Shown: positions 1 through 64,000 of the stretch, piece by piece
Numbering within the stretch: position 1 is the stretch's first letter
Layout of the letters: each line of letters opens with the position of its first letter
DNA from: Alphaproteobacteria bacterium
GTDB taxonomy: Bacteria; Pseudomonadota; Alphaproteobacteria; Sphingomonadales; Sphingomonadaceae
Assembly: GCA_030424845.1 (NCBI GenBank)
Contig: JAUHWC010000006.1
Span: forward strand, 62,001-126,000
Reading direction: 5' to 3'
DNA: 64,000 nucleotides
Notes under the pieces: model-generated
Seen by the model: only the letters and a program-made list of their open reading frames with translations
Database searches by the model: none
Told to the model about the DNA's origin: nothing
Translations under genes and position numbers: made by a program

Positions 1-408
1 CTGGTGGCCGACCCGTCACTGATCCCTGATGCCATCGAGGAAAGCCTGCGGTTCAATACCAGCGCCCAGCGCTTCCGCCGCTGCATCCAGCAGGAGACGG
101 AATTGCACGGACAGGTGATGAAGCCGGGTGACTTCGTGATGCTGTGCTATGGCTCTGCCAATCGCGACCATCGCAAGTTCGAGAACCCGGACGTGTACGA
201 CATCACTCGCAAGCCAAAGGGCCACCTGGGCTTCGGCGGCGGGGTACATGCCTGCCTCGGTTCCGCGCTCGCTCGCCTGGCATGCAAGGTCTCGGCGGAG
301 GAACTGCTCGCCGCAGTACCGGACTTCACCGTGGCGGAGGAGGAGTTCCCGTGGATCCCCTCGTCGAACTTCCGCAGTCCGCAACGGCTGATGCTGGCAC
401 GCGGCTGA
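1..408 (+). CDS. Cytochrome P450, C-terminal part (5' end outside window)
   Basis: This is the last 135 codons of a cytochrome P450; the frame is open to base 1, so the N-terminal two thirds lie to the left. The K-helix ExxR pair is visible in EESLR near the start, and the heme-binding loop is FGGGVHACLGSALA, whose Cys ligates the iron. Bacterial P450s of this type are soluble monooxygenases that take electrons from a ferredoxin; no ferredoxin or reductase is visible here. It converges on the cupin gene that ends at 439. The substrate is unknown, but the neighbourhood suggests hydroxylation or O-demethylation of an aromatic compound (inference). Confidence 0.93.
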   Translation: MVADPSLIPDAIEESLRFNTSAQRFRRCIQQETELHGQVMKPGDFVMLCYGSANRDHRKFENPDVYDITRKPKGHLGFGGGVHACLGSALARLACKVSAEELLAAVPDFTVAEEEFPWIPSSNFRSPQRLMLARG

Positions 409-438
409 ACGCCGGACACACGGTGACCCTGGGGTTGG

Positions 439-1293
439 TCAGGGCCTGGCCTCGACCAACCCCGTGGCCAGTTCCACCAGTTCCAGTTGATCATCCGCCC
501 GGATGGTGCAGCCTTCGCCAGGCAGGATGCGCATGACGCTCCAGCGCCGGATTTCCTGCCCGTCGGCATCGCCTGAACCATCGACGACGAACACGAAGCG
601 CAGGCTTTCCGCAGGGGCCATCCCGATGGACCGGCCTGCCGCCAACCGGATTGCGGAAACGGTCAAGCCGCGATGGGGAAAAATGCCGATCTGCTTTCGC
701 TCAACACCGTCCAAGCCGTCAGCCCTCCAGCCGAGCGCAGCAGGACGCATCACGATCGGTGCCTTGTAGGCAGGTTCGACATAGGAGGGAGGAGCGCCCT
801 TCACATGCTGCCAGACAGCCTCGTAGGCATCCCGATTGACGCGGCGACCATCCTCTTCGGTAGTGTAGGCACCGCGCTCGAACGATCCTGCCCGCTCCAG
901 TTCCAGCCGGGCCTGCTTCAGCCGATCGGGGCCGATGAAGCCCTGCCCGCTTGCCCCGCCGAACTGCAAGAGCAGGACGATACGGTCCTCCCCGCCTTCC
1001 TGCGGGCCGTAATGCGCGCTTTCCGGAAAATAGCCGATCTCGCCCGCATCGATGAACAGCCCCTTGGCAATCGGGATCTTGCCTTCAAGGCAGAAGCGGA
1101 TCTGGTCCCATGGATGGCGGTGGCGCGGCGAGAAATAACTGTTGGGCTCGCGCGACATCACCAGCATGTAGTTGTCGGGACTATCCTCGTCCCCTTCGAA
1201 CAGGCGCTTGTGCGCCATTCCCTCGGTCGCGCCACGTTGGGCGACGAGGCTCTCTCCCCAGGGCATCTCGGCGCAATGGACGATATCCACCAT
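439..1293 (-). CDS. Cupin-domain protein
   Basis: This 284-residue protein has a cupin core, HRHPWDQIRFCLEGK followed by a glycine-containing turn, near residues 60-80, and a second beta-rich half that could be a degenerate second cupin. The start chosen is the ATG at 1293, one base from the stop of the upstream flavoprotein gene (1295-1297), which suggests translational coupling. A longer in-frame start at 1326 would overlap that gene and lacks family-like sequence. It is the last gene of a leftward ALDH-flavoprotein-cupin operon. Cupins in such clusters are often dioxygenases, isomerases or binding proteins; the reaction cannot be read from the sequence. Confidence 0.8.
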   Translation of the reverse strand: MVDIVHCAEMPWGESLVAQRGATEGMAHKRLFEGDEDSPDNYMLVMSREPNSYFSPRHRHPWDQIRFCLEGKIPIAKGLFIDAGEIGYFPESAHYGPQEGGEDRIVLLLQFGGASGQGFIGPDRLKQARLELERAGSFERGAYTTEEDGRRVNRDAYEAVWQHVKGAPPSYVEPAYKAPIVMRPAALGWRADGLDGVERKQIGIFPHRGLTVSAIRLAAGRSIGMAPAESLRFVFVVDGSGDADGQEIRRWSVMRILPGEGCTIRADDQLELVELATGLVEARP

Positions 1294-1294
1294 G

Positions 1295-2674
1295 TCAGGC
1301 TTCCCCGGCTGCCTCGCGCGCGGCAATCCGACCGAAGGTCAGGGCCCGCAGAACGGACGTCCCCGCCGGATATTCCCTGTAATACAGGCCGGTCACTTCA
1401 CCTGCGGCATACAGTCCGGTAATTGGCGAACCATCCTTCCTGAGGACCCTTGCCTGCTTGTCCGAGCGGATACCGCCGAAAGTGAAGGTGATCGCAGCCG
1501 TCAGCGGATAGCCGATGAACGGCCCCTTCTCGATCGGCGTGGCCCAGTTCGACTTGGGCGGTTCGATACCCTTCGTGCACTTGCCATCCCGAATGGTCCG
1601 GTCCGTCTCACCCGGCTGGATTGCGGCGTTGTATTGGGCAACCGTCGCTTCCAGCGCGGCAGGATCAAGCCCGAAAGCCCTGGCCAGTCCTTCGATCGTG
1701 TCGGCTTCGACAGGCGGTTTGTCAGTCAACATGATATCAGCGACATTGGGCCAATCGAGTATGGCCTTCTCGCCGATGAACCAGGCCTGCTGGTCCTGGT
1801 TGGCCCAAATTTCATAGCCGAGCTTCTCGAAGGTGGAATCGAAACTGTCCTGCCCTTCGTCGAAGAAGCGCTGCCCATGCTTGTTGACGAGTATGCCGAA
1901 GGGATAGCCGTAGATCACCGCATCGGGCTTGTCGGTCCGCGTGTCGACGGGTTCGCCGTGAAACATGTCGAACTGGCCGGCGACATCACCGCCCAGCGGA
2001 GCAGTCAGGCGGATCCCGTCGCCCCGGTTGTTGACCAGCGTCGGGGCGATCACGGGCATTTCCGCCCCACGCGGACCGAGGTGTTCGACCAGCATGTCCT
2101 CAGCGCCTTCAAATCCGCCGCAGGCGATCACCACGGCCTTCGCCTTGAGCAGGCGTTCCCCCTGCGGCGAGCGGACATGAACCCCTGTGACCCTTCCGCC
2201 GGCATCCGCCTCAAGCGCTACGGCTTCGCTCTCGTAATGGATCGCCGCGTTGGGCAGGCTATCCACCTTGGCGGCAAGCGTATCCACAATCGCGACACCG
2301 CCCGGCACCGGCATGGCAAGGCCGCCGCCGGTATTGCGATTGGCAAAGGGCTGCTCGAAATAGACCCAGGGCACGCCGTGCCTGTCCAGGAAGTCGAAAG
2401 TCGCCGGGACCTCTGCTTCGTAGGCACGGCAATATTCAAGATCGGCCTTTCCTTCGCCGAGCTCCTCCATCATGCCGACAAAAGCCGGGTCAAGATGGCA
2501 ATCCTTGGTGATGCGGAACCAGCTGCTGGTCCAGCGGGTCGCGCCGCCACGTCCTTCCTTCGTTGCGCGCTCGAGCACGGCGATGCGAGCCTCCTCGCCA
2601 GCTTCCTCGGCATAGGCAACGGCAGCAGAAAGCCCGCCCGCACCGCAGCCGATCACGACCAGGTCAAAGTCCAT
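1295..2674 (-). CDS. FAD-dependent dehydrogenase, fumarate reductase/tricarballylate dehydrogenase (TcuA-like) family
   Basis: This 459-residue flavoprotein begins with a Rossmann FAD motif (VVIGCGAGGLSAAVAYA, residues about 5-21). It continues with the GATRWTSSWFRI segment typical of FAD_binding_2 enzymes and ends with the conserved YAAGEVTGLYYREYPAGTS flavin-contacting region. The start at 2674 is preferred because GGAGG lies 7 nt upstream, while an ATG at 2680 directly abuts it. It overlaps the 3' end of the ALDH gene by 11 nt. Relatives oxidise or reduce C-C bonds of tricarballylate, fumarate or 3-ketosteroids. Here it may desaturate a ring-cleavage product (inference). Confidence 0.87.
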   Translation of the reverse strand: MDFDLVVIGCGAGGLSAAVAYAEEAGEEARIAVLERATKEGRGGATRWTSSWFRITKDCHLDPAFVGMMEELGEGKADLEYCRAYEAEVPATFDFLDRHGVPWVYFEQPFANRNTGGGLAMPVPGGVAIVDTLAAKVDSLPNAAIHYESEAVALEADAGGRVTGVHVRSPQGERLLKAKAVVIACGGFEGAEDMLVEHLGPRGAEMPVIAPTLVNNRGDGIRLTAPLGGDVAGQFDMFHGEPVDTRTDKPDAVIYGYPFGILVNKHGQRFFDEGQDSFDSTFEKLGYEIWANQDQQAWFIGEKAILDWPNVADIMLTDKPPVEADTIEGLARAFGLDPAALEATVAQYNAAIQPGETDRTIRDGKCTKGIEPPKSNWATPIEKGPFIGYPLTAAITFTFGGIRSDKQARVLRKDGSPITGLYAAGEVTGLYYREYPAGTSVLRALTFGRIAAREAAGEA

Positions 2675-4187
2675 TCCCATCCTCCCTGCCAGTCCTGAAT
2701 TCGATCTCGTTGCCGGTGTCGATCCAGACACTCTTCGTCTCGCAATAGGCCTCGAGTGCATCGGCACCCATTTCCCGCCCGACGCCGCTTTGGCCATAGC
2801 CGCCGAAAGGCAGAGTATGGCCCACTATGCGGTAATTGTTCACCCAGACCGTGCCGGCCCGCAAGCGGTGAAGCAAGCGATGGGCGCGGCTGACATCAGC
2901 GGTCCAGATCCCGGCGGCAAGGCCATAACGCGTGTCATTCGCGAGGCTGACGGCCTTCTCCTCGCTATCGAAACGGAAAAGCGAGACGACAGGACCGAAG
3001 ATCTCCTCGCGGGCAATGCGACTGTCTGGAGGGACATCGCGGTAGACGGTTGGCGGCACGAAATAGCCGCGCCGGTCCATACGCCGGCCACCGGTCATGC
3101 AGGACAGCCCTTCCTGCCGGGCGATGTCGAAATAGGACAACACCTTGTCGAGCTGCGCCCTGGAGGCAAGCGGGCCAAGCTGGACTTGCGTGTCCAGCGG
3201 ATCGCCGGCAATCATGGCACTGCCGCGCTCCGCCAGCATATCGGCGAAGCGATCGAACACGCTTTCTTCCACCAGCACCCGCGAGCCGGCCATGCAGCTT
3301 TGCCCGGTCGCGGCGAAAATTCCGGCCATGATGCCATTGACCGCGCGATCGAGGTCAGCATCGGCGAATACGACCTGCGGCGATTTCCCGCCCATTTCCA
3401 GGGTTACGCGGGCGCTGCGCAAGGCCGCGCGTGAAGCAATCAGCTGTCCGGTTTGCGTGGAACCGGTGAAGGCGATCTTGTCGACATCGGGATGCTCGAC
3501 CAGCGCCTTGCCGGTCTCCCCGCCTCCCGTCACCACATTGACCACGCCGTCCGGAATGCCTGCTTCCCGGCACAAGGCCGCCAGCATCAGGGTAGATGTC
3601 GGGGTGATTTCCGAAGGCTTGATGACGATGGTGTTGCCAGCCGCCAGCGCGGGAAACAGTTTCCAACCGAGCAGTCCCAGCGGCGTGTTCCACGGCGTGA
3701 TCGCGCCAACGACACCGATCGGCTCCTTCAAGGTGAAAGTGGTGAAGCCCGGCCGCGATGGCGGTACGCTGGCCCCGCAATGGGCTTCGGCAAGCCCGGC
3801 AAAGTATCGGCAATCACCGGCCAGCGCCCGTGTGCCGGGGGCCATTTCGGAAATGAGCTTGCCGTTCTCGAATATCTGCTGAGAAGTCAGTTTTTCCGCA
3901 TCGCGTTCGATCAGGTCGGCAAGGCGCAGCAGGGTGCGGGCACGCTCCCCGGCCAGCAGGCGGGACCACCTGCCATCTTCGAAGGCTCGTCTGGCAGCAC
4001 TGGCGGCCGCATCGACATCTTGTGGCGAGGCTTCAGGCACCTCGCCCCAGTCCTGTTCCAGGAAGGGATCGTGTACCGGGCGCACACTGCCACCGGTTGC
4101 CGGCCGCCACGCGCCATCCACCAGCATGTGGAAGCTGTCATCAGGCGCATTGCCCGCCTTGACGCAAAGCTGCGGTTGCGCACGCAT
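2664..4187 (-). CDS. NAD(P)-dependent aldehyde dehydrogenase
   Basis: This 507-residue protein is a full-length ALDH. It has the cofactor segment ITPWNTP (about 163-169), FTGSTQTG (240-247), the general base Glu in LEMGGKSP (Glu264), the catalytic Cys in GQSCMAG (Cys298), and the EEIFGPV motif near the C terminus. It oxidises an aldehyde to the acid in the cytoplasm. It is the first gene of the leftward operon with the TcuA-like flavoprotein and the cupin. Met21 is a possible alternative start at 4127, but the ATG at 4187 has AGGA just upstream. The aldehyde is unknown. Confidence 0.94.
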   Translation of the reverse strand: MRAQPQLCVKAGNAPDDSFHMLVDGAWRPATGGSVRPVHDPFLEQDWGEVPEASPQDVDAAASAARRAFEDGRWSRLLAGERARTLLRLADLIERDAEKLTSQQIFENGKLISEMAPGTRALAGDCRYFAGLAEAHCGASVPPSRPGFTTFTLKEPIGVVGAITPWNTPLGLLGWKLFPALAAGNTIVIKPSEITPTSTLMLAALCREAGIPDGVVNVVTGGGETGKALVEHPDVDKIAFTGSTQTGQLIASRAALRSARVTLEMGGKSPQVVFADADLDRAVNGIMAGIFAATGQSCMAGSRVLVEESVFDRFADMLAERGSAMIAGDPLDTQVQLGPLASRAQLDKVLSYFDIARQEGLSCMTGGRRMDRRGYFVPPTVYRDVPPDSRIAREEIFGPVVSLFRFDSEEKAVSLANDTRYGLAAGIWTADVSRAHRLLHRLRAGTVWVNNYRIVGHTLPFGGYGQSGVGREMGADALEAYCETKSVWIDTGNEIEFRTGREDGNGL

Positions 4188-4203
4188 TTCCTGTTATCCT
4201 GCT

Positions 4204-4391
4204 CCCTGACCAGGGTGCAGGTTATGGCTTACTCGCTGACCTGACAACTCGCGATCGAAGGACAGGGGAAGGAGCAAGGCGATGATCGCCTGCGCCAGCA
4301 AGGGCAACCCCGTGCCTGCCAGACCGGAAGTCACGACGATGGTGCCGCGTCCCGCCAGATCGGCCAGCAAGCCGACGCGACCGGCGGTCCT
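4204..4391 (-). pseudogene. Possible remnant of an MFS transporter C-terminus
   Basis: In the gap between the ALDH start and the FAD monooxygenase stop, one minus-strand frame is open for about 60 codons without an ATG. It begins just after a TAG and reads GRVGLLADLAGRGTIVV and then a hydrophobic stretch TGLPLLAQAIIALLLPLSF. This resembles the cytoplasmic loop plus last helix of an MFS transporter. It could be the decayed end of a lost transporter gene or a chance open frame in GC-rich DNA. Only a homology search would decide. Confidence 0.22.
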
Positions 4392-4402
4392 GTTCTATTC
4401 CA

Positions 4403-5542
4403 TCAAAAGGGTGCGGCAAGGCGGTGCAACGCGCCGCCGATCATGCCACCAATCTGGTCCGGTGCGCCGCCAGCCAGCTGCGCGGCACCGATGGCAATGC
4501 TGCTTTCAACAATGTCGCGGCACCGCTCGTAGCGGCGATCCTCATAAGCCTTGAGGCCCGCTTCGGCATCGTCCGTCTTGGCCAGTTCCTCTGCCAGAAC
4601 GATGGCGCTTTCCACTGCCATGCCAGCCCCGGATGCGAGGTGCGGCGTAGTGGCGTGGACGGCATCACCCAGCAACACGATCCTGCCGTTGGACCACGGA
4701 CCGGGCTGCAACTTGGCGGCCAGCGGGCGATAATTGATCCAGTGATCGCGCGTCATGTTGTCTCGGATCCAGCCAGCCGAATTGCCAAAACCTTCGAGGT
4801 TGGCCTTCATGCGGGTGTAGAGCTCTTCATCATCGAAATGCTTGTCGCGCCGTTCATGCGGGGTCAGCATCCACAGGTAGACCGCATTCTCGCCGCAGCG
4901 GGTGATGCCGACGGTATATTTGTGGCCAAAGTACATTTCGCCCTTATCGAGCATGGGCGGCTTTTCGATGGATATGCGCCAGCATCCCTGCCCGGTACGC
5001 TCCGGCTCGGACATGTGGGGGAAGGCAAGGTCGCGCACACCCGAATTCACGCTGTCCGAACCGATCACCAGGTCATAGCGACCTTCACTGCCATCGGAAA
5101 AAACGACATCGACGCCGTCATCGCGATTGGTCAGGCTGGTCACGGTAAGGCCGAGGCGCACCGAGATATCGAGCGCGCGCACGCGTTCCTGCATCAGTTC
5201 ATGGAGCACGGGACGCATGATGCCCCCGGTTGCCGGTTCTTCACCGTCCACCGCAGGCTCATCAAGATCGCGAAGGTGCTGACCGGAGAAAAGGAACACG
5301 CCGGAGCCGTTGGTGATGGCCCCATGCCTGGCAATATCTTCCCACATGCCGAGGTGCCGGTAGGCACGCAAGGTGACGCCGGTGATGGTGATCCCTGCAC
5401 CATAAACGCGCCAATCCGGATCAAGGTCGATCAGTTCGACCTGCACCCCGCGCGTGGCAAGGCTGATTGCTGCGGCCATGCCGCCGATGCCGCCGCCCAC
5501 GACCAGGGCGGATGCGATGCTGGAAATGTGATCCTTTGTCAT
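4403..5542 (-). CDS. FAD-dependent aromatic monooxygenase (UbiH/PHBH-like)
   Basis: This 379-residue group A flavoprotein hydroxylase has the dinucleotide fold VVGGGIGGMAAAISLA (about 14-29), the middle segment YDLVIGSDSVNSGVR (the GxDGxxS-like site), and GRIVLLGDAVHATTPHLASGAGMAVESA, which contains the FAD/ribityl GD motif. Such enzymes use NAD(P)H and O2 to add a hydroxyl group to an activated phenolic ring. It is transcribed leftwards. Its upstream region (5587-5604) carries a dyad shared with two other promoters of the block. It is one of three paralogues in the window (also 9094 and 48143). Confidence 0.92.
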   Translation of the reverse strand: MTKDHISSIASALVVGGGIGGMAAAISLATRGVQVELIDLDPDWRVYGAGITITGVTLRAYRHLGMWEDIARHGAITNGSGVFLFSGQHLRDLDEPAVDGEEPATGGIMRPVLHELMQERVRALDISVRLGLTVTSLTNRDDGVDVVFSDGSEGRYDLVIGSDSVNSGVRDLAFPHMSEPERTGQGCWRISIEKPPMLDKGEMYFGHKYTVGITRCGENAVYLWMLTPHERRDKHFDDEELYTRMKANLEGFGNSAGWIRDNMTRDHWINYRPLAAKLQPGPWSNGRIVLLGDAVHATTPHLASGAGMAVESAIVLAEELAKTDDAEAGLKAYEDRRYERCRDIVESSIAIGAAQLAGGAPDQIGGMIGGALHRLAAPF

Positions 5543-5586
5543 GTCGCTTGTCTAGCCAAGGTGCCGCGACAGACAAATTCGAATAA

Positions 5587-5604
5587 TGGATGAAACACCA
5601 TCGA
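5587..5604 (-). promoter_or_regulatory. LysR-like dyad upstream of the FAD monooxygenase
   Basis: On the minus strand this reads TCGATGGTGTTTCATCCA, a GATGG-N5-CATC dyad with LysR-type T-N11-A spacing, 45 bp upstream of the start at 5542. Similar sequences occur at 18415 and 23146 upstream of other aromatic-block genes. The assignment to the LysR regulator at 6940 is inference. Confidence 0.35.
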
Positions 5605-5662
5605 TATAATGGGTGCGATCTGGCGGGTCCGATAGGCTAGGCCGGGATCCGCGATGCAGGAA

Positions 5663-5962
5663 TCAGAAGAAATCGCCGACGCGGCTCCAGTGCTCGACCT
5701 TCGGCGGTTCGACGAAGAACGGCCCGGCAAGCGCGCGCCACTGCTGGAAACCAGGCGATTCACGGAAAGTCACCATATGGTGTTCGACGCTCTCCCAATC
5801 GACGCTGAGACGATAGAGCGCGCTATCCTCCTCGACGCGTTCGAGGCGCATGCCGTGGCAACCCTCGGCCGCCTTGAAATGCGGAACTGCCGCAGCGACG
5901 GCTGCCTCGAACTCGGCTGCCCTGGCAGGATCGATCCTGATGTATGCGATTTCGATAACCAT
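5663..5962 (-). CDS. Antibiotic-biosynthesis-monooxygenase (ABM) domain protein
   Basis: This 99-residue ferredoxin-like-fold protein starts MVIEIAYIRI and has the WESVEHHMVTFRESPGFQQW region typical of the ABM/YgiN family. Relatives are small cofactor-free quinol monooxygenases or stress proteins. The start at 5962 gives the family-typical length of about 100 residues; longer in-frame starts run into the divergent SDR gene. It sits between the FAD monooxygenase and a divergently transcribed SDR only 38 bp away. A role in oxidising the hydroquinone product of a neighbour is plausible but not shown. Confidence 0.85.
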   Translation of the reverse strand: MVIEIAYIRIDPARAAEFEAAVAAAVPHFKAAEGCHGMRLERVEEDSALYRLSVDWESVEHHMVTFRESPGFQQWRALAGPFFVEPPKVEHWSRVGDFF

Positions 5963-6000
5963 CCTTCGCGCATGGCGCGATCCGGTGAAAGTGGCAAGCC

Positions 6001-6924
6001 ATGAAAGTGATCGTAACCGGAGCAGGCGGTTTCGTCGGGCGGCACCTCGTCTCTCTCCTCTTGGCGCGAGGAGATGAGGTTGTCGGGATCGACATGGCTG
6101 CTGCTTCCATTCCCGCCGGCACCAAAGCCATCGCCGGCGACATTGCGGAGGTCGGCTTGCAGGTGGAAGCCTTTTCAGGCGGCTGTGATGCGCTCGTACA
6201 TCTCGCCACGGTTCCAGGAGGTGCAGCCGAGGCAGACCCGGAAGCCTCACGCCGTGTGAACATCGATGCAACATACGACCTTATTGAACGCGCCGCCGAT
6301 ACCGGGGGTTGTCCGCGCGTTGTCTTTGCCAGTTCGATTGCGGTGCTCGGCCATCCTCTTCCCCGGGCTGGCGTGGATGACAGCACGCCGCTTTCACCCG
6401 AACTGATCTACGGCGGGCACAAGGCGATGATGGAAGTGGCGGTAGCGATGATGAGCAACCGCAAGATGATCGACGGGGTAAGCATCCGCCTGCCCGGTAT
6501 CCTGGCCCGTCCCAGGGAGCCGAGCGGAATGAAATCGGCCTTCATGAGCGATCTGTTTCATGCCCTGAAAGCCGGTCGGCACTTCACTTGCCCGACGCGC
6601 CCAGAGGCCACTATCTGGGCGCAGAGCGTTGAGCGATGCGCGCGCAATTTCGTGCATGCGATCAGTTGTGACAGTGCGAAACTGCCCCCTACGCGGGCCG
6701 TCACCCTTCCCGCACAACGCGTGAGCATGGGGAACCTTGCAAAAGAAATCGCGCGCCAGTGCAATGTCTCCCCGGACCTGGTGGACTGGCAGCCCGACCC
6801 GCCGCTTGAAGCAGCCTTTGGCGACTATCCTCCTTTGAACGCCGCTGCTGCCCAAGCTGCAGGTTTTGCAGATGACGGAACAGTTGCTAATCTCGTCTCG
6901 AGCGCCCTCGAGACGCTCGAATAA
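6001..6924 (+). CDS. Extended SDR, DenD-like (D-erythronate dehydrogenase family)
   Basis: This 307-residue NAD-binding protein has VTGAGGFVGRHL (GxxGxxG, residues 5-16), VVFASSIAVLGHPLP and YGGHK (catalytic Tyr-x3-Lys). The SSIAV...PLP and RLPGILARP stretches match DenD-type NAD-dependent epimerase/dehydratases. Known DenD oxidises the C2 hydroxyl of D-erythronate. Here the substrate may instead be a hydroxy acid from ring cleavage. It is followed after 15 bp by a LysR regulator on the same strand. No strong Shine-Dalgarno is visible. Confidence 0.87.
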   Translation: MKVIVTGAGGFVGRHLVSLLLARGDEVVGIDMAAASIPAGTKAIAGDIAEVGLQVEAFSGGCDALVHLATVPGGAAEADPEASRRVNIDATYDLIERAADTGGCPRVVFASSIAVLGHPLPRAGVDDSTPLSPELIYGGHKAMMEVAVAMMSNRKMIDGVSIRLPGILARPREPSGMKSAFMSDLFHALKAGRHFTCPTRPEATIWAQSVERCARNFVHAISCDSAKLPPTRAVTLPAQRVSMGNLAKEIARQCNVSPDLVDWQPDPPLEAAFGDYPPLNAAAAQAAGFADDGTVANLVSSALETLE

Positions 6925-6939
6925 TCCCTTGGGAGAGCC

Positions 6940-7920
6940 ATGCGTTTCCAGCGCCTTGATCTGAACCTGCTTGTCGCACTCGACGCGTTGCTGACCGAGC
7001 GCAGCGTATCGCTCGCCGCAGACAGGCTTTGTCTTTCGCAGTCGGCCACTTCGAGCGCGCTGGGCCGCTTGCGCGAATATTTCAACGACGACCTGCTGGT
7101 GCTGAAGGGCCGCCAGATGATCCTCACCAGCCGCGCGGAAGAACTTATCGAACCCACGCGTGCGGTGCTTGAACAGATCCGCTCCACCATAGCGGTGAAG
7201 CCGGAATTCGACCCTTCCACCAGCGACAGGCTGATCCGTTTCATGGCATCGGACTTCACCACCGAAGTCCTGCTTGCCCCGACGCTGGCGCGAATGCAGG
7301 AAATCGCGCCCAACATGCGTTTTGAAATCCTGCACATGAGCAGCGCGCCGGTCGACGCACTCGAACGGGGCTATATCGATCTGCTGGTAACAGTGGATTT
7401 TGCCACATCCTCCGACCATCCAAGCGAGCTCATGTTCCAGGACGATTACGTCGTTGTGGGCGACAAGGACAATCCGGCGATGAGCCAGGAGATGACCAGC
7501 GAACTCTATCTCTCGCTCGGACATGTCACCGTGCGCTTCGGGCGTTCGCGCATTCCGGCCTTCGACGACTGGTACATGCGCCGCAAGAAGCAGCAGCGCA
7601 GGCTGGACGTCATCACCGCCAGTTTCGTGACCATGCCCGGCCTGATCATCGGCACCAACCGCATCGGCACCATGCATCGCCGTCTCGCGGAAAAGATGGC
7701 TAAGTATTATCCGCTGAAGCTCACCGAAGTGCCCTTCGAAATCCCGCCCGTGCGGGAGCTGGCGCAGTGGGATATCTCCAACAACAACGATGCCGCAATA
7801 CGCTGGGTTGTCAGCCAGTTGCGCGAAACGGCGCAAGCGGAAGGTCCGCCGCGTTTCAAGGACGATGGCGGCGACAGCAAGATCGCCATCGAATTCATCA
7901 CCGACAAGGACCGGCTCTGA
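6940..7920 (+). CDS. LysR-family transcriptional regulator
   Basis: This 326-residue protein has an N-terminal winged helix-turn-helix (DLNLLVALDALLTERSVSLAADRLCLSQSATSSALGRL, residues about 6-44, given in two pieces: recognition around SLAADRLCLSQS and SATSSALGRLR) and a C-terminal effector-binding domain. The opening MRFQRLDLNLL resembles NodD/LinR-type LysR proteins and the second LysR at 57889. GGGAGA lies 5 nt before the ATG. It is likely the activator of the flanking aromatic genes, with a phenolic or a pathway intermediate as inducer (inference). An extended inverted repeat follows its stop codon. Confidence 0.93.
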   Translation: MRFQRLDLNLLVALDALLTERSVSLAADRLCLSQSATSSALGRLREYFNDDLLVLKGRQMILTSRAEELIEPTRAVLEQIRSTIAVKPEFDPSTSDRLIRFMASDFTTEVLLAPTLARMQEIAPNMRFEILHMSSAPVDALERGYIDLLVTVDFATSSDHPSELMFQDDYVVVGDKDNPAMSQEMTSELYLSLGHVTVRFGRSRIPAFDDWYMRRKKQQRRLDVITASFVTMPGLIIGTNRIGTMHRRLAEKMAKYYPLKLTEVPFEIPPVRELAQWDISNNNDAAIRWVVSQLRETAQAEGPPRFKDDGGDSKIAIEFITDKDRL

Positions 7921-7926
7921 TCCATT

Positions 7927-7960
7927 CGATTTGGCGGATGGCCAGCCATCCAAACAATCG
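7927..7960. repeat. Extended inverted repeat after the LysR gene
   Basis: The core GGATGGC-CA-GCCATCC (7936-7951) is a perfect 7-bp dyad flanked by further symmetry (CGATTTGG on the left, AAACAATCG on the right). The loop of two bases is too short for an ordinary hairpin, so it may be a terminator with a frayed tip or an operator for the following VOC gene. No T tract follows. Confidence 0.5.
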
Positions 7961-8011
7961 ATGAGCCAGATTTGCGCTAGGTCAACAAGTGGCGCAGGCA
8001 AAGGGCGCAGT

Positions 8012-8039
8012 CCGGACTCCACAGTAAATTGGAGTCTGG
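8012..8039 (+). promoter_or_regulatory. Leader hairpin covering the Shine-Dalgarno of the first VOC gene
   Basis: CCGGACTCC (8012-8020) pairs with GGAGTCTGG (8031-8039), giving nine pairs with one G-U, across a 10-nt loop. The GGAG at 8031-8034 is the best ribosome-binding site for the ATG at 8044, so folding would hide it. This is seen directly; a regulatory role is inference. Confidence 0.5.
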
Positions 8040-8043
8040 AAAC

Positions 8044-9066
8044 ATGGCGATCACCGGTATCAGGCGGCTGACATACCTCGTGGAGGATGTGGCCGAATGC
8101 ACGAGGTTCTTTGACGATTTCGGCCTGCCGCTCGTGGAGCAGCATCACGACGAGGCATTGTTCGAACTGCCCGACGGCAGCGAAGTGAGGCTGCTCAAGC
8201 GCGGACATGAGGACCTGCCGCAAGGCACTTCGCAGACCAGCATCGGCGTGTACGAGTGCACCTGGGCAGTGGATAGCGAGAAGAGCCTCGCCAGAATTTG
8301 TGCCGGGTTGGAAGATGACCACGACCTCTCGCGTGACGATGAAGGCGTGGTCCGCTTCCTCACGCCTTTCGGACAGGCTATCGCACTCGAAGTCTGGCGC
8401 CCGCGTCCCGTGTTCGGCGCACCCAGCCCCAGCAACACCGTGGGGCATATCGGCCGCTTGAACCAGCCGCGAAAGTGGATCGACCGCGCCGTTCCCAAGC
8501 GCATCCATCACGTGGTCTGGACCTTCCCCGATGTGGACGAGGCGCTCAACTATTATCGTGACCGGCTGAATTTCCGCCTCACGGACATCCAGAAGGGCTT
8601 CGGCTGCTACATCCGCGCCGATGGCGCCTTCGAACACCACAATGTGTTCCTGGCCAATGCCAAGGCCCCGATGCCGGGCTTTGACGGCACGCTGAAGTTC
8701 CACCACGCCAACTTCGAAGTCGAGGATATCGACGAGATGCTGGTCGCCAAGTTCTACATGGACCGCAACGGCTACCATTCCAATGACTGGGGCTTCGGCC
8801 GCCACCGCCTGACCAGCGCCGCCTTCCTGTACATGCCCTGCCCGGCAGGCGGCGAGGCGGAATACGGCGCGGATTGCGATTGCGTGGACGACAGCTGGCG
8901 GCCGCGTGTGTGGGAAGGCAACTTCGGTACGCTGATCTACATGCACGACTTGCCGCAGTGGCTGATGGAGGAACCCAGCTGGGACGTCCGCTACGCCCGC
9001 GACGACGAGACACAATTCATCCCCGTGGAATTCAATTTCGGCAAACAGGCCGAGGCTGCCGAATAG
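8044..9066 (+). CDS. Two-domain VOC protein, probable type I extradiol dioxygenase
   Basis: This 340-residue protein has two vicinal-oxygen-chelate halves. The C-terminal half carries a possible iron set: His156 (RIHHVVW), His220 or His221 (KFHHANF) and Glu273 (GEAEYGAD). The tail DxDxxDDSWRPRVW matches its paralogue at 10353. Type I extradiol dioxygenases cleave catechol rings meta to a hydroxyl group using Fe(II) and O2. The ATG at 8044 is preferred; an in-frame TTG at 8029 is upstream. It is followed after 27 bp by an FAD monooxygenase, so hydroxylation and ring cleavage are probably encoded together. Confidence 0.86.
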   Translation: MAITGIRRLTYLVEDVAECTRFFDDFGLPLVEQHHDEALFELPDGSEVRLLKRGHEDLPQGTSQTSIGVYECTWAVDSEKSLARICAGLEDDHDLSRDDEGVVRFLTPFGQAIALEVWRPRPVFGAPSPSNTVGHIGRLNQPRKWIDRAVPKRIHHVVWTFPDVDEALNYYRDRLNFRLTDIQKGFGCYIRADGAFEHHNVFLANAKAPMPGFDGTLKFHHANFEVEDIDEMLVAKFYMDRNGYHSNDWGFGRHRLTSAAFLYMPCPAGGEAEYGADCDCVDDSWRPRVWEGNFGTLIYMHDLPQWLMEEPSWDVRYARDDETQFIPVEFNFGKQAEAAE

Positions 9067-9093
9067 GCCGCCCGGCAAGAGGAGTATCAGGAC

Positions 9094-10218
9094 ATGAGCA
9101 AGAAGGTTTGCGTAATCGGCGGTGGTGTCGGCGGGCTGGCCGTGGCGATCGGCCTGCACCAGCAGGGCATCGATGTCGAAGTGGTGGAACGCGACAAGGA
9201 CTGGAAGGTCTATCACGTCGGTATCATCGTGCAGGCGAACTTCATCCGCGCGCTGGAACAACTGGGCCTGGGCAAGGCGGCAGTCGATGCAGGCTATCCC
9301 TACAAGGGCGCCCGCTTCATGACCCCTGCCGGTGATATCATCGCCGAGCTTCCGGGAGACAGCCAGGTGGACGGCCTGCCCGGTGACCTTGGCCTGACGC
9401 GGCCTGCCCTGCACGAAGTGCTGACCAGCAAGGTGAAGGAGCTCGGCATCCCGGTTAAGCTCGGCGTTACCTTCGAGAGCTTCACCGACAATGGCGACAG
9501 CGTGGACGTGACCTTCACCGATGGCAGCAGCGGGACATATGACCTGCTGATCGCGGCGGACGGCAACTATTCCGCCGTGCGCAAGGTGCTCTGGCCCGAT
9601 GCCAAGCCGCAATTCACCGGCCAGGGCGTATGGCGCTACAACGTGCCGCGTCCGGCAGACCTTGAATGGAGCGACCTCTACATCGGTGTCGAGAACGGCT
9701 ACAAGGGCAAGGCCGGTTATTGCCCGCTGACGCCGGAAGAGATGTACATCTTCGTCGTCACGGAGGAGCCGGGCAATCCGCGCTACGCACCCGAAACGCT
9801 GGCGGAAGAGATGTCCAAGCGCCTGCAAGGCTATGGCGGCATGCTGGGCGAAGCAGCCAGGCATGTAACCGACCCCGCACTGGTTGTGTATCGTCCGCTC
9901 GAAGCCTGCATCATGCCTGATCCGTGGTACCAGGGCCGCGTGGTGCTGATCGGCGATGCCGCTCACTCCGCCACCCCGCACCTTGGCCAAGGCGCAGCCA
10001 TGGCAGTGGAAGACGCGGTGGTGCTGGCCGAAGAACTTGGCGAGGACCAGCCCGTCGATACGGCCCTGCGCGCCTTCATGGATCGCCGCTTCGAACGCGC
10101 CAAGCTGGTTGGCACCAGCTCGATCATGCTCGGCGAATGGGAAATGCATCCTGAAAAGGCCGGCGATCCGGTCGAAGTGACTGAACGCATCCGCAAGACA
10201 CTGGCGGAGCCGGTCTGA
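9094..10218 (+). CDS. FAD-dependent aromatic monooxygenase (UbiH/PHBH-like)
   Basis: This 374-residue group A flavoprotein hydroxylase has VIGGGVGGLAVAIGLHQQG (residues 6-24), LTRPALHEVL, the YDLLIAADGNYSAVR mid-motif, and GRVVLIGDAAHSATPHLGQGAAMAVEDA with the GD motif. A clear GAGGAG lies 13 nt upstream of the ATG. It lies between two VOC dioxygenase-type genes on the same strand, which suggests that it makes the catechol or hydroxyquinol they cleave. It resembles the paralogues at 4403 and 48143. The substrate is unknown; a flavonoid A-ring type is possible (inference). Confidence 0.93.
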   Translation: MSKKVCVIGGGVGGLAVAIGLHQQGIDVEVVERDKDWKVYHVGIIVQANFIRALEQLGLGKAAVDAGYPYKGARFMTPAGDIIAELPGDSQVDGLPGDLGLTRPALHEVLTSKVKELGIPVKLGVTFESFTDNGDSVDVTFTDGSSGTYDLLIAADGNYSAVRKVLWPDAKPQFTGQGVWRYNVPRPADLEWSDLYIGVENGYKGKAGYCPLTPEEMYIFVVTEEPGNPRYAPETLAEEMSKRLQGYGGMLGEAARHVTDPALVVYRPLEACIMPDPWYQGRVVLIGDAAHSATPHLGQGAAMAVEDAVVLAEELGEDQPVDTALRAFMDRRFERAKLVGTSSIMLGEWEMHPEKAGDPVEVTERIRKTLAEPV

Positions 10219-10276
10219 ACCGGAGTTGCGGCCGGCGCGGTCGAACCTCTCCTCTTCCGCATCGGCTCTACCGATA

Positions 10277-10312
10277 GCAATCCTGCGGAACTATGCATTT
10301 CCGCAGGATTGC
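10277..10312. repeat. Perfect 14-bp hairpin between monooxygenase and second VOC gene
   Basis: GCAATCCTGCGGAA (10277-10290) is perfectly complementary to TTCCGCAGGATTGC (10299-10312) with an 8-nt loop. It lies 59 bp after the monooxygenase stop and 40 bp before the next start. It lacks a T tract, so it could be a partial terminator, an mRNA-stabilising stem-loop or an operator. Confidence 0.75.
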
Positions 10313-10352
10313 CTTGCGTTGCATAAGTCCGGCGCAAGAACGGGAGAATTGA

Positions 10353-11423
10353 GTGAGCATCCTTGGCGTTGAATCCGTGGTTTTTGGAGTTGAAGACCTG
10401 GACGAACACAAGCGTTTCTGGACCGATTTCGGCTTGCTGCTGGAAACGGAAACGGCGGACGAGGTGGTTTTCCGCGTCGCATCCGGAAGCCGCTTGATCA
10501 TTTATCGCCGAGGCGATGCCCGATTACCCTCGCCCGATCCCTTTCCCGGTGACGGGCTCAAGGAGACCGTCTGGGGAGTGGACGAGCAGGCCGAGCTTGA
10601 CCGTATCGCCGCCAGCCTTGCCACCGAAGTAGAAGTGACCACTTCCGAAGACGGCACCGTGCGCTGCGTCTGCCCCGATGGCCAACCCATCGCCCTGCGC
10701 CTGTGGACCAAGCGCCACTTCGTTTCCGAAACATCGCCGGTCAACACGCCCACCAACTACCCGCGCTTCAACCAGCACCGTATCTGGCGCCACAAGTGCC
10801 AGCCCAAGACGATCAACCACGTAGTTTTCTTCAGCCCGGATTACGTCTCCAGCTTCGAATTCTACGAACGCCACATGGGCTTTCGCTATACCGACCATTC
10901 CAAGGGCACCGGCATCTTTGCCCGAGCAGACGGCACCTATGAACACCACAGCATCTTCTGGGTGAACTGCGACCTGCCGATCGCGCCGGACCACTTCAAG
11001 TTCATGCATATCGCCTTCGGCTGCGACGATATCGACGAGGTCATGCTGGGTGCCAACATCATGGAGAACAAGGGCTGGAAGAACACCAGCATGAACTCCA
11101 GCGGCGGCATTTCCCGCCACCGCGCGACCAGCGCGATCTATTACTATTGCGATATTCCCGGGAAGGCGGGCGAGGCCGAATACCATGCCGACAGCGATTA
11201 CCTGGATGACAACTGGGTGCCGCGCGCCTGGGATTTCCGCTTTGGCAGCCTGCTATGGAGCAACAATGCCCCGCCCATCTTCCGCGGCGACAACATCCCC
11301 TGGGACATGGCCTTCGACATGGACCGCAAGAGCTTCGATGCATATCGCAAGAAGAAGCTGGGAAAACGTCCCATCGAAGGGAAGCTTTCGGAACTGACCG
11401 AGGACGACGAGCACGCCATCTGA
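10353..11423 (+). CDS. Two-domain VOC protein, probable type I extradiol dioxygenase
   Basis: This 356-residue paralogue of the protein at 8044 has candidate Fe(II) ligands His156 (TINHVVFF), His219 (KFMHIAF) and Glu276 (GEAEYHADSDYLDDNW). The start is GTG with GGGAG 7 nt upstream. The conserved EYxADxDxxDDxW tail is typical of sphingomonad VOC dioxygenases of this length. It probably cleaves a hydroxylated ring made by the adjacent monooxygenase; two such genes may serve two rings or two intermediates (inference). A hairpin at 11438-11467 follows. Confidence 0.86.
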   Translation: MSILGVESVVFGVEDLDEHKRFWTDFGLLLETETADEVVFRVASGSRLIIYRRGDARLPSPDPFPGDGLKETVWGVDEQAELDRIAASLATEVEVTTSEDGTVRCVCPDGQPIALRLWTKRHFVSETSPVNTPTNYPRFNQHRIWRHKCQPKTINHVVFFSPDYVSSFEFYERHMGFRYTDHSKGTGIFARADGTYEHHSIFWVNCDLPIAPDHFKFMHIAFGCDDIDEVMLGANIMENKGWKNTSMNSSGGISRHRATSAIYYYCDIPGKAGEAEYHADSDYLDDNWVPRAWDFRFGSLLWSNNAPPIFRGDNIPWDMAFDMDRKSFDAYRKKKLGKRPIEGKLSELTEDDEHAI

Positions 11424-11437
11424 GGACCGGAATGCGC

Positions 11438-11467
11438 TCCATCCGTCGCACGTAATGCGGGGATGGA
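11438..11467 (+). terminator. Hairpin after the second VOC gene
   Basis: TCCATCC pairs with GGATGGA, with an inner CGCA/TGCG stem and a short loop, 14 bp downstream of the stop. No clear T run follows. It is probably the terminator of the rightward VOC-monooxygenase-VOC unit. Confidence 0.55.
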
Positions 11468-11665
11468 ACACTTGGAACACGGTTATGGGCTGGAAATTCC
11501 ATCATGCCCCAAGCGGTTCTGCAGGTCGGCGGCTTGTTGCTCTGTGAAGGTTCGGCAAGCACATGCATGGCACCTGCGCTGCAAGATAGAGGCTGCTGTA
11601 GGCAAGCTGTCAGCAACACGGGCCGATCGGACTGATCAAGGCAGCGACGGCACCATCTGGCGCAA

Positions 11666-12310
11666 TCACAGTTTCGCGTTCCCCGCGCTCCACTTCACGC
11701 TCAGTTCCATGCCCTGCCCCAAGGGCAGGAGGGTAGTCTGCATATCGGCCCTGGCCTTGATGGCAGCGCGCAGGGCGCGGGCATTCGGCCGCGCGGCTTC
11801 TGGTTCCACCATGTTGTCGCTGCACAAGATGGCTTCTTCCGAAAGCTGCGGATAGACGGCCTCGAAGCAGGGAACATAAAGATCCTTCCAGATGTCGAGC
11901 AGGACGAAATCCCACTCCCCGTCATCAGCAGCAAGCAGATCCAGCGCATCTCCGCAGCGCAGGTCCACATGTTCCAGCAGGCCGGCCTCGGCCAGCTTCT
12001 CGCTGGCGTGGGCCTGCTTGTAATCGGCCAGTTCCATGCTCACCAATTTCGCGCCCACCGTACGCGCAGCGTCAGCCAGGAACAGGGTGGAATAGCCATA
12101 GGACGTGCCCAGTTCCAGGATGCGGCGAGGCTTGCGTGCGATGATCAGCGAATGGAGGAACCATGCCGCTTCCGCGCCCACCGGCAGCAGGAATTCATCG
12201 CGCCGGGCAAAGCCGGCAGGGCCCAGCTCGCGCATTTTCGCGGCATCGGCGGCAAGACGTTCTTCGTAGACCTCGAAAACCGCCTGTACGCGGTTGTCCT
12301 CAAACCTCAT
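11666..12310 (-). CDS. SAM-dependent O-methyltransferase
   Basis: This 214-residue protein has the SAM-binding motif ILELGTSYGYSTLFLA (about residues 64-79) and the DFVLLDIWKDLYVPCFE stretch, which contains the Asp expected for divalent-metal catechol O-methyltransferases (PF01596 family). It would methylate, or work in reverse context with, a catechol-type hydroxyl. Its ATG overlaps the stop of the GST gene upstream (ATGA), so it is the last gene of a tightly coupled leftward operon with two GSTs, a Rieske oxygenase and a cyclase-family protein. A methyltransferase in a degradative operon is unusual and may detoxify catechols. Confidence 0.88.
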   Translation of the reverse strand: MRFEDNRVQAVFEVYEERLAADAAKMRELGPAGFARRDEFLLPVGAEAAWFLHSLIIARKPRRILELGTSYGYSTLFLADAARTVGAKLVSMELADYKQAHASEKLAEAGLLEHVDLRCGDALDLLAADDGEWDFVLLDIWKDLYVPCFEAVYPQLSEEAILCSDNMVEPEAARPNARALRAAIKARADMQTTLLPLGQGMELSVKWSAGNAKL

Positions 12311-12963
12311 GCCATCTGTGCCTTTCGTGCTTCATAAGCTGCCTGCTCGCGGGCCAGCGCGCGCTGCAATTGCGCAAGCGCCTCGTTATCCGCGCGGTGG
12401 CGGGCAATGTTCTTCCACGGAGCAAGATCGAACCCGCCGAATTCGGAATTGATATAGGCCCACCAGAAATAGGTATCGACGATCGACCATTCATCACCGA
12501 ACCACCAGCGGCGATCCGCCAGTTCGGCATCGAGCTGGTCGAGGACACCGGAAAACAGCTCTTTGCCTCGCTCGCGCACAGGCTCGACATCGCCGGTGGT
12601 CCACATCATCGGCATTTTTACCGCGCGGACATAAGGATGCCAGCCTGCCGAAATCCACAACAGCACGGAAAGCTGCTGTGCGCGGTCCCAATTGTCCTTC
12701 GCCTGCGGGAACAGCCCGGCATCGGGATATTCGGCGTGGAGCCAGCGCAGGATCGCGCCATTCTCGGTAAGCGGCTCGCCATCCACCATCAGGCAGGGAA
12801 CCTTGCCCGCCGGATTGACCTTAAGATAATCGGGCGATTTGTGTTCGCCCTTCTCGAAGATGATGATCCGGTCTTCGTATGGAACGCCCACCGTCTCCAG
12901 CGCAGTCAAAGTCACGCGGCTGCAAGCGGTGTAGCCGTGAAACAGCTTGAGATCATGCGACAT
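12307..12963 (-). CDS. Glutathione S-transferase family protein
   Basis: This 218-residue protein has the thioredoxin-like GST N-domain (KLFHGYTACSRVTLTALE, with the VPCLMVDG cis-Pro loop) and an all-helical C-domain. Its start at 12963 overlaps the preceding GST stop (12953). It shares the general layout of the next GST (YxxxxCSRVTxTALE), so the two are tandem duplicates. In sphingomonads such GSTs include beta-etherases and glutathione-dependent dehalogenases, isomerases or lyases acting on aromatic intermediates. The reaction here is not known. Confidence 0.9.
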   Translation of the reverse strand: MSHDLKLFHGYTACSRVTLTALETVGVPYEDRIIIFEKGEHKSPDYLKVNPAGKVPCLMVDGEPLTENGAILRWLHAEYPDAGLFPQAKDNWDRAQQLSVLLWISAGWHPYVRAVKMPMMWTTGDVEPVRERGKELFSGVLDQLDAELADRRWWFGDEWSIVDTYFWWAYINSEFGGFDLAPWKNIARHRADNEALAQLQRALAREQAAYEARKAQMA

Positions 12964-13612
12964 CGGGCATTCCTCCGATTCGTTCGATGGCCTGCCTTTC
13001 GCGGGCGAGCGCGCGCTGGAAGGCGGGGTGCGCTTCCACGCGGGCGCGATGGGCGGCGATGTTGGGATAGGGTGACAGGTCCACCTGCCCCTGTTCTGCC
13101 GTGCAGTAATTCCAGTAGAGATAGGTGTCAGTGATCGCCCAGTCCTCGCCATACCAGAATGGCTGGCTGGCGAGCCTTGCATCAAGCCCTGTCAGCAGCG
13201 GTTGCACCAGTTGCTTGCCGCGTGCGCGCACTTCCTCCGGATTGCCGGTGGTCCAGCGGATCGGCATCATGTTGGCCCGCACGCTGGGGTGCCAGTTGGC
13301 GGAAATGCTGAACAGGTCAGACAGCTGGCGCGCGCCTTCCAGCGGGTCCGCAATCGCGGGGAACAGGCCGGCTTCGGGAAACTCCATGTGCAGGTAGCTG
13401 ATGATCGCGGCGTTTTCTCCCAGCGACCGGCCATCCACCACAAGGCACGGGATCTTCCCCTTGGGATTGATCGCGCGATATTCGGGGCTGTGCTGCGCCC
13501 CGCGCATCAGCATCACGATCTCGTCCTCGTAATCCACCCCGCATTGTTCCAGCGCGGTCATGGTCACGCGCGAGCACGCGCCGGGCAGGTGATAGAGCTT
13601 GATGCTACCCAT
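12953..13612 (-). CDS. Glutathione S-transferase family protein
   Basis: This 219-residue tandem paralogue has IKLYHLPGACSRVTMTALEQ at the N terminus, IPCLVVDG with the cis-Pro, and a GST C-domain with the WYGEDWAITDTYLYW segment. ACS supplies a Ser/Cys near the usual catalytic position. The ATG at 13612 gives the family-typical N terminus; an upstream ATG at 13624 adds MRKR only. It overlaps the Rieske gene 3' end by 8 nt, so the two are co-translated. Possible roles are maleylacetoacetate-type isomerisation or ether-bond cleavage of a Rieske-derived intermediate. Confidence 0.9.
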   Translation of the reverse strand: MGSIKLYHLPGACSRVTMTALEQCGVDYEDEIVMLMRGAQHSPEYRAINPKGKIPCLVVDGRSLGENAAIISYLHMEFPEAGLFPAIADPLEGARQLSDLFSISANWHPSVRANMMPIRWTTGNPEEVRARGKQLVQPLLTGLDARLASQPFWYGEDWAITDTYLYWNYCTAEQGQVDLSPYPNIAAHRARVEAHPAFQRALARERQAIERIGGMPDVA

Positions 13613-14633
13613 TCGCTTCCGCATTGATCATGGCCTCCAGCTTGCGCCGGGCACGTGTGCCGCCCTGGTCAATTCCCAGGAAGGCCGGTTTCATGTCCCA
13701 GAAATCACCGCCATCCATATTGGCATAGGTTGCCTCGATGATCGGCTTGTCTTCCTCGATGAAGGCCTGCTCCAGCAAGCCGCGCAGCATGGCATCCCCT
13801 TCCGGATTGGGCGGAAAGCCGCGCGTCGTCGCCCAGAAATAGTGGGTATTGGTTTCATCCTCGGGCGTGAGGATATGCGCCTGGTGGGCAATGATGGGAT
13901 TGGTCCCGCGATCATCCCCCGCCATCACCGCGCCGACTTGCAGGTACATGCTTGCAGGTGCATTCCAGCGCATGTCGAGCCAGTGGTCCATCTTCGTGCC
14001 GGGTTCGACCATGCCCATCGTGTGCGGCGGAGCATCTACGCCGGGCATCCACCAGTTGGAATGGAGCGTGTCGCCCACTTCGACAACCTCATGGGTGCCG
14101 GCAAAGATCACACCGCGCCCGGCAAAGCTTCCCTTGTGGACGAATTCGATATGGCTGAGGTCAAGCAGGTTGTCCGTGCCGAGCTGGTAAGGAGCCTTCA
14201 TCGGCATCAGACCGGAAAGCGGCGCGCCATGCCCTTCGATCCACAGGGCCGAGAAATCGGGAATGGCCGACCCGTCCGCCAGCTCCGGATCGCCGGGCCA
14301 GAACCAGATGATGCCATCGCGCTCCTGCGCGGGAAAACTGCGGATGGACGTGCCGGCGGGGATCTTGTCCGCGAAAGGATTCTTCACGCACTGGCCGGCG
14401 TCATTGAAGGTCAGCCCGTGATACGGGCAGACGACGCAATCGCCATCGCGCGACCCCATCGAAAGCGGGGCGTAGCGGTGCGAACAGCGATCCACCATCG
14501 CCGCGATCACGCCATCCTTCTTGCGATAGAGCAGCACGGGATCACCCAGCAGGCGGCGGCGGAACAGCGCCTCACCCTCCACCTCGTGACTCCAGGCAGC
14601 CATGTACCATGCATTCTTGAGATAATTCGTCAT
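13605..14633 (-). CDS. Rieske non-heme iron oxygenase, VanA-like O-demethylase oxygenase
   Basis: This 342-residue protein has the Rieske [2Fe-2S] ligands Cys50, His52, Cys69 and His72 (CSHRY...CPYHG), and the mononuclear iron motif DNLLDLSHIEFVH with His161 and His166 and the bridging Asp158. Length and the opening YLKNAWYMAAW match the vanillate O-demethylase oxygenase group, which removes methyl groups from methoxy-aromatics or hydroxylates rings. It needs a reductase; none is adjacent, although the FAD protein at 24432 is a candidate. It lies downstream of the cyclase-family gene in the same operon. A paralogue is at 35890. Confidence 0.94.
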   Translation of the reverse strand: MTNYLKNAWYMAAWSHEVEGEALFRRRLLGDPVLLYRKKDGVIAAMVDRCSHRYAPLSMGSRDGDCVVCPYHGLTFNDAGQCVKNPFADKIPAGTSIRSFPAQERDGIIWFWPGDPELADGSAIPDFSALWIEGHGAPLSGLMPMKAPYQLGTDNLLDLSHIEFVHKGSFAGRGVIFAGTHEVVEVGDTLHSNWWMPGVDAPPHTMGMVEPGTKMDHWLDMRWNAPASMYLQVGAVMAGDDRGTNPIIAHQAHILTPEDETNTHYFWATTRGFPPNPEGDAMLRGLLEQAFIEEDKPIIEATYANMDGGDFWDMKPAFLGIDQGGTRARRKLEAMINAEANG

Positions 14634-14663
14634 CGGCCCCCTCCTCCCGGTAGCCTTGCGAAC

Positions 14664-15464
14664 CTAATCGTCGAAGATCGCGACGGCCCGGGTCCAACCT
14701 GCGCTGGCGCCCTTGATCTTGTGGGGGAAGCAGGAAATCATGAACCCGGTGGAAGGGATAGCCTCGAGGTTGTGCATCTTCTCGATGTGACAGTATCCGA
14801 TGTCGACGCCTGCACGGTGACCTTCCCAGATCAGCTTGGGATTGCCGGTTTCTTTCACCTTCTCCGCCGTGTGGCTGAACGGGGCATCCCATGACCAGGC
14901 ATCGGTCCCGGTCACGCGCACACCGCGTTCGAGCAGGTACATGGTGGCTTCATAGCCCATGCCGGCGCCGCGTCCGACATAGCCCGGATCGCGATCGGCC
15001 AGCGCCTTGCCGGCGGTAGTGTTGACCACCACGATATCCAGCGGCTGCAACTCGTGGCCAATCCGCTTGAGCTCTTCCTCGACATCGGCAGCAGTGGCGA
15101 CATAGCCATCTTCGAAGCGGCGGAAATCCAGCTTGACGCCCGGGTTGAAGAACCATTCCAGCGGCATCTCGTCGATCGTCTGCGCCGGACGACTTCCCCC
15201 GGGCAGTGCTGCATCCTGCGTCGGGTGATAGTGCCACGGCGCATCGACATGGGTTCCGCTGTGCGTGGTCAGCCGCACCCATTCGGCAGCACAGAACGGC
15301 TGACCGCCGTGCATTCCCTCCGCATCATCCGGATCGAACCAGTGCGCCAGTTCGTGCTTGGTATCGGCGTGGACCTCGTACTCGATGGTCGGCTTCAGGA
15401 AGGGCGGATCGCTGACGATGTCATTCTCGAGCGTCATCGACAGGTCTACGTAGCGGCGGGGCAT
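14664..15464 (-). CDS. Cyclase-family (kynurenine formamidase-like) metal hydrolase
   Basis: This 266-residue protein has the signature THSGTHVDAPWHY (HxGTHxDxPxH), which binds the catalytic metal in the cyclase/kynurenine formamidase family (PF04199), and the later GTDAWSWDAP segment. The family hydrolyses amides, esters and lactones or cyclises polyketides. The start at 15464 has GAGG 8 nt upstream and gives normal family length. It is the first gene of the cyclase-Rieske-GST-GST-OMT operon, divergent from a cupin gene at 15636. A role in opening a lactone from ring cleavage is plausible (inference). Confidence 0.88.
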   Translation of the reverse strand: MPRRYVDLSMTLENDIVSDPPFLKPTIEYEVHADTKHELAHWFDPDDAEGMHGGQPFCAAEWVRLTTHSGTHVDAPWHYHPTQDAALPGGSRPAQTIDEMPLEWFFNPGVKLDFRRFEDGYVATAADVEEELKRIGHELQPLDIVVVNTTAGKALADRDPGYVGRGAGMGYEATMYLLERGVRVTGTDAWSWDAPFSHTAEKVKETGNPKLIWEGHRAGVDIGYCHIEKMHNLEAIPSTGFMISCFPHKIKGASAGWTRAVAIFDD

Positions 15465-15635
15465 TGTGGCATCCTCAGGTAATGTCTCGTTCTTCTGGCC
15501 AACGGTCTGCACCGGGAAGGCGCGACTTACAATGCTATCCATCAGGCCGATTTCGCAGAACCGCTGCAATCAATTTCCCCCACCAGCGGGCGTGGCTAAG
15601 TTGTGGGGCTGCAACGGATATGAAAGAGGAATTCC

Positions 15636-16223
15636 ATGTCACGCGAACCAAGGGTCGTGGTTACCGGCCACGACAAGAACGGCAAGGCCATCATCATTTC
15701 GGACAAGGCGCCGCGCACCTATCCCACACCGAAGTTCCTGACGACCTTCTACGAGGTTTGGAACGAGAAGAAGGTACCCGTCACCGTCAGCCGCGAGATG
15801 CATGACGACGAGACTGACCTGACTCACCCCCCGCCACGCGGCGGCGTGCGCATCCGCATGCACGATTTCGATCCCGCCGGGGACAAGTCCGAACAGCTGA
15901 CCTACGAGGAAATCGTCGAACATTTCAAGGAAGCCGGTTCCGAAGATGCCGTGCCGCCGAAGGACAAGTGGAAGCACGCCTTCATGCACCGCACCGAAAG
16001 CATCGACTTCGGCATCATGATCGAAGGCGAATTGGTGCTGGTGATGGAAGAAGGCGAGCGCGTGCTGACCCCGGGCGACATTGTGGTGCAGGTGGGCACC
16101 AACCACAGCTGGACCAACCGCAGCGACAAGAACGCGCGCATCTGCTTCGTATTGCTGGATGGCGATTATGACGATGAACTGCGCGGCCTGCTGGGCACCG
16201 AACCCAAGCCGCCGGTTGGCTGA
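15636..16223 (+). CDS. Cupin-domain protein
   Basis: This 195-residue protein has a C-terminal cupin barrel (HRTESIDFGIMIEGELVLV, then LTPGDIVVQVGTNHSWTN with a second His). Only some of the classic HxH metal ligands are recognisable. The opening RVVVTGHDKNGKAI resembles that of the cupin at 19443, so the two are paralogues. It is monocistronic, divergent from the cyclase operon. Related cupins occur in aromatic catabolic clusters with unknown or isomerase-like functions. Confidence 0.85.
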   Translation: MSREPRVVVTGHDKNGKAIIISDKAPRTYPTPKFLTTFYEVWNEKKVPVTVSREMHDDETDLTHPPPRGGVRIRMHDFDPAGDKSEQLTYEEIVEHFKEAGSEDAVPPKDKWKHAFMHRTESIDFGIMIEGELVLVMEEGERVLTPGDIVVQVGTNHSWTNRSDKNARICFVLLDGDYDDELRGLLGTEPKPPVG

Positions 16224-16251
16224 TTGCTGACAGTTTCGGTGGGCTGGGCCG

Positions 16252-17010
16252 CTATTCGGCGGTCCAGCCACCATCCACGACCAGGCTCGTGCCGGTCATA
16301 AGCGCAGAAGCGTCCGAGGCAAGGAACAGCACCGCCCCCATCAGGTCCTCGACACTGCCGATACGGCCGAGCTTGATCTTGTCGAGCACGCTCGCCTTGA
16401 ACTTCGCATCCTCGAACATGGGCCTGGTCAGCGGTGTCTCGATAAAGGTGGGCGCGATGGTGTTGGAGCGGATGCCATGCGGTGCCAGATCGAGCGCGAA
16501 GGCCTTGTTCATGCCTTCCATCGCCCACTTGCTGGCACAATAGAGGCTGCGGTTCGGCCCGCCGACATGGCCCATCTGCGATCCCATGTGGATCAGGCTG
16601 CCCTTCTCGCCCGCCGCGATCAGGCGCTTGGCGCAGGCTTGTGCCACGAAGAAGGCGCTCTTCACGTTGAGGTCCATCACCGCATCGAAGTCTTCCTCGG
16701 AGGCTTCCCACAAGGGCTTGGGGCGGTTGGTCCCGGCATTGTTCACCAGCACGTGGAACGGATCGCGATTGGCGAAGAACTCCTCCACCGCTGCAAGGTC
16801 GGTCACGTCGAGCGTGGCAAAGGCAGCATTGTCGCCAATGGCCTTTGCCCCCGCTTCGATCTCGGCAGAGGTGCGCGCCACCAGCGTGACCTGTGCGCCA
16901 GCCTCAGCCAGTGCAGCAGCAGCGGCAAGCCCGATCCCGCGCCCTGCCCCCGTCACCACGGCGCGGCGGCCATCGAGGCGGAAGCTCGGGGTTTGCGGGA
17001 TATCGGTCAT
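16252..17010 (-). CDS. Short-chain dehydrogenase/reductase (classical SDR)
   Basis: This 252-residue protein has VVTGAGRGIGLA (TGxxxGxG), VNNAGTNRP (NNAG), a catalytic Ser in GSQMG and YCASK (Tyr-x3-Lys), and ends VDGGWTAE. It oxidises or reduces an alcohol/carbonyl with NAD(P). Its ATG shares one base with the stop of the HisD-like gene (TGATG), so the two products are made together, consistent with successive oxidation of an alcohol and a hydroxy-acid or diol. Confidence 0.93.
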   Translation of the reverse strand: MTDIPQTPSFRLDGRRAVVTGAGRGIGLAAAAALAEAGAQVTLVARTSAEIEAGAKAIGDNAAFATLDVTDLAAVEEFFANRDPFHVLVNNAGTNRPKPLWEASEEDFDAVMDLNVKSAFFVAQACAKRLIAAGEKGSLIHMGSQMGHVGGPNRSLYCASKWAMEGMNKAFALDLAPHGIRSNTIAPTFIETPLTRPMFEDAKFKASVLDKIKLGRIGSVEDLMGAVLFLASDASALMTGTSLVVDGGWTAE

Positions 17011-18338
17011 CAGGCAGCAGTCTCAGGCGTGGGGTCAGCCGCGCCCGCATAGGGCACGTTGCGGCCACCATAGCGGCGCACGCGGATATTGGCCTGCTCG
17101 CCGTGACCGGCAAAGCCTTCCATCGCGCACAACCGGCTGCAATACTCGCCAACCAGCGTGGTCGCCTCGTCGGTCAGAACCTTCTGGTAGGTGCAGGTCT
17201 TGAGGAACTTGCCGACCCACAGGCCGCCGGTATAGCGCGCGCTCTTCCTGGTCGGCAGCGTGTGGTTGGTGCCGATCACCTTGTCACCGTAGGAGACATT
17301 GGTGCGCGGACCCAGGAACAGCGCGCCGTAATTGGTCATGTTCTTCAGGAAGTAGTCCGGGTCCTCGGTCATCACCTGCACGTGCTCGTTGGCATAGTCG
17401 TCCGCCACGATGCGCATTTCCTCATAGCTGTCGCAGACCACGACCTCGCCGAAGTTCTCCCATGCAGGGCGCGCATAGTCGGCCGTCGGCAGGATATCGA
17501 GCAGGCGCTCGACTTCGCGCATGGTATCGCGCGCGAGCCTTTCGGAGTTGGTGATCAGGATTGCCGGGCTTTCGGGGCCGTGCTCTGCCTGGCCGAGGAG
17601 GTCCGTGGCGCAGATCTCGCCATCCACGCTCTCGTCTGCGATCACCATGGTCTCGGTCGGGCCTGCGAAGAGGTCGATACCCACGCGGCCGAACAGCTGC
17701 CGCTTGGCTTCTGCGACAAAGGCATTGCCCGGGCCGACCAGCATATCCACACCGCCGATGCTCTGCGTCCCGATCGCCATCGCACCGATCGCCTGGATGC
17801 CGCCGAGCGCATAGATCTCATCAGCGCCCGCCATCGCCTGTGCGGCCACGATCTTGTCCGCCGGCTTGCCTTCGAACGGCGGGGCACAGGTGATCACGCG
17901 CGGCACGCCTGCCACCTTGGCGGTGAGCACGCTCATGTGCGCAGAAGCAAGCAGCGGATACTTGCCGCCGGGAACGTAGCAACCAGCGCCGTTCACCGGA
18001 ATGTGCTTGTGGCCCAGCACCACGCCGGGCATGGTCTCGACCTCGACTTCCTTCATCGAGTCCTTCTGGATCTGCGCGAAGTTCCTCACCTGCGTCTGCG
18101 CGAACTCGATGTCCTTGCGTTCCTGCGGTGTCAGCCGCTCCACGCAATTGTCGATCTCGGCCTGACTCAGCCGATAGTCCTCGCGGTCCCAGCCGTCGAA
18201 CTTGATGCTCAGTTCGCGCACCGCCGCATCGCCGCGATCCTCGATATCGGCCAGCGTCGCCTCGACAATCTCGCGAACCTTGCGGTCCGCATCGCGTTTC
18301 GCCTCGGCAGTCGCGCCGCGCTTGAGCCAGGTGGCCAT
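17010..18338 (-). CDS. Histidinol-dehydrogenase-family enzyme (HpsN-like, catabolic)
   Basis: This 442-residue protein has the HisD-family motifs [35 protein letters not shown] (zinc Gln/His), ANEHVQV (catalytic Glu-His) and [16 protein letters not shown]. True HisD lies in his operons. This copy sits in a catabolic island and starts MATWLKRGA like sulfopropanediol 3-dehydrogenase homologues, so it probably oxidises a primary alcohol to a carboxylate by a four-electron NAD-dependent reaction. AGAGGA 6 nt before 18338 supports the start. It is divergent from the FAH operon. Confidence 0.88.
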
Positions 18339-18414
18339 CGGTATTCCTCTTGCAGTGTTGCCGGTTGATGCGTGGCAACTGCCCCAAGCCCCCTTCGCAA
18401 ACCAACGCATCTTA

Positions 18415-18432
18415 TCGATGGCTTGCTATCGG
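18415..18432 (+). promoter_or_regulatory. LysR-like dyad in the HisD/FAH divergent region
   Basis: TCGATGGCTTGCTATCGG has CGAT-N8-ATCG symmetry and shares GATGG-N5-YATC with sites at 5587 and 23146. It lies 70-77 bp from both flanking starts (18338 and 18502), a usual distance for a LysR activator. Assignment to a specific regulator is inference. Confidence 0.4.
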
Positions 18433-18501
18433 TCCTATGCCATTGAGCTTGCCACAGGCGCGCAGTAGCCATTCCCCATAACCAACGGGAGATATGTGCA
18501 G

Positions 18502-19446
18502 ATGCGCCTTGCAACACTGAATGACGGAACGCGTGACGGACGGCTGGTTGTGGTGTCGCCCGATGGCGAGAACTGCGCCTTCGCCCCGGTAAAGACCTTG
18601 CAGGACGCGCTGGACGACTGGGCCAATGTGTCCCCGCAATTGCAGGCGATAAGCGAATTTCCCGAGCAGCTGGAGATTGAGCAACTGCTCGCCCCGCTGC
18701 CGCGCGCGTGGCAGTGGCTCGATGGCTCGGTGTTTGCCAGCCATGGCGAACTGATGGACAAGGCGCTGGGCCAGAAGGCGCATAAGCCCGATTTCCCGCA
18801 GATGTACCAGGGCATGTCAGACACCTTCTACGGTCCCACGGAAGACGTACCGATGATCAGCGAGGACCTCGGTATCGATTTCGAGGGCGAATTCGGCATC
18901 ATCACCGATGGCGTGAAGATGGGCACCTCGGCCGGGGATGCCGCAAAGCACATTGTCCTGCTGGTGCAGATCAACGACTGGTCGCTGCGCAAGCTGGCCG
19001 GTCCCGAAATGAAGACCGGCTTCGGCTGGATCAATGCCAAGCCGCCGTGCGGAATGGCCCCCTTCGCCATCACGCCGGACGAACTTGGCGAGCATTGGAA
19101 GAACTTCCGCGTATGCCTGGACCTACAGGTGAAGTGGAACGACAAGCAGTTCGGCAATGCCAATGGCGAACCCATGGGTTACGGCTTTGACGAGCTGGTT
19201 GCCCATGCTGCGATGACGCGCAACCTCGTGCCCGGCACGGTGATCGGTTCGGGCACCGTTTCGAACCCCAACTACCGCGAAGTGGGTTCTTCCTGCATCG
19301 CCGAGCGCCGTGGCATCGAGATCGTCGACCACGGCGAACCAAAGACCGATTTCATGAAATATGGCGACCGGGTGCGCATGGAAGCGCACCTGCCCGATGG
19401 TTCCGCCCCCTTCGGCGCGATCGAGCAGACGGTAGTGGCTCCGTGA
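18502..19446 (+). CDS. Fumarylacetoacetate hydrolase family protein
   Basis: This 314-residue protein has an N-terminal FAH cap-like region (MRLATLNDGTRDGRLVVV) and the catalytic barrel with EGEFGIITDGV and LLVQINDWSLR, holding acidic metal ligands. Family members hydrolyse acyl-pyruvates or hydrate 2-oxo-pent-4-enoates, the usual late step after meta-cleavage. The ATG at 18502 is chosen over a GTG at 18496, because GGGAG lies 10 nt upstream and the first residues match the family. It starts a rightward FAH-cupin-MFS-SDR operon; GTGA overlaps the next gene. Confidence 0.91.
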   Translation: MRLATLNDGTRDGRLVVVSPDGENCAFAPVKTLQDALDDWANVSPQLQAISEFPEQLEIEQLLAPLPRAWQWLDGSVFASHGELMDKALGQKAHKPDFPQMYQGMSDTFYGPTEDVPMISEDLGIDFEGEFGIITDGVKMGTSAGDAAKHIVLLVQINDWSLRKLAGPEMKTGFGWINAKPPCGMAPFAITPDELGEHWKNFRVCLDLQVKWNDKQFGNANGEPMGYGFDELVAHAAMTRNLVPGTVIGSGTVSNPNYREVGSSCIAERRGIEIVDHGEPKTDFMKYGDRVRMEAHLPDGSAPFGAIEQTVVAP

Positions 19447-19985
19447 CCAGCAGCTATATCGACGGTCTTCCGCCGATCCAGCGCGTGGTTACCGGCCACA
19501 ACGGGGAGGGCCGCGCATGCTTCGTGTCGGAAGACGTGCGGGAACCGCAACTCGTTCCTACGGGCGATGCCAATTTCCTGCTGCTCTGGACAACTGCGAC
19601 AGTCCCGGCAGACAATAATGATCCGACTGACGGTCGCGATCGGGACGTTGGTACGACACTCAAGGGCGGCAGCGCCTTTCGCATCGTGGACATGTTGCCC
19701 GGCGGGGAGAGCCCGTTCCACCGCACCAATTCCATCGACTACGGCATCGTGCTGGAAGGCGAGGTGGAGCTGGAACTGGAAGACGGTCGCAAGAAAACGA
19801 TCCGCAAACACGGCGTGATCATCCAGCGCGGCACCAACCACCTGTGGCGCAACACAAGCGACCAGGTGTGCCGCATCGCCTTCATCCTGATCGAGGCACC
19901 GGCCTATCTGCACGAGGGCAAGCCACTGGACGAATACAAGCCCGAGCAGGTCGACGATCGTTACGGAAACGCGCGGATATCCTGA
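19443..19985 (+). CDS. Cupin-domain protein, paralogue of the one at 15636
   Basis: This 180-residue protein starts with GTG overlapping the FAH stop (GTGA), so it is translationally coupled. It has HRTNSIDYGIVLEGEVELELEDG and QRGTNHLWRN, the same cupin pattern as the protein at 15636. Its place right after the FAH gene suggests a function near ring-cleavage product processing, such as isomerisation or decarboxylation. The reaction is not identifiable. Confidence 0.87.
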   Translation: MTSSYIDGLPPIQRVVTGHNGEGRACFVSEDVREPQLVPTGDANFLLLWTTATVPADNNDPTDGRDRDVGTTLKGGSAFRIVDMLPGGESPFHRTNSIDYGIVLEGEVELELEDGRKKTIRKHGVIIQRGTNHLWRNTSDQVCRIAFILIEAPAYLHEGKPLDEYKPEQVDDRYGNARIS

Positions 19986-20022
19986 AAAAACGGGAATGCG
20001 CTCTTACGGGAGAATGAATGCC

Positions 20023-21348
20023 ATGGCTGAAAATAGCGTAGCGGCCTATCCATCTCGCGCAGTCGCCTGGCGATCTGCCATCATCGTGTTCGTACTGACG
20101 GTCATCGCGATGGCAGACCGTATGGCCATTTCCATGCTGATCGGCCCGATCAAGGAGGAGTTCGGCATCGGCGACTTCCAGGCCAGCTTGCTGATCGGGT
20201 TCGCCTTCACGCTGTTCTACGTGATCTTCCTGCTTCCGATCGGTGCAGCAGCGGACAGGTTCAGCCGGGCCAAGGTGCTGGCGATCTGCCTGTTCGTATG
20301 GTCGATCACCACGGTCGCCTGCGGCTTTGCCGCCGGCTTCATCAGCCTGTTCGTGCTTCGCATGCTGATGGGTGCGGGCGAGGCCGGCATCGGCCCCTGT
20401 TCGCACGGCATTATCGGCGCGAGCTTCCCCCGCGAAAGCCTGTCAAAGCCGCTTGCCCTGCAAGGCATCGGGTTCCAGGTCGGCCCGGCCGTCGGCGTGG
20501 CTGCGGCGGGCGGCATCCTGGCTGCAGGGGCAGCCGGTGCATTCGACAACGTACCAATCCTGGCGGACCTCGCCCCGTGGCGCGTGGCCTTCATCCTTAT
20601 CGGTCTGCCGGGCCTGCTGGCGTTGCTGCTGATCCCTTTGCTGCACGATCCGGACCGCGCCAGGCAGACCAACGAGGCCGCAGGCACGGCGCCCAAGGCG
20701 AACGTCATGCCGTTTCTCAAGCGCTATCAGGTCCTGATGGGCACCATGCTGCTCGCCTCCGGCATTTCCGCAATGGCGGCCGGCACGGTCACCGGCTGGG
20801 TACCTGAATACCTGCAGCGCTCGCTGGGTGCTTCCCCGGCGGAAGCAGGCAGCCTGCTGGGCATCATCATGATTTCCAGCGCTTTCATCGGACAAGGCCT
20901 GTTCGCGGTGATTGTCGACTGGTTTGCCGCGCGCGGATATCTCGATGCGCCGATCCGTGTCGGCCTGTTGCCCACCTTCCTTGCCATTCCGCTGGCGTGG
21001 TTCGCCTTTTCAGCCGATGGTGACAGCGGGTTCTACGTCCTGTTGCTGGCCTTTGCCTTTGCCATCGCGCCGTTCAACACCATCAACAACACGGTGGTGC
21101 AGCAGGTCGCTCCGCCCCAGCTGCGCAGCCGCCTTTCCGCATTGTTCATCTTCTCGATCAGCATCATCGGCTTCGCGATCGGCCCGACGCTCGTCGGCTG
21201 GCTGAGCGAATTCGTGTTTGGCGAGGAACGGCTGGGCGATGCCATGCGCATCGTCACCACGCTGTCGATGGTCGTCACCTTCGTGCTGCTGCTTATGGCA
21301 CGCCGTCCGCTGATCGCCTGCATGGAGGAAAAGCAGTCCGGGCAATGA
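20023..21348 (+). CDS. MFS transporter (spinster/aromatic-acid type)
   Basis: This protein of about 441 residues has about 12 hydrophobic segments, and the MFS loop between helices 2 and 3 reads GAAADRFSRAKVLA. It is an inner-membrane secondary transporter, probably importing an organic acid or aromatic. ATGs at 19996 and 20014 are alternative starts; GGGAG sits 10 nt before 20023. Its stop overlaps the SDR start at 21345 (ATGA), placing it in the FAH operon. Confidence 0.92.
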   Translation: MAENSVAAYPSRAVAWRSAIIVFVLTVIAMADRMAISMLIGPIKEEFGIGDFQASLLIGFAFTLFYVIFLLPIGAAADRFSRAKVLAICLFVWSITTVACGFAAGFISLFVLRMLMGAGEAGIGPCSHGIIGASFPRESLSKPLALQGIGFQVGPAVGVAAAGGILAAGAAGAFDNVPILADLAPWRVAFILIGLPGLLALLLIPLLHDPDRARQTNEAAGTAPKANVMPFLKRYQVLMGTMLLASGISAMAAGTVTGWVPEYLQRSLGASPAEAGSLLGIIMISSAFIGQGLFAVIVDWFAARGYLDAPIRVGLLPTFLAIPLAWFAFSADGDSGFYVLLLAFAFAIAPFNTINNTVVQQVAPPQLRSRLSALFIFSISIIGFAIGPTLVGWLSEFVFGEERLGDAMRIVTTLSMVVTFVLLLMARRPLIACMEEKQSGQ

Positions 21349-22103
21349 CCGGCCTGTTCGACCTTACCGGCAATCGCGCGATCATCACCGGGTCCACCCG
21401 GGGAATTGGGCGCGCGATTGCCGAAGCCATGATCGAAGCAGGGGCCCGCGTGGTTATCTCCAGCGAGGATGCTGGCGACACAGCCCGCGTCGCCGCGGAA
21501 CTGGGCCAGCCGGGCCTTGCAGCGGACGTGACCATCGAGGCAGACCTCAACGCGCTGGTGCAATTCGCTATCGACCAGCTGGGCGGGCTCGACATCCTCG
21601 TGTGCAATGCCGGGATCAGCGGCAAGCCCGGCCCCTTCACCAACGTCGAAATGGATGATTACGACCGCGTGATGGCGGTGAACCTGCGCAGCCAGGTGGT
21701 CCTGTGCAACCTCGCACTGCCGCATATCGCGCAGGCCGGCGGCGGTGCGGTGGTGCTGATGAGCAGCATTGCGTCCCTGCGCGGCAATGGTGCGATCAAT
21801 GCCTATTCCCTGTCCAAGGCAGGCGTATCGCAGCTGGCGCGCAATCTCGCGGTCGAATGGGGGCCGAAGAACGTGCGGGTCAACGCCATCGCGCCCGGCT
21901 TCATTGCCACCGAGCTGTCGAAGCCCCTGCTGGAGAACGAGGCCTTCTTGGCCCGCCGCATGGCGATGACCCCGCTACGCCGCCCAGGCCAGCCTGAAGA
22001 GGTGGCGGGCGCTGCGGTGTTCCTCGCTTCGCCAGCAGGAGCCTTCACCACCGGCCAGACCATCACGGTGGATGGCGGCACGGTGATCACGGACGGAAGT
22101 TAG
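21345..22103 (+). CDS. Short-chain dehydrogenase/reductase (classical SDR)
   Basis: This 252-residue protein has IITGSTRGIGRA, CNAGISG (NAG), MSSIASLRG with the catalytic Ser, YSLSK (Tyr-x3-Lys), PGFIATE, and ends VDGGTVITDGS. It is coupled to the MFS gene by an ATGA overlap. It is the last gene of the operon and converges on the MBL gene, sharing overlapping stop codons at 22100-22103. It probably handles a hydroxylated intermediate of the FAH branch. Confidence 0.94.
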   Translation: MTGLFDLTGNRAIITGSTRGIGRAIAEAMIEAGARVVISSEDAGDTARVAAELGQPGLAADVTIEADLNALVQFAIDQLGGLDILVCNAGISGKPGPFTNVEMDDYDRVMAVNLRSQVVLCNLALPHIAQAGGGAVVLMSSIASLRGNGAINAYSLSKAGVSQLARNLAVEWGPKNVRVNAIAPGFIATELSKPLLENEAFLARRMAMTPLRRPGQPEEVAGAAVFLASPAGAFTTGQTITVDGGTVITDGS

Positions 22104-23080
22104 TCACACCCCACGTCGAAGCTCGACAGGTCGCGCGCCAGGTCCAACGGGCCGGAATAGAATTGCCGCACTCCATTGCGCAGGTATTCCTCGCTTTCGT
22201 GAAGGGCCGTTGGCGGCACGGCAAAATGGGTCAGCACAACGTGGCCGACTTCGGCCGTCGCAGCCATTCGGCCCACTTCGGCGGCATCAACGTGGTGTGT
22301 TGCAAGGTGCTGGCGCATCGCGGCCTGCACGGGCGGGGGCATGTCAGGCCTCTGGGCAAGGATATCCGCTATCAGCGGTTCCAGCGCGATCACTTCGGTC
22401 ACCAGCATGTCCGTTCCAGCAGCAAGCTCGGTCAGTTCCTCGCTCGGACCCGTGTCGCCGCTATAGGTGATTGAACGGCCATCCATATCGAAGCGATAGC
22501 TCAGCGAGGTTGTGCCGATCTCCTCCAGCGGGAAATCGTAATGGGTGTTGGTGCGCGCGGTCACGGTGATGCCGCCCGCCAGTTCGAAGGTCTGGTCATC
22601 CAGTGGTAGTTCCACCACGCGGATATTGGCAGCAGGATCAGCCACCGCCGCTCCGGTGCCGAAACCGACCCGTTCCTGCGGGCGCAAGGACATCACGATA
22701 CCGTCCACCACCTGGCTGATGCCGGGCGGGCCGTACACTGCAATCTCGTCGGTATAGGTGTTCATCCAGCGCAGGCCCAGGACGGCGGCAAGGCCGCCGA
22801 CATGATCCCAGTGAAGGTGGCTGATGAAGACATGCTTCACCTCGCCCGTGGTGCGGCCCAGCTTGGCCAGTGCATCCGCCGTGCCATCACCCGAATCGAC
22901 AAGGATCACCGCATTTCCTGCTTCCAGCATGTTTGCCGGTTCCCCGCGATCGAGCGTGGGGATCGGGCCGCCCGCAGTTCCCAGCGTGGTCCATCGCAGC
23001 GCAGGGCAGCTATCTTGGGCCAGGGCAGCAGCGGGCATTGCAGTCAGCACCATGGATGCAGCAACTGTGATCATTCGCAT
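22100..23080 (-). CDS. Secreted metallo-beta-lactamase-fold hydrolase
   Basis: This 326-residue protein has a Sec signal (MRMITVAASMVLTAMPAAALAQ, about 22 residues) and the zinc motif HLHWDH (HxHxDH) in HVFISHLHWDHVGGL. Later YSGDTGPSEEL and a terminal LTHFAVP supply further metal ligands. The family includes lactonases, arylsulfatases and RNase Z-like hydrolases, so a periplasmic lactone or ester hydrolase is likely. The start at 23080 has GGAGAG 8 nt upstream; longer frames lack homology. It is divergent from the C-C hydrolase gene, with a shared dyad between them. Confidence 0.9.
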   Translation of the reverse strand: MRMITVAASMVLTAMPAAALAQDSCPALRWTTLGTAGGPIPTLDRGEPANMLEAGNAVILVDSGDGTADALAKLGRTTGEVKHVFISHLHWDHVGGLAAVLGLRWMNTYTDEIAVYGPPGISQVVDGIVMSLRPQERVGFGTGAAVADPAANIRVVELPLDDQTFELAGGITVTARTNTHYDFPLEEIGTTSLSYRFDMDGRSITYSGDTGPSEELTELAAGTDMLVTEVIALEPLIADILAQRPDMPPPVQAAMRQHLATHHVDAAEVGRMAATAEVGHVVLTHFAVPPTALHESEEYLRNGVRQFYSGPLDLARDLSSFDVGCD

Positions 23081-23145
23081 AACGTCATCTCTCCTCGATT
23101 TGAGGCAGACTAGACCAAGAATCCGCAACAGGGGCATGAAGCTTT

Positions 23146-23163
23146 TCGATGGGACTGTATCCA
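23146..23163 (+). promoter_or_regulatory. LysR-like dyad between MBL and C-C hydrolase genes
   Basis: TCGATGGGACTGTATCCA shares GATGG-N5-TATC with sites at 5587 and 18415 and lies in the 158-bp divergent promoter region, 66 bp from the MBL start and 76 bp from the hydrolase start. Confidence 0.38.
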
Positions 23164-23238
23164 TAGAATGGAGTTTGATTGACCGCACACCCCGCCTAAG
23201 CGAGGCTTGCAATTGCCTTTTCAATGCGGAGTAGACAC

Positions 23239-24399
23239 GTGGCGCTTTTCGAACCCTTCCCCAATTATGTCTGGAACCTGTCGGTTGCCATCGCAGTCGA
23301 AAACGGCGGCAGGCTCGGCGAGATTGTCGACATCATCAACGAGTTGAAGGGCAAGGCCGAGGCGGGCGAGGATGCCGGGACCGAGGACTTCATGAAGGCC
23401 TGGGTGCGAATGGCCGACAACCTCGTCGAACTGGGCGAGGAAGACCTTGCGCTGGGCCGCGAGTTCTCCGCCGGCAACAAGTTCAAGCGCAGTGCCATCT
23501 ATTACCAGACCGGCGAGCGCATGCAGAAGCACGGCAGCGAGGGTCGCGCTGTCACTTATCGCAAGGCGATCGACAATTTCCTGCGCGGCATGAAATACAC
23601 CAACGAGCCGGTCGAAAAGATCACGATTCCCTATCAGGGCAAGGAAATCACCGGCCTGTTCCACAAGGCACCGGTCGAAGGCCCGGCACCTTGCGTCGTC
23701 TATTGCAACGGCCTGGATTCCATGAAGGAAATGCTGTGGATGGGCGGCTTCCCCAAGGCCCTGGCCCAGCGCGGCATCCACTCGATCTGCGTGGACCAGC
23801 CGGGTACCGGTGAAGCCTTGCGCCTGCACGATCTGCCTGCCACCCCGCATAGTGAGGAATGGGCCAGCGCCTGGATCGACTATCTCGAAACCCGTGACGA
23901 TGTGGACAACGCCCGCATCGGCATGACCGGCATTTCGCTGGGCGGCCACTTTGCCCCGCGCGCCGTGGCTTACGAACCGCGCTTCGCCTCCGGCGCTGCA
24001 TGGGGTGCCAACCACAACTGGCACGAAGTGCAATACAAGCGCATGCAGCGCGAAGGCGAAAACCCCGTGCCGCATTATTGGGGCCACGTGTTCTGGGTGT
24101 TCGGCGCGAAGGACATGGATGACTTCCTCGAGAAGTCGAAGGACATGAACCTCAATGGCCATATGGACCGGATCAAGGTTCCCTTCCTCGTCACCCACGG
24201 TGTGCAGGATCGCCAGATCAGCAAGGATTACGCGCAGCAGGCCTATGACCAGCTGGTCAACAGCCCGCGCCGCGAACTCAAGTGGTTCACCCCGCGCGAG
24301 GGCGGCGTGGAGCATGTCGGCGCAGACAACCACGCTTTCGCGATCGATTACATCGCCGACTGGTTTGCCGAGACACTGGGTGGCAGGACTGCGGCTTGA
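23239..24399 (+). CDS. Alpha/beta hydrolase, 2,6-dihydroxypseudooxynicotine hydrolase-like (C-C bond)
   Basis: This 386-residue protein has a helical N-terminal lid and an alpha/beta-hydrolase core. Nucleophile Ser lies in GMTGISLGGHFAPR, acid Asp in THGVQDRQIS and His in DNHAFAIDYIADWF. This layout matches the 2,6-dihydroxypseudooxynicotine hydrolase family, which cleaves C-C bonds of acyl-substituted rings or beta-diketones. A GTG at 23239 with GGAG about 7 nt upstream is preferred; an ATG at 23224 is in frame. It is followed by a flavoprotein gene. It may release an acyl side chain or a retro-Claisen product from the aglycone. Confidence 0.88.
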   Translation: MALFEPFPNYVWNLSVAIAVENGGRLGEIVDIINELKGKAEAGEDAGTEDFMKAWVRMADNLVELGEEDLALGREFSAGNKFKRSAIYYQTGERMQKHGSEGRAVTYRKAIDNFLRGMKYTNEPVEKITIPYQGKEITGLFHKAPVEGPAPCVVYCNGLDSMKEMLWMGGFPKALAQRGIHSICVDQPGTGEALRLHDLPATPHSEEWASAWIDYLETRDDVDNARIGMTGISLGGHFAPRAVAYEPRFASGAAWGANHNWHEVQYKRMQREGENPVPHYWGHVFWVFGAKDMDDFLEKSKDMNLNGHMDRIKVPFLVTHGVQDRQISKDYAQQAYDQLVNSPRRELKWFTPREGGVEHVGADNHAFAIDYIADWFAETLGGRTAA

Positions 24400-24431
24400 T
24401 CGCCGCCTGGCTGGACCCGATTAGGATAGCT

Positions 24432-25208
24432 ATGGCACCTCCCAACAGACCCGCTCCACGCACGCTGACCGTCCTCGCCAAGCGCCATGTCACGCCCAAC
24501 ATGTTGCGCCTGACGCTTGGGGGCGATGGCATGGCCGGTTTCCCGCCCGGCCGACAGGGCGGCTATGTGAAGCTCAACCTGCCGCAAGGAGCCGGCAAGC
24601 CCGCTGTGCGCACCTATACCATCCGCGCACAGCGTGACGGCGCAGCGGGGGGCGAGATCGACCTCGATTTCGCACTGCATGCCGAGACCGCGACCGGCCA
24701 TGCCGGCCCCGCCACCGAATGGGCGATGACCGTCGAGCCGGGGGCAGAGGTGCTGGTAGGCGGCCCCGGCCCCGCCAAGCCGCTTCCCGCAGGCCACAGT
24801 TTCTACCTGCTGGCAGGAGACATGACCGCCCTGCCCGCCATCTCGGTCAACATCGAAGCGCTGCCAGCTGACGCGCGCGGCCTTGCCGTGATCGAGGTAA
24901 TGAGCCTTGAAGACAGGCAGGACATTGCAGGGCCGGAAGGCTTCGAGGTACAGTGGCTGGTGGCCGAACAGCCCGGCCTGGGTGCCGCAGAGCACCTGCA
25001 GGCCATTCGCGATGCCGGATGGGGAGCGGAAGATCTTTACGCCTGGGTCGCCGCAGAGTTTTCAACGATGCAGGCGCTGCGCAGCTACCTGCGCGACGAA
25101 CGCGGCCTGGGGCCCGACAGACTCTACATCTCGTCCTACTGGAAGAGCGGCCTCAACGAAGAGGCCCACAAGCTTGCCAAGCGTGAGGATGCCGAGGCGC
25201 AAGCCTGA
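24432..25208 (+). CDS. Siderophore-interacting protein family FAD reductase
   Basis: This 258-residue protein has an FAD-binding beta-barrel with RTYTIR (residues 60-65) and an NAD(P)H half around FYLLAGDMTALPAISVNIE, as in ViuB/YqjH-type ferric reductases. It ends with a Lys-rich tail. AGGA lies 6 nt before the ATG. In this setting it may recycle iron for the Fe(II) dioxygenases or donate electrons to an oxygenase that lacks an adjacent reductase; both are inference. Confidence 0.87.
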   Translation: MAPPNRPAPRTLTVLAKRHVTPNMLRLTLGGDGMAGFPPGRQGGYVKLNLPQGAGKPAVRTYTIRAQRDGAAGGEIDLDFALHAETATGHAGPATEWAMTVEPGAEVLVGGPGPAKPLPAGHSFYLLAGDMTALPAISVNIEALPADARGLAVIEVMSLEDRQDIAGPEGFEVQWLVAEQPGLGAAEHLQAIRDAGWGAEDLYAWVAAEFSTMQALRSYLRDERGLGPDRLYISSYWKSGLNEEAHKLAKREDAEAQA

Positions 25209-25214
25209 GCCGCG

Positions 25215-25230
25215 GCAGGCTGGAGCCTGC
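25215..25230. terminator. Hairpin between convergent reductase and GH1 genes
   Basis: GCAGGC-TGGA-GCCTGC forms a short stem-loop with extra flanking G/C pairs in the 23-bp gap between converging genes; it probably terminates both ways. No T tract is present. Confidence 0.5.
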
Positions 25231-25231
25231 G

Positions 25232-26548
25232 CTAGAGCGCGTTGGCTCGCGCTATTCGCTCATACACCACCGAACTGAGCTTTGGCATGCGGCGGAAGCT
25301 GGTGCGATCCACGCTGACCAGGCCGAAGCGTGGGCCATAACCGAAAATCCACTCGAAGTTATCGAGCAGGGACCAATGGCAATAGCCGGTGACGGGAACC
25401 CCGTCGGCAATCGCGCTGTGCAGGTGGCCGAGTGCGTCGGGAATGAACCGTTGCCGCACAAGGTCGGTTGCATCATTTATGCCATGCTCGGTTACCAGGA
25501 TCGGCTTGCCTGTTTCGGCATGCGCATAGCGCACCGCGCCAGCCAGCGATGGCGCGTAAACATCCGTGCCGCCATTCTCGTGCCCGACATCTTCAGGCGC
25601 CGGCAAACGCCCGTCGGGGCCCCAGATCGCGCGCTCATAATTCTGTACGCCCAAGAAGTCATCCGCCTTGGCGACATCGAGCCAGCGGCGGTAGAGATGG
25701 TTACGCATCTCCTCCAGCTTGCCCTCGCCGCCGGGACCGGCCTGATCATCGAAAATGGCAATGGACAGGCCGACCGGAAGCTCGCTCCTCTCAGCCTTGA
25801 TCGCGTCGCGTGCCAGCGCGTGGCCCGCCTCCATGGCAATTTCGAGCGGTTCCACATCCTCTGGCCTGGTAACATTGGCAGAAACGAATTTCGCACTGTC
25901 TGTCAGCTCTCCGGCTCGATCAAGATTGGCCCGTTGCGCCTGCTTGAGTGCAGGCGGCAGATCGAGGCTTCCAAGCAGCTTGGGAAGGTTCGGTTCGTTG
26001 AAGGTGATCGCCTGGTGAATCCCGTCTCCCATCGCTCGCATGACGCGCCGGCATTGCTCCGCGAACCAGTGTCCTGCTTCGGGATTTAACCAGCCACCTG
26101 CCGCGGCAAACCAGCGCGGACTGGTGAAATGGTTGAAGGTCACGATCGGGGCCAGCCCGCGGGCATGGCAGCCCTCCACAATGCGCGCGTAATGGTCCAG
26201 CGCGGCTTGCGAAACCAGGCCCTGCTCGGGTTCGATCCGCGACCATTCCACGCTGAAGCGATAGGCGTTGAGGCCCATGGCAACGCACAGGTCGAGATCG
26301 GTTTCCCACAAGGCGAAGCTGTTGGCGGCATCACCTGCCGGCTCGGCAAAGGCAGTTGGCCGGATATTGGCGAGGAACCAGGTGTCCGACGCAGTATCAT
26401 TGCCCTCCACCTGATGACCCGAGGTGGAGGCTCCCCACAGAAAGCCATCGGGAAAGGCACGAACGCCAGGCTCCTGCGCCGCCAGCCGGCTTGCCGGGAT
26501 CGACAAGGCCACCAATCCCGCTGCGCCGATCAACTCTCGTCTGTTCAT
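25232..26548 (-). CDS. Exported GH1-family beta-glycosidase
   Basis: This 438-residue protein has a Tat-like signal (NRRELIGAAGLVALSIPAS) ending near residue 24. The GH1 acid/base is Glu185 (TFNEPN) and the nucleophile Glu354 (LVTEHGIND, with TEHG instead of the more common TENG). FLWGASTSGHQVEG and WSLLDNFEWIFGY are classic GH1 substrate-site segments. It would remove beta-glucosyl or related residues in the periplasm. GAGGG 7 nt before 26548 supports the start. It follows the sulfatase gene on the same strand after 58 bp. Confidence 0.92.
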   Translation of the reverse strand: MNRRELIGAAGLVALSIPASRLAAQEPGVRAFPDGFLWGASTSGHQVEGNDTASDTWFLANIRPTAFAEPAGDAANSFALWETDLDLCVAMGLNAYRFSVEWSRIEPEQGLVSQAALDHYARIVEGCHARGLAPIVTFNHFTSPRWFAAAGGWLNPEAGHWFAEQCRRVMRAMGDGIHQAITFNEPNLPKLLGSLDLPPALKQAQRANLDRAGELTDSAKFVSANVTRPEDVEPLEIAMEAGHALARDAIKAERSELPVGLSIAIFDDQAGPGGEGKLEEMRNHLYRRWLDVAKADDFLGVQNYERAIWGPDGRLPAPEDVGHENGGTDVYAPSLAGAVRYAHAETGKPILVTEHGINDATDLVRQRFIPDALGHLHSAIADGVPVTGYCHWSLLDNFEWIFGYGPRFGLVSVDRTSFRRMPKLSSVVYERIARANAL

Positions 26549-26606
26549 GCCAACCCTCACGTCATAACGGTTCGGCCATTGCCCGGCTCGAACGAGACTG
26601 GGATCC

Positions 26607-27986
26607 TCAATAGCGGTCGCTGAAGAATTCCCGGTTGTCCTGTCGGCTGCTACCCAATGGATAGGGCAGCATCTGCGCGTTCCAGGCATCCCATTCGCCG
26701 CGCAGGCGGCGGAAGATCTCGGGTTCTGCATCCTTGCGGTTGGCCCGTTCGCGCGGATCGTTCGCGAGGTTGAAGAGATATTGCTCGCTTCCGGTGACAA
26801 GCAGTTTCCAGTCACCGGATCGCACGGCTGCCATTCCGCCATTCGACGCCATCCGCCAGAACAGCGTGCGCTCCACCGGGTCTGCCCCGTCCAGCAATTG
26901 CGCTCCGATATCCATCCCGTCGTAAGTGTCGGCAGGGACTTCGCCTCCTGCCAGGGAAACGAAGGTGGGCAGGAAATCCATGGAGATGGCCACCTGATCG
27001 GTCCGTGTTCCCGCCGCGATACGGTCGGGCCATTGGGCCAGCAGGGGCACGCGCAGGCCACCTTCAAGCAACTCGCCCTTCATTCCCACGAAAGGCCAGG
27101 TGTCGCTGAACCTTTCCCCGCCGTTGTCACTGGTGAACACGATCAGCGTGTTGTCGAGCTCACCCATGTCGCGCAGCGTGTCCAGCACCTTGCCGACATT
27201 GTCATCCATGGCGCTGACCATATTGGCGAAGGTTTCCAGCGTTCCGCCGTCAAAATGCCGGAAGTCCTGCATCATGCGCGCAACTTCCTCGTCCTCGCGC
27301 CCTTCCCACGGCCAGTGCGGCGCGGTGAAGTGGAGGGACAGGAACAGCGGGCCGGACTTTTCGCGGATGACCCTGACGGCTTCGTCTCCGAAGACATCGG
27401 TCAGATAGCCTGCGCGTTCCACTTCCTCGTTGCCCTGCATCAGACCGACACCAACATCGCGGCCACCCTGCACGGGATGATGGCGGAAGTAGTCGACACC
27501 GCCGGGGACGATGCCGAAGAAATGGTCATAGCCATGCGTCAACGGATTGTGCAGTGGCGGTTGGCCGAGGTGCCACTTGCCGACCAGCGCGGTCTGATAA
27601 CCAAGTTCGCGCAGCACTTCAGGCATGGTGCGCCATTCGTGCGGAATGCCGGTTCCAGGGGGTGAGGTGGGCACGATGGGCTCTTCCAGTCCGGCCGGGA
27701 AGCGATACTGGTAGCAGCCGGTAAGAAGCCCGGTTCGGGTGGGCGAACAAATCGAGCTATTGGCATAGCCCTGGGTGAAGAACACCCCGTTTTCCGCAAT
27801 GGAATCGATGTGCGGGGTGCGGTTCATGCGCGAACCGGTGCAGCCAAGATCTGCATAGCCAAGGTCGTCGGCCATGATGAAGATGATGTTCGGCAGATCG
27901 CGCGTTCTTGCCTTCAGGGACAAAGGCATTGCCGCGATGGCGGCGGTTGCACTCGCGCCCGCAAGTAACTGGCGACGGTCAAGCAT
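26607..27986 (-). CDS. Exported type I sulfatase
   Basis: This 459-residue protein has a Tat-like signal (LDRRQLLAGASATAA), the calcium-binding start NIIFIMADDLGYADLGC (Asp40, Asp41) and the formylglycine site CSPTRTGLLTG (Cys80). The later KWHLG is also conserved. Formylglycine sulfatases hydrolyse sulfate esters; the maturing enzyme is not in this window. It lies between the TonB receptor and the GH1 gene on the minus strand, so sulfate removal from a glycoside or phenol may precede GH1 action. The exact ester is unknown. Confidence 0.93.
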   Translation of the reverse strand: MLDRRQLLAGASATAAIAAMPLSLKARTRDLPNIIFIMADDLGYADLGCTGSRMNRTPHIDSIAENGVFFTQGYANSSICSPTRTGLLTGCYQYRFPAGLEEPIVPTSPPGTGIPHEWRTMPEVLRELGYQTALVGKWHLGQPPLHNPLTHGYDHFFGIVPGGVDYFRHHPVQGGRDVGVGLMQGNEEVERAGYLTDVFGDEAVRVIREKSGPLFLSLHFTAPHWPWEGREDEEVARMMQDFRHFDGGTLETFANMVSAMDDNVGKVLDTLRDMGELDNTLIVFTSDNGGERFSDTWPFVGMKGELLEGGLRVPLLAQWPDRIAAGTRTDQVAISMDFLPTFVSLAGGEVPADTYDGMDIGAQLLDGADPVERTLFWRMASNGGMAAVRSGDWKLLVTGSEQYLFNLANDPRERANRKDAEPEIFRRLRGEWDAWNAQMLPYPLGSSRQDNREFFSDRY

Positions 27987-28104
27987 GATCCTGCTCCTGT
28001 ATGTACTTCATTTGCGGCAAAGGGACGGAAGTTTTCAGGATCCGTCCCATCACCTTCTCAAATTGGCATCAGCGCGTTGTCCGGTCACAAAAGTCCCGGA
28101 AACC

Positions 28105-28139
28105 GACACTTGCGCCGACCTCGGGCCGACGCAAGTGTC
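28105..28139 (-). terminator. Hairpin downstream of the first TonB receptor
   Basis: GACACTTGCG (28105-28114) pairs perfectly with CGCAAGTGTC (28130-28139) across a 15-nt loop, 12 bp past the receptor stop. It probably ends or attenuates receptor transcription before the sulfatase gene. Confidence 0.6.
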
Positions 28140-28150
28140 CATCGGCAGCC

Positions 28151-30469
28151 CTAGTAGCGGAAGCTGCCCGTCAGACCGACGATACGCGCAGTCTTGTTCG
28201 CGGCAGGCCAAGCGCGACGACCGCCATCCGGCTGGCCGCCAAAGACGCTCGGAAGAGAGTTGATCGGTTCGCGTTCTGCCGTCAGGTTCCGCGCAAACAG
28301 CGAAAGCGACCATGCTCCGTCCGCATCGCGGATACCGGCACCCATGTTGATCAGCTCGTGCGCCGGATACATGTACTGCGGTGCGCCATAGTTGCCGATG
28401 CGCATCCTGCTCTTGTAGACCAGATTGCCGTTGATGAACGGTTCCACCGAGCCGCCGGTCTCGAAGCTGTATTCACCCGAGAGGGTGAACTTGTGCTTGG
28501 GCGCGAGGTTGATCTGCTCCCCGCCCACGTCGATGCCATCGTCTGCGAGATATCCATCGGGATAGGTGGCGCGGTTGAACTGATAGCCGGCGCTGGTGGT
28601 GAAGCCCGGGAACAGCTCGCCGGTCAGGTTTACTTCAAAACCGTAGGACTCGACGCTCTCGATGTTTGCGGCCGCCGAAAGCAGCTGGCCGCCGACGTTC
28701 TCCGTGGTCTGCGACTGGAAGTTCTCTACCTCGGTATAGAAGATGTTCCCCGAAAGCAGGAAGTTCTCGATCTCCACACGGCCACCAAGTTCGAAGGCGA
28801 TCGACTTTTCCGGTTCCAGGATGATCCCGGCGGTATCGCCGGGGACCAGGGATGCAGCCGGCGGCTTGTAGCCACGCGCCAGCGAAATGAAGATGCTGGA
28901 TGAAGGCGAAGGTTGCAGGCTCAGGCCAATTCGCCCTGAAATGTCGCTATCCTTGACCGCCGAAACGACATCCGGGGTCAACTTGTCGTAAGCCACACCC
29001 ATCGAAACCGACACGTCGTTATAGCGGATGCCGCCAAACAGGTCGAGATTGTCGGTCAGGTTGATCGTGGTGTCTGCAAAGAGAGCCGCGACCTCGGTAT
29101 CGGTTTCCTCGTATTCGAAGCGGACCGTCGGATTGCCGAAGCCATAGACGAACGGCGCGCAGCCATAGAAGCCTGCTCGCGGTCCGCCGGGAATGCTGAA
29201 GTCGCCGGCATAGGGGCACACGCTGAAGCCAATGCGATCGCCGGGCGTCGTCAGGTTGAACGGACCGTCGATTGTCGGCTCGGTGTGAGCGGCATATTCC
29301 TGGTAGAAGCCGCCAAAGACCACGTCGAAGCCATTGCCTTCGTAGCCGAAGCGCAGCTCCTGGCTCCACTGGTCGCCCAGTGCGCGGATGTTCTCGCGGT
29401 TGGCCGAATTCGCTCCGACCAGTCGGGTGTAATCCACCGAATCCGTGCGGAAATTGCGTTCGCGATAGGCGGTGACAGAGGTCAGCGTCAGGTTGTCTGC
29501 CACCTCGAAATCAGCAACAGCGGACAGGCCCCATGCGGTCTTTGACTGATAGCCGGGGAATTCGGAGCAATATTCTTCAAGCCTGGGGGAAGGCGTCACG
29601 CCGCAAGCTGTCAGCAGCGCTCCGGCACCGCCGGTGGGCGGGGCTTCCGGATAAGCTTGGAACGACCATGCGTTATCGATACGGTTGACGTATTCACCCG
29701 TGATCAGGATCTTCGCAGCCGGCGAAGGCTCGATCAGCACGCGACCGCGCAAACCGAAATCGGTAACCTTGTTGTCCTTGCCGGTGAACGTGTTGCGCTG
29801 CAGGCCGGTTTCGCGCTGATACTGGCTCGCCACGCGGACGGCGATGATGTCGCTGAGAGGAAGGTTGAAACCGGCGTTGAAGACCATGTTGCCGAACTCG
29901 GCACCGGCTGTGCCCTTGTCGGCGAACTCGAAGCCGCCGTTGACGCTCACGCCATCGAAGTTCGGCTGGGCCGTGGTGATCTTGATGACACCTGCCGATG
30001 CCCCCTGGCCGAACAATGTCCCTTGCGGACCGCGAAGAACTTCGACCTGAGCGAGGTCATACAGCAGCGGGAAGGCGAGGTTCCCGATCGATACATCATC
30101 GATCAAGAGCGCGACGGACGGGGCAACGCTGGATGTGAACACACCCGTGCCGAGCCCGCGCAGCCTGGCACCGCCGTTGGCTTCGCCACCGGCGCTCTGG
30201 CTGATTTCAAGCGCGGGAGTCAGGCGCTGCAAGTCATCGATGTTGCGAACCTGGTTACGCTCCAGCTCCTCGGCCGTGGCAACGGTGACCGGAACCGGGA
30301 TTTCAAGCAGGCTCTCTTCACGCTGGCGCGCGGTTACGATGATCCTGTCGTCATCGGCGTCGGCGGATGCATCCACTGCTTCCTGCGCCTGCGCGCCGAA
30401 GGGGATTGCTGCCATGGCGCAGGCAATTGCCAGCACCGAAGGGCGATTCCATTGACCGTTCTTTTGCAT
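28151..30469 (-). CDS. TonB-dependent outer-membrane receptor
   Basis: This 772-residue protein has a signal peptide ending in GAQAQ and a TonB box-like DRIIVTARQRE. The plug domain reads IDDLQRLTPALEIS and VEVLRGPQGTLFGQGASAG, and a 22-strand-type barrel ends in FRY. It imports large or scarce ligands across the outer membrane using TonB energy. In a catabolic island such receptors usually take up glycosides or polyphenols. It is followed by sulfatase and GH1 genes. The 340-bp upstream region contains a weak match to the TetR-type site. Confidence 0.93.
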   Translation of the reverse strand: MQKNGQWNRPSVLAIACAMAAIPFGAQAQEAVDASADADDDRIIVTARQREESLLEIPVPVTVATAEELERNQVRNIDDLQRLTPALEISQSAGGEANGGARLRGLGTGVFTSSVAPSVALLIDDVSIGNLAFPLLYDLAQVEVLRGPQGTLFGQGASAGVIKITTAQPNFDGVSVNGGFEFADKGTAGAEFGNMVFNAGFNLPLSDIIAVRVASQYQRETGLQRNTFTGKDNKVTDFGLRGRVLIEPSPAAKILITGEYVNRIDNAWSFQAYPEAPPTGGAGALLTACGVTPSPRLEEYCSEFPGYQSKTAWGLSAVADFEVADNLTLTSVTAYRERNFRTDSVDYTRLVGANSANRENIRALGDQWSQELRFGYEGNGFDVVFGGFYQEYAAHTEPTIDGPFNLTTPGDRIGFSVCPYAGDFSIPGGPRAGFYGCAPFVYGFGNPTVRFEYEETDTEVAALFADTTINLTDNLDLFGGIRYNDVSVSMGVAYDKLTPDVVSAVKDSDISGRIGLSLQPSPSSSIFISLARGYKPPAASLVPGDTAGIILEPEKSIAFELGGRVEIENFLLSGNIFYTEVENFQSQTTENVGGQLLSAAANIESVESYGFEVNLTGELFPGFTTSAGYQFNRATYPDGYLADDGIDVGGEQINLAPKHKFTLSGEYSFETGGSVEPFINGNLVYKSRMRIGNYGAPQYMYPAHELINMGAGIRDADGAWSLSLFARNLTAEREPINSLPSVFGGQPDGGRRAWPAANKTARIVGLTGSFRY

Positions 30470-30810
30470 CCTGTTGTCCTCCCTGAATGCATTTGCGTCC
30501 GGCCTGCCCTTTTGCGTTCATGGGTTAGGCCGTTCTTGTTCCCGCAATCACTCGGCCAAAAGCATGGAATTATGAAACGGTTTAAATCAATATGTAGCTA
30601 TTGACAGACGAGATAGGACAAACGTTCTATATATCATAATGTTAGGAGCGATTCCCCGCCTTTCAAATATCGCGGACGCAGGAACTAACCCATGGCATCG
30701 ATGTGTTCGTCACCAGACAACGCAGCACATCCGGGCGTCCGGTCGCTCAAGGTTGCGGTGGGCAAAGTACCCGGTGAATCGGCTTGCGAAAGCGCCGGGA
30801 ATCGCCCCGC
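30470..30810. other. Intergenic region between MFS transporter and TonB receptor
   Basis: This 341-bp stretch holds the presumed leftward promoter and leader of the TonB receptor. It includes an AT-rich segment (about 30560-30645) with a weak copy of the 24-bp palindrome at 30610-30633. Short rightward open frames here lack ribosome-binding sites and family features. I see no gene. Confidence 0.5.
30610..30633. promoter_or_regulatory. Weak TetR-type palindrome upstream of TonB receptor
   Basis: The core AGGAC-AAAC-GTTCT matches the AGAAT-N4-ATTCT consensus with three differences and is followed by ATATA. It lies about 140 bp upstream of the receptor start. This is the poorest of the seven sites and may be chance. 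Confidence 0.25.
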
Positions 30811-32250
30811 TCAATCCTCGTGTGCGAACAGTCTTGCTGGCAGAAGGCTGACGGAAACTACCGCAAGGGCGAGCAGTGCGGCGACCACCATCGCGGCTGG
30901 CAGCAAACCATCCAGCGCGGGGCGTACCTCTCCGCCCAGTGCGAAATAGGCGCCGCCCACCAGCGCAATGCCCAGCGCGCCGCCCATCTGCTGCGATGTG
31001 CGGAAAGTTGCACTGGCCGTGCCTGCCAGTTCGCGCGGCACCTCTGCCACCACGATCGGGCCGAGCGGACCTTGCAGGCATCCCATCCCGAGGCCCGCGA
31101 ATGCCAGCACGCACAGCAGCCAGGCATCGCCGTCATTCCCGCCGCGGATCATGAGCATCACGGCGACGGTGGAAACCAGCATGAGCATCCCGCCGGCAGT
31201 GGGGAGCGTCTTGCCGATCCGCGGCAGCAGGCGCGGAACGAGGAAGCCCACCGCGAACATCACCCCAACACCGAAGGGAATGTGGACCAGCGCGGTATCG
31301 AGCGGAGTCAGGCCCAGCCCGGTCTGCAACGCAACGGCGAAAACCAGCAGGAAACCGATGGACGCTGCGGCGAAGCCGAAGCTGGCGGATGTGGCCCAAC
31401 GGAAGGTGCCGATACGGAAGAGGTCCGGACGGATAATGGTCGGCAAGCTCCGGGAAACGCGATTGTTCGCCCTGAACCAGCCTGCGCCGGCAAGCAGGAC
31501 ACCGATCACAATCAAGCCCAGCAGTTCGGGCCTCCAGCCACGCTCGCCTCCTTCGATGAGGCCATAGAGCAAGGCACCGAATGCGCCGCAGAAGACAAGC
31601 GCCCCCAGCGGATCGATGCGCAACTCGGCCTTGGCTTCGGCTTCCGGAAGCACGAACCATCCCATGATCACGGCGAACAGTCCGATAGGCAGGTTGATCA
31701 GGAAGATCACGCGCCATCCCAGTCCCAGCAAATCCATGTCGATCAGCATCCCGCCAACGATCGGCCCCAGGATCGCCGCCAATCCAAGGATCAGGCCGAA
31801 GTAGGCGAGCTGCTTTACTCGCTCCAGTGGAGTATAGAGCAATTGCACGATGGCCATGCTCTGCGGGGCCATTATCGCGCCTGTCGCACCTTGCAGCAGG
31901 CGTGCGATCACCAGTTCCGTGGGATCGCGCGCCAGCCCGCACATGACCGAAGCGATGACGAAGCCCGCCACGCCCACCAGGAATACGCGCGAATGGCCCA
32001 GCGCATCGCCCAACCTGCCGCCAAGCAGGAGCAGCGAACCAAGCGCCAGCAGATATCCCGCCACGATCCACTGCATGGCGGCGGGAGAAGCATCGAGCGA
32101 GGTGCGGATCACCGGGATCGCGGTGTTGACGATGGTGGTATCGACCACCTCAAGCACCACGGCCACCAGCACGGTGAGAAATGCCAGCGTACGGCGGCGA
32201 TCACTCATCCCGATGGCGCTTGGGGCACCTTGCGCTGTTGTCTCGCTCAC
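30811..32250 (-). CDS. MFS transporter, DHA2 (EmrB/QacA-like) family
   Basis: This protein of about 479 residues has around 14 hydrophobic segments. Motif C-like sequence is seen early (VLEVVDTTIVNTAIPVI) and GGRLGDALGHSRVFLVG is the A-motif loop. DHA2 members are proton-driven multidrug exporters. The likely start is a GTG at 32250 with GGAGAA 6 nt upstream; ATGs at 32208 and 32295 are alternatives. It is divergent from the MFS gene at 32416, with a palindromic site between them, so it may export a toxic aglycone or intermediate under the same control. Confidence 0.9.
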   Translation of the reverse strand: MSETTAQGAPSAIGMSDRRRTLAFLTVLVAVVLEVVDTTIVNTAIPVIRTSLDASPAAMQWIVAGYLLALGSLLLLGGRLGDALGHSRVFLVGVAGFVIASVMCGLARDPTELVIARLLQGATGAIMAPQSMAIVQLLYTPLERVKQLAYFGLILGLAAILGPIVGGMLIDMDLLGLGWRVIFLINLPIGLFAVIMGWFVLPEAEAKAELRIDPLGALVFCGAFGALLYGLIEGGERGWRPELLGLIVIGVLLAGAGWFRANNRVSRSLPTIIRPDLFRIGTFRWATSASFGFAAASIGFLLVFAVALQTGLGLTPLDTALVHIPFGVGVMFAVGFLVPRLLPRIGKTLPTAGGMLMLVSTVAVMLMIRGGNDGDAWLLCVLAFAGLGMGCLQGPLGPIVVAEVPRELAGTASATFRTSQQMGGALGIALVGGAYFALGGEVRPALDGLLPAAMVVAALLALAVVSVSLLPARLFAHED

Positions 32251-32294
32251 TCGTTCTTCTCCGGAAATCCCGCGAAAGCCGATCTGCGAGACCA

Positions 32295-32318
32295 AAATTA
32301 AAATGATGCTTCTATTAT
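32295..32318. promoter_or_regulatory. TetR-type palindrome between two divergent MFS genes
   Basis: AAATT-AAAAT-GATG-CTTCT-ATTAT matches the shared palindrome with two core differences. It lies in the 165-bp divergent region, 45 bp from the DHA2 start and 97 bp from the other MFS start. Confidence 0.5.
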
Positions 32319-32415
32319 TCGCCCGATTGCCCTAACGTCAATCGCAAGAATGCCGCGAAGGTGAATCATGCGGCCGGAACAACATGCCCCGCGAAGGGGA
32401 TGAGGGAGTGGATCA

Positions 32416-33642
32416 ATGAGCAACGCAGCTGCGCCGAGGCAGGCGGGCATCCCGCAGGGTTTGACTGTCATCCTGACAGGTTTCCTGCCAATTCTGGCAA
32501 TCGTTTCAATGTTCCCGGCAGTTGGCGCGATGATCGGGCATTTCGCTCCCACGGATCCGGCAGCCGCAACCAAGGTGCCTTCAATGGTCACCGCGCCGGG
32601 CCTGGCCATCGCCGTGATCGCCCTGTTCGCGGGCGTGCTGGTGGACAAGTTCGGCCGCCGCAAGCTGCTGCTCGCCTCCACGCTTTCCTACGGCATCATC
32701 GGCGTGGTTCCCTTCTTCCTCGAAGACCTCGACCAGATATATGCCTCGCGCCTGCTGCTCGGCGTGAGCGAGGCAGCGATCCTGACCACCATCAACACGC
32801 TGATAGCCGACTACTGGGACGAAGCAGGCCGTCGCCGCTGGCTGACACTGCAAGGCATGGTCGGGCCGGCGTTGTCCTCCATCATGATCTTCTTCGCCGG
32901 CACGCTGACTGCCTGGAAGTGGAACGGCATCTTCCTGCTCTACCTGATCGCCATCCCCATCTTCTTCGCCATGCTGAAATACATGTACGAGCCGGACAGC
33001 GATGCGACCGTGCGGCGCAACCTGGGAATGGATGAAAAGGGCGTGGCCTCCACTGACTTCCCCTGGCTGCTCATGCTTGGCATCGGTGCCCTCACGCTGT
33101 TCACCTCGCTGGTCTATTACGTGTTCATCGTGAACGGTTCGATCGTCTGGCAGGAGCTCGGGATCGAGGATCCGGAAAGCATCGGCCAGATTACTGCCCT
33201 GCCCAGCCTGTTCATCCTTGCCGGTGCGGCCCTGTTTTTCCTGCTGGGCAAGAAGGATGTTGCGGCCCGCTGGCAAGTGGCAATCACTCTCGGCTTCCTG
33301 GGTAGCGGCCTTGCCCTGATGGGGCTGACCAGCAACTGGCAGGGTATGGTCGGCGGGATGGTGCTGCAGCAGACCGGCGCCGGCATGGCCATTCCGGTTC
33401 TGATCGCATGGGCACAGAAGAAGCTTCCATACGAACATCGCGGCCGGGGCATGGGCGTGTGGACGGCCACGTTCTTCTTCGGCCAGTTCGCTTCGCCGCT
33501 GGTGCTGAGCGCCGTCCGCGGCGAGGATGGAACGATGCAGAGCGCTTTCCTTTTCGCAGGCATTGCTGCGGTTGTGGGCGGGCTCGTGGCGGCTGTCGTG
33601 ATGGGCATGACAGCCAGGAATGACGCTGCCGCAGCAGGATGA
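32416..33642 (+). CDS. MFS transporter
   Basis: This 408-residue protein has about 12 transmembrane segments and the A-motif loop GVLVDKFGRRKLLL. It lacks a recognisable specific subfamily signature. It heads a rightward operon with a secreted alpha/beta hydrolase, a SnoaL-like lipoprotein and a DUF1080 protein, so it probably imports the sugar or glycoside they produce. A palindromic site lies 97 bp upstream. Confidence 0.91.
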   Translation: MSNAAAPRQAGIPQGLTVILTGFLPILAIVSMFPAVGAMIGHFAPTDPAAATKVPSMVTAPGLAIAVIALFAGVLVDKFGRRKLLLASTLSYGIIGVVPFFLEDLDQIYASRLLLGVSEAAILTTINTLIADYWDEAGRRRWLTLQGMVGPALSSIMIFFAGTLTAWKWNGIFLLYLIAIPIFFAMLKYMYEPDSDATVRRNLGMDEKGVASTDFPWLLMLGIGALTLFTSLVYYVFIVNGSIVWQELGIEDPESIGQITALPSLFILAGAALFFLLGKKDVAARWQVAITLGFLGSGLALMGLTSNWQGMVGGMVLQQTGAGMAIPVLIAWAQKKLPYEHRGRGMGVWTATFFFGQFASPLVLSAVRGEDGTMQSAFLFAGIAAVVGGLVAAVVMGMTARNDAAAAG

Positions 33643-33658
33643 TCGGGAAGGAAGGATC

Positions 33659-34576
33659 ATGCTGAAGCAGGCAATCGCCGCGCTTGTAGCTCTTGGAGCA
33701 CTTTGCGCCGCACCCGGGCAGGCTCAGGAGACATTCGACTACACGGAAATCCCCGCGCCTTTGCAGCCTGCAGCCATCCCGCTTGGCACGGTCAGCAAGG
33801 ATACCCCCGACCGGGAACAGTGGATGGTCCAGAATGGTGTGGTGGGCGTACGCAACGTAACAGTGCCTACACTTACCCCGGTCCTGCCTTCGGGTACTTC
33901 AACGGGGTCTGCGGTTATCGTTGCCCCGGGCGGTGCCTTCCTTGGCCTGGCGATCGATCATGAAGGCTGGCAGGTCGCCAGATGGCTCGCGAACCGGGGT
34001 ATCGCGGCTTTCGTTCTGAAGTACCGCGTGCTGCCCACTCCTGTCGACAACGACCAGTTCAGGCTCGAGAACAACGCCATGCGCAACGGCGGAAAGGCTA
34101 GCTTCGCCCCTCCCGAAGATACCCCTCCCGAGGCGCTCGCTGATGGCCTCGCAGCGATCCGCTATGTTCGCGAACATGCCGAGGAATTCGGCATCGATCC
34201 GGAGCGGGTGGGCTTCATGGGTTTTTCCGCAGGCGGCTTCCTGAGCCGTAGCGTGGTCGAACACGGCGGGGCGGGCATGCCTGATTTCGTCGCGCCGATC
34301 TATCCCAGTATGGCACCGATGAATGTCCCGGAAAACGCACCGCCGATGTTCGTTGCCATTGCGGCAGACGATTTCCTGCTGGACATGCACCCGGACATGC
34401 CGTTGCTGCAAGACTATCGCGCCGCCGGCCGTCCCATCGAATTCCATTTACTGGCCAACGGCGGCCATGGTTTCGGGCTCGAGTTGGGCACGCGCGGAAT
34501 GGCGAGCGAGGACTGGATCGAGACCTTGTACAGGTGGATGCGCTCCATCGACGTGCTGGAGGCCGGTGGAGAGTGA
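33659..34576 (+). CDS. Secreted alpha/beta hydrolase (acetylesterase/BD-FAE-like)
   Basis: This 305-residue protein has a Sec signal (MLKQAIAALVALGALCAAPGQAQ), an oxyanion-loop region VAPGGAFLGLAIDHEGW and nucleophile Ser190 in MGFSAGG. The Asp lies in AADDFLLD and the His in NGGHGFG. The pattern fits carbohydrate acetyl- or feruloyl-esterases fused elsewhere to xylanases. A paralogue lies at 56828. The start with AGGA just upstream and the signal peptide exclude the longer frame from 33620. It probably de-esterifies glycosides in the periplasm. Confidence 0.89.
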   Translation: MLKQAIAALVALGALCAAPGQAQETFDYTEIPAPLQPAAIPLGTVSKDTPDREQWMVQNGVVGVRNVTVPTLTPVLPSGTSTGSAVIVAPGGAFLGLAIDHEGWQVARWLANRGIAAFVLKYRVLPTPVDNDQFRLENNAMRNGGKASFAPPEDTPPEALADGLAAIRYVREHAEEFGIDPERVGFMGFSAGGFLSRSVVEHGGAGMPDFVAPIYPSMAPMNVPENAPPMFVAIAADDFLLDMHPDMPLLQDYRAAGRPIEFHLLANGGHGFGLELGTRGMASEDWIETLYRWMRSIDVLEAGGE

Positions 34577-35025
34577 GAATACCCGCTGCCTCCCTCGCCC
34601 TGCTGTTGGCCAGTTGCGGCAGCAATGCGGTGAGCGAGGCGCCAGTGTTTACCGACGCTGCCAACCGCGCCATCATCACCGATTTTGCACGCCTGTTTTA
34701 TACCGAGCGTGACGTGCCGCTGGCCTTTGAAACCCATGTTGCGCCCGATTACATCCAGCATAACCCCGGCATTGCAAACGGGCGCGATGCGGCAGTCGAT
34801 GCGCTGGCAGCGATGTTCGCTGAAGAAGGCCGCGAATTCCGGATCAAGCAGATCATCGTTGATGGGGACATGGCGGTAATCCACGTCCACGCCATTCCCG
34901 AACCCGGTGCACGTGGCGCATCGGTGTTTGACATGTACCGGCTGGAAGGCGGCAGGATCGTGGAACACTGGGATGCCATCCAGCCCGTACCGGAAACCTC
35001 CGCCAACCCGAATCCGATGTTCTAG
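34573..35025 (+). CDS. SnoaL-like (NTF2-fold) lipoprotein
   Basis: This 150-residue protein starts with GTG overlapping the hydrolase stop (GTGA). The N terminus VRIPAASLALLLASC carries a lipobox (LASC), so the mature protein is anchored at residue Cys15. The rest is a SnoaL/NTF2-like cone (FETHVAPDYIQHNPGIANGRDA, HVHAIPE, DMYRLEGGRIVEHWD). Relatives are polyketide cyclases, dehydratases or isomerases, and binding proteins. Coupled with DUF1080 and an esterase, it may act on a 3-keto sugar or an aglycone in the periplasm (inference). Confidence 0.85.
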   Translation: MRIPAASLALLLASCGSNAVSEAPVFTDAANRAIITDFARLFYTERDVPLAFETHVAPDYIQHNPGIANGRDAAVDALAAMFAEEGREFRIKQIIVDGDMAVIHVHAIPEPGARGASVFDMYRLEGGRIVEHWDAIQPVPETSANPNPMF

Positions 35026-35035
35026 GGGAGCAAAC

Positions 35036-35893
35036 ATGCCCCAATTGTCCCGCCGTGAAAGCTTGCGATTGATCGGTGCCTGCGGTGCCAGTCTCGCCAT
35101 TCCGTCTTGGGCGGGCGCATCGGCGCGACAGGCCCGCCACGAATGGCGTCCGCTGTGGGACGGCCAGTCACTCGATGGCTGGAGCTTCTTCCAGGAGGGT
35201 GTGGGAGAAACGGACGACAGGGGCGTTGTCACAATCAAGGATGGCGAACTTCACTTCCTTGGCGCGGGCTATGACCATCAGGACGCACCACCCGGCTTCA
35301 TCGCCACGCTGGCGGACCACGCGAGTTACCACCTGCGGCTGCAATATCGCTGGGGCGAGCGGCGCTGGGCACCGCGCGGTTGGCAGGCACGCAACAGCGG
35401 CGTGCTCTATCACATGGGTGATACCAGGCCCGGAATGCTCTTTCCCGAATGCATCGAATTCCAGATGCAGGAGGGCAATTGCGGCGATGCGATCCTGATC
35501 GACACGCTTGGCGTGCAAGGCCCTTCGCTGGGCGGCACGCCTTTATGGCCCAACTGGATTCCCGCCTTTCCCGATCAGCCGATCGAACCCACCCGCGCAG
35601 GCGGCTATGCCCGCCGATGGCTTCCCCGCCACAGCGATTTCGAGTTGCGTGACGGGTGGAACACGCTCGACCTGGTCTGCTTCGAAGACCAGGCCGCGCA
35701 GCTGGTCAACGGGCGGATCGTGAACACCGTCTACAAGCTGCGCCGCATGCTGGCGGATGGAACAGAGGGGCCGCTCGACGCTGGCCGGATCGCGCTCGAG
35801 TTCGAATGGGCGGAGATTGCCTTCCGCAACATCATGATCCGCAATCTCGATGCCGAGGCCATCGCCACGATCCGGCAACACGGTTCAGACTAG
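35036..35893 (+). CDS. DUF1080 family protein (3-keto-disaccharide hydrolase domain), exported
   Basis: This 285-residue protein has a Tat-like signal (SRRESLRLIGACGASLA) and the jelly-roll opening WRPLWDGQSLDGW typical of DUF1080/PF06439. Further family features are NSGVLYHMGD, IEFQMQEGNCGDA and a terminal FEWAEIAFRNIMIR. Characterised members hydrolyse 3-keto-glycosides after C3 oxidation. GGGGAG lies 5 nt before the ATG. It closes the MFS-hydrolase-SnoaL operon and converges on the Rieske gene with overlapping stops. A role with the GMC/gluconate-dehydrogenase pair is likely. Confidence 0.89.
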   Translation: MPQLSRRESLRLIGACGASLAIPSWAGASARQARHEWRPLWDGQSLDGWSFFQEGVGETDDRGVVTIKDGELHFLGAGYDHQDAPPGFIATLADHASYHLRLQYRWGERRWAPRGWQARNSGVLYHMGDTRPGMLFPECIEFQMQEGNCGDAILIDTLGVQGPSLGGTPLWPNWIPAFPDQPIEPTRAGGYARRWLPRHSDFELRDGWNTLDLVCFEDQAAQLVNGRIVNTVYKLRRMLADGTEGPLDAGRIALEFEWAEIAFRNIMIRNLDAEAIATIRQHGSD

Positions 35894-36906
35894 CCCTCCC
35901 CGCCAGCCTCGCGCTTGCGCATCTGCATCAGTTTGCGGCGGCAGCGGACGGCGGCGGCATCGGTTTTCAGGATTGCCGGGCGCGCGTCCCAGAAATCCTG
36001 ATCGCCCAGGGCTTCCTGTGCCGCCTCGATCATCGGCTCGTCCTCTTCGGTGAACACTTTCATGGCCAGCGCGCGAGCCTCGTCATTGGGTTCGTGATCG
36101 TAGAAATAGTGCGAACTGGATTGCGTTTCAGGCGTGATGATATGCGGGTTCAGCATGGGCGGCACCAGCGGCTTGGAGAAGTCCGTACCAGCCTGTGCCA
36201 TCTCGATTGCCAACGCCAGCGATGCAGGCGCGTGCCAGCGCATGTGAAGCTTCTGGTCCACCCGTGCGCCTTCCGGCAGGGACCCCTTGGCCCAGTCGGG
36301 CGCACGGGCGTTGGTCATGTCCCACATGTTCCAGATCGCGCCGTCGTCCGCCACTTCGACTGTCTGGGCGCCGCTTTCAAACAACGATCCGTTGGTGCCG
36401 AACGTCTCTACGTGCAGGAACTCGGCGTGGCTGAGGTCCATCAGGTTGTCTGTTACCAGTTCGTAGTTGCCCTGCATGGTCATGTGGCCGCGCTGCATGA
36501 CAGGCTCTTCCTTGTCGAGGAATGCGAAGTCGGGGATCAGTGCCGGATCAGCCAAGGCCGCATCACCGGGCCAGAACCATAAGCCGCGATAGCGAGCGAC
36601 CACCGGCATGGTGGCCGCCTTCACATGGGCCGGCGGCGCTTCGGGAAAGGGATTGTGCATGCAGGCCCCGTCCGGCCCGAAGCCCAGGCCATGATAGCCA
36701 CAACGGATGACATCGCCTTGCTTGCTTCCCATCGAAAGCGGCACGAAGCGGTGCGGGCAGCGATCTTCCAGCATGGCATAGTCGCCATTTTCGAGCCGGT
36801 GGATCAGCCACTTCTTGTCCAGCAGCACACGCGACAAGATGCCGCCTTCGGGCACTTCCTCCTGCCATGCGGCCATGTACCAACAGTTGCGAATATATGC
36901 GCTCAT
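35890..36906 (-). CDS. Rieske non-heme iron oxygenase, VanA-like (second copy)
   Basis: This 338-residue paralogue of the protein at 13605 has Rieske ligands Cys50, His52, Cys69 and His72 (CPHRF...CGYHG). The mononuclear iron motif is DNLMDLSHAEFLH with His160 and His165 and Asp157. The opening YIRNCWYMAAW again matches VanA-type O-demethylase oxygenases. GAGGA 6 nt upstream supports the start. It sits inside the glycoside block, 221 bp after the GMC oxidoreductase gene, and has a palindromic site about 200 bp upstream, so it may process a methoxylated aglycone under glycoside control. Confidence 0.94.
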   Translation of the reverse strand: MSAYIRNCWYMAAWQEEVPEGGILSRVLLDKKWLIHRLENGDYAMLEDRCPHRFVPLSMGSKQGDVIRCGYHGLGFGPDGACMHNPFPEAPPAHVKAATMPVVARYRGLWFWPGDAALADPALIPDFAFLDKEEPVMQRGHMTMQGNYELVTDNLMDLSHAEFLHVETFGTNGSLFESGAQTVEVADDGAIWNMWDMTNARAPDWAKGSLPEGARVDQKLHMRWHAPASLALAIEMAQAGTDFSKPLVPPMLNPHIITPETQSSSHYFYDHEPNDEARALAMKVFTEEDEPMIEAAQEALGDQDFWDARPAILKTDAAAVRCRRKLMQMRKREAGGEG

Positions 36907-37099
36907 CGCAAGCAATCCTCTTCCTTCGAGGGTTCCGGCATGAGCATTCACGGGCAGGACAACAGCATGCACCCCGTGTTCCGCAAATCCGGAACCGTCC
37001 AATCGACGTCGGGGCCCGCAGCTGGACGCCCGACTGAAGGGGCGCGCCATCCCAAGCGGGGCGTAGTTCCCCGCTACCAGGCTTCGGTAGGCTTCTAAC

Positions 37100-37123
37100 A
37101 AACTAGAATAGTGATTTCAATAC
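37100..37123. promoter_or_regulatory. TetR-type palindrome upstream of second Rieske gene
   Basis: On the minus strand the core reads GAAAT-CACT-ATTCT followed by AGTTT, matching the shared palindrome with two differences. It lies just before the GMC gene stop at 37128, about 195 bp upstream of the Rieske start. Confidence 0.4.
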
Positions 37124-37127
37124 CTGT

Positions 37128-38819
37128 CTAGATGACCCCTTCACGCAGCAACCCAACCGCGTGGTCGCATGCTCGCGCCGTCAGCGCCATGTAGGTGAGC
37201 GAGGGGTTCTGGCAGGCAGAACTACTCATCTGCGCGCCATCTGTCACGAACAGGTTGGGCACATCATGCGCCTGGCTCCACTTGTTGAGCACCGACGTCG
37301 CCGGGTCATGGCCCATGCGCGCACCGCCCATTTCATGGATTGCGCCGCCGCCGGTGCCGGGCCGGTCAAAACCCATCAGCACCTGGCCGCCGGCGTGCGT
37401 CATCATCTCGGCAGCATCGGCCTTGGCTTGTGCAAGGGCAGCATGCTCCTCAGCGCCGAAGGCAAAGTCGATCTTCAGTTGCGGGATACCGTCCGCATCC
37501 ACCTTCCTCGGATCAAGCGTGATCCTGTTGCTCGCCCGCGGCATGCAATCGGCAAAGGCCACCAGCACCACGCGCCACGGGCCGGGGCCGCGCAGCGAAT
37601 TCTTGTAATCCGCACCAAGGCCAGGCTCGCGCTTGCCGCGCACCCATGCGGATTGCAGCGCCCCGCCCTGATAGGAATAGCCGCGCGTGTGCCCTTCGCC
37701 GTCCATCTCGTCCAGATTGCGATAGCGCGCAATCACCGTTCCGGTGGGTCGGTTGCCGAAAGTCGTCACCGCTTCGAAGCCGGGCATCAGGGCTGCCACC
37801 GAAAGCGTGCTGGGGTGGTCCATGATATGCGTGCCCAGCACACCGCTGGAATTGGCAAGGCCGGTAGGCATCACCTCGCTCGCGGAATTGAGCATCAGGT
37901 GGACGGAGTTGAAGCTGCCAGCATTCAGGAACACCATGCGCGCGGTGGCGCTGCGGCGGCGGCCTGCGGCCTTGTCGATCCAGCGCACACCGGTGACGCG
38001 CTTGGTAGCAGGATCATAGTCGACCTTTTCCACCACCGCGTCAGTCACCAAGGTCAGATTGCCGGTGGCCCGGGCGGCGGGAAGCGTGCTCGACTGGGTG
38101 GAGAAATAGGCACCGAAGGAACAGCCCCGCTGGCAGATGGAGCGGTACTGGCACTTGGCGCGGCCTTCTTTCGCCTCTGTCAGATTGGCTGTGCGGCCCA
38201 CCATCAGGCGACGTTCGGGCCAGCGTCCCATGATCCTTTCGCGCACCGCCTGTTCCACGGCATTAAGCGCCATCGGCGGCTGGAACTTGCCATCGGGCAA
38301 CTGCGGCAGGCCCTCCATCGATCCGGAAATGCCGACGAATTCCTCGACGAGGTCATACCAAGGCGCGATATCGGCATAGCGGATGGGCCAGTCGGTACCG
38401 TGCCCATCGCGGCGGTTGGCATCGAAGTCATAGTCTGACCAGCGATAGGACTGGCGGCCCCATGTCAGTGACCGGCCGCCCAGATTATAGCTGCGGAACC
38501 AGTTGAAATCGCTGCCTTCCCCGGTCTGGTAGGGGTTGTCCTTGTCGTTGACGAAGTGATCCTGCGTGAACTCCGTGAAGTGGCGGTTGAGGCGTTGGAC
38601 GGCGTATTCACGCTCGTAAAGCTCCTCGTCACCCTCGCCGCGGAAAGGCATGTCCCACGGGGCCTTCATCTCGGTCTTGTAGCCGCTCTGGTGCGGGATA
38701 TCCGGCCCGCGTTCCAGCACCAGCACTTTCAGGCCAGCCTCGGTCAGCTGCTTGGCAGACCAGCCGCCGGTGATGCCGGAGCCCACGACAATCGCGTCAA
38801 AATCGAAATCCTGTGCCAT
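37128..38819 (-). CDS. GMC-family FAD oxidoreductase, sugar 3-dehydrogenase catalytic-subunit-like
   Basis: This 563-residue protein has the FAD fold AIVVGSGITGGWSAKQLTEAG near residues 9-29. The SYNLGGRSLTWG region follows, and the C-terminal His-containing segment reads MGGARMGHDPATSVLNKWSQ and NPSLTYMALTARA. Four Cys in CQYRSICQRGC resemble those of FAD-gluconate or 3-keto-glucoside dehydrogenases. It lacks its own signal peptide. Its start shares one base with the stop of the gluconate-2-dehydrogenase-subunit-3 gene (TGATG), which has a Tat signal and would carry it to the periplasm. Likely reaction is C3 oxidation of glycosides. Confidence 0.9.
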   Translation of the reverse strand: MAQDFDFDAIVVGSGITGGWSAKQLTEAGLKVLVLERGPDIPHQSGYKTEMKAPWDMPFRGEGDEELYEREYAVQRLNRHFTEFTQDHFVNDKDNPYQTGEGSDFNWFRSYNLGGRSLTWGRQSYRWSDYDFDANRRDGHGTDWPIRYADIAPWYDLVEEFVGISGSMEGLPQLPDGKFQPPMALNAVEQAVRERIMGRWPERRLMVGRTANLTEAKEGRAKCQYRSICQRGCSFGAYFSTQSSTLPAARATGNLTLVTDAVVEKVDYDPATKRVTGVRWIDKAAGRRRSATARMVFLNAGSFNSVHLMLNSASEVMPTGLANSSGVLGTHIMDHPSTLSVAALMPGFEAVTTFGNRPTGTVIARYRNLDEMDGEGHTRGYSYQGGALQSAWVRGKREPGLGADYKNSLRGPGPWRVVLVAFADCMPRASNRITLDPRKVDADGIPQLKIDFAFGAEEHAALAQAKADAAEMMTHAGGQVLMGFDRPGTGGGAIHEMGGARMGHDPATSVLNKWSQAHDVPNLFVTDGAQMSSSACQNPSLTYMALTARACDHAVGLLREGVI

Positions 38820-39445
38820 CAGCCGAACTCCACCCCGTTCCATTCATTGGAATAGGCACGCGTATCAGGCGCGACAGGCACTGCCGGATCGTAACGTCCC
38901 GGAAGCGGCTCGTACGCCAGTTCCCGCGAACCGCCGATTTCCGACGTATAATATCCGGTAAGGATCAACCCCTTCACCATGCGCCAGGGATGTGCGCCTG
39001 CTTCAGGGCCGAAGGCTTGCGCGTCGATGGTGGCGAGCGCTTCCAGCTTGCGCTCGGCGGGCTTCGATGGCCAGTCGCCACCCACTGCGCGGTCCAGCGT
39101 GCTTTCCAGCCAGCGTGCATGGTCAAGGCTGCCATCACGGCGCAGATGCGGGCGGATAGTGGTGCTTACCGCATCAGGTGCCAGCGCCGCGCGCGCGCCT
39201 TCAAGGCCGTGGGCAAGCGCCAGCAGAACGAAATCGCCGACCCCGGCTGCACCAGCACCCGGCGTTTCGGTATCGGGGATCACCATGTCTGCCACTTCGC
39301 GCATGATCGCACGCTGGCGATCGCTCGGCGCATCGGCATCATCCAGCCCATCAAGGTAGACTGCCGCCGAGGGCAACCCGAGCGCCAGCGCCAATAGTGA
39401 TGCTGCGCCGGCAAATTCGCGGCGGCTCCAGCCCTTGCCTTCCAT
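38819..39445 (-). CDS. Gluconate 2-dehydrogenase subunit 3 family protein (Tat-exported)
   Basis: This 208-residue protein has a Tat signal (SRREFAGAASLLALALG) and the PF13618 core (IMREVADMVIPDTETPGAGAAGVGDFV, split here for length: MREVADMVIPDTETPGA then AGVGDFV). It is followed by MVKGLILTGYYTSEIGG. Such small subunits pair with GMC flavoproteins and carry them across the membrane by a hitch-hiker mechanism; the complexes feed electrons to cytochromes. No cytochrome c gene is adjacent. A palindromic site lies 55 bp upstream in the divergent region. Confidence 0.92.
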   Translation of the reverse strand: MEGKGWSRREFAGAASLLALALGLPSAAVYLDGLDDADAPSDRQRAIMREVADMVIPDTETPGAGAAGVGDFVLLALAHGLEGARAALAPDAVSTTIRPHLRRDGSLDHARWLESTLDRAVGGDWPSKPAERKLEALATIDAQAFGPEAGAHPWRMVKGLILTGYYTSEIGGSRELAYEPLPGRYDPAVPVAPDTRAYSNEWNGVEFG

Positions 39446-39494
39446 CCCGATCCTCTTCTTCCCTTTTGCTGGGGTTTGACTCTTTCCCGATCAA

Positions 39495-39518
39495 ATATCA
39501 GAATGGATATTCTATTTC
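39495..39518. promoter_or_regulatory. TetR-type palindrome, best match, between GDH3 and thioredoxin-like genes
   Basis: The core AGAAT-GGAT-ATTCT is a perfect inverted repeat, flanked by ATATC and ATTTC. It lies in an 85-bp divergent gap, 55 bp from the minus-strand start and 17 bp from the plus-strand start. Confidence 0.6.
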
Positions 39519-39530
39519 TAGGGAGAGGTC

Positions 39531-40142
39531 ATGCTGAAATTGTCGCGACAGGTCGATTATGGGTCATCTCCTCACCCTTTCGCGCTCCGCGATACGACGG
39601 GGGCCGTTCGCAAGCTGGAGGAATTCACCGGCGGCAAGGGCCTGCTGGTGGCCTTCATCTGCAATCATTGCCCCTTCGTGCAGCACGTGCTGGACGGTTT
39701 GGTGGAATTCGCCCGCGAATGCGGGGAGCGCGGGCTGAAAGTGGTGGCGATCTCGCCCAATGATCCGGCAGATTTCGCAGAGGATTCGCCAGAGGAAATG
39801 GCCCGCCTTGCGCAGGAAAAGGGCTTCACTTTCCCTTACCTGTTCGATGAATCGCAGGATGTGGCGCTTGCCTATGGCGCGATCTGCACGCCCGACTTCT
39901 TCCTCTATGATGGAGACATGAAGCTGGCCTATTGCGGTCAGTTCGATGCCAGCCGCCCCAACCTGCCGCATCCGCCGATGGAAGGGACGGAGATCTACCG
40001 CCGATCGCTGCCTGTTACCGGAGAAGACATGCGCCGAGCAGCCGATGCCGTGCTTGCGGGCCAGCCCGCACCGCAGCCGCAGGTTCCCAGCGCAGGATGT
40101 TCGATAAAATGGAAGCCGGGCAAGGACCCGAACTGGGGGTGA
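39531..40142 (+). CDS. Thioredoxin-fold (AhpC/TSA-like) protein
   Basis: This 203-residue protein has a thioredoxin-like fold with the active site ICNHCPFVQHV (CxxC, about residues 43-46). The stretch VVAISPNDPADFAEDSPE and the cis-Pro site TPDFFLYDGDMKLAYCGQFD follow, and it ends in a Cys-containing tail. No signal peptide is evident, so it is cytosolic. Members of this group are redox proteins of unclear partner. It is controlled from the divergent promoter shared with the GMC pair, so a role in redox protection during sugar oxidation is possible. Confidence 0.88.
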   Translation: MLKLSRQVDYGSSPHPFALRDTTGAVRKLEEFTGGKGLLVAFICNHCPFVQHVLDGLVEFARECGERGLKVVAISPNDPADFAEDSPEEMARLAQEKGFTFPYLFDESQDVALAYGAICTPDFFLYDGDMKLAYCGQFDASRPNLPHPPMEGTEIYRRSLPVTGEDMRRAADAVLAGQPAPQPQVPSAGCSIKWKPGKDPNWG

Positions 40143-40157
40143 GGTTCACCCCCGGCT

Positions 40158-41213
40158 TCAGTCGATGCCCATGATGCGGCGGTTGAGTTCGCGATCGCTG
40201 CCACCTGCGGCGAAATCGTCAAACGCATGTTCTGTCACGCGGATGATGTGATCGGCAATGAAGGGTGCACCTTCTGCCGCGCCCTGTTCAGGGTGCTTAA
40301 GCGCGCATTCCCATTCCAGCACGGCCCAGCCGCCGAAATCATACTGCGCCATCTTGGAGAAGATGCCGGAGAAATCGACCTGCCCGTCACCCAGCGAGCG
40401 GAAGCGACCAGCACGATCCACCCAGCTCTGGTAACCGCCATAAACGCCTTGGCGCCCTGTCGGGTTGAACTCGGCATCCTTCACGTGGAAGCACTTGATG
40501 CGCTCGTGATAGATGTCGATGAAATCGAGATAGTCGAGGCATTGCAGCACGAAGTGGCTGGGATCGTAGAGGATGTTCGCACGCGGATGGTTGCCCGTGC
40601 GTTCAAGGAACATCTCGTAAGTGATCCCGTCATGCAGGTCCTCGCCCGGATGGATTTCATAGCCGATATCCACGCCGCATTCGTCAAAGTGATCGAGGAT
40701 CGGCTTCCACCGGCGGGCAAGCTCGTCAAACGCATCTTCCACCAGGCCAGCCGGGCGCTGCGGCCAGGGATAGACATAGGGCCATGCGAGTGCGCCCGAG
40801 AAGCTGGCATGGGCGTTGAGGCCCAGCCGCTTGCTGGCGGTGCCGGCGTTCTTCACTTGCTGCACGGCCCATTCCTGCCGCGCCTTCGGATTGCCGCGCA
40901 CATGCTCTGCGGCAAAGCCGTCGAACTGCGCGTCATAGGCGGGATGTACAGCCACAAGCTGGCCTTGCAGGTGAGTGGAAAGCTCGGTGATTTCCATGCC
41001 GTGCGAAGCGACAATGCCCTTCACCTCGTCACAATAGGCCTGGCTCTCTGCAGCTTTGTCGAGGTCGAACAGGCGCGCGTCCCAGCTGGGGATCTGGATA
41101 CCCTTGTAGCCAAGGCCGGACACCCATTCACAGATCCCGTCGAGCGAGTTGAACGGTGCCTTGTCGCCGGCAAACTGGGCGAGGAAAATGGCAGGGCCCT
41201 TGATGGTCTTCAT
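40158..41213 (-). CDS. TIM-barrel sugar isomerase/epimerase-like protein
   Basis: This 351-residue AP-endonuclease-2-like TIM barrel has metal-ligand segments ITELSTHLQGQ, YEIHPGEDLHDG, NILYDPSHFVLQ and CFHVKDAEF, and ends WECALKHPEQGAAEG. The gene follows the Gfo/Idh/MocA gene after 20 bp. This dehydrogenase-plus-TIM-barrel pair is common in sugar clusters, where the barrel isomerises, epimerises or eliminates from keto-sugars. The exact reaction is unknown, but 3-keto-sugar processing fits the context. Confidence 0.9.
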   Translation of the reverse strand: MKTIKGPAIFLAQFAGDKAPFNSLDGICEWVSGLGYKGIQIPSWDARLFDLDKAAESQAYCDEVKGIVASHGMEITELSTHLQGQLVAVHPAYDAQFDGFAAEHVRGNPKARQEWAVQQVKNAGTASKRLGLNAHASFSGALAWPYVYPWPQRPAGLVEDAFDELARRWKPILDHFDECGVDIGYEIHPGEDLHDGITYEMFLERTGNHPRANILYDPSHFVLQCLDYLDFIDIYHERIKCFHVKDAEFNPTGRQGVYGGYQSWVDRAGRFRSLGDGQVDFSGIFSKMAQYDFGGWAVLEWECALKHPEQGAAEGAPFIADHIIRVTEHAFDDFAAGGSDRELNRRIMGID

Positions 41214-41233
41214 GTCGTCTCTCTCCCGGTTTC

Positions 41234-42349
41234 TCAGACTGTAAGGTCCACCCAGCCCGCTTCTGCGGCGCTGGCACGGACGGCCGTATCGATAAAGGCC
41301 ATCGACCGCAGGCCTTCATCGAGGCGCGGCAGGCACGATGCGTCCTCACCGCGCAAGACGGCGGCGAAATCGCGATATATGTTGGCGAAGGCTTCCAGAT
41401 AGCCTTCGGGATGGCCACCGGGTGTGCGCGTGCGGCTGGTGGCCAGTTCACCCAGCGAGGCATCGCCAGCGCGGATGATTTCCGTCCGTCCGTCAAGGTG
41501 ATGGAAGGTGAAGCTGTTGGGCTCTTCCTGCTTCCAGCTCATCCCGCCCTTGTCGCCATAGCAGCGGATTCGCAGGCCGTTGAGTTCGCCCACCTCGATC
41601 TGGCTGGCCAGCAGCACGCCGCGCGCACCATTGGCAAAGCGCAGCAGGACAGAGCAATCATCATCCAGCAGGCGCCCCGGAACCACGGCGGCCAGATCGG
41701 CAAACAGGCGAGTCACTTTCTCACCGGTTACGAATTCGGCGAGGTTGAAGGCGTGCACGCCGATATCGCCGATGCATCCGCCCGCGCCCGCCCGTTCGGG
41801 GTCAACGCGCCATTCGGCCTGCTTGCCCTCGGCAGGCTGCGAGAGCCAGCCCTGCGGATATTCGACCACCACCTTGCGCAAGCTGCCGAGCGCGCCAGCC
41901 GCGATGCGCGCCTTCATTTCGCGCACCAGCGGATAGCCGGTGTAGGTATAGGTGAGGCCGAACGGCAGGCCCGCTGCCTTCACAACGCCAGCCAGTTCCT
42001 GCGCTTCGGCCAGCGTCGCCGTCATCGGCTTGTCGCTGATGACCGGGAAGCCGGCTTCCAGCGCAGCGCGCGCAGAAGGCAGGTGGTTGTGATTGGGCGT
42101 GACGACGCTGACGAAGTCGATCCCGTCAGGCCGCGCCTTCTCCGCCTGAAGCATTTTGGCCAGATCGCCATAGGCACGCGAAGGGTCGATAAGGTACTGG
42201 TCAGCCGCCGCGCGCGACCTGTCGGCATCGGATGAGAACACCCCGGCCACCAGTTCTATCTCTCGGTCGAGTTCCGCCGCAAAGCGATGGACCGGACCGA
42301 TAAATGCCCCCGGCCCGCCGCCGATCATGCCCATTCTCAGGCGCCTCAT
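41234..42349 (-). CDS. Gfo/Idh/MocA family NAD(P)-dependent sugar dehydrogenase
   Basis: This 371-residue protein has the Rossmann start MGMIGGGPGAFIGPVHRFA. It has DKP in place of the usual EKP (SDKPMTATLAEA) and a catalytic GDIGVHAFN. It would oxidise a sugar hydroxyl, possibly at C3 as in puerarin-type glycoside oxidation, or reduce a 3-keto sugar. GGGAGG 6 nt before the ATG supports the start. It is divergent from xylB with a palindromic site between. It leads the two-gene operon with the TIM-barrel protein. Confidence 0.91.
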   Translation of the reverse strand: MRRLRMGMIGGGPGAFIGPVHRFAAELDREIELVAGVFSSDADRSRAAADQYLIDPSRAYGDLAKMLQAEKARPDGIDFVSVVTPNHNHLPSARAALEAGFPVISDKPMTATLAEAQELAGVVKAAGLPFGLTYTYTGYPLVREMKARIAAGALGSLRKVVVEYPQGWLSQPAEGKQAEWRVDPERAGAGGCIGDIGVHAFNLAEFVTGEKVTRLFADLAAVVPGRLLDDDCSVLLRFANGARGVLLASQIEVGELNGLRIRCYGDKGGMSWKQEEPNSFTFHHLDGRTEIIRAGDASLGELATSRTRTPGGHPEGYLEAFANIYRDFAAVLRGEDASCLPRLDEGLRSMAFIDTAVRASAAEAGWVDLTV

Positions 42350-42365
42350 CGAAACCCTCCCATAA

Positions 42366-42389
42366 AATTTGTAATCTGCATTCTAGTTT
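42366..42389. promoter_or_regulatory. TetR-type palindrome between Gfo/Idh/MocA and xylB
   Basis: AATTT-GTAAT-CTGC-ATTCT-AGTTT matches the shared 24-bp palindrome with two core differences and lies in the 93-bp divergent gap, 17 bp from the minus-strand start and 54 bp from xylB. Confidence 0.55.
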
Positions 42390-42442
42390 GATACTGGAAG
42401 CTGCGTCAAGGGTGATAAGCCGGGCATTCGGGAGGGGATAGC

Positions 42443-43885
42443 GTGTTTCTGGGCATCGATATCGGAACGTCCAGCGTAAAGGCCGTTGTACTGGATGCCG
42501 ATGGCACAGTCGCGGCAACGCACAGCGCCCCGCTCGACCTGTCGCACCCCCATCCGTTGTGGTCAGAACAGGACCCGCAAGACTGGTGGAAAGCCTGCAA
42601 TGATGCCGTTCTTGGCATTGCGCCCGAGATGCGAGCCAAGGTGCTAGCTGTCGGCCTGACCGGCCAGATGCATGGCGCCGTTCTGCTCGATGCGGCAGAC
42701 AGGGTGCTGCGGCCCGCCATCCTTTGGAATGACGGGCGCAGCCATGCCGATTGCACGGAACTTGAACGACGCGAGCCGCAGTCACGCACCATCACCGGCA
42801 ATATTGCCATGCCCGGCTTCACCGCGCCTAAGCTGCTGTGGGTCGCGCGCGAGGAGCCGGACATTTTCGCAACGACGAAAACCGTCCTGCTGCCCAAGGA
42901 TTACATCCGCCTGCTCCTGACCGGCGCCAAGGCAAGCGACATGTCCGATTCCGCCGGAACATTGTGGCTAGACGTGGGCAAGCGCGACTGGTCCGATGCC
43001 ATGCTCGAAGCAAGCGGCCTTGCCCGCGAACACATGCCGGAACTCTTCGAAGGAACCCAGGCAACCGGCCAGCTGCTTGCCGAAATCGCCAGTGCATGGG
43101 GCATGGCGCAAGTGCCTGTCGCCGCCGGTGGCGGGGACAATGCCGCCGGCGCCGTGGGCGTAGGCGTCGCCAACGAGGGTGAGGCTCTCCTTTCGCTCGG
43201 CACGTCGGGCGTGATCTTCGTCGCCAATGATGCCTTCCGTCCCAACCCTGCTGATGCGGTTCATGCCTTCTGCCATTGCCTGCCCGATCGCTGGCACCAG
43301 ATGGCGGTGCACCTGTCTGCCGCCAGCTGCGTGGACTGGGCTGCGCGCCAGATGGGACTTGGCGGGCCAGCCGAATTCTTCAGCCTTGCCGAAAGCGTTG
43401 ATCCCGCCAGCGGGCCGGAATTGTTCCTGCCCTTCCTCTCGGGCGAACGCACCCCGCACAATGACCCGCATATCCGCGCCGGCTTCCTTGGATGCGATGG
43501 GGAAACCGTACCCGCCAAGCTGGCGAGCGCAGTGCTGGAAGGCGTCGCCTTCGCCCATGCAGACGGGATTGCCGCCCTGCGCGATGCAGGCTCTGCCATA
43601 CCGCGCCTGAACATGATTGGCGGGGGATCACGTTCCCTCCACTGGGGGCGCATCATTGCCGCCACACTGGATGCAGAGCTGGACTTCCTGGATGGCGGCG
43701 AAGTCGGCCCTGCGCTTGGCGCAGCGCGACTTGGCCGCCTTGCCTTGACTGGGGAAGACCCCGCCAAGGTCTGCACCCGGCCCGACATCAGGCAAACGAT
43801 TTCACCCGATCCGGTGCTGGCAGAACGCCTGCACCCCAAACTCGCCCGTTTTCGCAGGGCTGTCAGCGCAATTCGAGGAGCATGA
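42443..43885 (+). CDS. xylB: Xylulokinase
   Basis: This 480-residue FGGY-family kinase has the ATP/sugar motif [32 protein letters not shown] (the xylulokinase TGQMHG signature) and [15 protein letters not shown], then [10 protein letters not shown]. It phosphorylates D-xylulose to D-xylulose 5-phosphate. The start is a GTG. xylA follows after 2 bp, so the two form a classical xylose operon placed inside the glycoside regulon, controlled from the divergent site at 42366. Confidence 0.95.
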
Positions 43886-43887
43886 CC

Positions 43888-45201
43888 ATGTCCGCCGACT
43901 ATTTCGCCGAGTTCGATACCATCCGCTACGAAGGACCGGACAGCACCAACGACCTTGCCTATCGCTGGTATGACAAGGACCGCGTGGTGATGGGCAAGCG
44001 CATGGAGGACCACCTGCGTTTTGCGGTGTGCATGTGGCACACCTTCTGCTGGCCGGGCAGCGATGTGTTCGGCGCCGGCACTTTCGAGCGGCCATGGCTG
44101 CAAGGTCCGATGGATGCAAGGAACGCCGCCGCCAAGCGCGAGGCGGCCCTCGCCTTTGTCGAGAAGATGGACGTCCCCTTCTACTGCTTCCACGATGTCG
44201 ACGTGATGGCGGATGCCGAAAGCATCGGCGATTTCCGCGCCAGCTTTGCCGAGGCGGTTGACCACCTGGAGGAACTGCAGGGCAAGCATGGTCGCAAGCT
44301 CTTGTGGGGCACGGCCAACCTGTTCGGCCACCCGCGCTACATGGCCGGCGCCGCCACCAATCCCGATCCGGAGGTTTACGCGTGGGCTGCCAGCCAGGTG
44401 CGCGATTGCCTGGAGGCGACGCATCGCCTGGGCGGCGCGAACTATGTGCTGTGGGGCGGCCGCGAAGGCTATGACACGATCCTCAACACGGAGATCGGCA
44501 AGGAGCAGGACAATTTCGGCCGCTTCCTCAACCTCGTGGTCGATCACAAGCACCGCATCGGTTTCGAAGGCACGATCCTGATCGAGCCCAAGCCGCACGA
44601 GCCGACCAAGCACCAGTATGATTTCGACACGCAGAGCGTCTACGCCTTTCTCAAGCGCTACGGCCTCGAGAACGAGGTGAAGGCCAATATCGAGGCGAAC
44701 CACGCCACGCTGTCCGGCCACAGCTTCGAGCACGAGCTGGCTATGGCCCGCGCGCTCGGCATCCTGGGTTCAATCGATGCCAATCGCGGCGATCCTCAGA
44801 ATGGCTGGGATACCGACCAGTTCCCCAATTCGGTGGAGGAGATCACCCTCGCCATGCTCGAAGTGCTGCGCGCAGGCGGCCTCGGCAACGGCGGCTGGAA
44901 CTTCGATGCCAAAGTGCGTCGCCAGTCGATTGACGCGGTGGACCTGTTCCACGGCCATATCGGCGGGATCGACACCATTGCCCGCGGGCTGCTCAATGCC
45001 GCAGCGCTGATCGAGGATGGCAAACTGGAGACTTTCCGCGCCGAACGTTATGCCGGATGGGACGGCGACCTTGGCCGCATGATCCACGCCGAAGGCACCA
45101 CGCTGGCTGCCATCGCCGATCATGCGGTGCAGCAGGGCCTCAATCCCCAACGCAAATCCGGCCGCCAGGAATGGTGCGAGAACCTGGTAAACCGCGCCTG
45201 A
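43888..45201 (+). CDS. xylA: Xylose isomerase
   Basis: This 437-residue class II xylose isomerase has [10 protein letters not shown], the catalytic YCFHDVDV (His102, Asp105), [30 protein letters not shown] with metal ligands, and [13 protein letters not shown]. It converts D-xylose to D-xylulose and often also D-glucose to D-fructose. GAGGAG ends 7 nt before the ATG at 43888; an ATG at 43882 is too close to it. It would channel xylose, or an unusual released sugar, into metabolism. Confidence 0.96.
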
Positions 45202-45205
45202 AAAA

Positions 45206-45238
45206 GCGGCGCGCTTCCGGGAGAGGGAAGCGCGCCGC
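45206..45238 (-). terminator. Rho-independent terminator (bidirectional hairpin)
   Basis: GCGGCGCGCTTCC (45206-45218) pairs perfectly with GGAAGCGCGCCGC (45226-45238) over a 7-nt loop. It is preceded by AAAAA at 45201-45205, which becomes a T run on the minus strand. It is a strong terminator for the leftward deglycosidase genes and probably also ends xylBA. Confidence 0.85.
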
Positions 45239-45265
45239 CACGACTGTCACATCACGTGCCGCTGG

Positions 45266-45640
45266 TCAGGCCGCGAGTGCCAGTTGCTTGGTATCCTTCG
45301 TGGTCGGAACGAAGGGCAGGTAGGAAACGCGGTTGCGCACCGCGAAAGTGATCTCGTGATCGCCAGCTGCAAGCCCGCCGTTCAGCACGATGATCCGCGC
45401 CTTCTCGCCAAAGTTCCAACGGTCGTCATAAACCGTTTCCATCTCGTCGAGCGTGTAGGTCTTGCCTCGAACGCTGAAACGCACGGCATCGCGCGGCTGC
45501 ACGTCGCCATCCACGGTCACCTGGATATCCTCGATCATGGAAAGGCCCAGGCCGCGGTAATAGGGCAGGCGCCCGAGGAAGGAAAAGCCGCCTTCAACGC
45601 TTTCAAGGCTGCCTTCGACGATCATCTTGTTGTCCATCAT
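45266..45640 (-). CDS. C-glycoside deglycosidase beta subunit (DUF6379)
   Basis: This 124-residue protein matches the C-glycoside deglycosidase beta-subunit domain by conserved blocks: LPYYRGLGLSMIEDIQVTVDG (shortened: PYYRGLGLSMIEDI), YTLDEME, DDRWNFGEKA, GGLAAGDHEI and RVSYLPF. Known homologues (DgpC, CarC, DfgB) form a complex with a TIM-barrel alpha subunit and support elimination of the C-C glycosidic bond of 3-keto-C-glycosides. It lies 13 bp after the alpha gene, with AAGGAG before the start, so co-expression is likely. It ends before a strong terminator. Confidence 0.85.
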   Translation of the reverse strand: MMDNKMIVEGSLESVEGGFSFLGRLPYYRGLGLSMIEDIQVTVDGDVQPRDAVRFSVRGKTYTLDEMETVYDDRWNFGEKARIIVLNGGLAAGDHEITFAVRNRVSYLPFVPTTKDTKQLALAA

Positions 45641-45653
45641 CGCTCAGGTCTCC

Positions 45654-46703
45654 TTATTCTGCAGCTTCGGCCGTAGCGGCCATGGCTGATGCGTTTGCAG
45701 GGGTAGTGATCTTCGGGTCTTCGCTTTCGCCCAGCAGGCGGGCCAGCATCACCTGCTGGCGGCGGACCTGTTCGACACTGTCCGGCTCTTCGGCATCCTC
45801 GATCCAGCGATTGCCTTCATATTCGGAGCAGATGTAGCCGTCATAGCCGCCCTGTTTGAGCACTGCGACGATCTCGTCATAGGGGATCGAAGGCTCCACA
45901 TAGTCCTCGTCCATCTGGTAGAACTTGCCATGGATGTTGTGGATGCGCGGCATGTAATCGAGCATGCGCTTGGGTTCGAAGGCAGCATTGTGGCGCATGG
46001 TTTCGGCCATCGCGATGGCAGGGCCGGTGCCACCCAGTTCCTGCACGCCGAGGATCACATATTCGCTCAGCACGCGGTCTTCATAGGACTTCACGATATA
46101 GTCGGAGATGTTCTTAGGCACGCCAAGACGTTCGAACTTGTCACGCCAGACCGGCGGGAAGGCGTGGAGGAACATGCCCATGTCGGGCAGGAAGCCCAGC
46201 GCATCCGAACCGCTCTTCTCGAAAGCTTCCGCGTGGCGGATGATCCACGGATGGTCGAAATGCAGCGGAGCGTGCACCTCGATCAGGATCTTGATGCCCT
46301 TCTCCTCGGCATAGGGAGCCGCTGCAACCAGCACTTCAGGGGCGATGGACACCAGCGCGCGGATATATTTCATGCCAAGGCGCGCACCGAAATCGATGTC
46401 GTTCTTCACGCTCGCCACTTGCTCGTCAAACGGCATGATGCGGCCCTTGTAGCGCTTGTAGTCGAGCATGAAGTCATGGCTCACCGGCACGCAATCATAC
46501 TTCTTGATCAGCGCATGCCAGTGATCGACGTCGGCATCATCCACGCCGCATTCGGGCCAGCCCCAGAAGGTCTGCTCGCCGATGATCTCGATGCCTCCGG
46601 CACCCAGTTCGGCACAGGTACGGATGCAATCCTCCAGGTTCATCTTCTCCTGGAAGGTTTCGTTCTGGAAGGAATAGAGGCTCACGCCCCGTTTGATCGC
46701 CAT
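45654..46703 (-). CDS. C-glycoside deglycosidase alpha subunit (TIM-barrel)
   Basis: This 349-residue AP-endonuclease-2-like TIM barrel starts MAIKRGVSLYSFQNETF. It has metal-site segments AGGIEIIGEQTFWGWPE, PVSHDFMLDYKRYKG, ILIEVHAPLHFDHPW, FLPDMGMFLHAFPP, IHNIHGKFYQMDEDY and CSEYEGNRW. Homologues DgpB, CarB and DfgA catalyse a metal-dependent base-type elimination that releases aglycone and 1,5-anhydro-type keto-sugar. The start at 46703 has AGAGGA upstream; the frame from 46763 adds no family sequence. It is divergent from the DoxX gene with a palindromic site between them. Confidence 0.85.
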   Translation of the reverse strand: MAIKRGVSLYSFQNETFQEKMNLEDCIRTCAELGAGGIEIIGEQTFWGWPECGVDDADVDHWHALIKKYDCVPVSHDFMLDYKRYKGRIMPFDEQVASVKNDIDFGARLGMKYIRALVSIAPEVLVAAAPYAEEKGIKILIEVHAPLHFDHPWIIRHAEAFEKSGSDALGFLPDMGMFLHAFPPVWRDKFERLGVPKNISDYIVKSYEDRVLSEYVILGVQELGGTGPAIAMAETMRHNAAFEPKRMLDYMPRIHNIHGKFYQMDEDYVEPSIPYDEIVAVLKQGGYDGYICSEYEGNRWIEDAEEPDSVEQVRRQQVMLARLLGESEDPKITTPANASAMAATAEAAE

Positions 46704-46785
46704 CTCGGTAATCCTCTTTACTGGCAACTGCCAAGGCGCTGCCGACCATAGAACGAGCCGCATGGCTTGCGCGACTCAAAATTTA

Positions 46786-46809
46786 TAATTAGAACTCTCA
46801 TTCTATTAA
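46786..46809. promoter_or_regulatory. TetR-type palindrome upstream of the deglycosidase genes
   Basis: TAATT-AGAAC-TCTC-ATTCT-ATTAA matches the palindrome with one core difference. It lies in the divergent region, 83 bp from the deglycosidase alpha start and 36 bp from the DoxX start. Confidence 0.6.
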
Positions 46810-46844
46810 ACGGAGCCGCACGTCAAGTGCGGATGGGAGGGTTC

Positions 46845-47261
46845 ATGGATGAGTTGCGCGGAAAAGGGCGTATTGCGCCTGCCGCATTTGTTGCCCTGGC
46901 ACTGCTGGTCCTGCTGCTGGGCGGCTTCTCGCTGTTCGTCGGCTACAACAAGGCGCTCGCCCCGCTGGAGGTGCTGCGCGAGCACAGTGCCTGGACCTAC
47001 CACTTGCCCGTCTGGCTCGGCCGCCTGATCGGCTGGGTGGAGATCGTTGCCGCCGCAGTGCTGATCCTGGGGCTGTTCGTGCCAGCCTTGCGACGTGCCG
47101 GGGTGATCAGCGCCATCTGGATCGCGATCAACCACGCCGTTGCCGCCGCGGTCCATGTGATCTTCGAGGAATGGCACACGCTGACCCAGAGCGCGGTGGT
47201 GATCACGCTCTGCATCATCATGGTCGCGCTTTACCGCAGGCACGCTGCAGCGCGCGCCTGA
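46845..47261 (+). CDS. DoxX-like membrane protein
   Basis: This 138-residue protein has four hydrophobic segments (around VALALLVLLLGGFSLFVGY, WLGRLIGWVEIVAAAVLIL, VISAIWIAINHAVAAAV and TQSAVVITLCIIMVAL). The loop LFVGYNKALAPLEVL resembles DoxX/DoxD proteins, which are inner-membrane components linked to redox or quinone metabolism. GGGAGG 4 nt before 46845 supports the start. It begins a rightward pair with the SnoaL-like gene. The function is unknown. Confidence 0.82.
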   Translation: MDELRGKGRIAPAAFVALALLVLLLGGFSLFVGYNKALAPLEVLREHSAWTYHLPVWLGRLIGWVEIVAAAVLILGLFVPALRRAGVISAIWIAINHAVAAAVHVIFEEWHTLTQSAVVITLCIIMVALYRRHAAARA

Positions 47262-47293
47262 ACACAGTTTCACCAATGAAGGAGGATGAGAGC

Positions 47294-48130
47294 ATGACCA
47301 TTATACGCAAGCTGCTGGCCGGTGCAGGCCTGGCGGCAATGATGACTGGCGGACAGGCCATCGCGCAGGACGACAGCGCACAGATCGCAGCCCTGATCGA
47401 GCGGCTCGATCGGGTGGAGGCCGAGGCACGCGAAGCCAATGACAGGATCGAGATCAACAATTTGTTCTCGCGCTACATGTACCTGCACAACGCCTTCGAG
47501 GACGAGCAGATCATTCCCCTGTGGGCGCGCGAGGGAACGCCGGGCATGGCAGCAGAATATTCCAACCTCGGCCGCTTCACCACTTACGACAGCATCATGG
47601 AATATCACCGCAACCGCCCGAACCCCACGGGCAAGCTGATCTTCCACGAACTGTCCACCCCGCTGATCGAGGTTGCCGGCGACGGGCAGACCGCCAAGGG
47701 CATATGGATCATGACGGGCCTTGAATCCGGCCTGACGCAGCCCGAATTTGTCGATCAGATGCCGGACTGGATGCACGTTCCAGAGGTGATGGTGGATGGC
47801 AAGCGCGTGTGGATGCACAATGTCTATGCCAAGTACGGCATCGATTTCATCAAGCAGGATGGCGAATGGAAGATCTGGCACTTCCGCTGCTTCGAAGTCG
47901 CCCGCGAGCCCTACAACATGGGCTGGATCCCGTGGGCAGCGCAGGCCGAACATGGCGGCTTCAATTCCGAGCTGATGTATGTCGGTGATGACGGCCGCCC
48001 GGTCTTCATGCCGACGCCTGACGAGCCGGCCCTTAACACCGGCAACCCCTACAGCATCGATGGCGGGCAGACGCTGGATGCACGACTGCCTGAGCCGTAC
48101 TACACCTTCTCGGAGACCTTCTCCTACTAA
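47294..48130 (+). CDS. Exported SnoaL/NTF2-fold protein
   Basis: This 278-residue protein has a signal peptide (MTIIRKLLAGAGLAAMMTGGQAIAQ), then a short coiled-coil-like stretch (LIERLDRVEAEAREAND). A SnoaL_4-type domain follows with IEINNLFSRYMYLHNAF and a YGIDFIKQDGEWKIWHFRCFEV core. Related proteins are dehydratases or polyketide cyclases and binding proteins. GGAGG lies 8 nt before the ATG. It follows the DoxX gene and converges on the FAD monooxygenase, suggesting a periplasmic step on an aromatic or polyketide-like compound. Confidence 0.83.
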   Translation: MTIIRKLLAGAGLAAMMTGGQAIAQDDSAQIAALIERLDRVEAEAREANDRIEINNLFSRYMYLHNAFEDEQIIPLWAREGTPGMAAEYSNLGRFTTYDSIMEYHRNRPNPTGKLIFHELSTPLIEVAGDGQTAKGIWIMTGLESGLTQPEFVDQMPDWMHVPEVMVDGKRVWMHNVYAKYGIDFIKQDGEWKIWHFRCFEVAREPYNMGWIPWAAQAEHGGFNSELMYVGDDGRPVFMPTPDEPALNTGNPYSIDGGQTLDARLPEPYYTFSETFSY

Positions 48131-48142
48131 GGCAGGGAAGGA

Positions 48143-49249
48143 TCAGATGGGCTGCGCCACCACCTTAAACATCTCGGCGGCGGCGCGGCCCATGTCCACC
48201 GGCTCACCTAGCCCCTGTTGCCCGCGGCAGATCGCCAGCGAGCGTTCGACGATGTAGGAACAGCGCGGCGCGCGGCGCGCGTGATAGGCGGCAAAGGCAT
48301 CTTGGGGTTGGCCATGCCGCGCCAGTTCTTCGGCCAGCACCAGTGAATCCTCGATCGCCATGCCCGCACCCTGCCCCAGGTGCGGCGTCGTGGCATGGGC
48401 GGCATCGCCCAGCAGCACAATCCGCCCGCGATGCCACGGCCCGTCCACCAGCACGGTGTGGAGGGGACGATAAACCACGCCCGCATCATCGGTGATCTGC
48501 TCACCCAGCTCGCGGATGGCAGGGGCGCAACCGGCAATCCTTTGACGCATGGCAGCCGCCAACCCCTCCTGCGGCAAACGCTGTCCATCCGGCTCGGCCG
48601 TCACCACGAACATATACATCTGTTCCCGCGAGATGGGTGCAAGGCCCACGCCCACCGCGCCATTGTAGGTGCGCAGGGCATCCATGTCGGAAGTGCGCGG
48701 CAGGTTGTAGCGCCAAACCGCCTGCCCGGCATAGGCAGGGGGCGGGGCTTCGGGAAACAGCTTGGAGCGCGTCTGGCTGCCAAGACCATCTGCCCCCACC
48801 ACAAGGTCGAAGCTGTCAACACTGCCATCGGAGAACTTCAAATCCACCGTCTCGCCCCGATCCGCGATCGATGTGGCGGTCACGCCCAACCGCACTTCGG
48901 CTCCCCTCGCCTTGACGCCCTCTCCCAGCACCCGGTTCAACGCCGGGCGGGCAATGCCGATATTGGCGGGATAGCCTGGTGCCAGGTGCGGAGAAGGCAC
49001 CCGTGCCAACAACTTTCCATCTGGCGCATAGGCTTCCACCGCGTCATAACCGAAGCCGGCATTCACATAGTCATCGATGATGCCCAGCTGGTGCACCGCG
49101 CGCACCACGTTGGATTGCTGGGTGATCCCCACGCCTTCGACGGACCATTCCGGATCGCGTTCGATCACGACCACGTCGATTTTCTGCCGGCGCATGGCGA
49201 TGGCTGCCGTCAGCCCGCCGATCCCGCCGCCGATGACCAGTGCGCGCAT
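48143..49249 (-). CDS. FAD-dependent aromatic monooxygenase (UbiH/PHBH-like), third copy
   Basis: This 368-residue group A flavoprotein hydroxylase has VIGGGIGGLTAAIAMRRQ at the start, FDLVVGADGLGSQTRSK, and GRIVLLGDAAHATTPHLGQGAGMAIED with the FAD GD motif. It is the last gene of the leftward TIM-barrel/GPH-symporter/ThuA/nucleoside-hydrolase operon, starting 6 bp after the nucleoside hydrolase stop. Its place in a sugar operon suggests the aglycone is hydroxylated as part of glycoside use. It is closest in layout to the gene at 9094. Confidence 0.93.
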   Translation of the reverse strand: MRALVIGGGIGGLTAAIAMRRQKIDVVVIERDPEWSVEGVGITQQSNVVRAVHQLGIIDDYVNAGFGYDAVEAYAPDGKLLARVPSPHLAPGYPANIGIARPALNRVLGEGVKARGAEVRLGVTATSIADRGETVDLKFSDGSVDSFDLVVGADGLGSQTRSKLFPEAPPPAYAGQAVWRYNLPRTSDMDALRTYNGAVGVGLAPISREQMYMFVVTAEPDGQRLPQEGLAAAMRQRIAGCAPAIRELGEQITDDAGVVYRPLHTVLVDGPWHRGRIVLLGDAAHATTPHLGQGAGMAIEDSLVLAEELARHGQPQDAFAAYHARRAPRCSYIVERSLAICRGQQGLGEPVDMGRAAAEMFKVVAQPI

Positions 49250-49255
49250 TCCCTC

Positions 49256-50236
49256 TTACCCCTCTTGCGATGCTGCATGCAGGCGCAGCTTGGCCAGGAA
49301 ATCCGCCCATGTCAGGCGCATGTCGATATCGTCATACACACGCACCGTGCGCCCCGGGATTTCCGCACCGTAGCTCATGTCATCATTGATACGCCGCACC
49401 ATCCATTCACGGTAGCGGCTGCTCTCTTCCGAGATGGCCGTGAACAGCACCGGCGGACTGTCCCCCATCGGCCATGTCCCGCTCAGGTCGACGAAATCGG
49501 GCGGGCTGGTGAACTTTTCATAGAGCCATTCGGTAAAAGGCGAGATCGGCCGCATGTCCACTTCCATTTCGGCAACGGAAACCTGCATCAGGCGATAGGC
49601 CGGCTGCGGAACCTGCCACACCTCCACAGTCGTTTCCTCCAGCACGTGACGCGCAGCTTCGACATCGGCGGACAAGTTGTATTCCCAGGCGCCATCGGGA
49701 TAAGCACCCCCACCGATCCAGATCACGCTCATGCGGTCTGCGATTGCCGGCTCCAGCCGCAAGGCTTCGGCAACATTGGTCAGCGGACCGCCACAGGCGA
49801 GAACCAGCGGTAACGGATCGTCCCGCATCGCTTCTTGGATGATCGAAACCGCGGCAGCCGATGCGTCTTCACCGCGCTCGCCGGCCTCATGGCCGCCTGC
49901 CAATGCCGGGAAATCATCCAGTCCCGAGACCTGCTGCATTTCCTGCACAACGGCGATACCCGGCCCCACGGTATCGGCTGGCGCGCCTGCAACGTCGGCA
50001 TACTCGCGGCTCAGGCCTGAAACGGTGATCAGCGGAACAATGGTCTTGGGCGAAAGAAGCTGGTGCGCAAGGCCGACAAGCCCGTCCGGATCGCCGGCGA
50101 AGTCATTGTCGACAATGACCCGTTTCGAGGGGCGCTGCGGGATGCGTGCCTGCGCCAGCAACCATTGCGGTCTTGCCAGCATCACCGCCCCTGCCATGGA
50201 TCCAAACAGGGCCTTGCGGCGATCCAGCTCGAACAT
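49256..50236 (-). CDS. Exported nucleoside hydrolase family protein
   Basis: This 327-residue protein has a Tat-like signal (DRRKALFGSMAGAVML). The nucleoside-hydrolase calcium motif reads VIVDNDFAGDPDGLVGLAHQL (shown in part: DNDFAGDPDG), followed by LVLACGGPLTNVAEAL, ACGGPLT and VIWIGGG. The family hydrolyses N-ribosides, but export and a glycoside operon make a C- or N-glycoside or sugar-lactone substrate possible. GGAG 7 nt before 50236 supports the start. It is coupled to the ThuA gene, leaving 2 bp between them. Confidence 0.9.
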   Translation of the reverse strand: MFELDRRKALFGSMAGAVMLARPQWLLAQARIPQRPSKRVIVDNDFAGDPDGLVGLAHQLLSPKTIVPLITVSGLSREYADVAGAPADTVGPGIAVVQEMQQVSGLDDFPALAGGHEAGERGEDASAAAVSIIQEAMRDDPLPLVLACGGPLTNVAEALRLEPAIADRMSVIWIGGGAYPDGAWEYNLSADVEAARHVLEETTVEVWQVPQPAYRLMQVSVAEMEVDMRPISPFTEWLYEKFTSPPDFVDLSGTWPMGDSPPVLFTAISEESSRYREWMVRRINDDMSYGAEIPGRTVRVYDDIDMRLTWADFLAKLRLHAASQEG

Positions 50237-50238
50237 GC

Positions 50239-51201
50239 TCACTCCTTTCCAGGCACCTCGAAGTCCGCGGCCTTTTCGTAAGGCTCTATCGTGACTTCGC
50301 CGGTGGCCGCCCATTCGGTACCGCGCATCATCAGCGTGCGCACGCCGTCATAGGCCAGCGTATCGGGGCCGTGCCCCAGGGTAATGGAGAATACACGCCC
50401 CTCGCCATAATCCTGCACCCAGACTTGCGGCTGCGAACTATCGATGCCGTCCATTTCGGCCAGGCGTTCAGGCGTATAGGCTTCCGGAGGGTATTTCGGC
50501 CCGGCCACTTCGGGCACGTAGTTTTCGGCATCGTCATAGGCAGTGGCCAGCACGCGCACCTCAGCTTCGGGATGGAACACCATGTTGGTGTACATGTCCT
50601 CGATAAAGCTCCAGTGATAACGCCTGAGGCCACGCGTGACCGGATGATCGCGGTCGACCAGCTCGAACATGAAGGCATCGGGCGGCGAACGGCGCGAATG
50701 GCCTGGCTGCATCACCGCGCCCACCAGGCGCTTGTATTCATCGATATCGCGCCCCCAGGTGAAGCTGGAGTGATAGGCAACAAGGCCGCCGCCCTGCTCG
50801 ACATAATCATACAGCGCCTGAAAGGCCTCGTCAGACCACAGGTGCTGGTCCGGATCGGTATAATTCCAGCGGCTGGAGTAGTTGAGGATGACCACGTCGT
50901 AGTCCGCCAGCATGGCGAGGTTGCCCTCGTCGAAATCCTCGGTCACGCGCACGTCGAAACGGCCCGTGTCCTGCAACTGCCAGCGCAGCAGGTTGTTCAC
51001 GCCCGTCCAGTCATGCTCGTAGCTGTTCTGGCCGCTGATGATCAGGACATTGATCCGCTCCTCCGCCGGATTGACCGGAATGGAGACCCGTTGGACAGTC
51101 TCGGGCGGGCGATAGGTCGACTCCACGACCGGCTGGGCCAGAGCCGTGAAGGCACACAGCAAGCTGCCAAGCGCTGCGAGCGCCGTGATCTTCCGCTTCA
51201 T
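50239..51201 (-). CDS. Exported ThuA-domain protein
   Basis: This 320-residue protein has a Sec signal ending in AFTALAQ, then a ThuA/trehalose-utilisation domain (INVLIISGQNSYEHDWTGVNN, DYDVVILNYSSRWNY, YVEQGGGLVAYHSSF, FSITLGHGPDTL). The domain is a class-I-glutamine-amidotransferase-like fold seen near 3-keto-disaccharide enzymes. Its enzymatic function is unsettled; roles in keto-sugar isomerisation or hydrolysis have been proposed. It lies between the GPH symporter and nucleoside hydrolase genes in one operon. Confidence 0.9.
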   Translation of the reverse strand: MKRKITALAALGSLLCAFTALAQPVVESTYRPPETVQRVSIPVNPAEERINVLIISGQNSYEHDWTGVNNLLRWQLQDTGRFDVRVTEDFDEGNLAMLADYDVVILNYSSRWNYTDPDQHLWSDEAFQALYDYVEQGGGLVAYHSSFTWGRDIDEYKRLVGAVMQPGHSRRSPPDAFMFELVDRDHPVTRGLRRYHWSFIEDMYTNMVFHPEAEVRVLATAYDDAENYVPEVAGPKYPPEAYTPERLAEMDGIDSSQPQVWVQDYGEGRVFSITLGHGPDTLAYDGVRTLMMRGTEWAATGEVTIEPYEKAADFEVPGKE

Positions 51202-51233
51202 CGCTTTCTCTCCACTCCAATTTCCGTCCGGTT

Positions 51234-52550
51234 TCAGGCAGGCGCGCGGTCAGGCAACGGCTTGTCCATCGGCCAGAACCACACGACCACGCCCTGGATG
51301 AACAACAGCACAGCCGCTCCGCCGTAATAGGACCAGCGGATCGCCTCGCGTGCGGCATCGGTCACAGCATCGGGCTGGTAATCGAACCAGCCGAGCATGA
51401 ATGCGACACCTGCGGAACCCACCGCCATGCCGATCTTCGTCGCAAGGCTCACGCCTGCAGACAGGATGCCCTCATTGCGGCTGCCGTGCTTCCATTCGTG
51501 GTAATCAACCGTGCCCGCGATCATCGTGAAGGCCGCCGTGATGGTGAGAGATGTCACCAGTGCCGCGGCGATATAGATCGTCAGGAACAACGGGATATTG
51601 CCTTCAGCCAGCGGCAAGAGCAGGAACAGAACCGCAGAAACGGCGAAGATGGCGAGGCAACCGTTGCGGATGCCGGTGCGCGTCAGGATCGGCGGGGCGA
51701 TGAATGCTGACAGCAGCAGCGTGCCGGAAACCGCCGGCAGCATGATCGAGATCAGCCACGGCTGGCCCAGAACGTCGATTGCCAGGTAAGGTGTCTCGGC
51801 CATCATCGCGCCGAAGCGGATGAAGTAGAACAGGCAGGACAGGAAAGCGACGATCCACGCCCGGTTGCGCAGCATCTGCCCGATCACCGGCAGCACCGGC
51901 TGGTGCGCGCCCGCAGGCGTGGTGATGCGCTCGCGGCAATTGCGGAACAGGGCGAAGATCACGATCAGCGAAAGTCCGGCAAACAGCACGGCGACGGCAA
52001 GGAAACCGCGCTGCTCGTCCCCGCCGCCGAACAGGCCGACCAACGGCAAGGTGGCAGCCGTACCCAGCACCACTGAGGCAGACGTACCGACAGAGCGCAT
52101 GCCCGACAGCTTCAGCCGTTCGCCGGTGTCTGCCGTCATCATCGGCATCAGCGCGGTATAGGGAATGGATCCCAGCGACATCAGTATGCCCAGCGCCTTG
52201 AAGGTGATGAAGGCATAGACCAGCTGCGCGTTCACGCCCCAGTCTGGCACCGCGAACACGGCGATGAACACCAACGCATAGGGAATGGCGGTAAACAGGA
52301 AATAGGGACGCGTGCGTCCCCAGCGAGTGCTGGTGCGATCCACTGCAATGCCGACAAGGATATCGATTACCGCATCCATCAGCCGCGCGGTCAGGAAGAT
52401 CACGCCAACCGCAGTCGCGGGCAGGCCGACGATGTTGGTATAGTAATAAAGCAGGAAACCGCTGGCCATGTTGTAGGCCAGCGAGAAGCCGAAATCACCG
52501 AAGCCGTAGCTGAGGCGTTCGACCAGCGAGAGGCGCTGCCTGGCGCTCAT
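51234..52550 (-). CDS. MFS sugar symporter, glycoside-pentoside-hexuronide (GPH) family
   Basis: This 438-residue protein has about 12 transmembrane segments and the GPH opening LSLVERLSYGFGDFGFSLAYNMASGF. It continues with FLTARLMDAVIDILVGIAVDRTSTRWGRTRPYFLF, a conserved cation-coupling region of MelB/XynB-type carriers (shown partly as DAVIDILVGIAVDRT). It imports a glycoside or pentoside with a cation. The start at 52550 has GAGG about 9 nt upstream. It is the second gene of the operon, 10 bp after the TIM-barrel gene. Confidence 0.92.
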   Translation of the reverse strand: MSARQRLSLVERLSYGFGDFGFSLAYNMASGFLLYYYTNIVGLPATAVGVIFLTARLMDAVIDILVGIAVDRTSTRWGRTRPYFLFTAIPYALVFIAVFAVPDWGVNAQLVYAFITFKALGILMSLGSIPYTALMPMMTADTGERLKLSGMRSVGTSASVVLGTAATLPLVGLFGGGDEQRGFLAVAVLFAGLSLIVIFALFRNCRERITTPAGAHQPVLPVIGQMLRNRAWIVAFLSCLFYFIRFGAMMAETPYLAIDVLGQPWLISIMLPAVSGTLLLSAFIAPPILTRTGIRNGCLAIFAVSAVLFLLLPLAEGNIPLFLTIYIAAALVTSLTITAAFTMIAGTVDYHEWKHGSRNEGILSAGVSLATKIGMAVGSAGVAFMLGWFDYQPDAVTDAAREAIRWSYYGGAAVLLFIQGVVVWFWPMDKPLPDRAPA

Positions 52551-52560
52551 CGTCGTTGCC

Positions 52561-53325
52561 TCAGCCACCCAGCGTCTCCGCAGCAGCTGCAATCGACCTG
52601 GCACTGTCCATGGTCGGGAAATACTCAAGGCCAATCGGCCCGGTGTAGCCCAGTTCCCTGAGCGTGCGCATGACCTCGGCATAGTCAAGCTCACCGGTTG
52701 CCGGCTCGTTGCGGCCCGGCCAGCCAGCCACCTGCACATGTTCGACGAGGTGCATGCGACCTTCGAGCACTTCGCGCATGTCCTCGCCCATCACGCGGCT
52801 GTGGTAGACGTCATAGATCAGCTTCAGGCGCGGGCTGCCCACCTCCTCGATGATATCCAGCGCCAGCTTGGTGCTGACGAGATACATCGTTGCGAACAGC
52901 TCTGTATTGAGCGGCTCCAGTACCAGCGTGACGCCGGCCTCCTCGGCAAGCGCGGCGGCACGGGTCAGCACGCTCACCGCGTTGGCGCGGTGTTCTTCTT
53001 CCGACATGCCATCAACGCGAAAGCCCGATGCAATGATAAGCGGGGGCGATCCCAGCTTCTGCGCCACGGCCAGCGTATCGGCAACGGCAGATAGCATCTC
53101 ATCATGTTCTGCGGGATCAACAATGGATCGGCGCGGATCGACACAGAAACCGGTGAGCTTGCTGGCCGTTTCTGCCAGGGCGGAGGCGATGCCCTCCACG
53201 TCCTTGTCACGCCAGAGGTGAAATTCGACGAGATCGAGGCCTGCGGCCTTGGCCGCGCGGATCCGGTCGGGGAGGCCTTCACCAGCCTCGGAAAATTGCC
53301 ATTCGATGCAAGACGACAGCTTCAT
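52561..53325 (-). CDS. Hydroxypyruvate-isomerase-like TIM-barrel protein
   Basis: This 254-residue protein has LEPLNTELFATMY, KLIYDVYHSRVMGED, HVQVAGWPGRNEPATGELDY (HVQVAGWPGRNEP) and IGLEYFP, a set typical of hydroxypyruvate isomerase/OtnI-type sugar isomerases. It probably isomerises a short sugar or keto-sugar acid. It is the first gene of the leftward operon and is separated from the TonB receptor upstream by a strong hairpin. It is one of three TIM-barrel isomerase-like proteins in the block. Confidence 0.9.
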   Translation of the reverse strand: MKLSSCIEWQFSEAGEGLPDRIRAAKAAGLDLVEFHLWRDKDVEGIASALAETASKLTGFCVDPRRSIVDPAEHDEMLSAVADTLAVAQKLGSPPLIIASGFRVDGMSEEEHRANAVSVLTRAAALAEEAGVTLVLEPLNTELFATMYLVSTKLALDIIEEVGSPRLKLIYDVYHSRVMGEDMREVLEGRMHLVEHVQVAGWPGRNEPATGELDYAEVMRTLRELGYTGPIGLEYFPTMDSARSIAAAAETLGG

Positions 53326-53365
53326 GTCCGCAAACCCTTGGTCGGTCGGCAGGCTGCCGGATGTA

Positions 53366-53390
53366 GGGGGGCGGTCGCCAATCGCCCCCC
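53366..53390 (-). terminator. Hairpin downstream of the second TonB receptor
   Basis: GGGGGGCG (53366-53373) pairs with CGCCCCCC (53383-53390) over a 9-nt loop in the 79-bp gap after the receptor stop. It is a likely terminator or attenuator for the receptor, before the TIM-barrel operon. Confidence 0.65.
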
Positions 53391-53404
53391 TCTATCACAG
53401 GTAC

Positions 53405-55762
53405 TTAGTAGTCCAGGCTCAGGCGCAAGCCGAAGGTTGTCGGCGTGCCGAACTGCCAGTTGTAGATATCGTCCGGACCAGCCGACACGAACGAGCCATA
53501 AGTCAGGGCACGCTCGTTCTCGAGGTTGCGGGCGAAGAACTGAACGCCGAGGGTGTCGCTCTCGTTCCGCCACTCGATGCTGAGATCAGTCTGCGTGAGC
53601 GAGGATTGTTCACCATCGTTGTAGTTATAGAAATCGGTGAAGTAGCTGCTCTTGAAGGTGGTCGAGATACCACCCGTAATGCTGCCGTCCTTGCCGAAAT
53701 CGAAAGTGTGGCTGAGGCCTGCCCGGATCACCCACTTGGGCGAGAAGGGCGCGGTGTTGCCGGCAAAGTTCGGCTGCTGGACACCGGCCTGGGTCGGATC
53801 CAGGTCGCCAATACCGTTGATCGGACAACCGCCAACGCAGAACACGTTGAACTGGGCAAACAGCTCGTCATAGGTCGCATCGAGATAGTTGACCGACAGG
53901 TCAAGCACGGTGCCCTGCTCGAAATCGAACACACCTTCCGCTTCCAGGCCCCAAATGGTTGCCGCACCGGCATTGAAGGTCTGGCCACCAACTGACGTGT
54001 CGAGCAGTACCGAGACCTGCAGGCCGCTGTAATCGTAGTAGAAGCCGCCCAGGTTCACCTGGTAGTTGCCGCCTGGCCCGAAGGTGAACTTGCCACCTGC
54101 TTCATATGCGGTGTTCGTTTCCGGGGCGTAAGCACCCACGGAGTCGAAGCCACCACCCTTGAACCCGGTCGATACCTTGGCGAAGAGCAGCGTATCCGGG
54201 TTGGGCTGATAATTCACGCCCAGCAGCCAGGTAACCTTGTCATCGCTGCTGCCGAGGTTGAGCGTGGTGAGGAACCGCATCTGGGAGAAGTCCTTGCGAT
54301 CCGTACCATTGCCGAACAGGTGCGGATCAGGCGGACCGGCGCCAAAGGCCGAAGCGTTGCGGTAGAGTGCATCGCGCGAGTTGTCGGTGTAACGCACACC
54401 GGCTACCGCCGTGAGCGTCTCGCTTACCGGCACTTCGACCTGTCCAAAGGCTGACAGGCTGTCGCTGCTCACATCGCGACTGAAGTAGCTGAGGAATGCG
54501 CCGCCACCCGGCGGGATCATGAAGCCGGATTCGTTACTCTGCTTCTCGTCGAAATAGAACGCACCCACCTGGTAGACGATGCCGTTGAGGTCACCGTTGA
54601 GACGCAGTTCGTGGCTCTGTGTTTCGACGTCGTCCAGGAAGCTGAAGCTGCGGTAGGTCACCGGCAGCGTCACGAAGCTGTCTGGATCGCCGGAATATTC
54701 GCGATAGCCTGCAATGTAGCTGAGCGTCGCATTTTCACCGATGTCATAGGCGATGCGGCCACGCACGGCCCATGTGTTGTCGCCGATCTCGCCAAGGCCA
54801 TAGCCGGGTGACTGATATTCCGCGCGGTCAATGTTATCGAGGAAGTTGGTCCCCGAGGGAACGCACAGGGTTTCGGTATAGGCGGGTGCCACGCGATCAT
54901 AACCGGCGAGGTTGCAGCTAGGACCGGTGGGCGCATTGCCCGGAGCGTTGAGATCGCCAAAGGCAAAAGCCTGCGGCGTGAATCGGCGATCTGCAAATTC
55001 TGCTGCGATAGTCGCGGTCAGAGGGCCGCCATTGTCGAAATCGAGGGTTGCGCGCCCGCCGTAGGCGCTGTTGTCATCCGAACGACCACCCGCGAACGGC
55101 GGGAACGGCCCGAAGCCGTAACCGGCCGGATGCTTGACGTAGCCATCTCGCTCTTCCCAGAAGCCTGCAACGCGCAGGCCCACGGCATCACCCAACGGGA
55201 TGTCGATGCCGGCATCAAAGCGATAGGCGCTGTAGTTTCCAAGCGACAGGGAGGCGTTGACGCCCAGCTCGTCACCCGGCTTGCGTGTGATGAAGTTGAT
55301 TGCGCCGGCAGTCGAGTTGCGACCGTAGAGGGTTCCCTGCGGGCCACGCAGCACTTCCACACGCTCGAGGTCGAAGATCGCCACGCCCAGCACATTCGGG
55401 CGGTTGATGTATTCGCCATCAATATTGGTCACCACCGAAGTGTCCTGCGCTTCGTCGTTCGAGTTTGTCCCGATACCACGCAGGGTGATCTTCACCGTGC
55501 CCTGGTCCTGCACGACCTGGACCGCCGGAGCGATCTGGCCGAGATCCTCTGCATTGGTAAAGCCTTGCGATGCCAGTTCGTCGGCTCCGACGACATCCAT
55601 GGCGATCGGCACGTCCGTCACGTCCTGCGCGCGGTTCTGTGCCGTCACCACGATGACATCATCATTGGTATCCTCAGCCGCTTCCTGTGCATGGGCAGGC
55701 ATGGCGAGCATTGCCAGGCCGCAGCCAGCCAGCAAGAGTGACTTGTGTGAAAACTTGCTCAT
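53405..55762 (-). CDS. TonB-dependent outer-membrane receptor
   Basis: This 785-residue protein has a signal peptide ending in AMPAHAQ and a TonB-box-like DDVIVVTAQNRAQ. The plug domain reads TLRGIGTNSNDEAQDTSV and VEVLRGPQGTLYGRNSTAGAIN, and the barrel ends LRLSLDY. It would import a glycoside or polyphenol across the outer membrane. It lies upstream of the sugar operon and divergent from the TetR gene, 368 bp away, so it is a candidate member of the TetR regulon. Confidence 0.94.
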   Translation of the reverse strand: MSKFSHKSLLLAGCGLAMLAMPAHAQEAAEDTNDDVIVVTAQNRAQDVTDVPIAMDVVGADELASQGFTNAEDLGQIAPAVQVVQDQGTVKITLRGIGTNSNDEAQDTSVVTNIDGEYINRPNVLGVAIFDLERVEVLRGPQGTLYGRNSTAGAINFITRKPGDELGVNASLSLGNYSAYRFDAGIDIPLGDAVGLRVAGFWEERDGYVKHPAGYGFGPFPPFAGGRSDDNSAYGGRATLDFDNGGPLTATIAAEFADRRFTPQAFAFGDLNAPGNAPTGPSCNLAGYDRVAPAYTETLCVPSGTNFLDNIDRAEYQSPGYGLGEIGDNTWAVRGRIAYDIGENATLSYIAGYREYSGDPDSFVTLPVTYRSFSFLDDVETQSHELRLNGDLNGIVYQVGAFYFDEKQSNESGFMIPPGGGAFLSYFSRDVSSDSLSAFGQVEVPVSETLTAVAGVRYTDNSRDALYRNASAFGAGPPDPHLFGNGTDRKDFSQMRFLTTLNLGSSDDKVTWLLGVNYQPNPDTLLFAKVSTGFKGGGFDSVGAYAPETNTAYEAGGKFTFGPGGNYQVNLGGFYYDYSGLQVSVLLDTSVGGQTFNAGAATIWGLEAEGVFDFEQGTVLDLSVNYLDATYDELFAQFNVFCVGGCPINGIGDLDPTQAGVQQPNFAGNTAPFSPKWVIRAGLSHTFDFGKDGSITGGISTTFKSSYFTDFYNYNDGEQSSLTQTDLSIEWRNESDTLGVQFFARNLENERALTYGSFVSAGPDDIYNWQFGTPTTFGLRLSLDY

Positions 55763-56130
55763 TATTTCCTCCCAGGCGACGCTTGCGATGCGCCGTTATC
55801 TGTTTGCCTTGTTCCTAGCATCCCCACGTCCGGCCATTTCCCGGGCCGAACTCCCATTTCGCGGCCTGCACCCTTGCGCCCACCTTGAACGCTTGACGAC
55901 GCACAGTCCTCGATAGGGTAAGTGATGACGCAGTCAGACAATTAAGTAAAATTGTATGATTGCATGGTTTCCTATCGCTCTTATGGATAGGTTATCCCGT
56001 ATAACGATCCCTTCCGGCCTTTGGCGCCACTTGCGCGACCTCCATCAGGCCGCTTGTCCGGACGCATCTCCCGCTCCGCGAATCAAAATTAGAATTGCGG
56101 TTCTTGTTTATTTGAGCGAATGCCCTGCCT
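55763..56130. other. Divergent regulatory region between TonB receptor and TetR gene
   Basis: This 368-bp region has no supportable gene. It carries AT-rich dyads CAATT-N6-AATTG (55939-55954) and GTTAT-N5-ATAAC near 55991-56005. The strong TetR-type palindrome lies at 56086-56109. It must hold the promoters of both the receptor and the regulator. Confidence 0.65.
56086..56109. promoter_or_regulatory. TetR-type palindrome upstream of the TetR gene
   Basis: AAATT-AGAAT-TGCG-GTTCT-TGTTT has one core difference from the perfect palindrome and ends 21 bp before the ATG at 56131. This position is typical of an autoregulatory operator. Confidence 0.65.
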
Positions 56131-56799
56131 ATGTCAATGATCGGACCGGAAACCGCTGCCCTTGGGAACAATGCCCCCAGCAGCAAACCGCGACAGGGCC
56201 GCAGCCTCGCGTCCTTCCAGCGCATGCTCGACGCCACCAAGGCGCTGATGCTCGAGCGCGGTAGCGAGGACTTCACGCTCCAGGACGTGAGCGAACGGGG
56301 CAATGTATCGATCGGGTCGATCTACCTGCGGTTTGAAAGCAAGGACCGGTTGATCCATGCGGTTATCGCGCAGGAGTTGGAAGCAGTGCTGGCGGGCGAG
56401 AAAGCCATGCTCGACATGGTGCTGGCCAGGAGCAAGGACCTGTCCGATTTCCTGCCGCTCTACATCGACAGCTACAGCAGCTTTCTGGAAACAAACGCGC
56501 CCCTGCTGCGCACCATCATGCAACGCGCCTCCGTCGATCAGGCAGTCTCCGGCCCGGGCCGCGAAACCGCGCGACAATCCGCCGCCATGTCCACCGAGGC
56601 CATATTGTCTTTCCGCAGCGAGATCGGCGGTGCCGATCCGGCCAAGAAGGCGGAGGCCATCTTCCTGATCATCTTTGCAACGCTCGCTCGCCAGTTCGGC
56701 CTTGGTGCCACAACCGAAAGTGGCGATCCGGAAGTGTGGAAGGTGACCAAGCACGAACTCGCGAAGATGGCCCTCGCCTATCTTCGCTTTGAACAATAG
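56131..56799 (+). CDS. TetR/AcrR-family transcriptional regulator
   Basis: This 222-residue protein has an N-terminal helix-turn-helix (FTLQDVSERGNVSIGSIYLRFESKDRL, recognition part NVSIGSIYLRFESK) after a basic arm KPRQGRS, and a helical ligand-binding domain. TetR proteins usually repress and are released by a small ligand. A near-perfect palindrome lies just before it and five related sites occur upstream of glycoside genes from 32.3 to 46.8 kb, so it is the best candidate local repressor (inference). It is divergent from the TonB receptor. Confidence 0.92.
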   Translation: MSMIGPETAALGNNAPSSKPRQGRSLASFQRMLDATKALMLERGSEDFTLQDVSERGNVSIGSIYLRFESKDRLIHAVIAQELEAVLAGEKAMLDMVLARSKDLSDFLPLYIDSYSSFLETNAPLLRTIMQRASVDQAVSGPGRETARQSAAMSTEAILSFRSEIGGADPAKKAEAIFLIIFATLARQFGLGATTESGDPEVWKVTKHELAKMALAYLRFEQ

Positions 56800-56827
56800 G
56801 CAGCCGAAGGCGGATCGCCTCGCTCCG

Positions 56828-57718
56828 TCACTGGATGGCCAGCCAGGCGAGATACTGATCGATCCAAAGGTCGCTGGTCGTGCCCATGGGGCGCATCCCG
56901 AAACCGTGTCCACCGCCTGAGTAGAGGTGGAACTCCACCGCGGAACTTTCCTCCAGCCATTGCGCGAAGAGGTTAAGGCCGCCCTGAGTGAACAGCGGAT
57001 CATCTGCGGCGATCGCAAGGAACAGTTCAGGTCGAGGCCCCTCGCCCACCGTCTGCGTCATCGGCGGGTAGATCAGTGCGACATGATCCAGCCATTGCGC
57101 TTCCTCGTGATTTTCCAGCAGTCGGATTGCGGTGCGCGAGCCCGCCGAGAAGCCGATCACCCCGATGGCATCCTCGTCGATCTCCCACTCTTCCGCATTC
57201 GCGCGAAGCATCGCCACCGCAGCGGCCAGATCCTCGACAGCAGGTGGGTGGTCAGGCAGTTCGCGCTCACCCAAGTTGCCGAAATCGGCCACAAGTCCCG
57301 CCATGAAATCCCCGGCACTCGCAGCAGTATCGCGCGGGCGGTACTTGAGGACGAAGGCCGTATAGCCTTGCGCGGCAAGCCGCTCGGCCACCCAGAAGCC
57401 CTCGCTCTCGATCGAAACAAAGGAATAGCCGCCACCGGGCACGACGATCACCGCCTTGCCGTTACCGCGTCCGTTCTTCGGCCTGACCGGATAAAGCGAA
57501 GGCCGGCTGACATTGCGCACCCAGACCTGCCCGAACACGCGGTTCCACTGCTCGGTGTCTGGCGTGTCGGCAGCGACGGTGGGCAGATAGACCTGCTCAC
57601 CGGGAATGGCGGGAACAACGTCAGCCACAAGCATTGACGCATCGGGCTGGGCCCTTGCCGGATGCGCCCATGCCAAGGCGGCCAGAACAACCAGGACCAG
57701 TACCTTCGGATTCATCAT
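56828..57718 (-). CDS. Secreted alpha/beta hydrolase (acetylesterase-like), paralogue
   Basis: This protein of about 296 residues has a signal peptide (MMNPKVLVLVVLAALAWAHPARAQ) and the oxyanion-loop VVPGGGYSFVSIESEGFW. The nucleophile Ser lies in IGFSAGSRTA, the Asp in IAADDPLFTQ and the His in SGGGHGFG. It shares layout with the protein at 33659. Probable function is ester hydrolysis of decorated glycosides in the periplasm. Two adjacent ATGs (57718 and 57715) are possible starts. Confidence 0.89.
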   Translation of the reverse strand: MMNPKVLVLVVLAALAWAHPARAQPDASMLVADVVPAIPGEQVYLPTVAADTPDTEQWNRVFGQVWVRNVSRPSLYPVRPKNGRGNGKAVIVVPGGGYSFVSIESEGFWVAERLAAQGYTAFVLKYRPRDTAASAGDFMAGLVADFGNLGERELPDHPPAVEDLAAAVAMLRANAEEWEIDEDAIGVIGFSAGSRTAIRLLENHEEAQWLDHVALIYPPMTQTVGEGPRPELFLAIAADDPLFTQGGLNLFAQWLEESSAVEFHLYSGGGHGFGMRPMGTTSDLWIDQYLAWLAIQ

Positions 57719-57852
57719 CAGCCACACCCTTTGCGCATTGCGTATCCCGTTGCGGAGAGAGTGAATTCATCGGGCTGGGATGAAAAATCGATTGATACCA
57801 TGCCGATGCATCGAGATGGCTGATATGTCATTGCCGACAAAGCATAGATCGT

Positions 57853-57868
57853 TGCAATTCAAATTGCA
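57853..57868. promoter_or_regulatory. Palindrome just upstream of second LysR gene
   Basis: TGCAATTCAAATTGCA is a 7-bp perfect inverted repeat with a 2-nt centre, 21 bp before the ATG at 57889. It has the size of a LysR-type autoregulatory operator. Confidence 0.45.
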
Positions 57869-57888
57869 CCGAGGCATAAATCGCAGTC

Positions 57889-58800
57889 ATGCGTTTCAAG
57901 GGACTGGACCTCAACCTGCTGGTGGCATTCGATGCTCTCATGAGCACCCGAAGTGTCAGCAATGCCGCCAAGCGCCTCAATCTGAGCCAGCCGGCGATGA
58001 GCGCTGCCCTTGCCCGTTTGCGAGACTATTTCGGTGATGAACTGCTGGTCCTGCAAGGCAAGCGGATGCACCCCACCGCTTTTGCCGACGACTTGATGCC
58101 GCAGGTGCGGCAGAGCCTGATGAACCTCGAAAGCATGCTGGCCAAATCGCCCAATTTCGATCCGACGACATCCAGGCGCGAGTTCCGCATCGTAACGTCC
58201 GACTATGTGCAATCCTCGATGATCGTGCCTCTCTGCCGCGAGCTGGCAGTCGAGGCCCCCGGCATCAAGATCGATTGCCAGCTTCCTCAGGGGACCACCA
58301 GCCAGCACCTCGATGAGGGGCAGATCGACATCATGATCACTCCGGAATACATCCTGAGCGGCGATCATCCTGCCTACGAGCTTTATCGCGAACCGCAGGT
58401 CGTTGTCGGCGCCCTTGAAAACCCGATCCTGCAAAAAGGCTATCTGACCGAGGAAGAGTTCGCCGAGGCAGGACACGTCGCCGTGGTGTTGGGCGAACAA
58501 CGCGTCACATCCTATGCCGACAGGCAATTGGAGATCATGGGCAAGAAGCGCCATATCGAAGTGACGACCTCGATATTCTCCGCCGTTCCCTGGTATGTCG
58601 AGGGGACGGAGCGCATAGGATTGCTGCATGAAAGCCTTGCCCGCGAACTGGCACGGCGATTCAAGATAACCGTCGTGCCGGTACCCTTCCCGGTCCAGCC
58701 AATGCGGCAAATGCTTTGCTATCATGCGGGACGCGAAGAAGATGCCGGCCTCATCTGGCTGCGCGGAAAGATCGAGGCTATTGCCCGACAAGAGGCATAG
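57889..58800 (+). CDS. LysR-family transcriptional regulator
   Basis: This 303-residue protein opens MRFKGLDLNLLVAFDALMSTRSV (first part: MRFKGLDLNLLVAFDALM), then the HTH stretch NAAKRLNLSQPAMSAALARL. A LysR substrate-binding domain follows. It shares its opening with the LysR at 6940, so both belong to a NodD/LinR-like group often tied to aromatic or plant-phenolic signals. It probably activates the extradiol dioxygenase gene that follows after 118 bp. Confidence 0.93.
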   Translation: MRFKGLDLNLLVAFDALMSTRSVSNAAKRLNLSQPAMSAALARLRDYFGDELLVLQGKRMHPTAFADDLMPQVRQSLMNLESMLAKSPNFDPTTSRREFRIVTSDYVQSSMIVPLCRELAVEAPGIKIDCQLPQGTTSQHLDEGQIDIMITPEYILSGDHPAYELYREPQVVVGALENPILQKGYLTEEEFAEAGHVAVVLGEQRVTSYADRQLEIMGKKRHIEVTTSIFSAVPWYVEGTERIGLLHESLARELARRFKITVVPVPFPVQPMRQMLCYHAGREEDAGLIWLRGKIEAIARQEA

Positions 58801-58918
58801 ACGAGGCCGATAACCACGCATCCAAAGAACAATTTTTACAAATTTGTCCGGCTCCCTATTTTCATCGCCAACAGTCCGCAGGAAATCCTTGGCCTGCGCA
58901 AGCATGGGATGGATCAGA

Positions 58919-59821
58919 ATGAGTCGCGTCAGCGAAATCCGATATGTTGGCTACACGGTACCCGACCTGGACGCAGAGCGGGCCTTCTACCGCGACAAGT
59001 GGAAGCTGAAGGAAGTCCATGAAGCTGGCGGGATGGTCCATTTCGCTGCCGAGGGACATGATGAGTTGTTCGTGATCCGTCTGCGTCAGGGTGAGCAACG
59101 CAAGGTGGATGTCATCTCGCTGGCAACCGAAACGCGTGAAGACGTGGATGCACTGTTCGCCAAGGTGCGCGACTATGGCTGCAAGATTATTTGGGAACCG
59201 CGCGAGCAAGAGCAGTTTGGGGGCGGCTACGGTTTCCGCTTCTTCTCGCTCGACGGCCTGCCCTACGAGATTTCCGCCGGCGTGGAACGCGGCACTTCCC
59301 GCACCATCGCCCCGCGCGAGGCAATTCCGGAAAAGATCAGCCACATCGTGATGCATTCACCGAGACACAAGGAGGAGATAGCATTCTTCACCGATGTGCT
59401 GGGCTTCCGCATCAGCGACTGGCTGGGCGATTTCATGTGCTTCCTGCGCTGCAATTCGGCCCACCACCGGATCGCATTCCTTCCTGGTCCGCCCTGCCTC
59501 AATCACGTGGCCTTCGACATGGCCAATGTGGACGAGATGATGCGTGGCGTGGCACGCCTGAAGAAGAAGGATATCGATATCCTTTGGGGCCCCGGTCGTC
59601 ACACTGCCGGCAACAACACCTTCAGCTATTTCGCGACACCCAGCGGCTTTGCCGTGGAATACACGTCCGAACTGGAAGAGGTCGATTTCGAGTCCCATGA
59701 ACCGCAGGTAATCGAGCCTGCTCCGAATATCATGGATCAGTGGGGTATCGGCGTGGGCGGCCCCCAGACCATGCCCAAGCCGGAGCCTGACCCGGCCCTT
59801 TTCCAGCCTGCCTCCGTTTAG
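58919..59821 (+). CDS. Type I extradiol ring-cleavage dioxygenase (VOC family)
   Basis: This 300-residue two-domain VOC protein has the full catalytic set His142 (KISHIVMHS), His196 (CLNHVAFDM) and Glu247 (GFAVEYTSELE), and the GPGRHTAGNNTFSYF loop typical of 2,3-dihydroxybiphenyl-1,2-dioxygenase-like enzymes. It would cleave a catechol ring with Fe(II) and O2. The start at 58919 gives MSRVSEIRYVGYTV; in-frame ATGs at 58844 and 58904 add unrelated sequence. It is the most canonical of the three VOC dioxygenases in the window. Confidence 0.92.
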   Translation: MSRVSEIRYVGYTVPDLDAERAFYRDKWKLKEVHEAGGMVHFAAEGHDELFVIRLRQGEQRKVDVISLATETREDVDALFAKVRDYGCKIIWEPREQEQFGGGYGFRFFSLDGLPYEISAGVERGTSRTIAPREAIPEKISHIVMHSPRHKEEIAFFTDVLGFRISDWLGDFMCFLRCNSAHHRIAFLPGPPCLNHVAFDMANVDEMMRGVARLKKKDIDILWGPGRHTAGNNTFSYFATPSGFAVEYTSELEEVDFESHEPQVIEPAPNIMDQWGIGVGGPQTMPKPEPDPALFQPASV

Positions 59822-59890
59822 TGGCTCGGCAAGAGGCCAAGGAACTCTCCCGGGTGGGTGCTTCTCTCTCAAGGCGCCTACCCTCTCTGT

Positions 59891-59923
59891 CCCCTGCCGC
59901 TGCCGCTCGCGCAGCGGCAGGGG
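59891..59923. terminator. Bidirectional terminator hairpin
   Basis: CCCCTGCCGCTG (59891-59902) pairs perfectly with CAGCGGCAGGGG (59912-59923) over a 9-nt loop, in the gap between the converging dioxygenase and GH106 genes. Confidence 0.75.
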
Positions 59924-59943
59924 CTCTCAAAACGACCGGGCAT

Positions 59944-62900
59944 TTATTGCGTCGCGAGAACCTTCACCGGCCCGATCAGGCCTGAAGGGCGCAATGGCGC
60001 ATCCGGCATGTAGGTGGGTGCGGTTACCGAAGCGATCGGGGTCGCCCCCGGCTGCACGTCGCCGATAAGGCGGTTCACCCAGCGATTGGCCACGCGCACT
60101 TCCAATGCGTTGTCGCCCTCTCGGGCCAGCGCGGTGATATCCACCCGGTCAGGCGCGAACCAGCTGGTTCCGGCATATTCACCGTTGAGCCAGACTTCGG
60201 CGACATCGCCCACCTGCCCCAGGTCCAGCCACAGGCGTCCACCTTTCCCAACGGCCGGGAGCCGCAAGCTGGTGGTGTAGCTGGAGACACCCGAAAAGTA
60301 GCGGATGCCTTCGTCATCAAAGGTGTTGAGCGGGCGCAGTGCATCCAGTTCCAGCACGCCTTCGGGCGCACCAAGATCGGTCTGGAAGCTGACCTGCCAG
60401 TCCTGCCCTTCCAGCGATGCAAGCTGTTGCACATGCGGTTCGGGATGGCTGGCCGAGACAGCGTTGGTGGCATCGCGGAAGACCACGAAACCGGACCCGT
60501 CTGCCGCCAGCGACATCGGCACCACCGTGTGCTGGCCTTCGGTGCGATAGCTGAGCGGGCGCGTGGTGCCGGTGACCGCGTCCCAGAACTCCGGCACCAT
60601 GCCCCTTACACGGAAGCGCGCCTCGAACCTCTCGCCCCGGTTGCGGCGATTGGTAAGGAAGTAGATATGCCCTTCCTCGATACGGCGATGGAGGAACAGG
60701 ATCTCGGCATCCGCCGCGCCTTGCACATCGAAATCCGCACCCATGCCAAGCCCGGCCAGCGCGGCTTCGACATCGTCGCTGTCGATCACGCGTTCATGGT
60801 TCCACAGGCGGTCCGCCAATGCGGTGAATTCGTCCTGGTTATCAGCATAGGACGGGCTGGCCTGCGGCTTGCGTCCCACCAGCGTAGCGCCTTGTTCCAC
60901 TAGCTGGGCCATGCGCTGCAAGGTCGGCAAGGTCATGAAACGGGCATCAGGGCCAAGGAAGAGAACGCGATAACGGGTGCCGCCTTGGCTCACCAGTTCG
61001 CCATCTTCAACGCGAAACGCGTCTTGCAGCATGTCGGCATTGACGAAGTCATATCCGTGATGGACGGGCAGCCCTTCGGGAATTTCGGTGGCGAACTGCG
61101 CGGTCACCGGAGCTTCCTCACCACGGAACCATGCCACGTCTGCGGCAAATCTGCCCTGCTGCAGCATCCATGCATTGCGCGACAGGTAGGTGACCCATGG
61201 CCCGGCCATCTCCGCCCAGCTGTCGTGGCGGTTGAAGTACTGGCCGAAGATCGCCAGCGTGATACCGGGGCGGAAGCTGTCTAGCGGCTGGTGCACCGAG
61301 GTATGGATGACCGGACGGTTGATGCCGTGCACGAATTCAAGGTCGATGTAATGACGCAGGTCGCGAGGGCTGAAGGCCCAGGGCGAATTGGCCGCTGTCA
61401 TCGACTCCGCTGCCACGAATTGCTGACCATAGACATGCGCTGTCGATGCCGCGCCGCGCATGTCGCCGATCAGCGTCGTGCGCACGCCGTGATCGCGCGG
61501 ATAGGTCCAAAGCGCCGCCATCGGGATATCGGCATATCGGCGCATCGAAAGGTCATCACCCAGCATGGGCCGTTTGTCTTCCAGCGCCTCGCCATAGACG
61601 ATCAGGCCGTTTTCGCGGGCAACCTCCGCCACCGTGCCGTAGTGATGATCGGTCAGCAATTCGGCCAGCGTATCGCGCCAGTCGTAGAGGAACTGCTCGG
61701 TCTCCGCTTCGGAGCCGATCACCAGCCCGGTGAGGGCGGGCAGCCACGGACGCAGCGCATAACCGCGCCGCGCCTCGAATTCCGCTTCCATCGCCGGGGT
61801 CCATGTGGCGAAACCGGTCTCGATGGAGTCGGTCAGCAGGGCGCGCAGGCCGGCATTGCCCATCAGGTCCTCGCCTGCCGCATCGCGATACATGCCGAGA
61901 TAGGTTTCGAGATAGCGGCGTACGGCGGCAGGATCATACTTGTCCACTTCCAGCCCGGTCGCCTCGGGCGGTGCCGGGTGGTTGGTGGTGCCGATCAGCG
62001 ACCAGCCGAAATCGAGCACCAGCCAGTCGCTACCGGCAGGCGGCGTCCAGTCGAGCGTGCCATCGGGTGCCACGCGGTCGGAGATGTCGATCACGTCACC
62101 CAACGAGAGTTCCACCGGCGTCTCGTCCCCGGACATGATCCGGTAATAGTCATAGACGCCCGAGAAGCCGGCCTTCACCTGGCTCCGGTCAAGCCGGTGC
62201 GCCCCGCTCAGTTCGAACTGGTTCAAGGGGATGGTGGACATGTCCCCAACCGCAAACACATCCACGGCAACCGCGCCTGCCGCGCCATCCATTTCGGTGG
62301 GAGGCACGATGTCGGGGTTCTCGATAATGCGCAGGCGGAATTCGCGTGCGGTCACCGGATCGAAAGCCAGGGTATTCGGCGCATTGGTGAGTTCGATTTC
62401 TCCCACCAGCTGCCAGCCTTCGGCGGTGCGCATTTCCAGCATGGGCACCACTGGCGGGCTGCGGAACGGGCGAATCAGGCCGGGCAAGGAGAGGTGCAGC
62501 GTGCGGATCGTCACCGCTTGCGGATAGGTGATGTAAAGCGCGCCGGACTTGTCTGGTGCCAGCGGCAGGGCAAAGCCGCTTTCAAGATCGGCATCGAGCA
62601 GCGGGCCGGCCTCCACCGTGGTGCCATCGGCTAGCGAGAAACGCGGGGTCGGCAGCGAAGGCTCGTTCACCGGAACCGCCAGCACGGCAATACGGTCCGA
62701 TGCTTCGGGAAGTTCAGGCGGATGGCTGTCTGACAAGGCGATCTCGGGCTCGCCCACGCCCATCGCCTGATAGGGGCCCGTCACCGTGGGCGCACGGTTG
62801 ATCTGTCCGGAATAGGCCACGCCGCCTTGAAGCCGCGTTTCACCCCAGACGATCTTCTTCACGCCATCTTCGGGAGCCACCCAAGGCCCACCGGTTTCGG

Positions 62901-63309
62901 ACCAGCCGGGCGAAGCGGCAATCGCCATCTCCAGCCCCAGCCGCTCGGCTTCGCTGGCGGCGAAGCGGAAGGCATCCTTCCATTCGGGCGTCATGTAGGC
63001 GAGGCGGTTTTCGACAATCTGCGGCGTGCCGAGATCGGCATCGAAGTTCTGGAAGCCGCCGATGCCGACACGGACCATCCAGGCAAGGTCCTTGGCGATG
63101 CCATCCCTGGTTATGTTCCCGTTCATCCAGTGCCACCATACGCGCGGGCGCGCCTGATTGGGCGGATCGGCAAAACCGGCGGCAAGCGCATCCTGCTGCA
63201 CTGCAGGCGCTGTCGCCGCGATGACCTGCGTATTGCCGGAAGGAGTGGTTGCACAGCCAGCGAATGCCAGTGACGTGCTCGCCAGCGCGAGTGCCAGGAC
63301 CTTGTTCAT
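59944..63309 (-). CDS. GH106-type alpha-L-rhamnosidase, lipoprotein
   Basis: This 1121-residue protein has a lipoprotein signal (MNKVLALALASTSLAFAGC, lipobox AFAGC). The GH106 opening PRVWWHWMNGNITRDGI is followed by DLAWMVRVGIGGFQNFDAD. A C-terminal beta-sandwich carries VAEVWLNGEYAGTSWFAPDRVD. Length and opening match sphingomonad rhamnosidases of family GH106. It would remove alpha-L-rhamnose from glycosides at the membrane surface. It lies downstream of a GMC oxidoreductase gene on the same strand, after 58 bp. Confidence 0.88.
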   Translation of the reverse strand: MNKVLALALASTSLAFAGCATTPSGNTQVIAATAPAVQQDALAAGFADPPNQARPRVWWHWMNGNITRDGIAKDLAWMVRVGIGGFQNFDADLGTPQIVENRLAYMTPEWKDAFRFAASEAERLGLEMAIAASPGWSETGGPWVAPEDGVKKIVWGETRLQGGVAYSGQINRAPTVTGPYQAMGVGEPEIALSDSHPPELPEASDRIAVLAVPVNEPSLPTPRFSLADGTTVEAGPLLDADLESGFALPLAPDKSGALYITYPQAVTIRTLHLSLPGLIRPFRSPPVVPMLEMRTAEGWQLVGEIELTNAPNTLAFDPVTAREFRLRIIENPDIVPPTEMDGAAGAVAVDVFAVGDMSTIPLNQFELSGAHRLDRSQVKAGFSGVYDYYRIMSGDETPVELSLGDVIDISDRVAPDGTLDWTPPAGSDWLVLDFGWSLIGTTNHPAPPEATGLEVDKYDPAAVRRYLETYLGMYRDAAGEDLMGNAGLRALLTDSIETGFATWTPAMEAEFEARRGYALRPWLPALTGLVIGSEAETEQFLYDWRDTLAELLTDHHYGTVAEVARENGLIVYGEALEDKRPMLGDDLSMRRYADIPMAALWTYPRDHGVRTTLIGDMRGAASTAHVYGQQFVAAESMTAANSPWAFSPRDLRHYIDLEFVHGINRPVIHTSVHQPLDSFRPGITLAIFGQYFNRHDSWAEMAGPWVTYLSRNAWMLQQGRFAADVAWFRGEEAPVTAQFATEIPEGLPVHHGYDFVNADMLQDAFRVEDGELVSQGGTRYRVLFLGPDARFMTLPTLQRMAQLVEQGATLVGRKPQASPSYADNQDEFTALADRLWNHERVIDSDDVEAALAGLGMGADFDVQGAADAEILFLHRRIEEGHIYFLTNRRNRGERFEARFRVRGMVPEFWDAVTGTTRPLSYRTEGQHTVVPMSLAADGSGFVVFRDATNAVSASHPEPHVQQLASLEGQDWQVSFQTDLGAPEGVLELDALRPLNTFDDEGIRYFSGVSSYTTSLRLPAVGKGGRLWLDLGQVGDVAEVWLNGEYAGTSWFAPDRVDITALAREGDNALEVRVANRWVNRLIGDVQPGATPIASVTAPTYMPDAPLRPSGLIGPVKVLATQ

Positions 63310-63367
63310 GCCTGTTTCCTTTTCCCTGCATCCCGCTCTGCCGGCGGGTTTCGTTTTTCCGTTGGGG

Positions 63368-64000
63368 TTAGAGTGCGCCCTCGGCCAGCATGCTCACGGC
63401 CGCATCCGCCGCTCGGGCAGACAGCGCCATGTAGGTGAGCGAAGGGTTCACGCATCCGCTGGACGACATGGCCGCGCCATCGGTGATGAACAGATTGGGG
63501 ACGTCATGGGCCTGGTTCCAGCCGTTGAGCACGGAGGTTGCCGGGTCATTGCCCATGCGGGCCGTGCCCATTTCGTGTATTCCCAGCCCCGGAGGAGCTG
63601 GATTGCCGAGCGAGGTGACGACCGTGCCTCCGGCGGCCTCTGCCATGGCGCGCCCGTCTTCCTGGATCGCGGTGGCAAGCTTCATGTCATTCTCGCGCAA
63701 GGCGACATCGATATGCGGCAACGGAATGCCCCACTGGTCGGTCTCGGTCTCGGACAGGGTTACACGATTGTCCGGGTGCGGCAGGATTTCGCCAAAGCCG
63801 GCCAGGAACAAGGTCCACGGTCCAAGCTGGCGGCCCCGTTCCTTCAGCTCCTCGCCTATGCCGGGCAAGGCCATCGCCGCGCCAGCTCCGCCATTGCGGG
63901 AAAAGCTTCCCTGGAAGCCGTAGCCGCGCAGGTAATCGCCGTCGTTTCCATCGAGATTGCGGTAGCGCGGGATATAGAAACCGGTCGGTCGCCGACCGAA
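63368..64000 (-). CDS. GMC-family FAD oxidoreductase, C-terminal part (5' end outside window)
   Basis: The frame is open across exactly 211 codons to the right edge; the N-terminal FAD domain lies beyond. The visible part has LGIHEMGTARMGNDPATSVLNGWNQ and NPSLTYMALSARAADAAV, the same C-terminal signature as the GMC protein at 37128, so it is a paralogue. It probably oxidises a sugar hydroxyl for a second glycoside branch together with the GH106 enzyme. A small Tat-exported partner would be expected to the right. Confidence 0.92.
   Translation of the reverse strand, partial: FGRRPTGFYIPRYRNLDGNDGDYLRGYGFQGSFSRNGGAGAAMALPGIGEELKERGRQLGPWTLFLAGFGEILPHPDNRVTLSETETDQWGIPLPHIDVALRENDMKLATAIQEDGRAMAEAAGGTVVTSLGNPAPPGLGIHEMGTARMGNDPATSVLNGWNQAHDVPNLFITDGAAMSSSGCVNPSLTYMALSARAADAAVSMLAEGAL

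Follow-up and report, generated by a model that had tools for sequence, protein, structure and literature searches.

We conclude that two adjacent genes in the window, the 64,000-nucleotide stretch of sphingomonad DNA analysed here, encode a C-glycoside deglycosidase (CGD), and that this enzyme probably works within a regulated pathway for removing the sugars of plant phenolic glycosides, a reading to which we assign a probability of roughly four in five. Judged by its sequence, the pair is a 3-keto-glycoside beta-eliminase of a known enzyme type. CGDs cleave a very stable carbon-carbon bond that ordinary glycosidases leave intact.

The deglycosidase pair

The two genes are as follows.

45654..46703, minus strand: CGD alpha (TIM barrel), from PDB sequence matches, catalytic residues and predicted structure
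45266..45640, minus strand: CGD beta (PF19906), from Pfam and PDB sequence matches

The initial annotation had described an adjacent, tightly spaced TIM-barrel protein and 124-residue partner, and this arrangement was confirmed, with both genes on the minus strand, a gap of 13 bp between them, and lengths of 349 AA for alpha, counted from the ATG at 46703 (an alternative longer frame reaches 46763), and 124 AA for beta. The four peptide blocks by which beta had been likened to known deglycosidase subunits, YTLDEME, RWNFGE and RVSYLPF among them, were all found in its translation, and its assignment to that family was borne out by a score of 117.4 bits against the Pfam model PF19906, 'C-glycoside deglycosidase beta subunit' (cut-off 27.6). 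For alpha, Pfam returned the AP_endonuc_2 domain that had been anticipated and only this broad domain; neither subunit matched an NCBIfam model. Eight distinct PDB sequences were matched at E<=0.001 by beta and eight by alpha, the titles among the latter entries including CGD, DgpB-C, DfgA-B and AgCarB2-C2. By structure comparison, the predicted model of alpha was nearest to the CGD of Deinococcus aerius (51% identity, TMq 0.89).

All seven residues of the metal-binding and catalytic set were present in alpha (E142, H144, D174, H258, K260, E294 and E296), as judged from pairwise alignments with known CGDs. The metal ligands expected of the TIM barrel were kept without exception: E142, D174, H258, K260 and E294 correspond to E147, D179, H269, K271 and E305 of AgCGD2, whose ligands are given as one His, two Glu, one Asp and one Lys in the extract cited (PMC8563793), and H144 and E296 correspond to its catalytic His149 and supporting Glu307. 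Among 107 alpha sequences, E142, H144, D174 and K260 were identical throughout, while H258 was kept in 105 and E294 and E296 in 106 each. In beta, Tyr28 was kept in all 102 sequences. Its position, derived from offsets in the beta alignment and from the DgpB alignment of a second CGD pair, makes it the counterpart of PuCGE Tyr39, the Tyr linked to C-C cleavage, which according to the relevant section of PMC10628242 is required for cleavage of C-glycosides and scarcely for that of O-glycosides.

Related loci were the best 80 of 95 relatives; they are mutually related, and 14 of them are shorter than 20 kb. The beta gene was found in 78 of the 80; in the remaining two, the contig stops inside or just past alpha. 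Beta diverges faster than alpha, with a median identity of 65.3% against 79.4% (2850 pairs from 76 loci, beta being lower in 2712).

Gene content of the island

The neighbouring genes relevant to the pathway are listed below.

32509..33642, plus strand: MFS transporter (family match)
35201..35893, plus strand: 3-keto-disaccharide hydrolase domain protein (PF06439, DUF1080); 8/80 loci
35890..36906, minus strand: Rieske oxygenase (VanA-like), candidate aglycone O-demethylase (family; palindrome upstream)
37128..38819, minus strand: GMC FAD dehydrogenase, candidate glycoside 3-dehydrogenase large subunit (family, PDB sequence matches)
38819..39445, minus strand: Gluconate_2-dh3 small subunit with twin-Arg N-terminus (Pfam)
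40158..41213, minus strand: 2-hydroxy-3-keto-glucal hydratase homologue (AtHYD; 8ro4)
41234..42334, minus strand: Gfo/Idh/MocA oxidoreductase, candidate 3-keto-glucose reductase (family match)
48143..49249, minus strand: FAD-dependent monooxygenase, candidate aglycone hydroxylase (family match)
50239..51201, minus strand: ThuA-family protein (family match)
51234..52550, minus strand: MFS_2 sugar transporter (family match); 54/80 loci
52561..53325, minus strand: AP_endonuc_2 TIM barrel, hydroxypyruvate-isomerase-like (family match)
53405..55711, minus strand: TonB-dependent receptor (family match); 47/80 loci

The oxidoreductases and oxygenases reported initially near the pair are thus real by family. 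The GMC protein and its twin-Arg partner have the subunit make-up of a GlycDH-type enzyme, with a putative regioselectivity for C3. The nearest relatives of the GMC protein were fructose and glucose dehydrogenases; it matched 8qve, the pyranose oxidase that serves the D. aerius CGD as C3-oxidising partner, only at E 6.1e-11 and over its C-terminal part. Another GMC protein of the same kind (50% identity) lies beside the other CGD pair in this genome. The hydratase homologue aligned with residues 1-350 of the 351 in AtHYD (8ro4_A, E 5.4e-186), and in some relatives the MFS gene at 32509 has its counterpart immediately 5' of CGD alpha, in the same orientation.

Across the 80 loci, the hydratase was present in 42, the Gfo enzyme in 42, the GMC protein in 43, the small subunit in 45 and a TetR protein in 63, where presence means a single tblastn stretch covering at least half of the reference at E<=1e-10; overlapping matches were assigned to the best reference, and absences may be overcounted because paralogues compete. 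Hydratase and Gfo occurred together in 37 of the 66 loci longer than 20 kb and never one without the other. All four partners (GMC, small subunit, hydratase and Gfo) lay within about 10 kb of the CGD in only 18 of these 66, and therefore elsewhere other partners may be used or the genes may lie further off.

The initial annotation had also drawn on xylBA. Both genes are genuine, scoring above the NCBIfam cut-offs, and lie across a palindrome from the Gfo gene here and in one relative (L029), but they are not conserved neighbours (XylA in 1/80 and XylB in 3/80 loci); they are therefore weak evidence for the pathway, and we rejected them as a general part of it. The 254-AA TIM barrel at 52561-53325 was considered as an O-glycoside eliminase, but the matches gave this role no support: none of the 30 PDB sequences matched at E<=0.001 was named as an eliminase, in a library where the AtOGE entry was not identified, and the best NCBIfam model was hydroxypyruvate isomerase at 161.9 bits, below its cut-off of 353. 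The gene set further includes a nucleoside-hydrolase-like protein, and close by are two more proteins, one of GH1 and one alpha-rhamnosidase-like.

A shared palindrome and its candidate regulator

Seven intergenic stretches of the island contain a palindrome of approximately TTAGAAT-N4-ATTCTAA, among them the one between alpha and the divergent DoxX gene, where such an operator had been proposed.

30613..30630: upstream of TonB receptor, weakest of the seven
32298..32315: between two divergent MFS genes
37103..37120: upstream of Rieske gene
39498..39515: between dehydrogenase small subunit and AhpC/TSA-family gene
42369..42386: between Gfo and xylB
46789..46806: between CGD alpha (85 bp) and divergent DoxX (26 bp)
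56089..56106: between TonB receptor and tetR
56137..56799, plus strand: TetR-family regulator, candidate palindrome reader (family match, palindrome upstream, synteny)

The first pattern, built from the 46789 site, gave eight matches, of which six are independent (0.99 expected overall), the one at 46789 arising by construction and the one at 46783 overlapping it. A profile of the seven sites had as its top match a site unused in building it, which lies in front of a second, divergent CGD pair 7-8 kb beyond the window; that pair stands under the best-scoring copy of all. The later profile comprised the seven window sites and this eighth one, related loci being excluded from its construction. 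In the 80 loci it found 153 positions at 20 bits or more, where permuted profiles averaged 1.7; even at this threshold single permutations reached 24 sites and 20 upstream regions, compared with the 153 and 39 observed. The 20-bit threshold was used because 11 bits proved too lax (55/80 observed; permuted mean 16, largest 49). In 20 further loci, whose species may in part be those of the 80, a site of at least 20 bits was found in 8, against a mean of 0.05.

The palindrome was again present next to the CGD and its partner genes in 75 of the 80 related loci, the remaining five having no site of 18 bits or more; in a second locus set, three of nine close relatives were without a site. For 22 of the 224 sites of at least 18 bits, neither flank held a named neighbour within 500 bp, neighbours being named only by way of 41 reference genes and position outside a gene being checked for named genes only. 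Genome-wide, one site outside the island had only 2 mismatches (contig C7, 715093).

Based on these sequence patterns, a TetR-type protein probably controls the island through the shared palindrome. The link is statistical: 13 of the 75 site-bearing loci had no TetR match in the stretch covered, and in only 40 of the 63 TetR matches did a site of at least 15 bits lie close to the start. TetR identity fell as low as 31%, so some of these matches may be other TetR proteins. A LysR protein was also considered as reader and was rejected for lack of association (11/75 loci with a site, 0/5 without, p 1).

Proposed pathway and alternatives

By family and homology, the locus offers candidates for each of the steps of oxidation, elimination, hydration, reduction and import, in agreement with the initial suggestion of a complete pathway in one locus, and from them we infer the following order of steps. 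A TonB receptor would admit the glycoside, a periplasm-facing FAD dehydrogenase (GMC plus twin-Arg small subunit) would oxidise the sugar at C3, and an MFS carrier would import the 3-keto-glycoside. The CGD would then bind a metal in its alpha barrel and the aglycone where alpha and beta meet, His144 removing the C2 proton and beta Tyr28 stabilising the phenolate, such that the aglycone is expelled and 2-hydroxy-3-keto-glucal remains. The hydratase would convert the latter to 3-keto-glucose and the Gfo enzyme would reduce this to glucose, while the Rieske and FAD oxygenases may process the aglycone. The TetR-type protein would also control the second CGD pair, and therefore two eliminases with different aglycone pockets would be induced together.

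C-glycosides may not be the main substrates, because a characterised CGD, PuCGE, also cleaves 3-keto-O-glucosides, and the successors of its discoverers argue for a generalist role on the grounds that O-glycosides are far commoner (both in the portions cited of PMC10628242). The island could then be a general polyphenol O-glucoside route whose eliminase is a CGD by descent, with C-C cleavage minor or lost; the hydratase and Gfo enzyme are those of an O-glycoside pathway, and the GH1 and alpha-rhamnosidase-like proteins are O-glycoside enzymes. Against this stand the invariance of the beta Tyr on which C-cleavage depends in PuCGE and the retention of the beta gene wherever the contig extends far enough, and we consider such a route somewhat unlikely.

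It appears distinctly less probable that the CGD works here with another oxidant, such as the second GMC protein or a Gfo enzyme acting in the manner of DgpA, while the GMC/small-subunit pair serves some other glycoside. A Gfo-family DgpA is the oxidant of gut CGD systems in the account excerpted from PMC12724307, and GMC was present in little more than half of the loci, with its 50% identical counterpart elsewhere in the genome. However, the small-subunit gene is preceded by the shared palindromes both in this genome and in relatives (20 site flanks), and the constant company of Gfo and hydratase in long loci is what the reducing part of the route would lead one to expect. That alpha is a sugar isomerase or epimerase of the usual sort, and its small partner unrelated, is hardly credible: the broad Pfam match would allow it, but the structural matches ranked 1-16 were CGD-type entries, isomerases appearing from rank 17 on, and both the family of beta and the full set of catalytic residues agree with a CGD.

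Comparison with known systems

Among solved structures, the D. aerius C-glucosyl deglycosidase (8qvc, 8qvd, 8umc) comes nearest in sequence for both subunits and nearest in fold for alpha; its subunits are separate chains, as here, and its alpha is 51% identical. PuCGD/PuCGE (DgpB-C) of the gut strain PUE shares the metal ligands, the base and the beta Tyr at an alpha identity of 31%, and its oxidant, unlike the one proposed here, is the NAD-dependent DgpA according to the text excerpted from PMC12724307. The soil systems CarABC (Microbacterium) and PurABC (Paenarthrobacter) are alike in joining a CGD to a C3-oxidising FAD enzyme (same excerpt). CarA and PurA are oxidases, however, and PurA needs oxygen, whereas the window has a GMC dehydrogenase whose small subunit bears a twin-Arg N-terminus and, in a further difference, a hydratase and Gfo enzyme beside it.

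The O-glycoside pathway of Agrobacterium tumefaciens (GlycDH, AtOGE, AtHYD, Gfo) has a very close homologue of the hydratase, and its FAD dehydrogenase and Gfo enzyme are of the same general kinds and follow the same chemical logic; its eliminase is AtOGE, reported as O-glycoside-specific, where the window has CGD alpha/beta (PMC10628242, in the sections cited). Caulobacter LacABC with its DUF1080 protein shares glycoside 3-oxidation outside the cytoplasm, but the part of PMC9007349 cited describes that route as hydrolysis rather than elimination, without a CGD.

The CGD itself being already known, it is the combination of oxidant and eliminase, together with the regulon, that looks new from the genes compared. 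Literature on C-glycosides in Novosphingobium yielded only unrelated work and in Sphingobium none was found. A study reportedly concerns tomato-root Sphingobium and steroidal glycoalkaloids. The two divergent pairs in one regulon, with their faster-changing beta, form a set for studying how beta chooses its aglycone, and the conserved operator with its candidate TetR sensor offers a handle, since the substrate class of the regulon follows once an inducer is found. The wide spread of CGDs set against the scarcity of C-glycosides is a puzzle already raised in print (PMC10628242, as excerpted). The chances seem to us evenly balanced that C-glycoside breakdown takes a third form, based on a dehydrogenase, in sphingomonads and some other Pseudomonadota, with a conserved TetR-type operator through which two CGD pairs that differ in their aglycone pockets are turned on together; if so, the regulator's inducer would show what environmental CGDs act on in nature, and this version would stand apart from both the gut (NAD, Dgp) and the actinobacterial (FAD oxidase, Car/Pur) systems.

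Identity of the deglycosidase pair

Both genes read in the initial annotation as a C-glycoside deglycosidase (CGD; 3-keto-glycoside beta-eliminase) are present where it had placed them, 13 bp apart.

45654-46703, minus strand: CGD alpha, TIM barrel, first in the reading direction
45266-45640, minus strand: CGD beta, Pfam PF19906

The proposed membership of the small protein in the deglycosidase beta family was borne out by a PF19906 score of 117.4 bits against a cut-off of 27.6, the current Pfam name of this family being CGDB, C-glycoside deglycosidase beta subunit. For alpha, the only Pfam domain was the broad AP_endonuc_2, and an NCBIfam search returned no model matching either subunit. Alpha matched eight distinct PDB sequences at E values of at most 0.001, with 8qvc_A at 1.3e-109 and the second at 1.4e-39. 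Alpha was also modelled with AlphaFold2 (mean pLDDT 87.9). The top structural matches of the model were 8umc and 8qvc, entries for the C-glucosyl deglycosidase of Deinococcus aerius (TMq 0.89 at 51% identity), followed by entries for DgpB-C, DgpB2/C2, AgCarB2-C2, DgpB1/C1, DfgA-B, and the Microbacterium testaceum CGD, with other isomerases appearing from rank 17 on.

In the characterised enzyme AgCGD2, the metal ligands are E147, D179, H269, K271, and E305, and the proposed base is His149, supported by E307 (PMC8563793, in excerpt). Printed alignments placed the ligands at E142, D174, H258, K260, and E294 of the window alpha, so that all five are kept, and the base and its supporting residue at H144 and E296. 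Searching genome contigs with alpha gave 95 relatives, of which the best 80, with 68-89% identity in the best segment, were analysed. Among 107 alpha sequences (2 from the window's own genome and 105 from these 80 loci), E142, H144, D174, and K260 were invariant, E294 and E296 were kept in 106 with a gap in the other (one row, L101, is incomplete), and H258 was His in 105. The remaining two carry Gln and are extra, approximately 40%-identical CGD-like alphas in two Ideonella loci (L093 and L094), each beside two other pairs; with this change at a metal-binding position they are perhaps altered or inactive enzymes. Based on family, modelled fold, residues, and gene order, we conclude that the pair is very likely a CGD-type eliminase.

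A second pair lies past the window end, on the same contig at 132859-134290 (locus L003, contig positions 126001-143311).

L003 6859-7854, minus strand: second CGD alpha
L003 7871-8290, minus strand: second CGD beta
L003: additional TIM barrels and genes resembling ThuA and MFS, all labelled by reading translations
Contig 125374-127059 (window 63374 to past its end): second GMC (FAD dehydrogenase), with its own twin-Arg small subunit

Identity between the two pairs is only 29% for alpha and 23% for beta. The second pair matches solved CGDs and retains all catalytic residues. A second-type alpha was found near the first type in 23 of the 80 related loci.

Gene neighbourhood and distribution

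Four genes on the same strand as the CGD genes are candidates for the remaining steps of a glycoside route.

37128-38819: GMC FAD dehydrogenase, by family match
38819-39445: Gluconate_2-dh3 small subunit with a twin-Arg N-terminus
40158-41213: homologue of the 2-hydroxy-3-keto-glucal hydratase of A. tumefaciens (8ro4; whole-length, E 5.4e-186)
41234-42334: Gfo/Idh/MocA enzyme, by family match

The second GMC is 50% identical to the first and of the same kind. We searched 41 island proteins against the best 80 of the 95 related loci, most of which belong to Sphingomonadales (Novosphingobium, Sphingomonas, Sphingobium, Erythrobacter, and Blastomonas), the remaining hosts being Ideonella, Pelomonas, Pseudomonas, Pantoea, Pluralibacter, alteromonads, Paracoccus, Azospirillum, and Nitrospirillum. 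CGD beta was found in 78 loci, TetR in 63, the MFS transporters at 32509-33642 and 51234-52550 in 55 and 54, the TonB receptor in 47, the small subunit in 45, GMC in 43, the hydratase and the Gfo enzyme in 42 each, a 254-aa TIM barrel in 43, and ThuA in 30. Among the 66 loci longer than 20 kb, the hydratase and Gfo enzyme co-occurred in 37 and neither was found without the other; the complete set of four was present in 18. The neighbourhoods most like that of the window, among the best 80, were those of Alteraurantiacibacter buctensis and an Erythrobacter MAG.

The xylBA genes that the initial annotation had noted near the pair do lie at 42443-45201, facing the Gfo gene across an operator-like site, but XylB was matched in 3 and XylA in 1 of the 80 loci. 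Because that one locus (L029), where the XylA-XylB/Gfo arrangement is similar, is alone in having a XylA match, xylBA looks like a local addition to the island. A nucleoside-hydrolase-like protein with a twin-Arg N-terminus, at 49256-50236 inside the island, occurred in 6 of 80 loci.

PF19906 was present in 14 of 199 genomes at family rank and 12 of 296 at order rank, with some genomes in both sets, and within the genus, among eight genomes listed, in the window's own and one other (G103); the system is therefore accessory. One genome of the same family (G333) has six PF19906 matches.

A shared palindrome

The palindrome noted earlier was confirmed between CGD alpha and DoxX. A pattern built from it (approximately TTAGAAT-N4-ATTCTAA, a predicted operator) had eight window matches with at most 3 mismatches, one being the source and one overlapping it, against 0.99 expected, and none of 100 shuffles reached eight. 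By gene calls, each of the seven non-overlapping sites falls between genes, in a stretch where intergenic DNA makes up 2906 of 34590 bases.

30613: upstream of a TonB receptor, weakest of the seven
32298: between two MFS genes
37103: upstream of the gene for the Rieske VanA-like oxygenase
39498: upstream of the dehydrogenase small subunit
42369: between Gfo and xylB
46789-46806: between CGD alpha and DoxX
56089: between another TonB receptor and tetR

A symmetric profile of these seven was applied to 101 kb of the contig, and its top-scoring match was a site that had not entered the profile, beyond the window, between the second-pair beta gene and a divergent GMC gene. Across the whole genome, 16 places had at most 3 mismatches, compared with 9 for a reversed control. 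The 40-kb island stretch accounts for 8 of these 16, including one that overlaps another; a 2-mismatch copy lies outside it (contig C7, 715093-715110). Window positions 1-25000 hold low-scoring copies only. The same region carries an aromatic-catabolism-type set of FAD monooxygenases, a Rieske oxygenase, extradiol-type dioxygenases, an O-methyltransferase, and an FAA hydrolase.

With the site at the second pair added to the seven, the profile gave 153 positions of at least 20 bits across the 80 loci, whereas 100 column-permuted profiles averaged 1.7, with a maximum of 24. In 39 loci a site preceded CGD alpha by no more than 400 bp (mean 0.4, largest 20, over 200 permutations), and 75 loci had a site of at least 18 bits. 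The flanks most often named at the 224 sites of this strength were CGD alpha (54), the 32509-type MFS (36), TonB receptor (33), TetR (21), small subunit (20), Gfo enzyme (18), and second-type beta (17), with 22 sites lacking a named neighbour. In several loci where CGD alpha lacks a site of its own, a same-strand MFS gene lies directly upstream and is itself preceded by one. Of 20 further loci, 8 had a site of at least 20 bits, compared with a mean of 0.05 and a maximum of 3 for permuted profiles. A threshold of 18 bits gave sites in 6 of the 9 loci whose alpha shares 79% identity or more with that of the window, in all 3 loci of the second type, and in none of 8 others, which had more divergent or no alpha matches.

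Of the 75 loci that have a site, 62 had a TetR match, compared with 1 of the 5 site-free loci (Fisher p 0.0065, treating loci as independent despite their relatedness), and 40 of 63 TetR matches had a site of at least 15 bits near their start. TetR is the probable regulator acting through the palindrome.

Substrates and comparison with known systems

In PuCGE (DgpB-C), beta Tyr39 is required for cleavage of C-glycosides and scarcely for that of O-glycosides (PMC10628242, in excerpt). Its counterpart, Tyr28 of the window beta, placed by PDB alignment offsets and by aligning the second pair with DgpB, was present in 102 of 102 beta sequences, an invariance that makes C-glycosides plausible as real substrates. 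Since a CGD bearing this Tyr also cleaves O-glycosides (same excerpt), the latter may matter as much or more. A large alpha-L-rhamnosidase-like protein adjoining the island at 59944-63309 would fit rhamnosylated flavonoids; it scores 218 bits with the NCBIfam model AlphaRhamBT4145, short of the cut-off for that model, and passes the one for a jelly-roll domain. The MFS and TonB proteins could serve import, and a Rieske VanA-like oxygenase, an FAD monooxygenase, and an extradiol-dioxygenase-like protein are candidates that could treat the aglycone.

Proteobacterial CGD homologues have already been noted from database searches (excerpts of PMC8563793 and PMC12724307); among titles and abstract openings of the open-licence literature, we found no study on such a CGD system in sphingomonads (Novosphingobium, Sphingobium, Sphingomonas). 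Judging by gene order and the shared palindromes, the first pair likely acts together with the dehydrogenase, hydratase, and Gfo enzyme beside it. In A. tumefaciens, the dehydrogenase GlycDH, an O-glycoside eliminase, the hydratase matched by 40158-41213, for whose role the evidence is preliminary, and a Gfo enzyme convert a glucoside to aglycone and glucose (PMC10628242, in excerpt). The window appears to hold the counterpart of this route, but with a CGD as the eliminase. The C-glycoside oxidants CarA and PurA are FAD oxidases and DgpA is NAD-dependent (PMC12724307, in excerpt), whereas the candidate oxidant here, a GMC dehydrogenase, differs from both in kind, because its nearest PDB relatives are fructose/glucose dehydrogenase subunits (E approximately 1e-38) and its match to pyranose oxidase 8qve is weak (E 6.1e-11).
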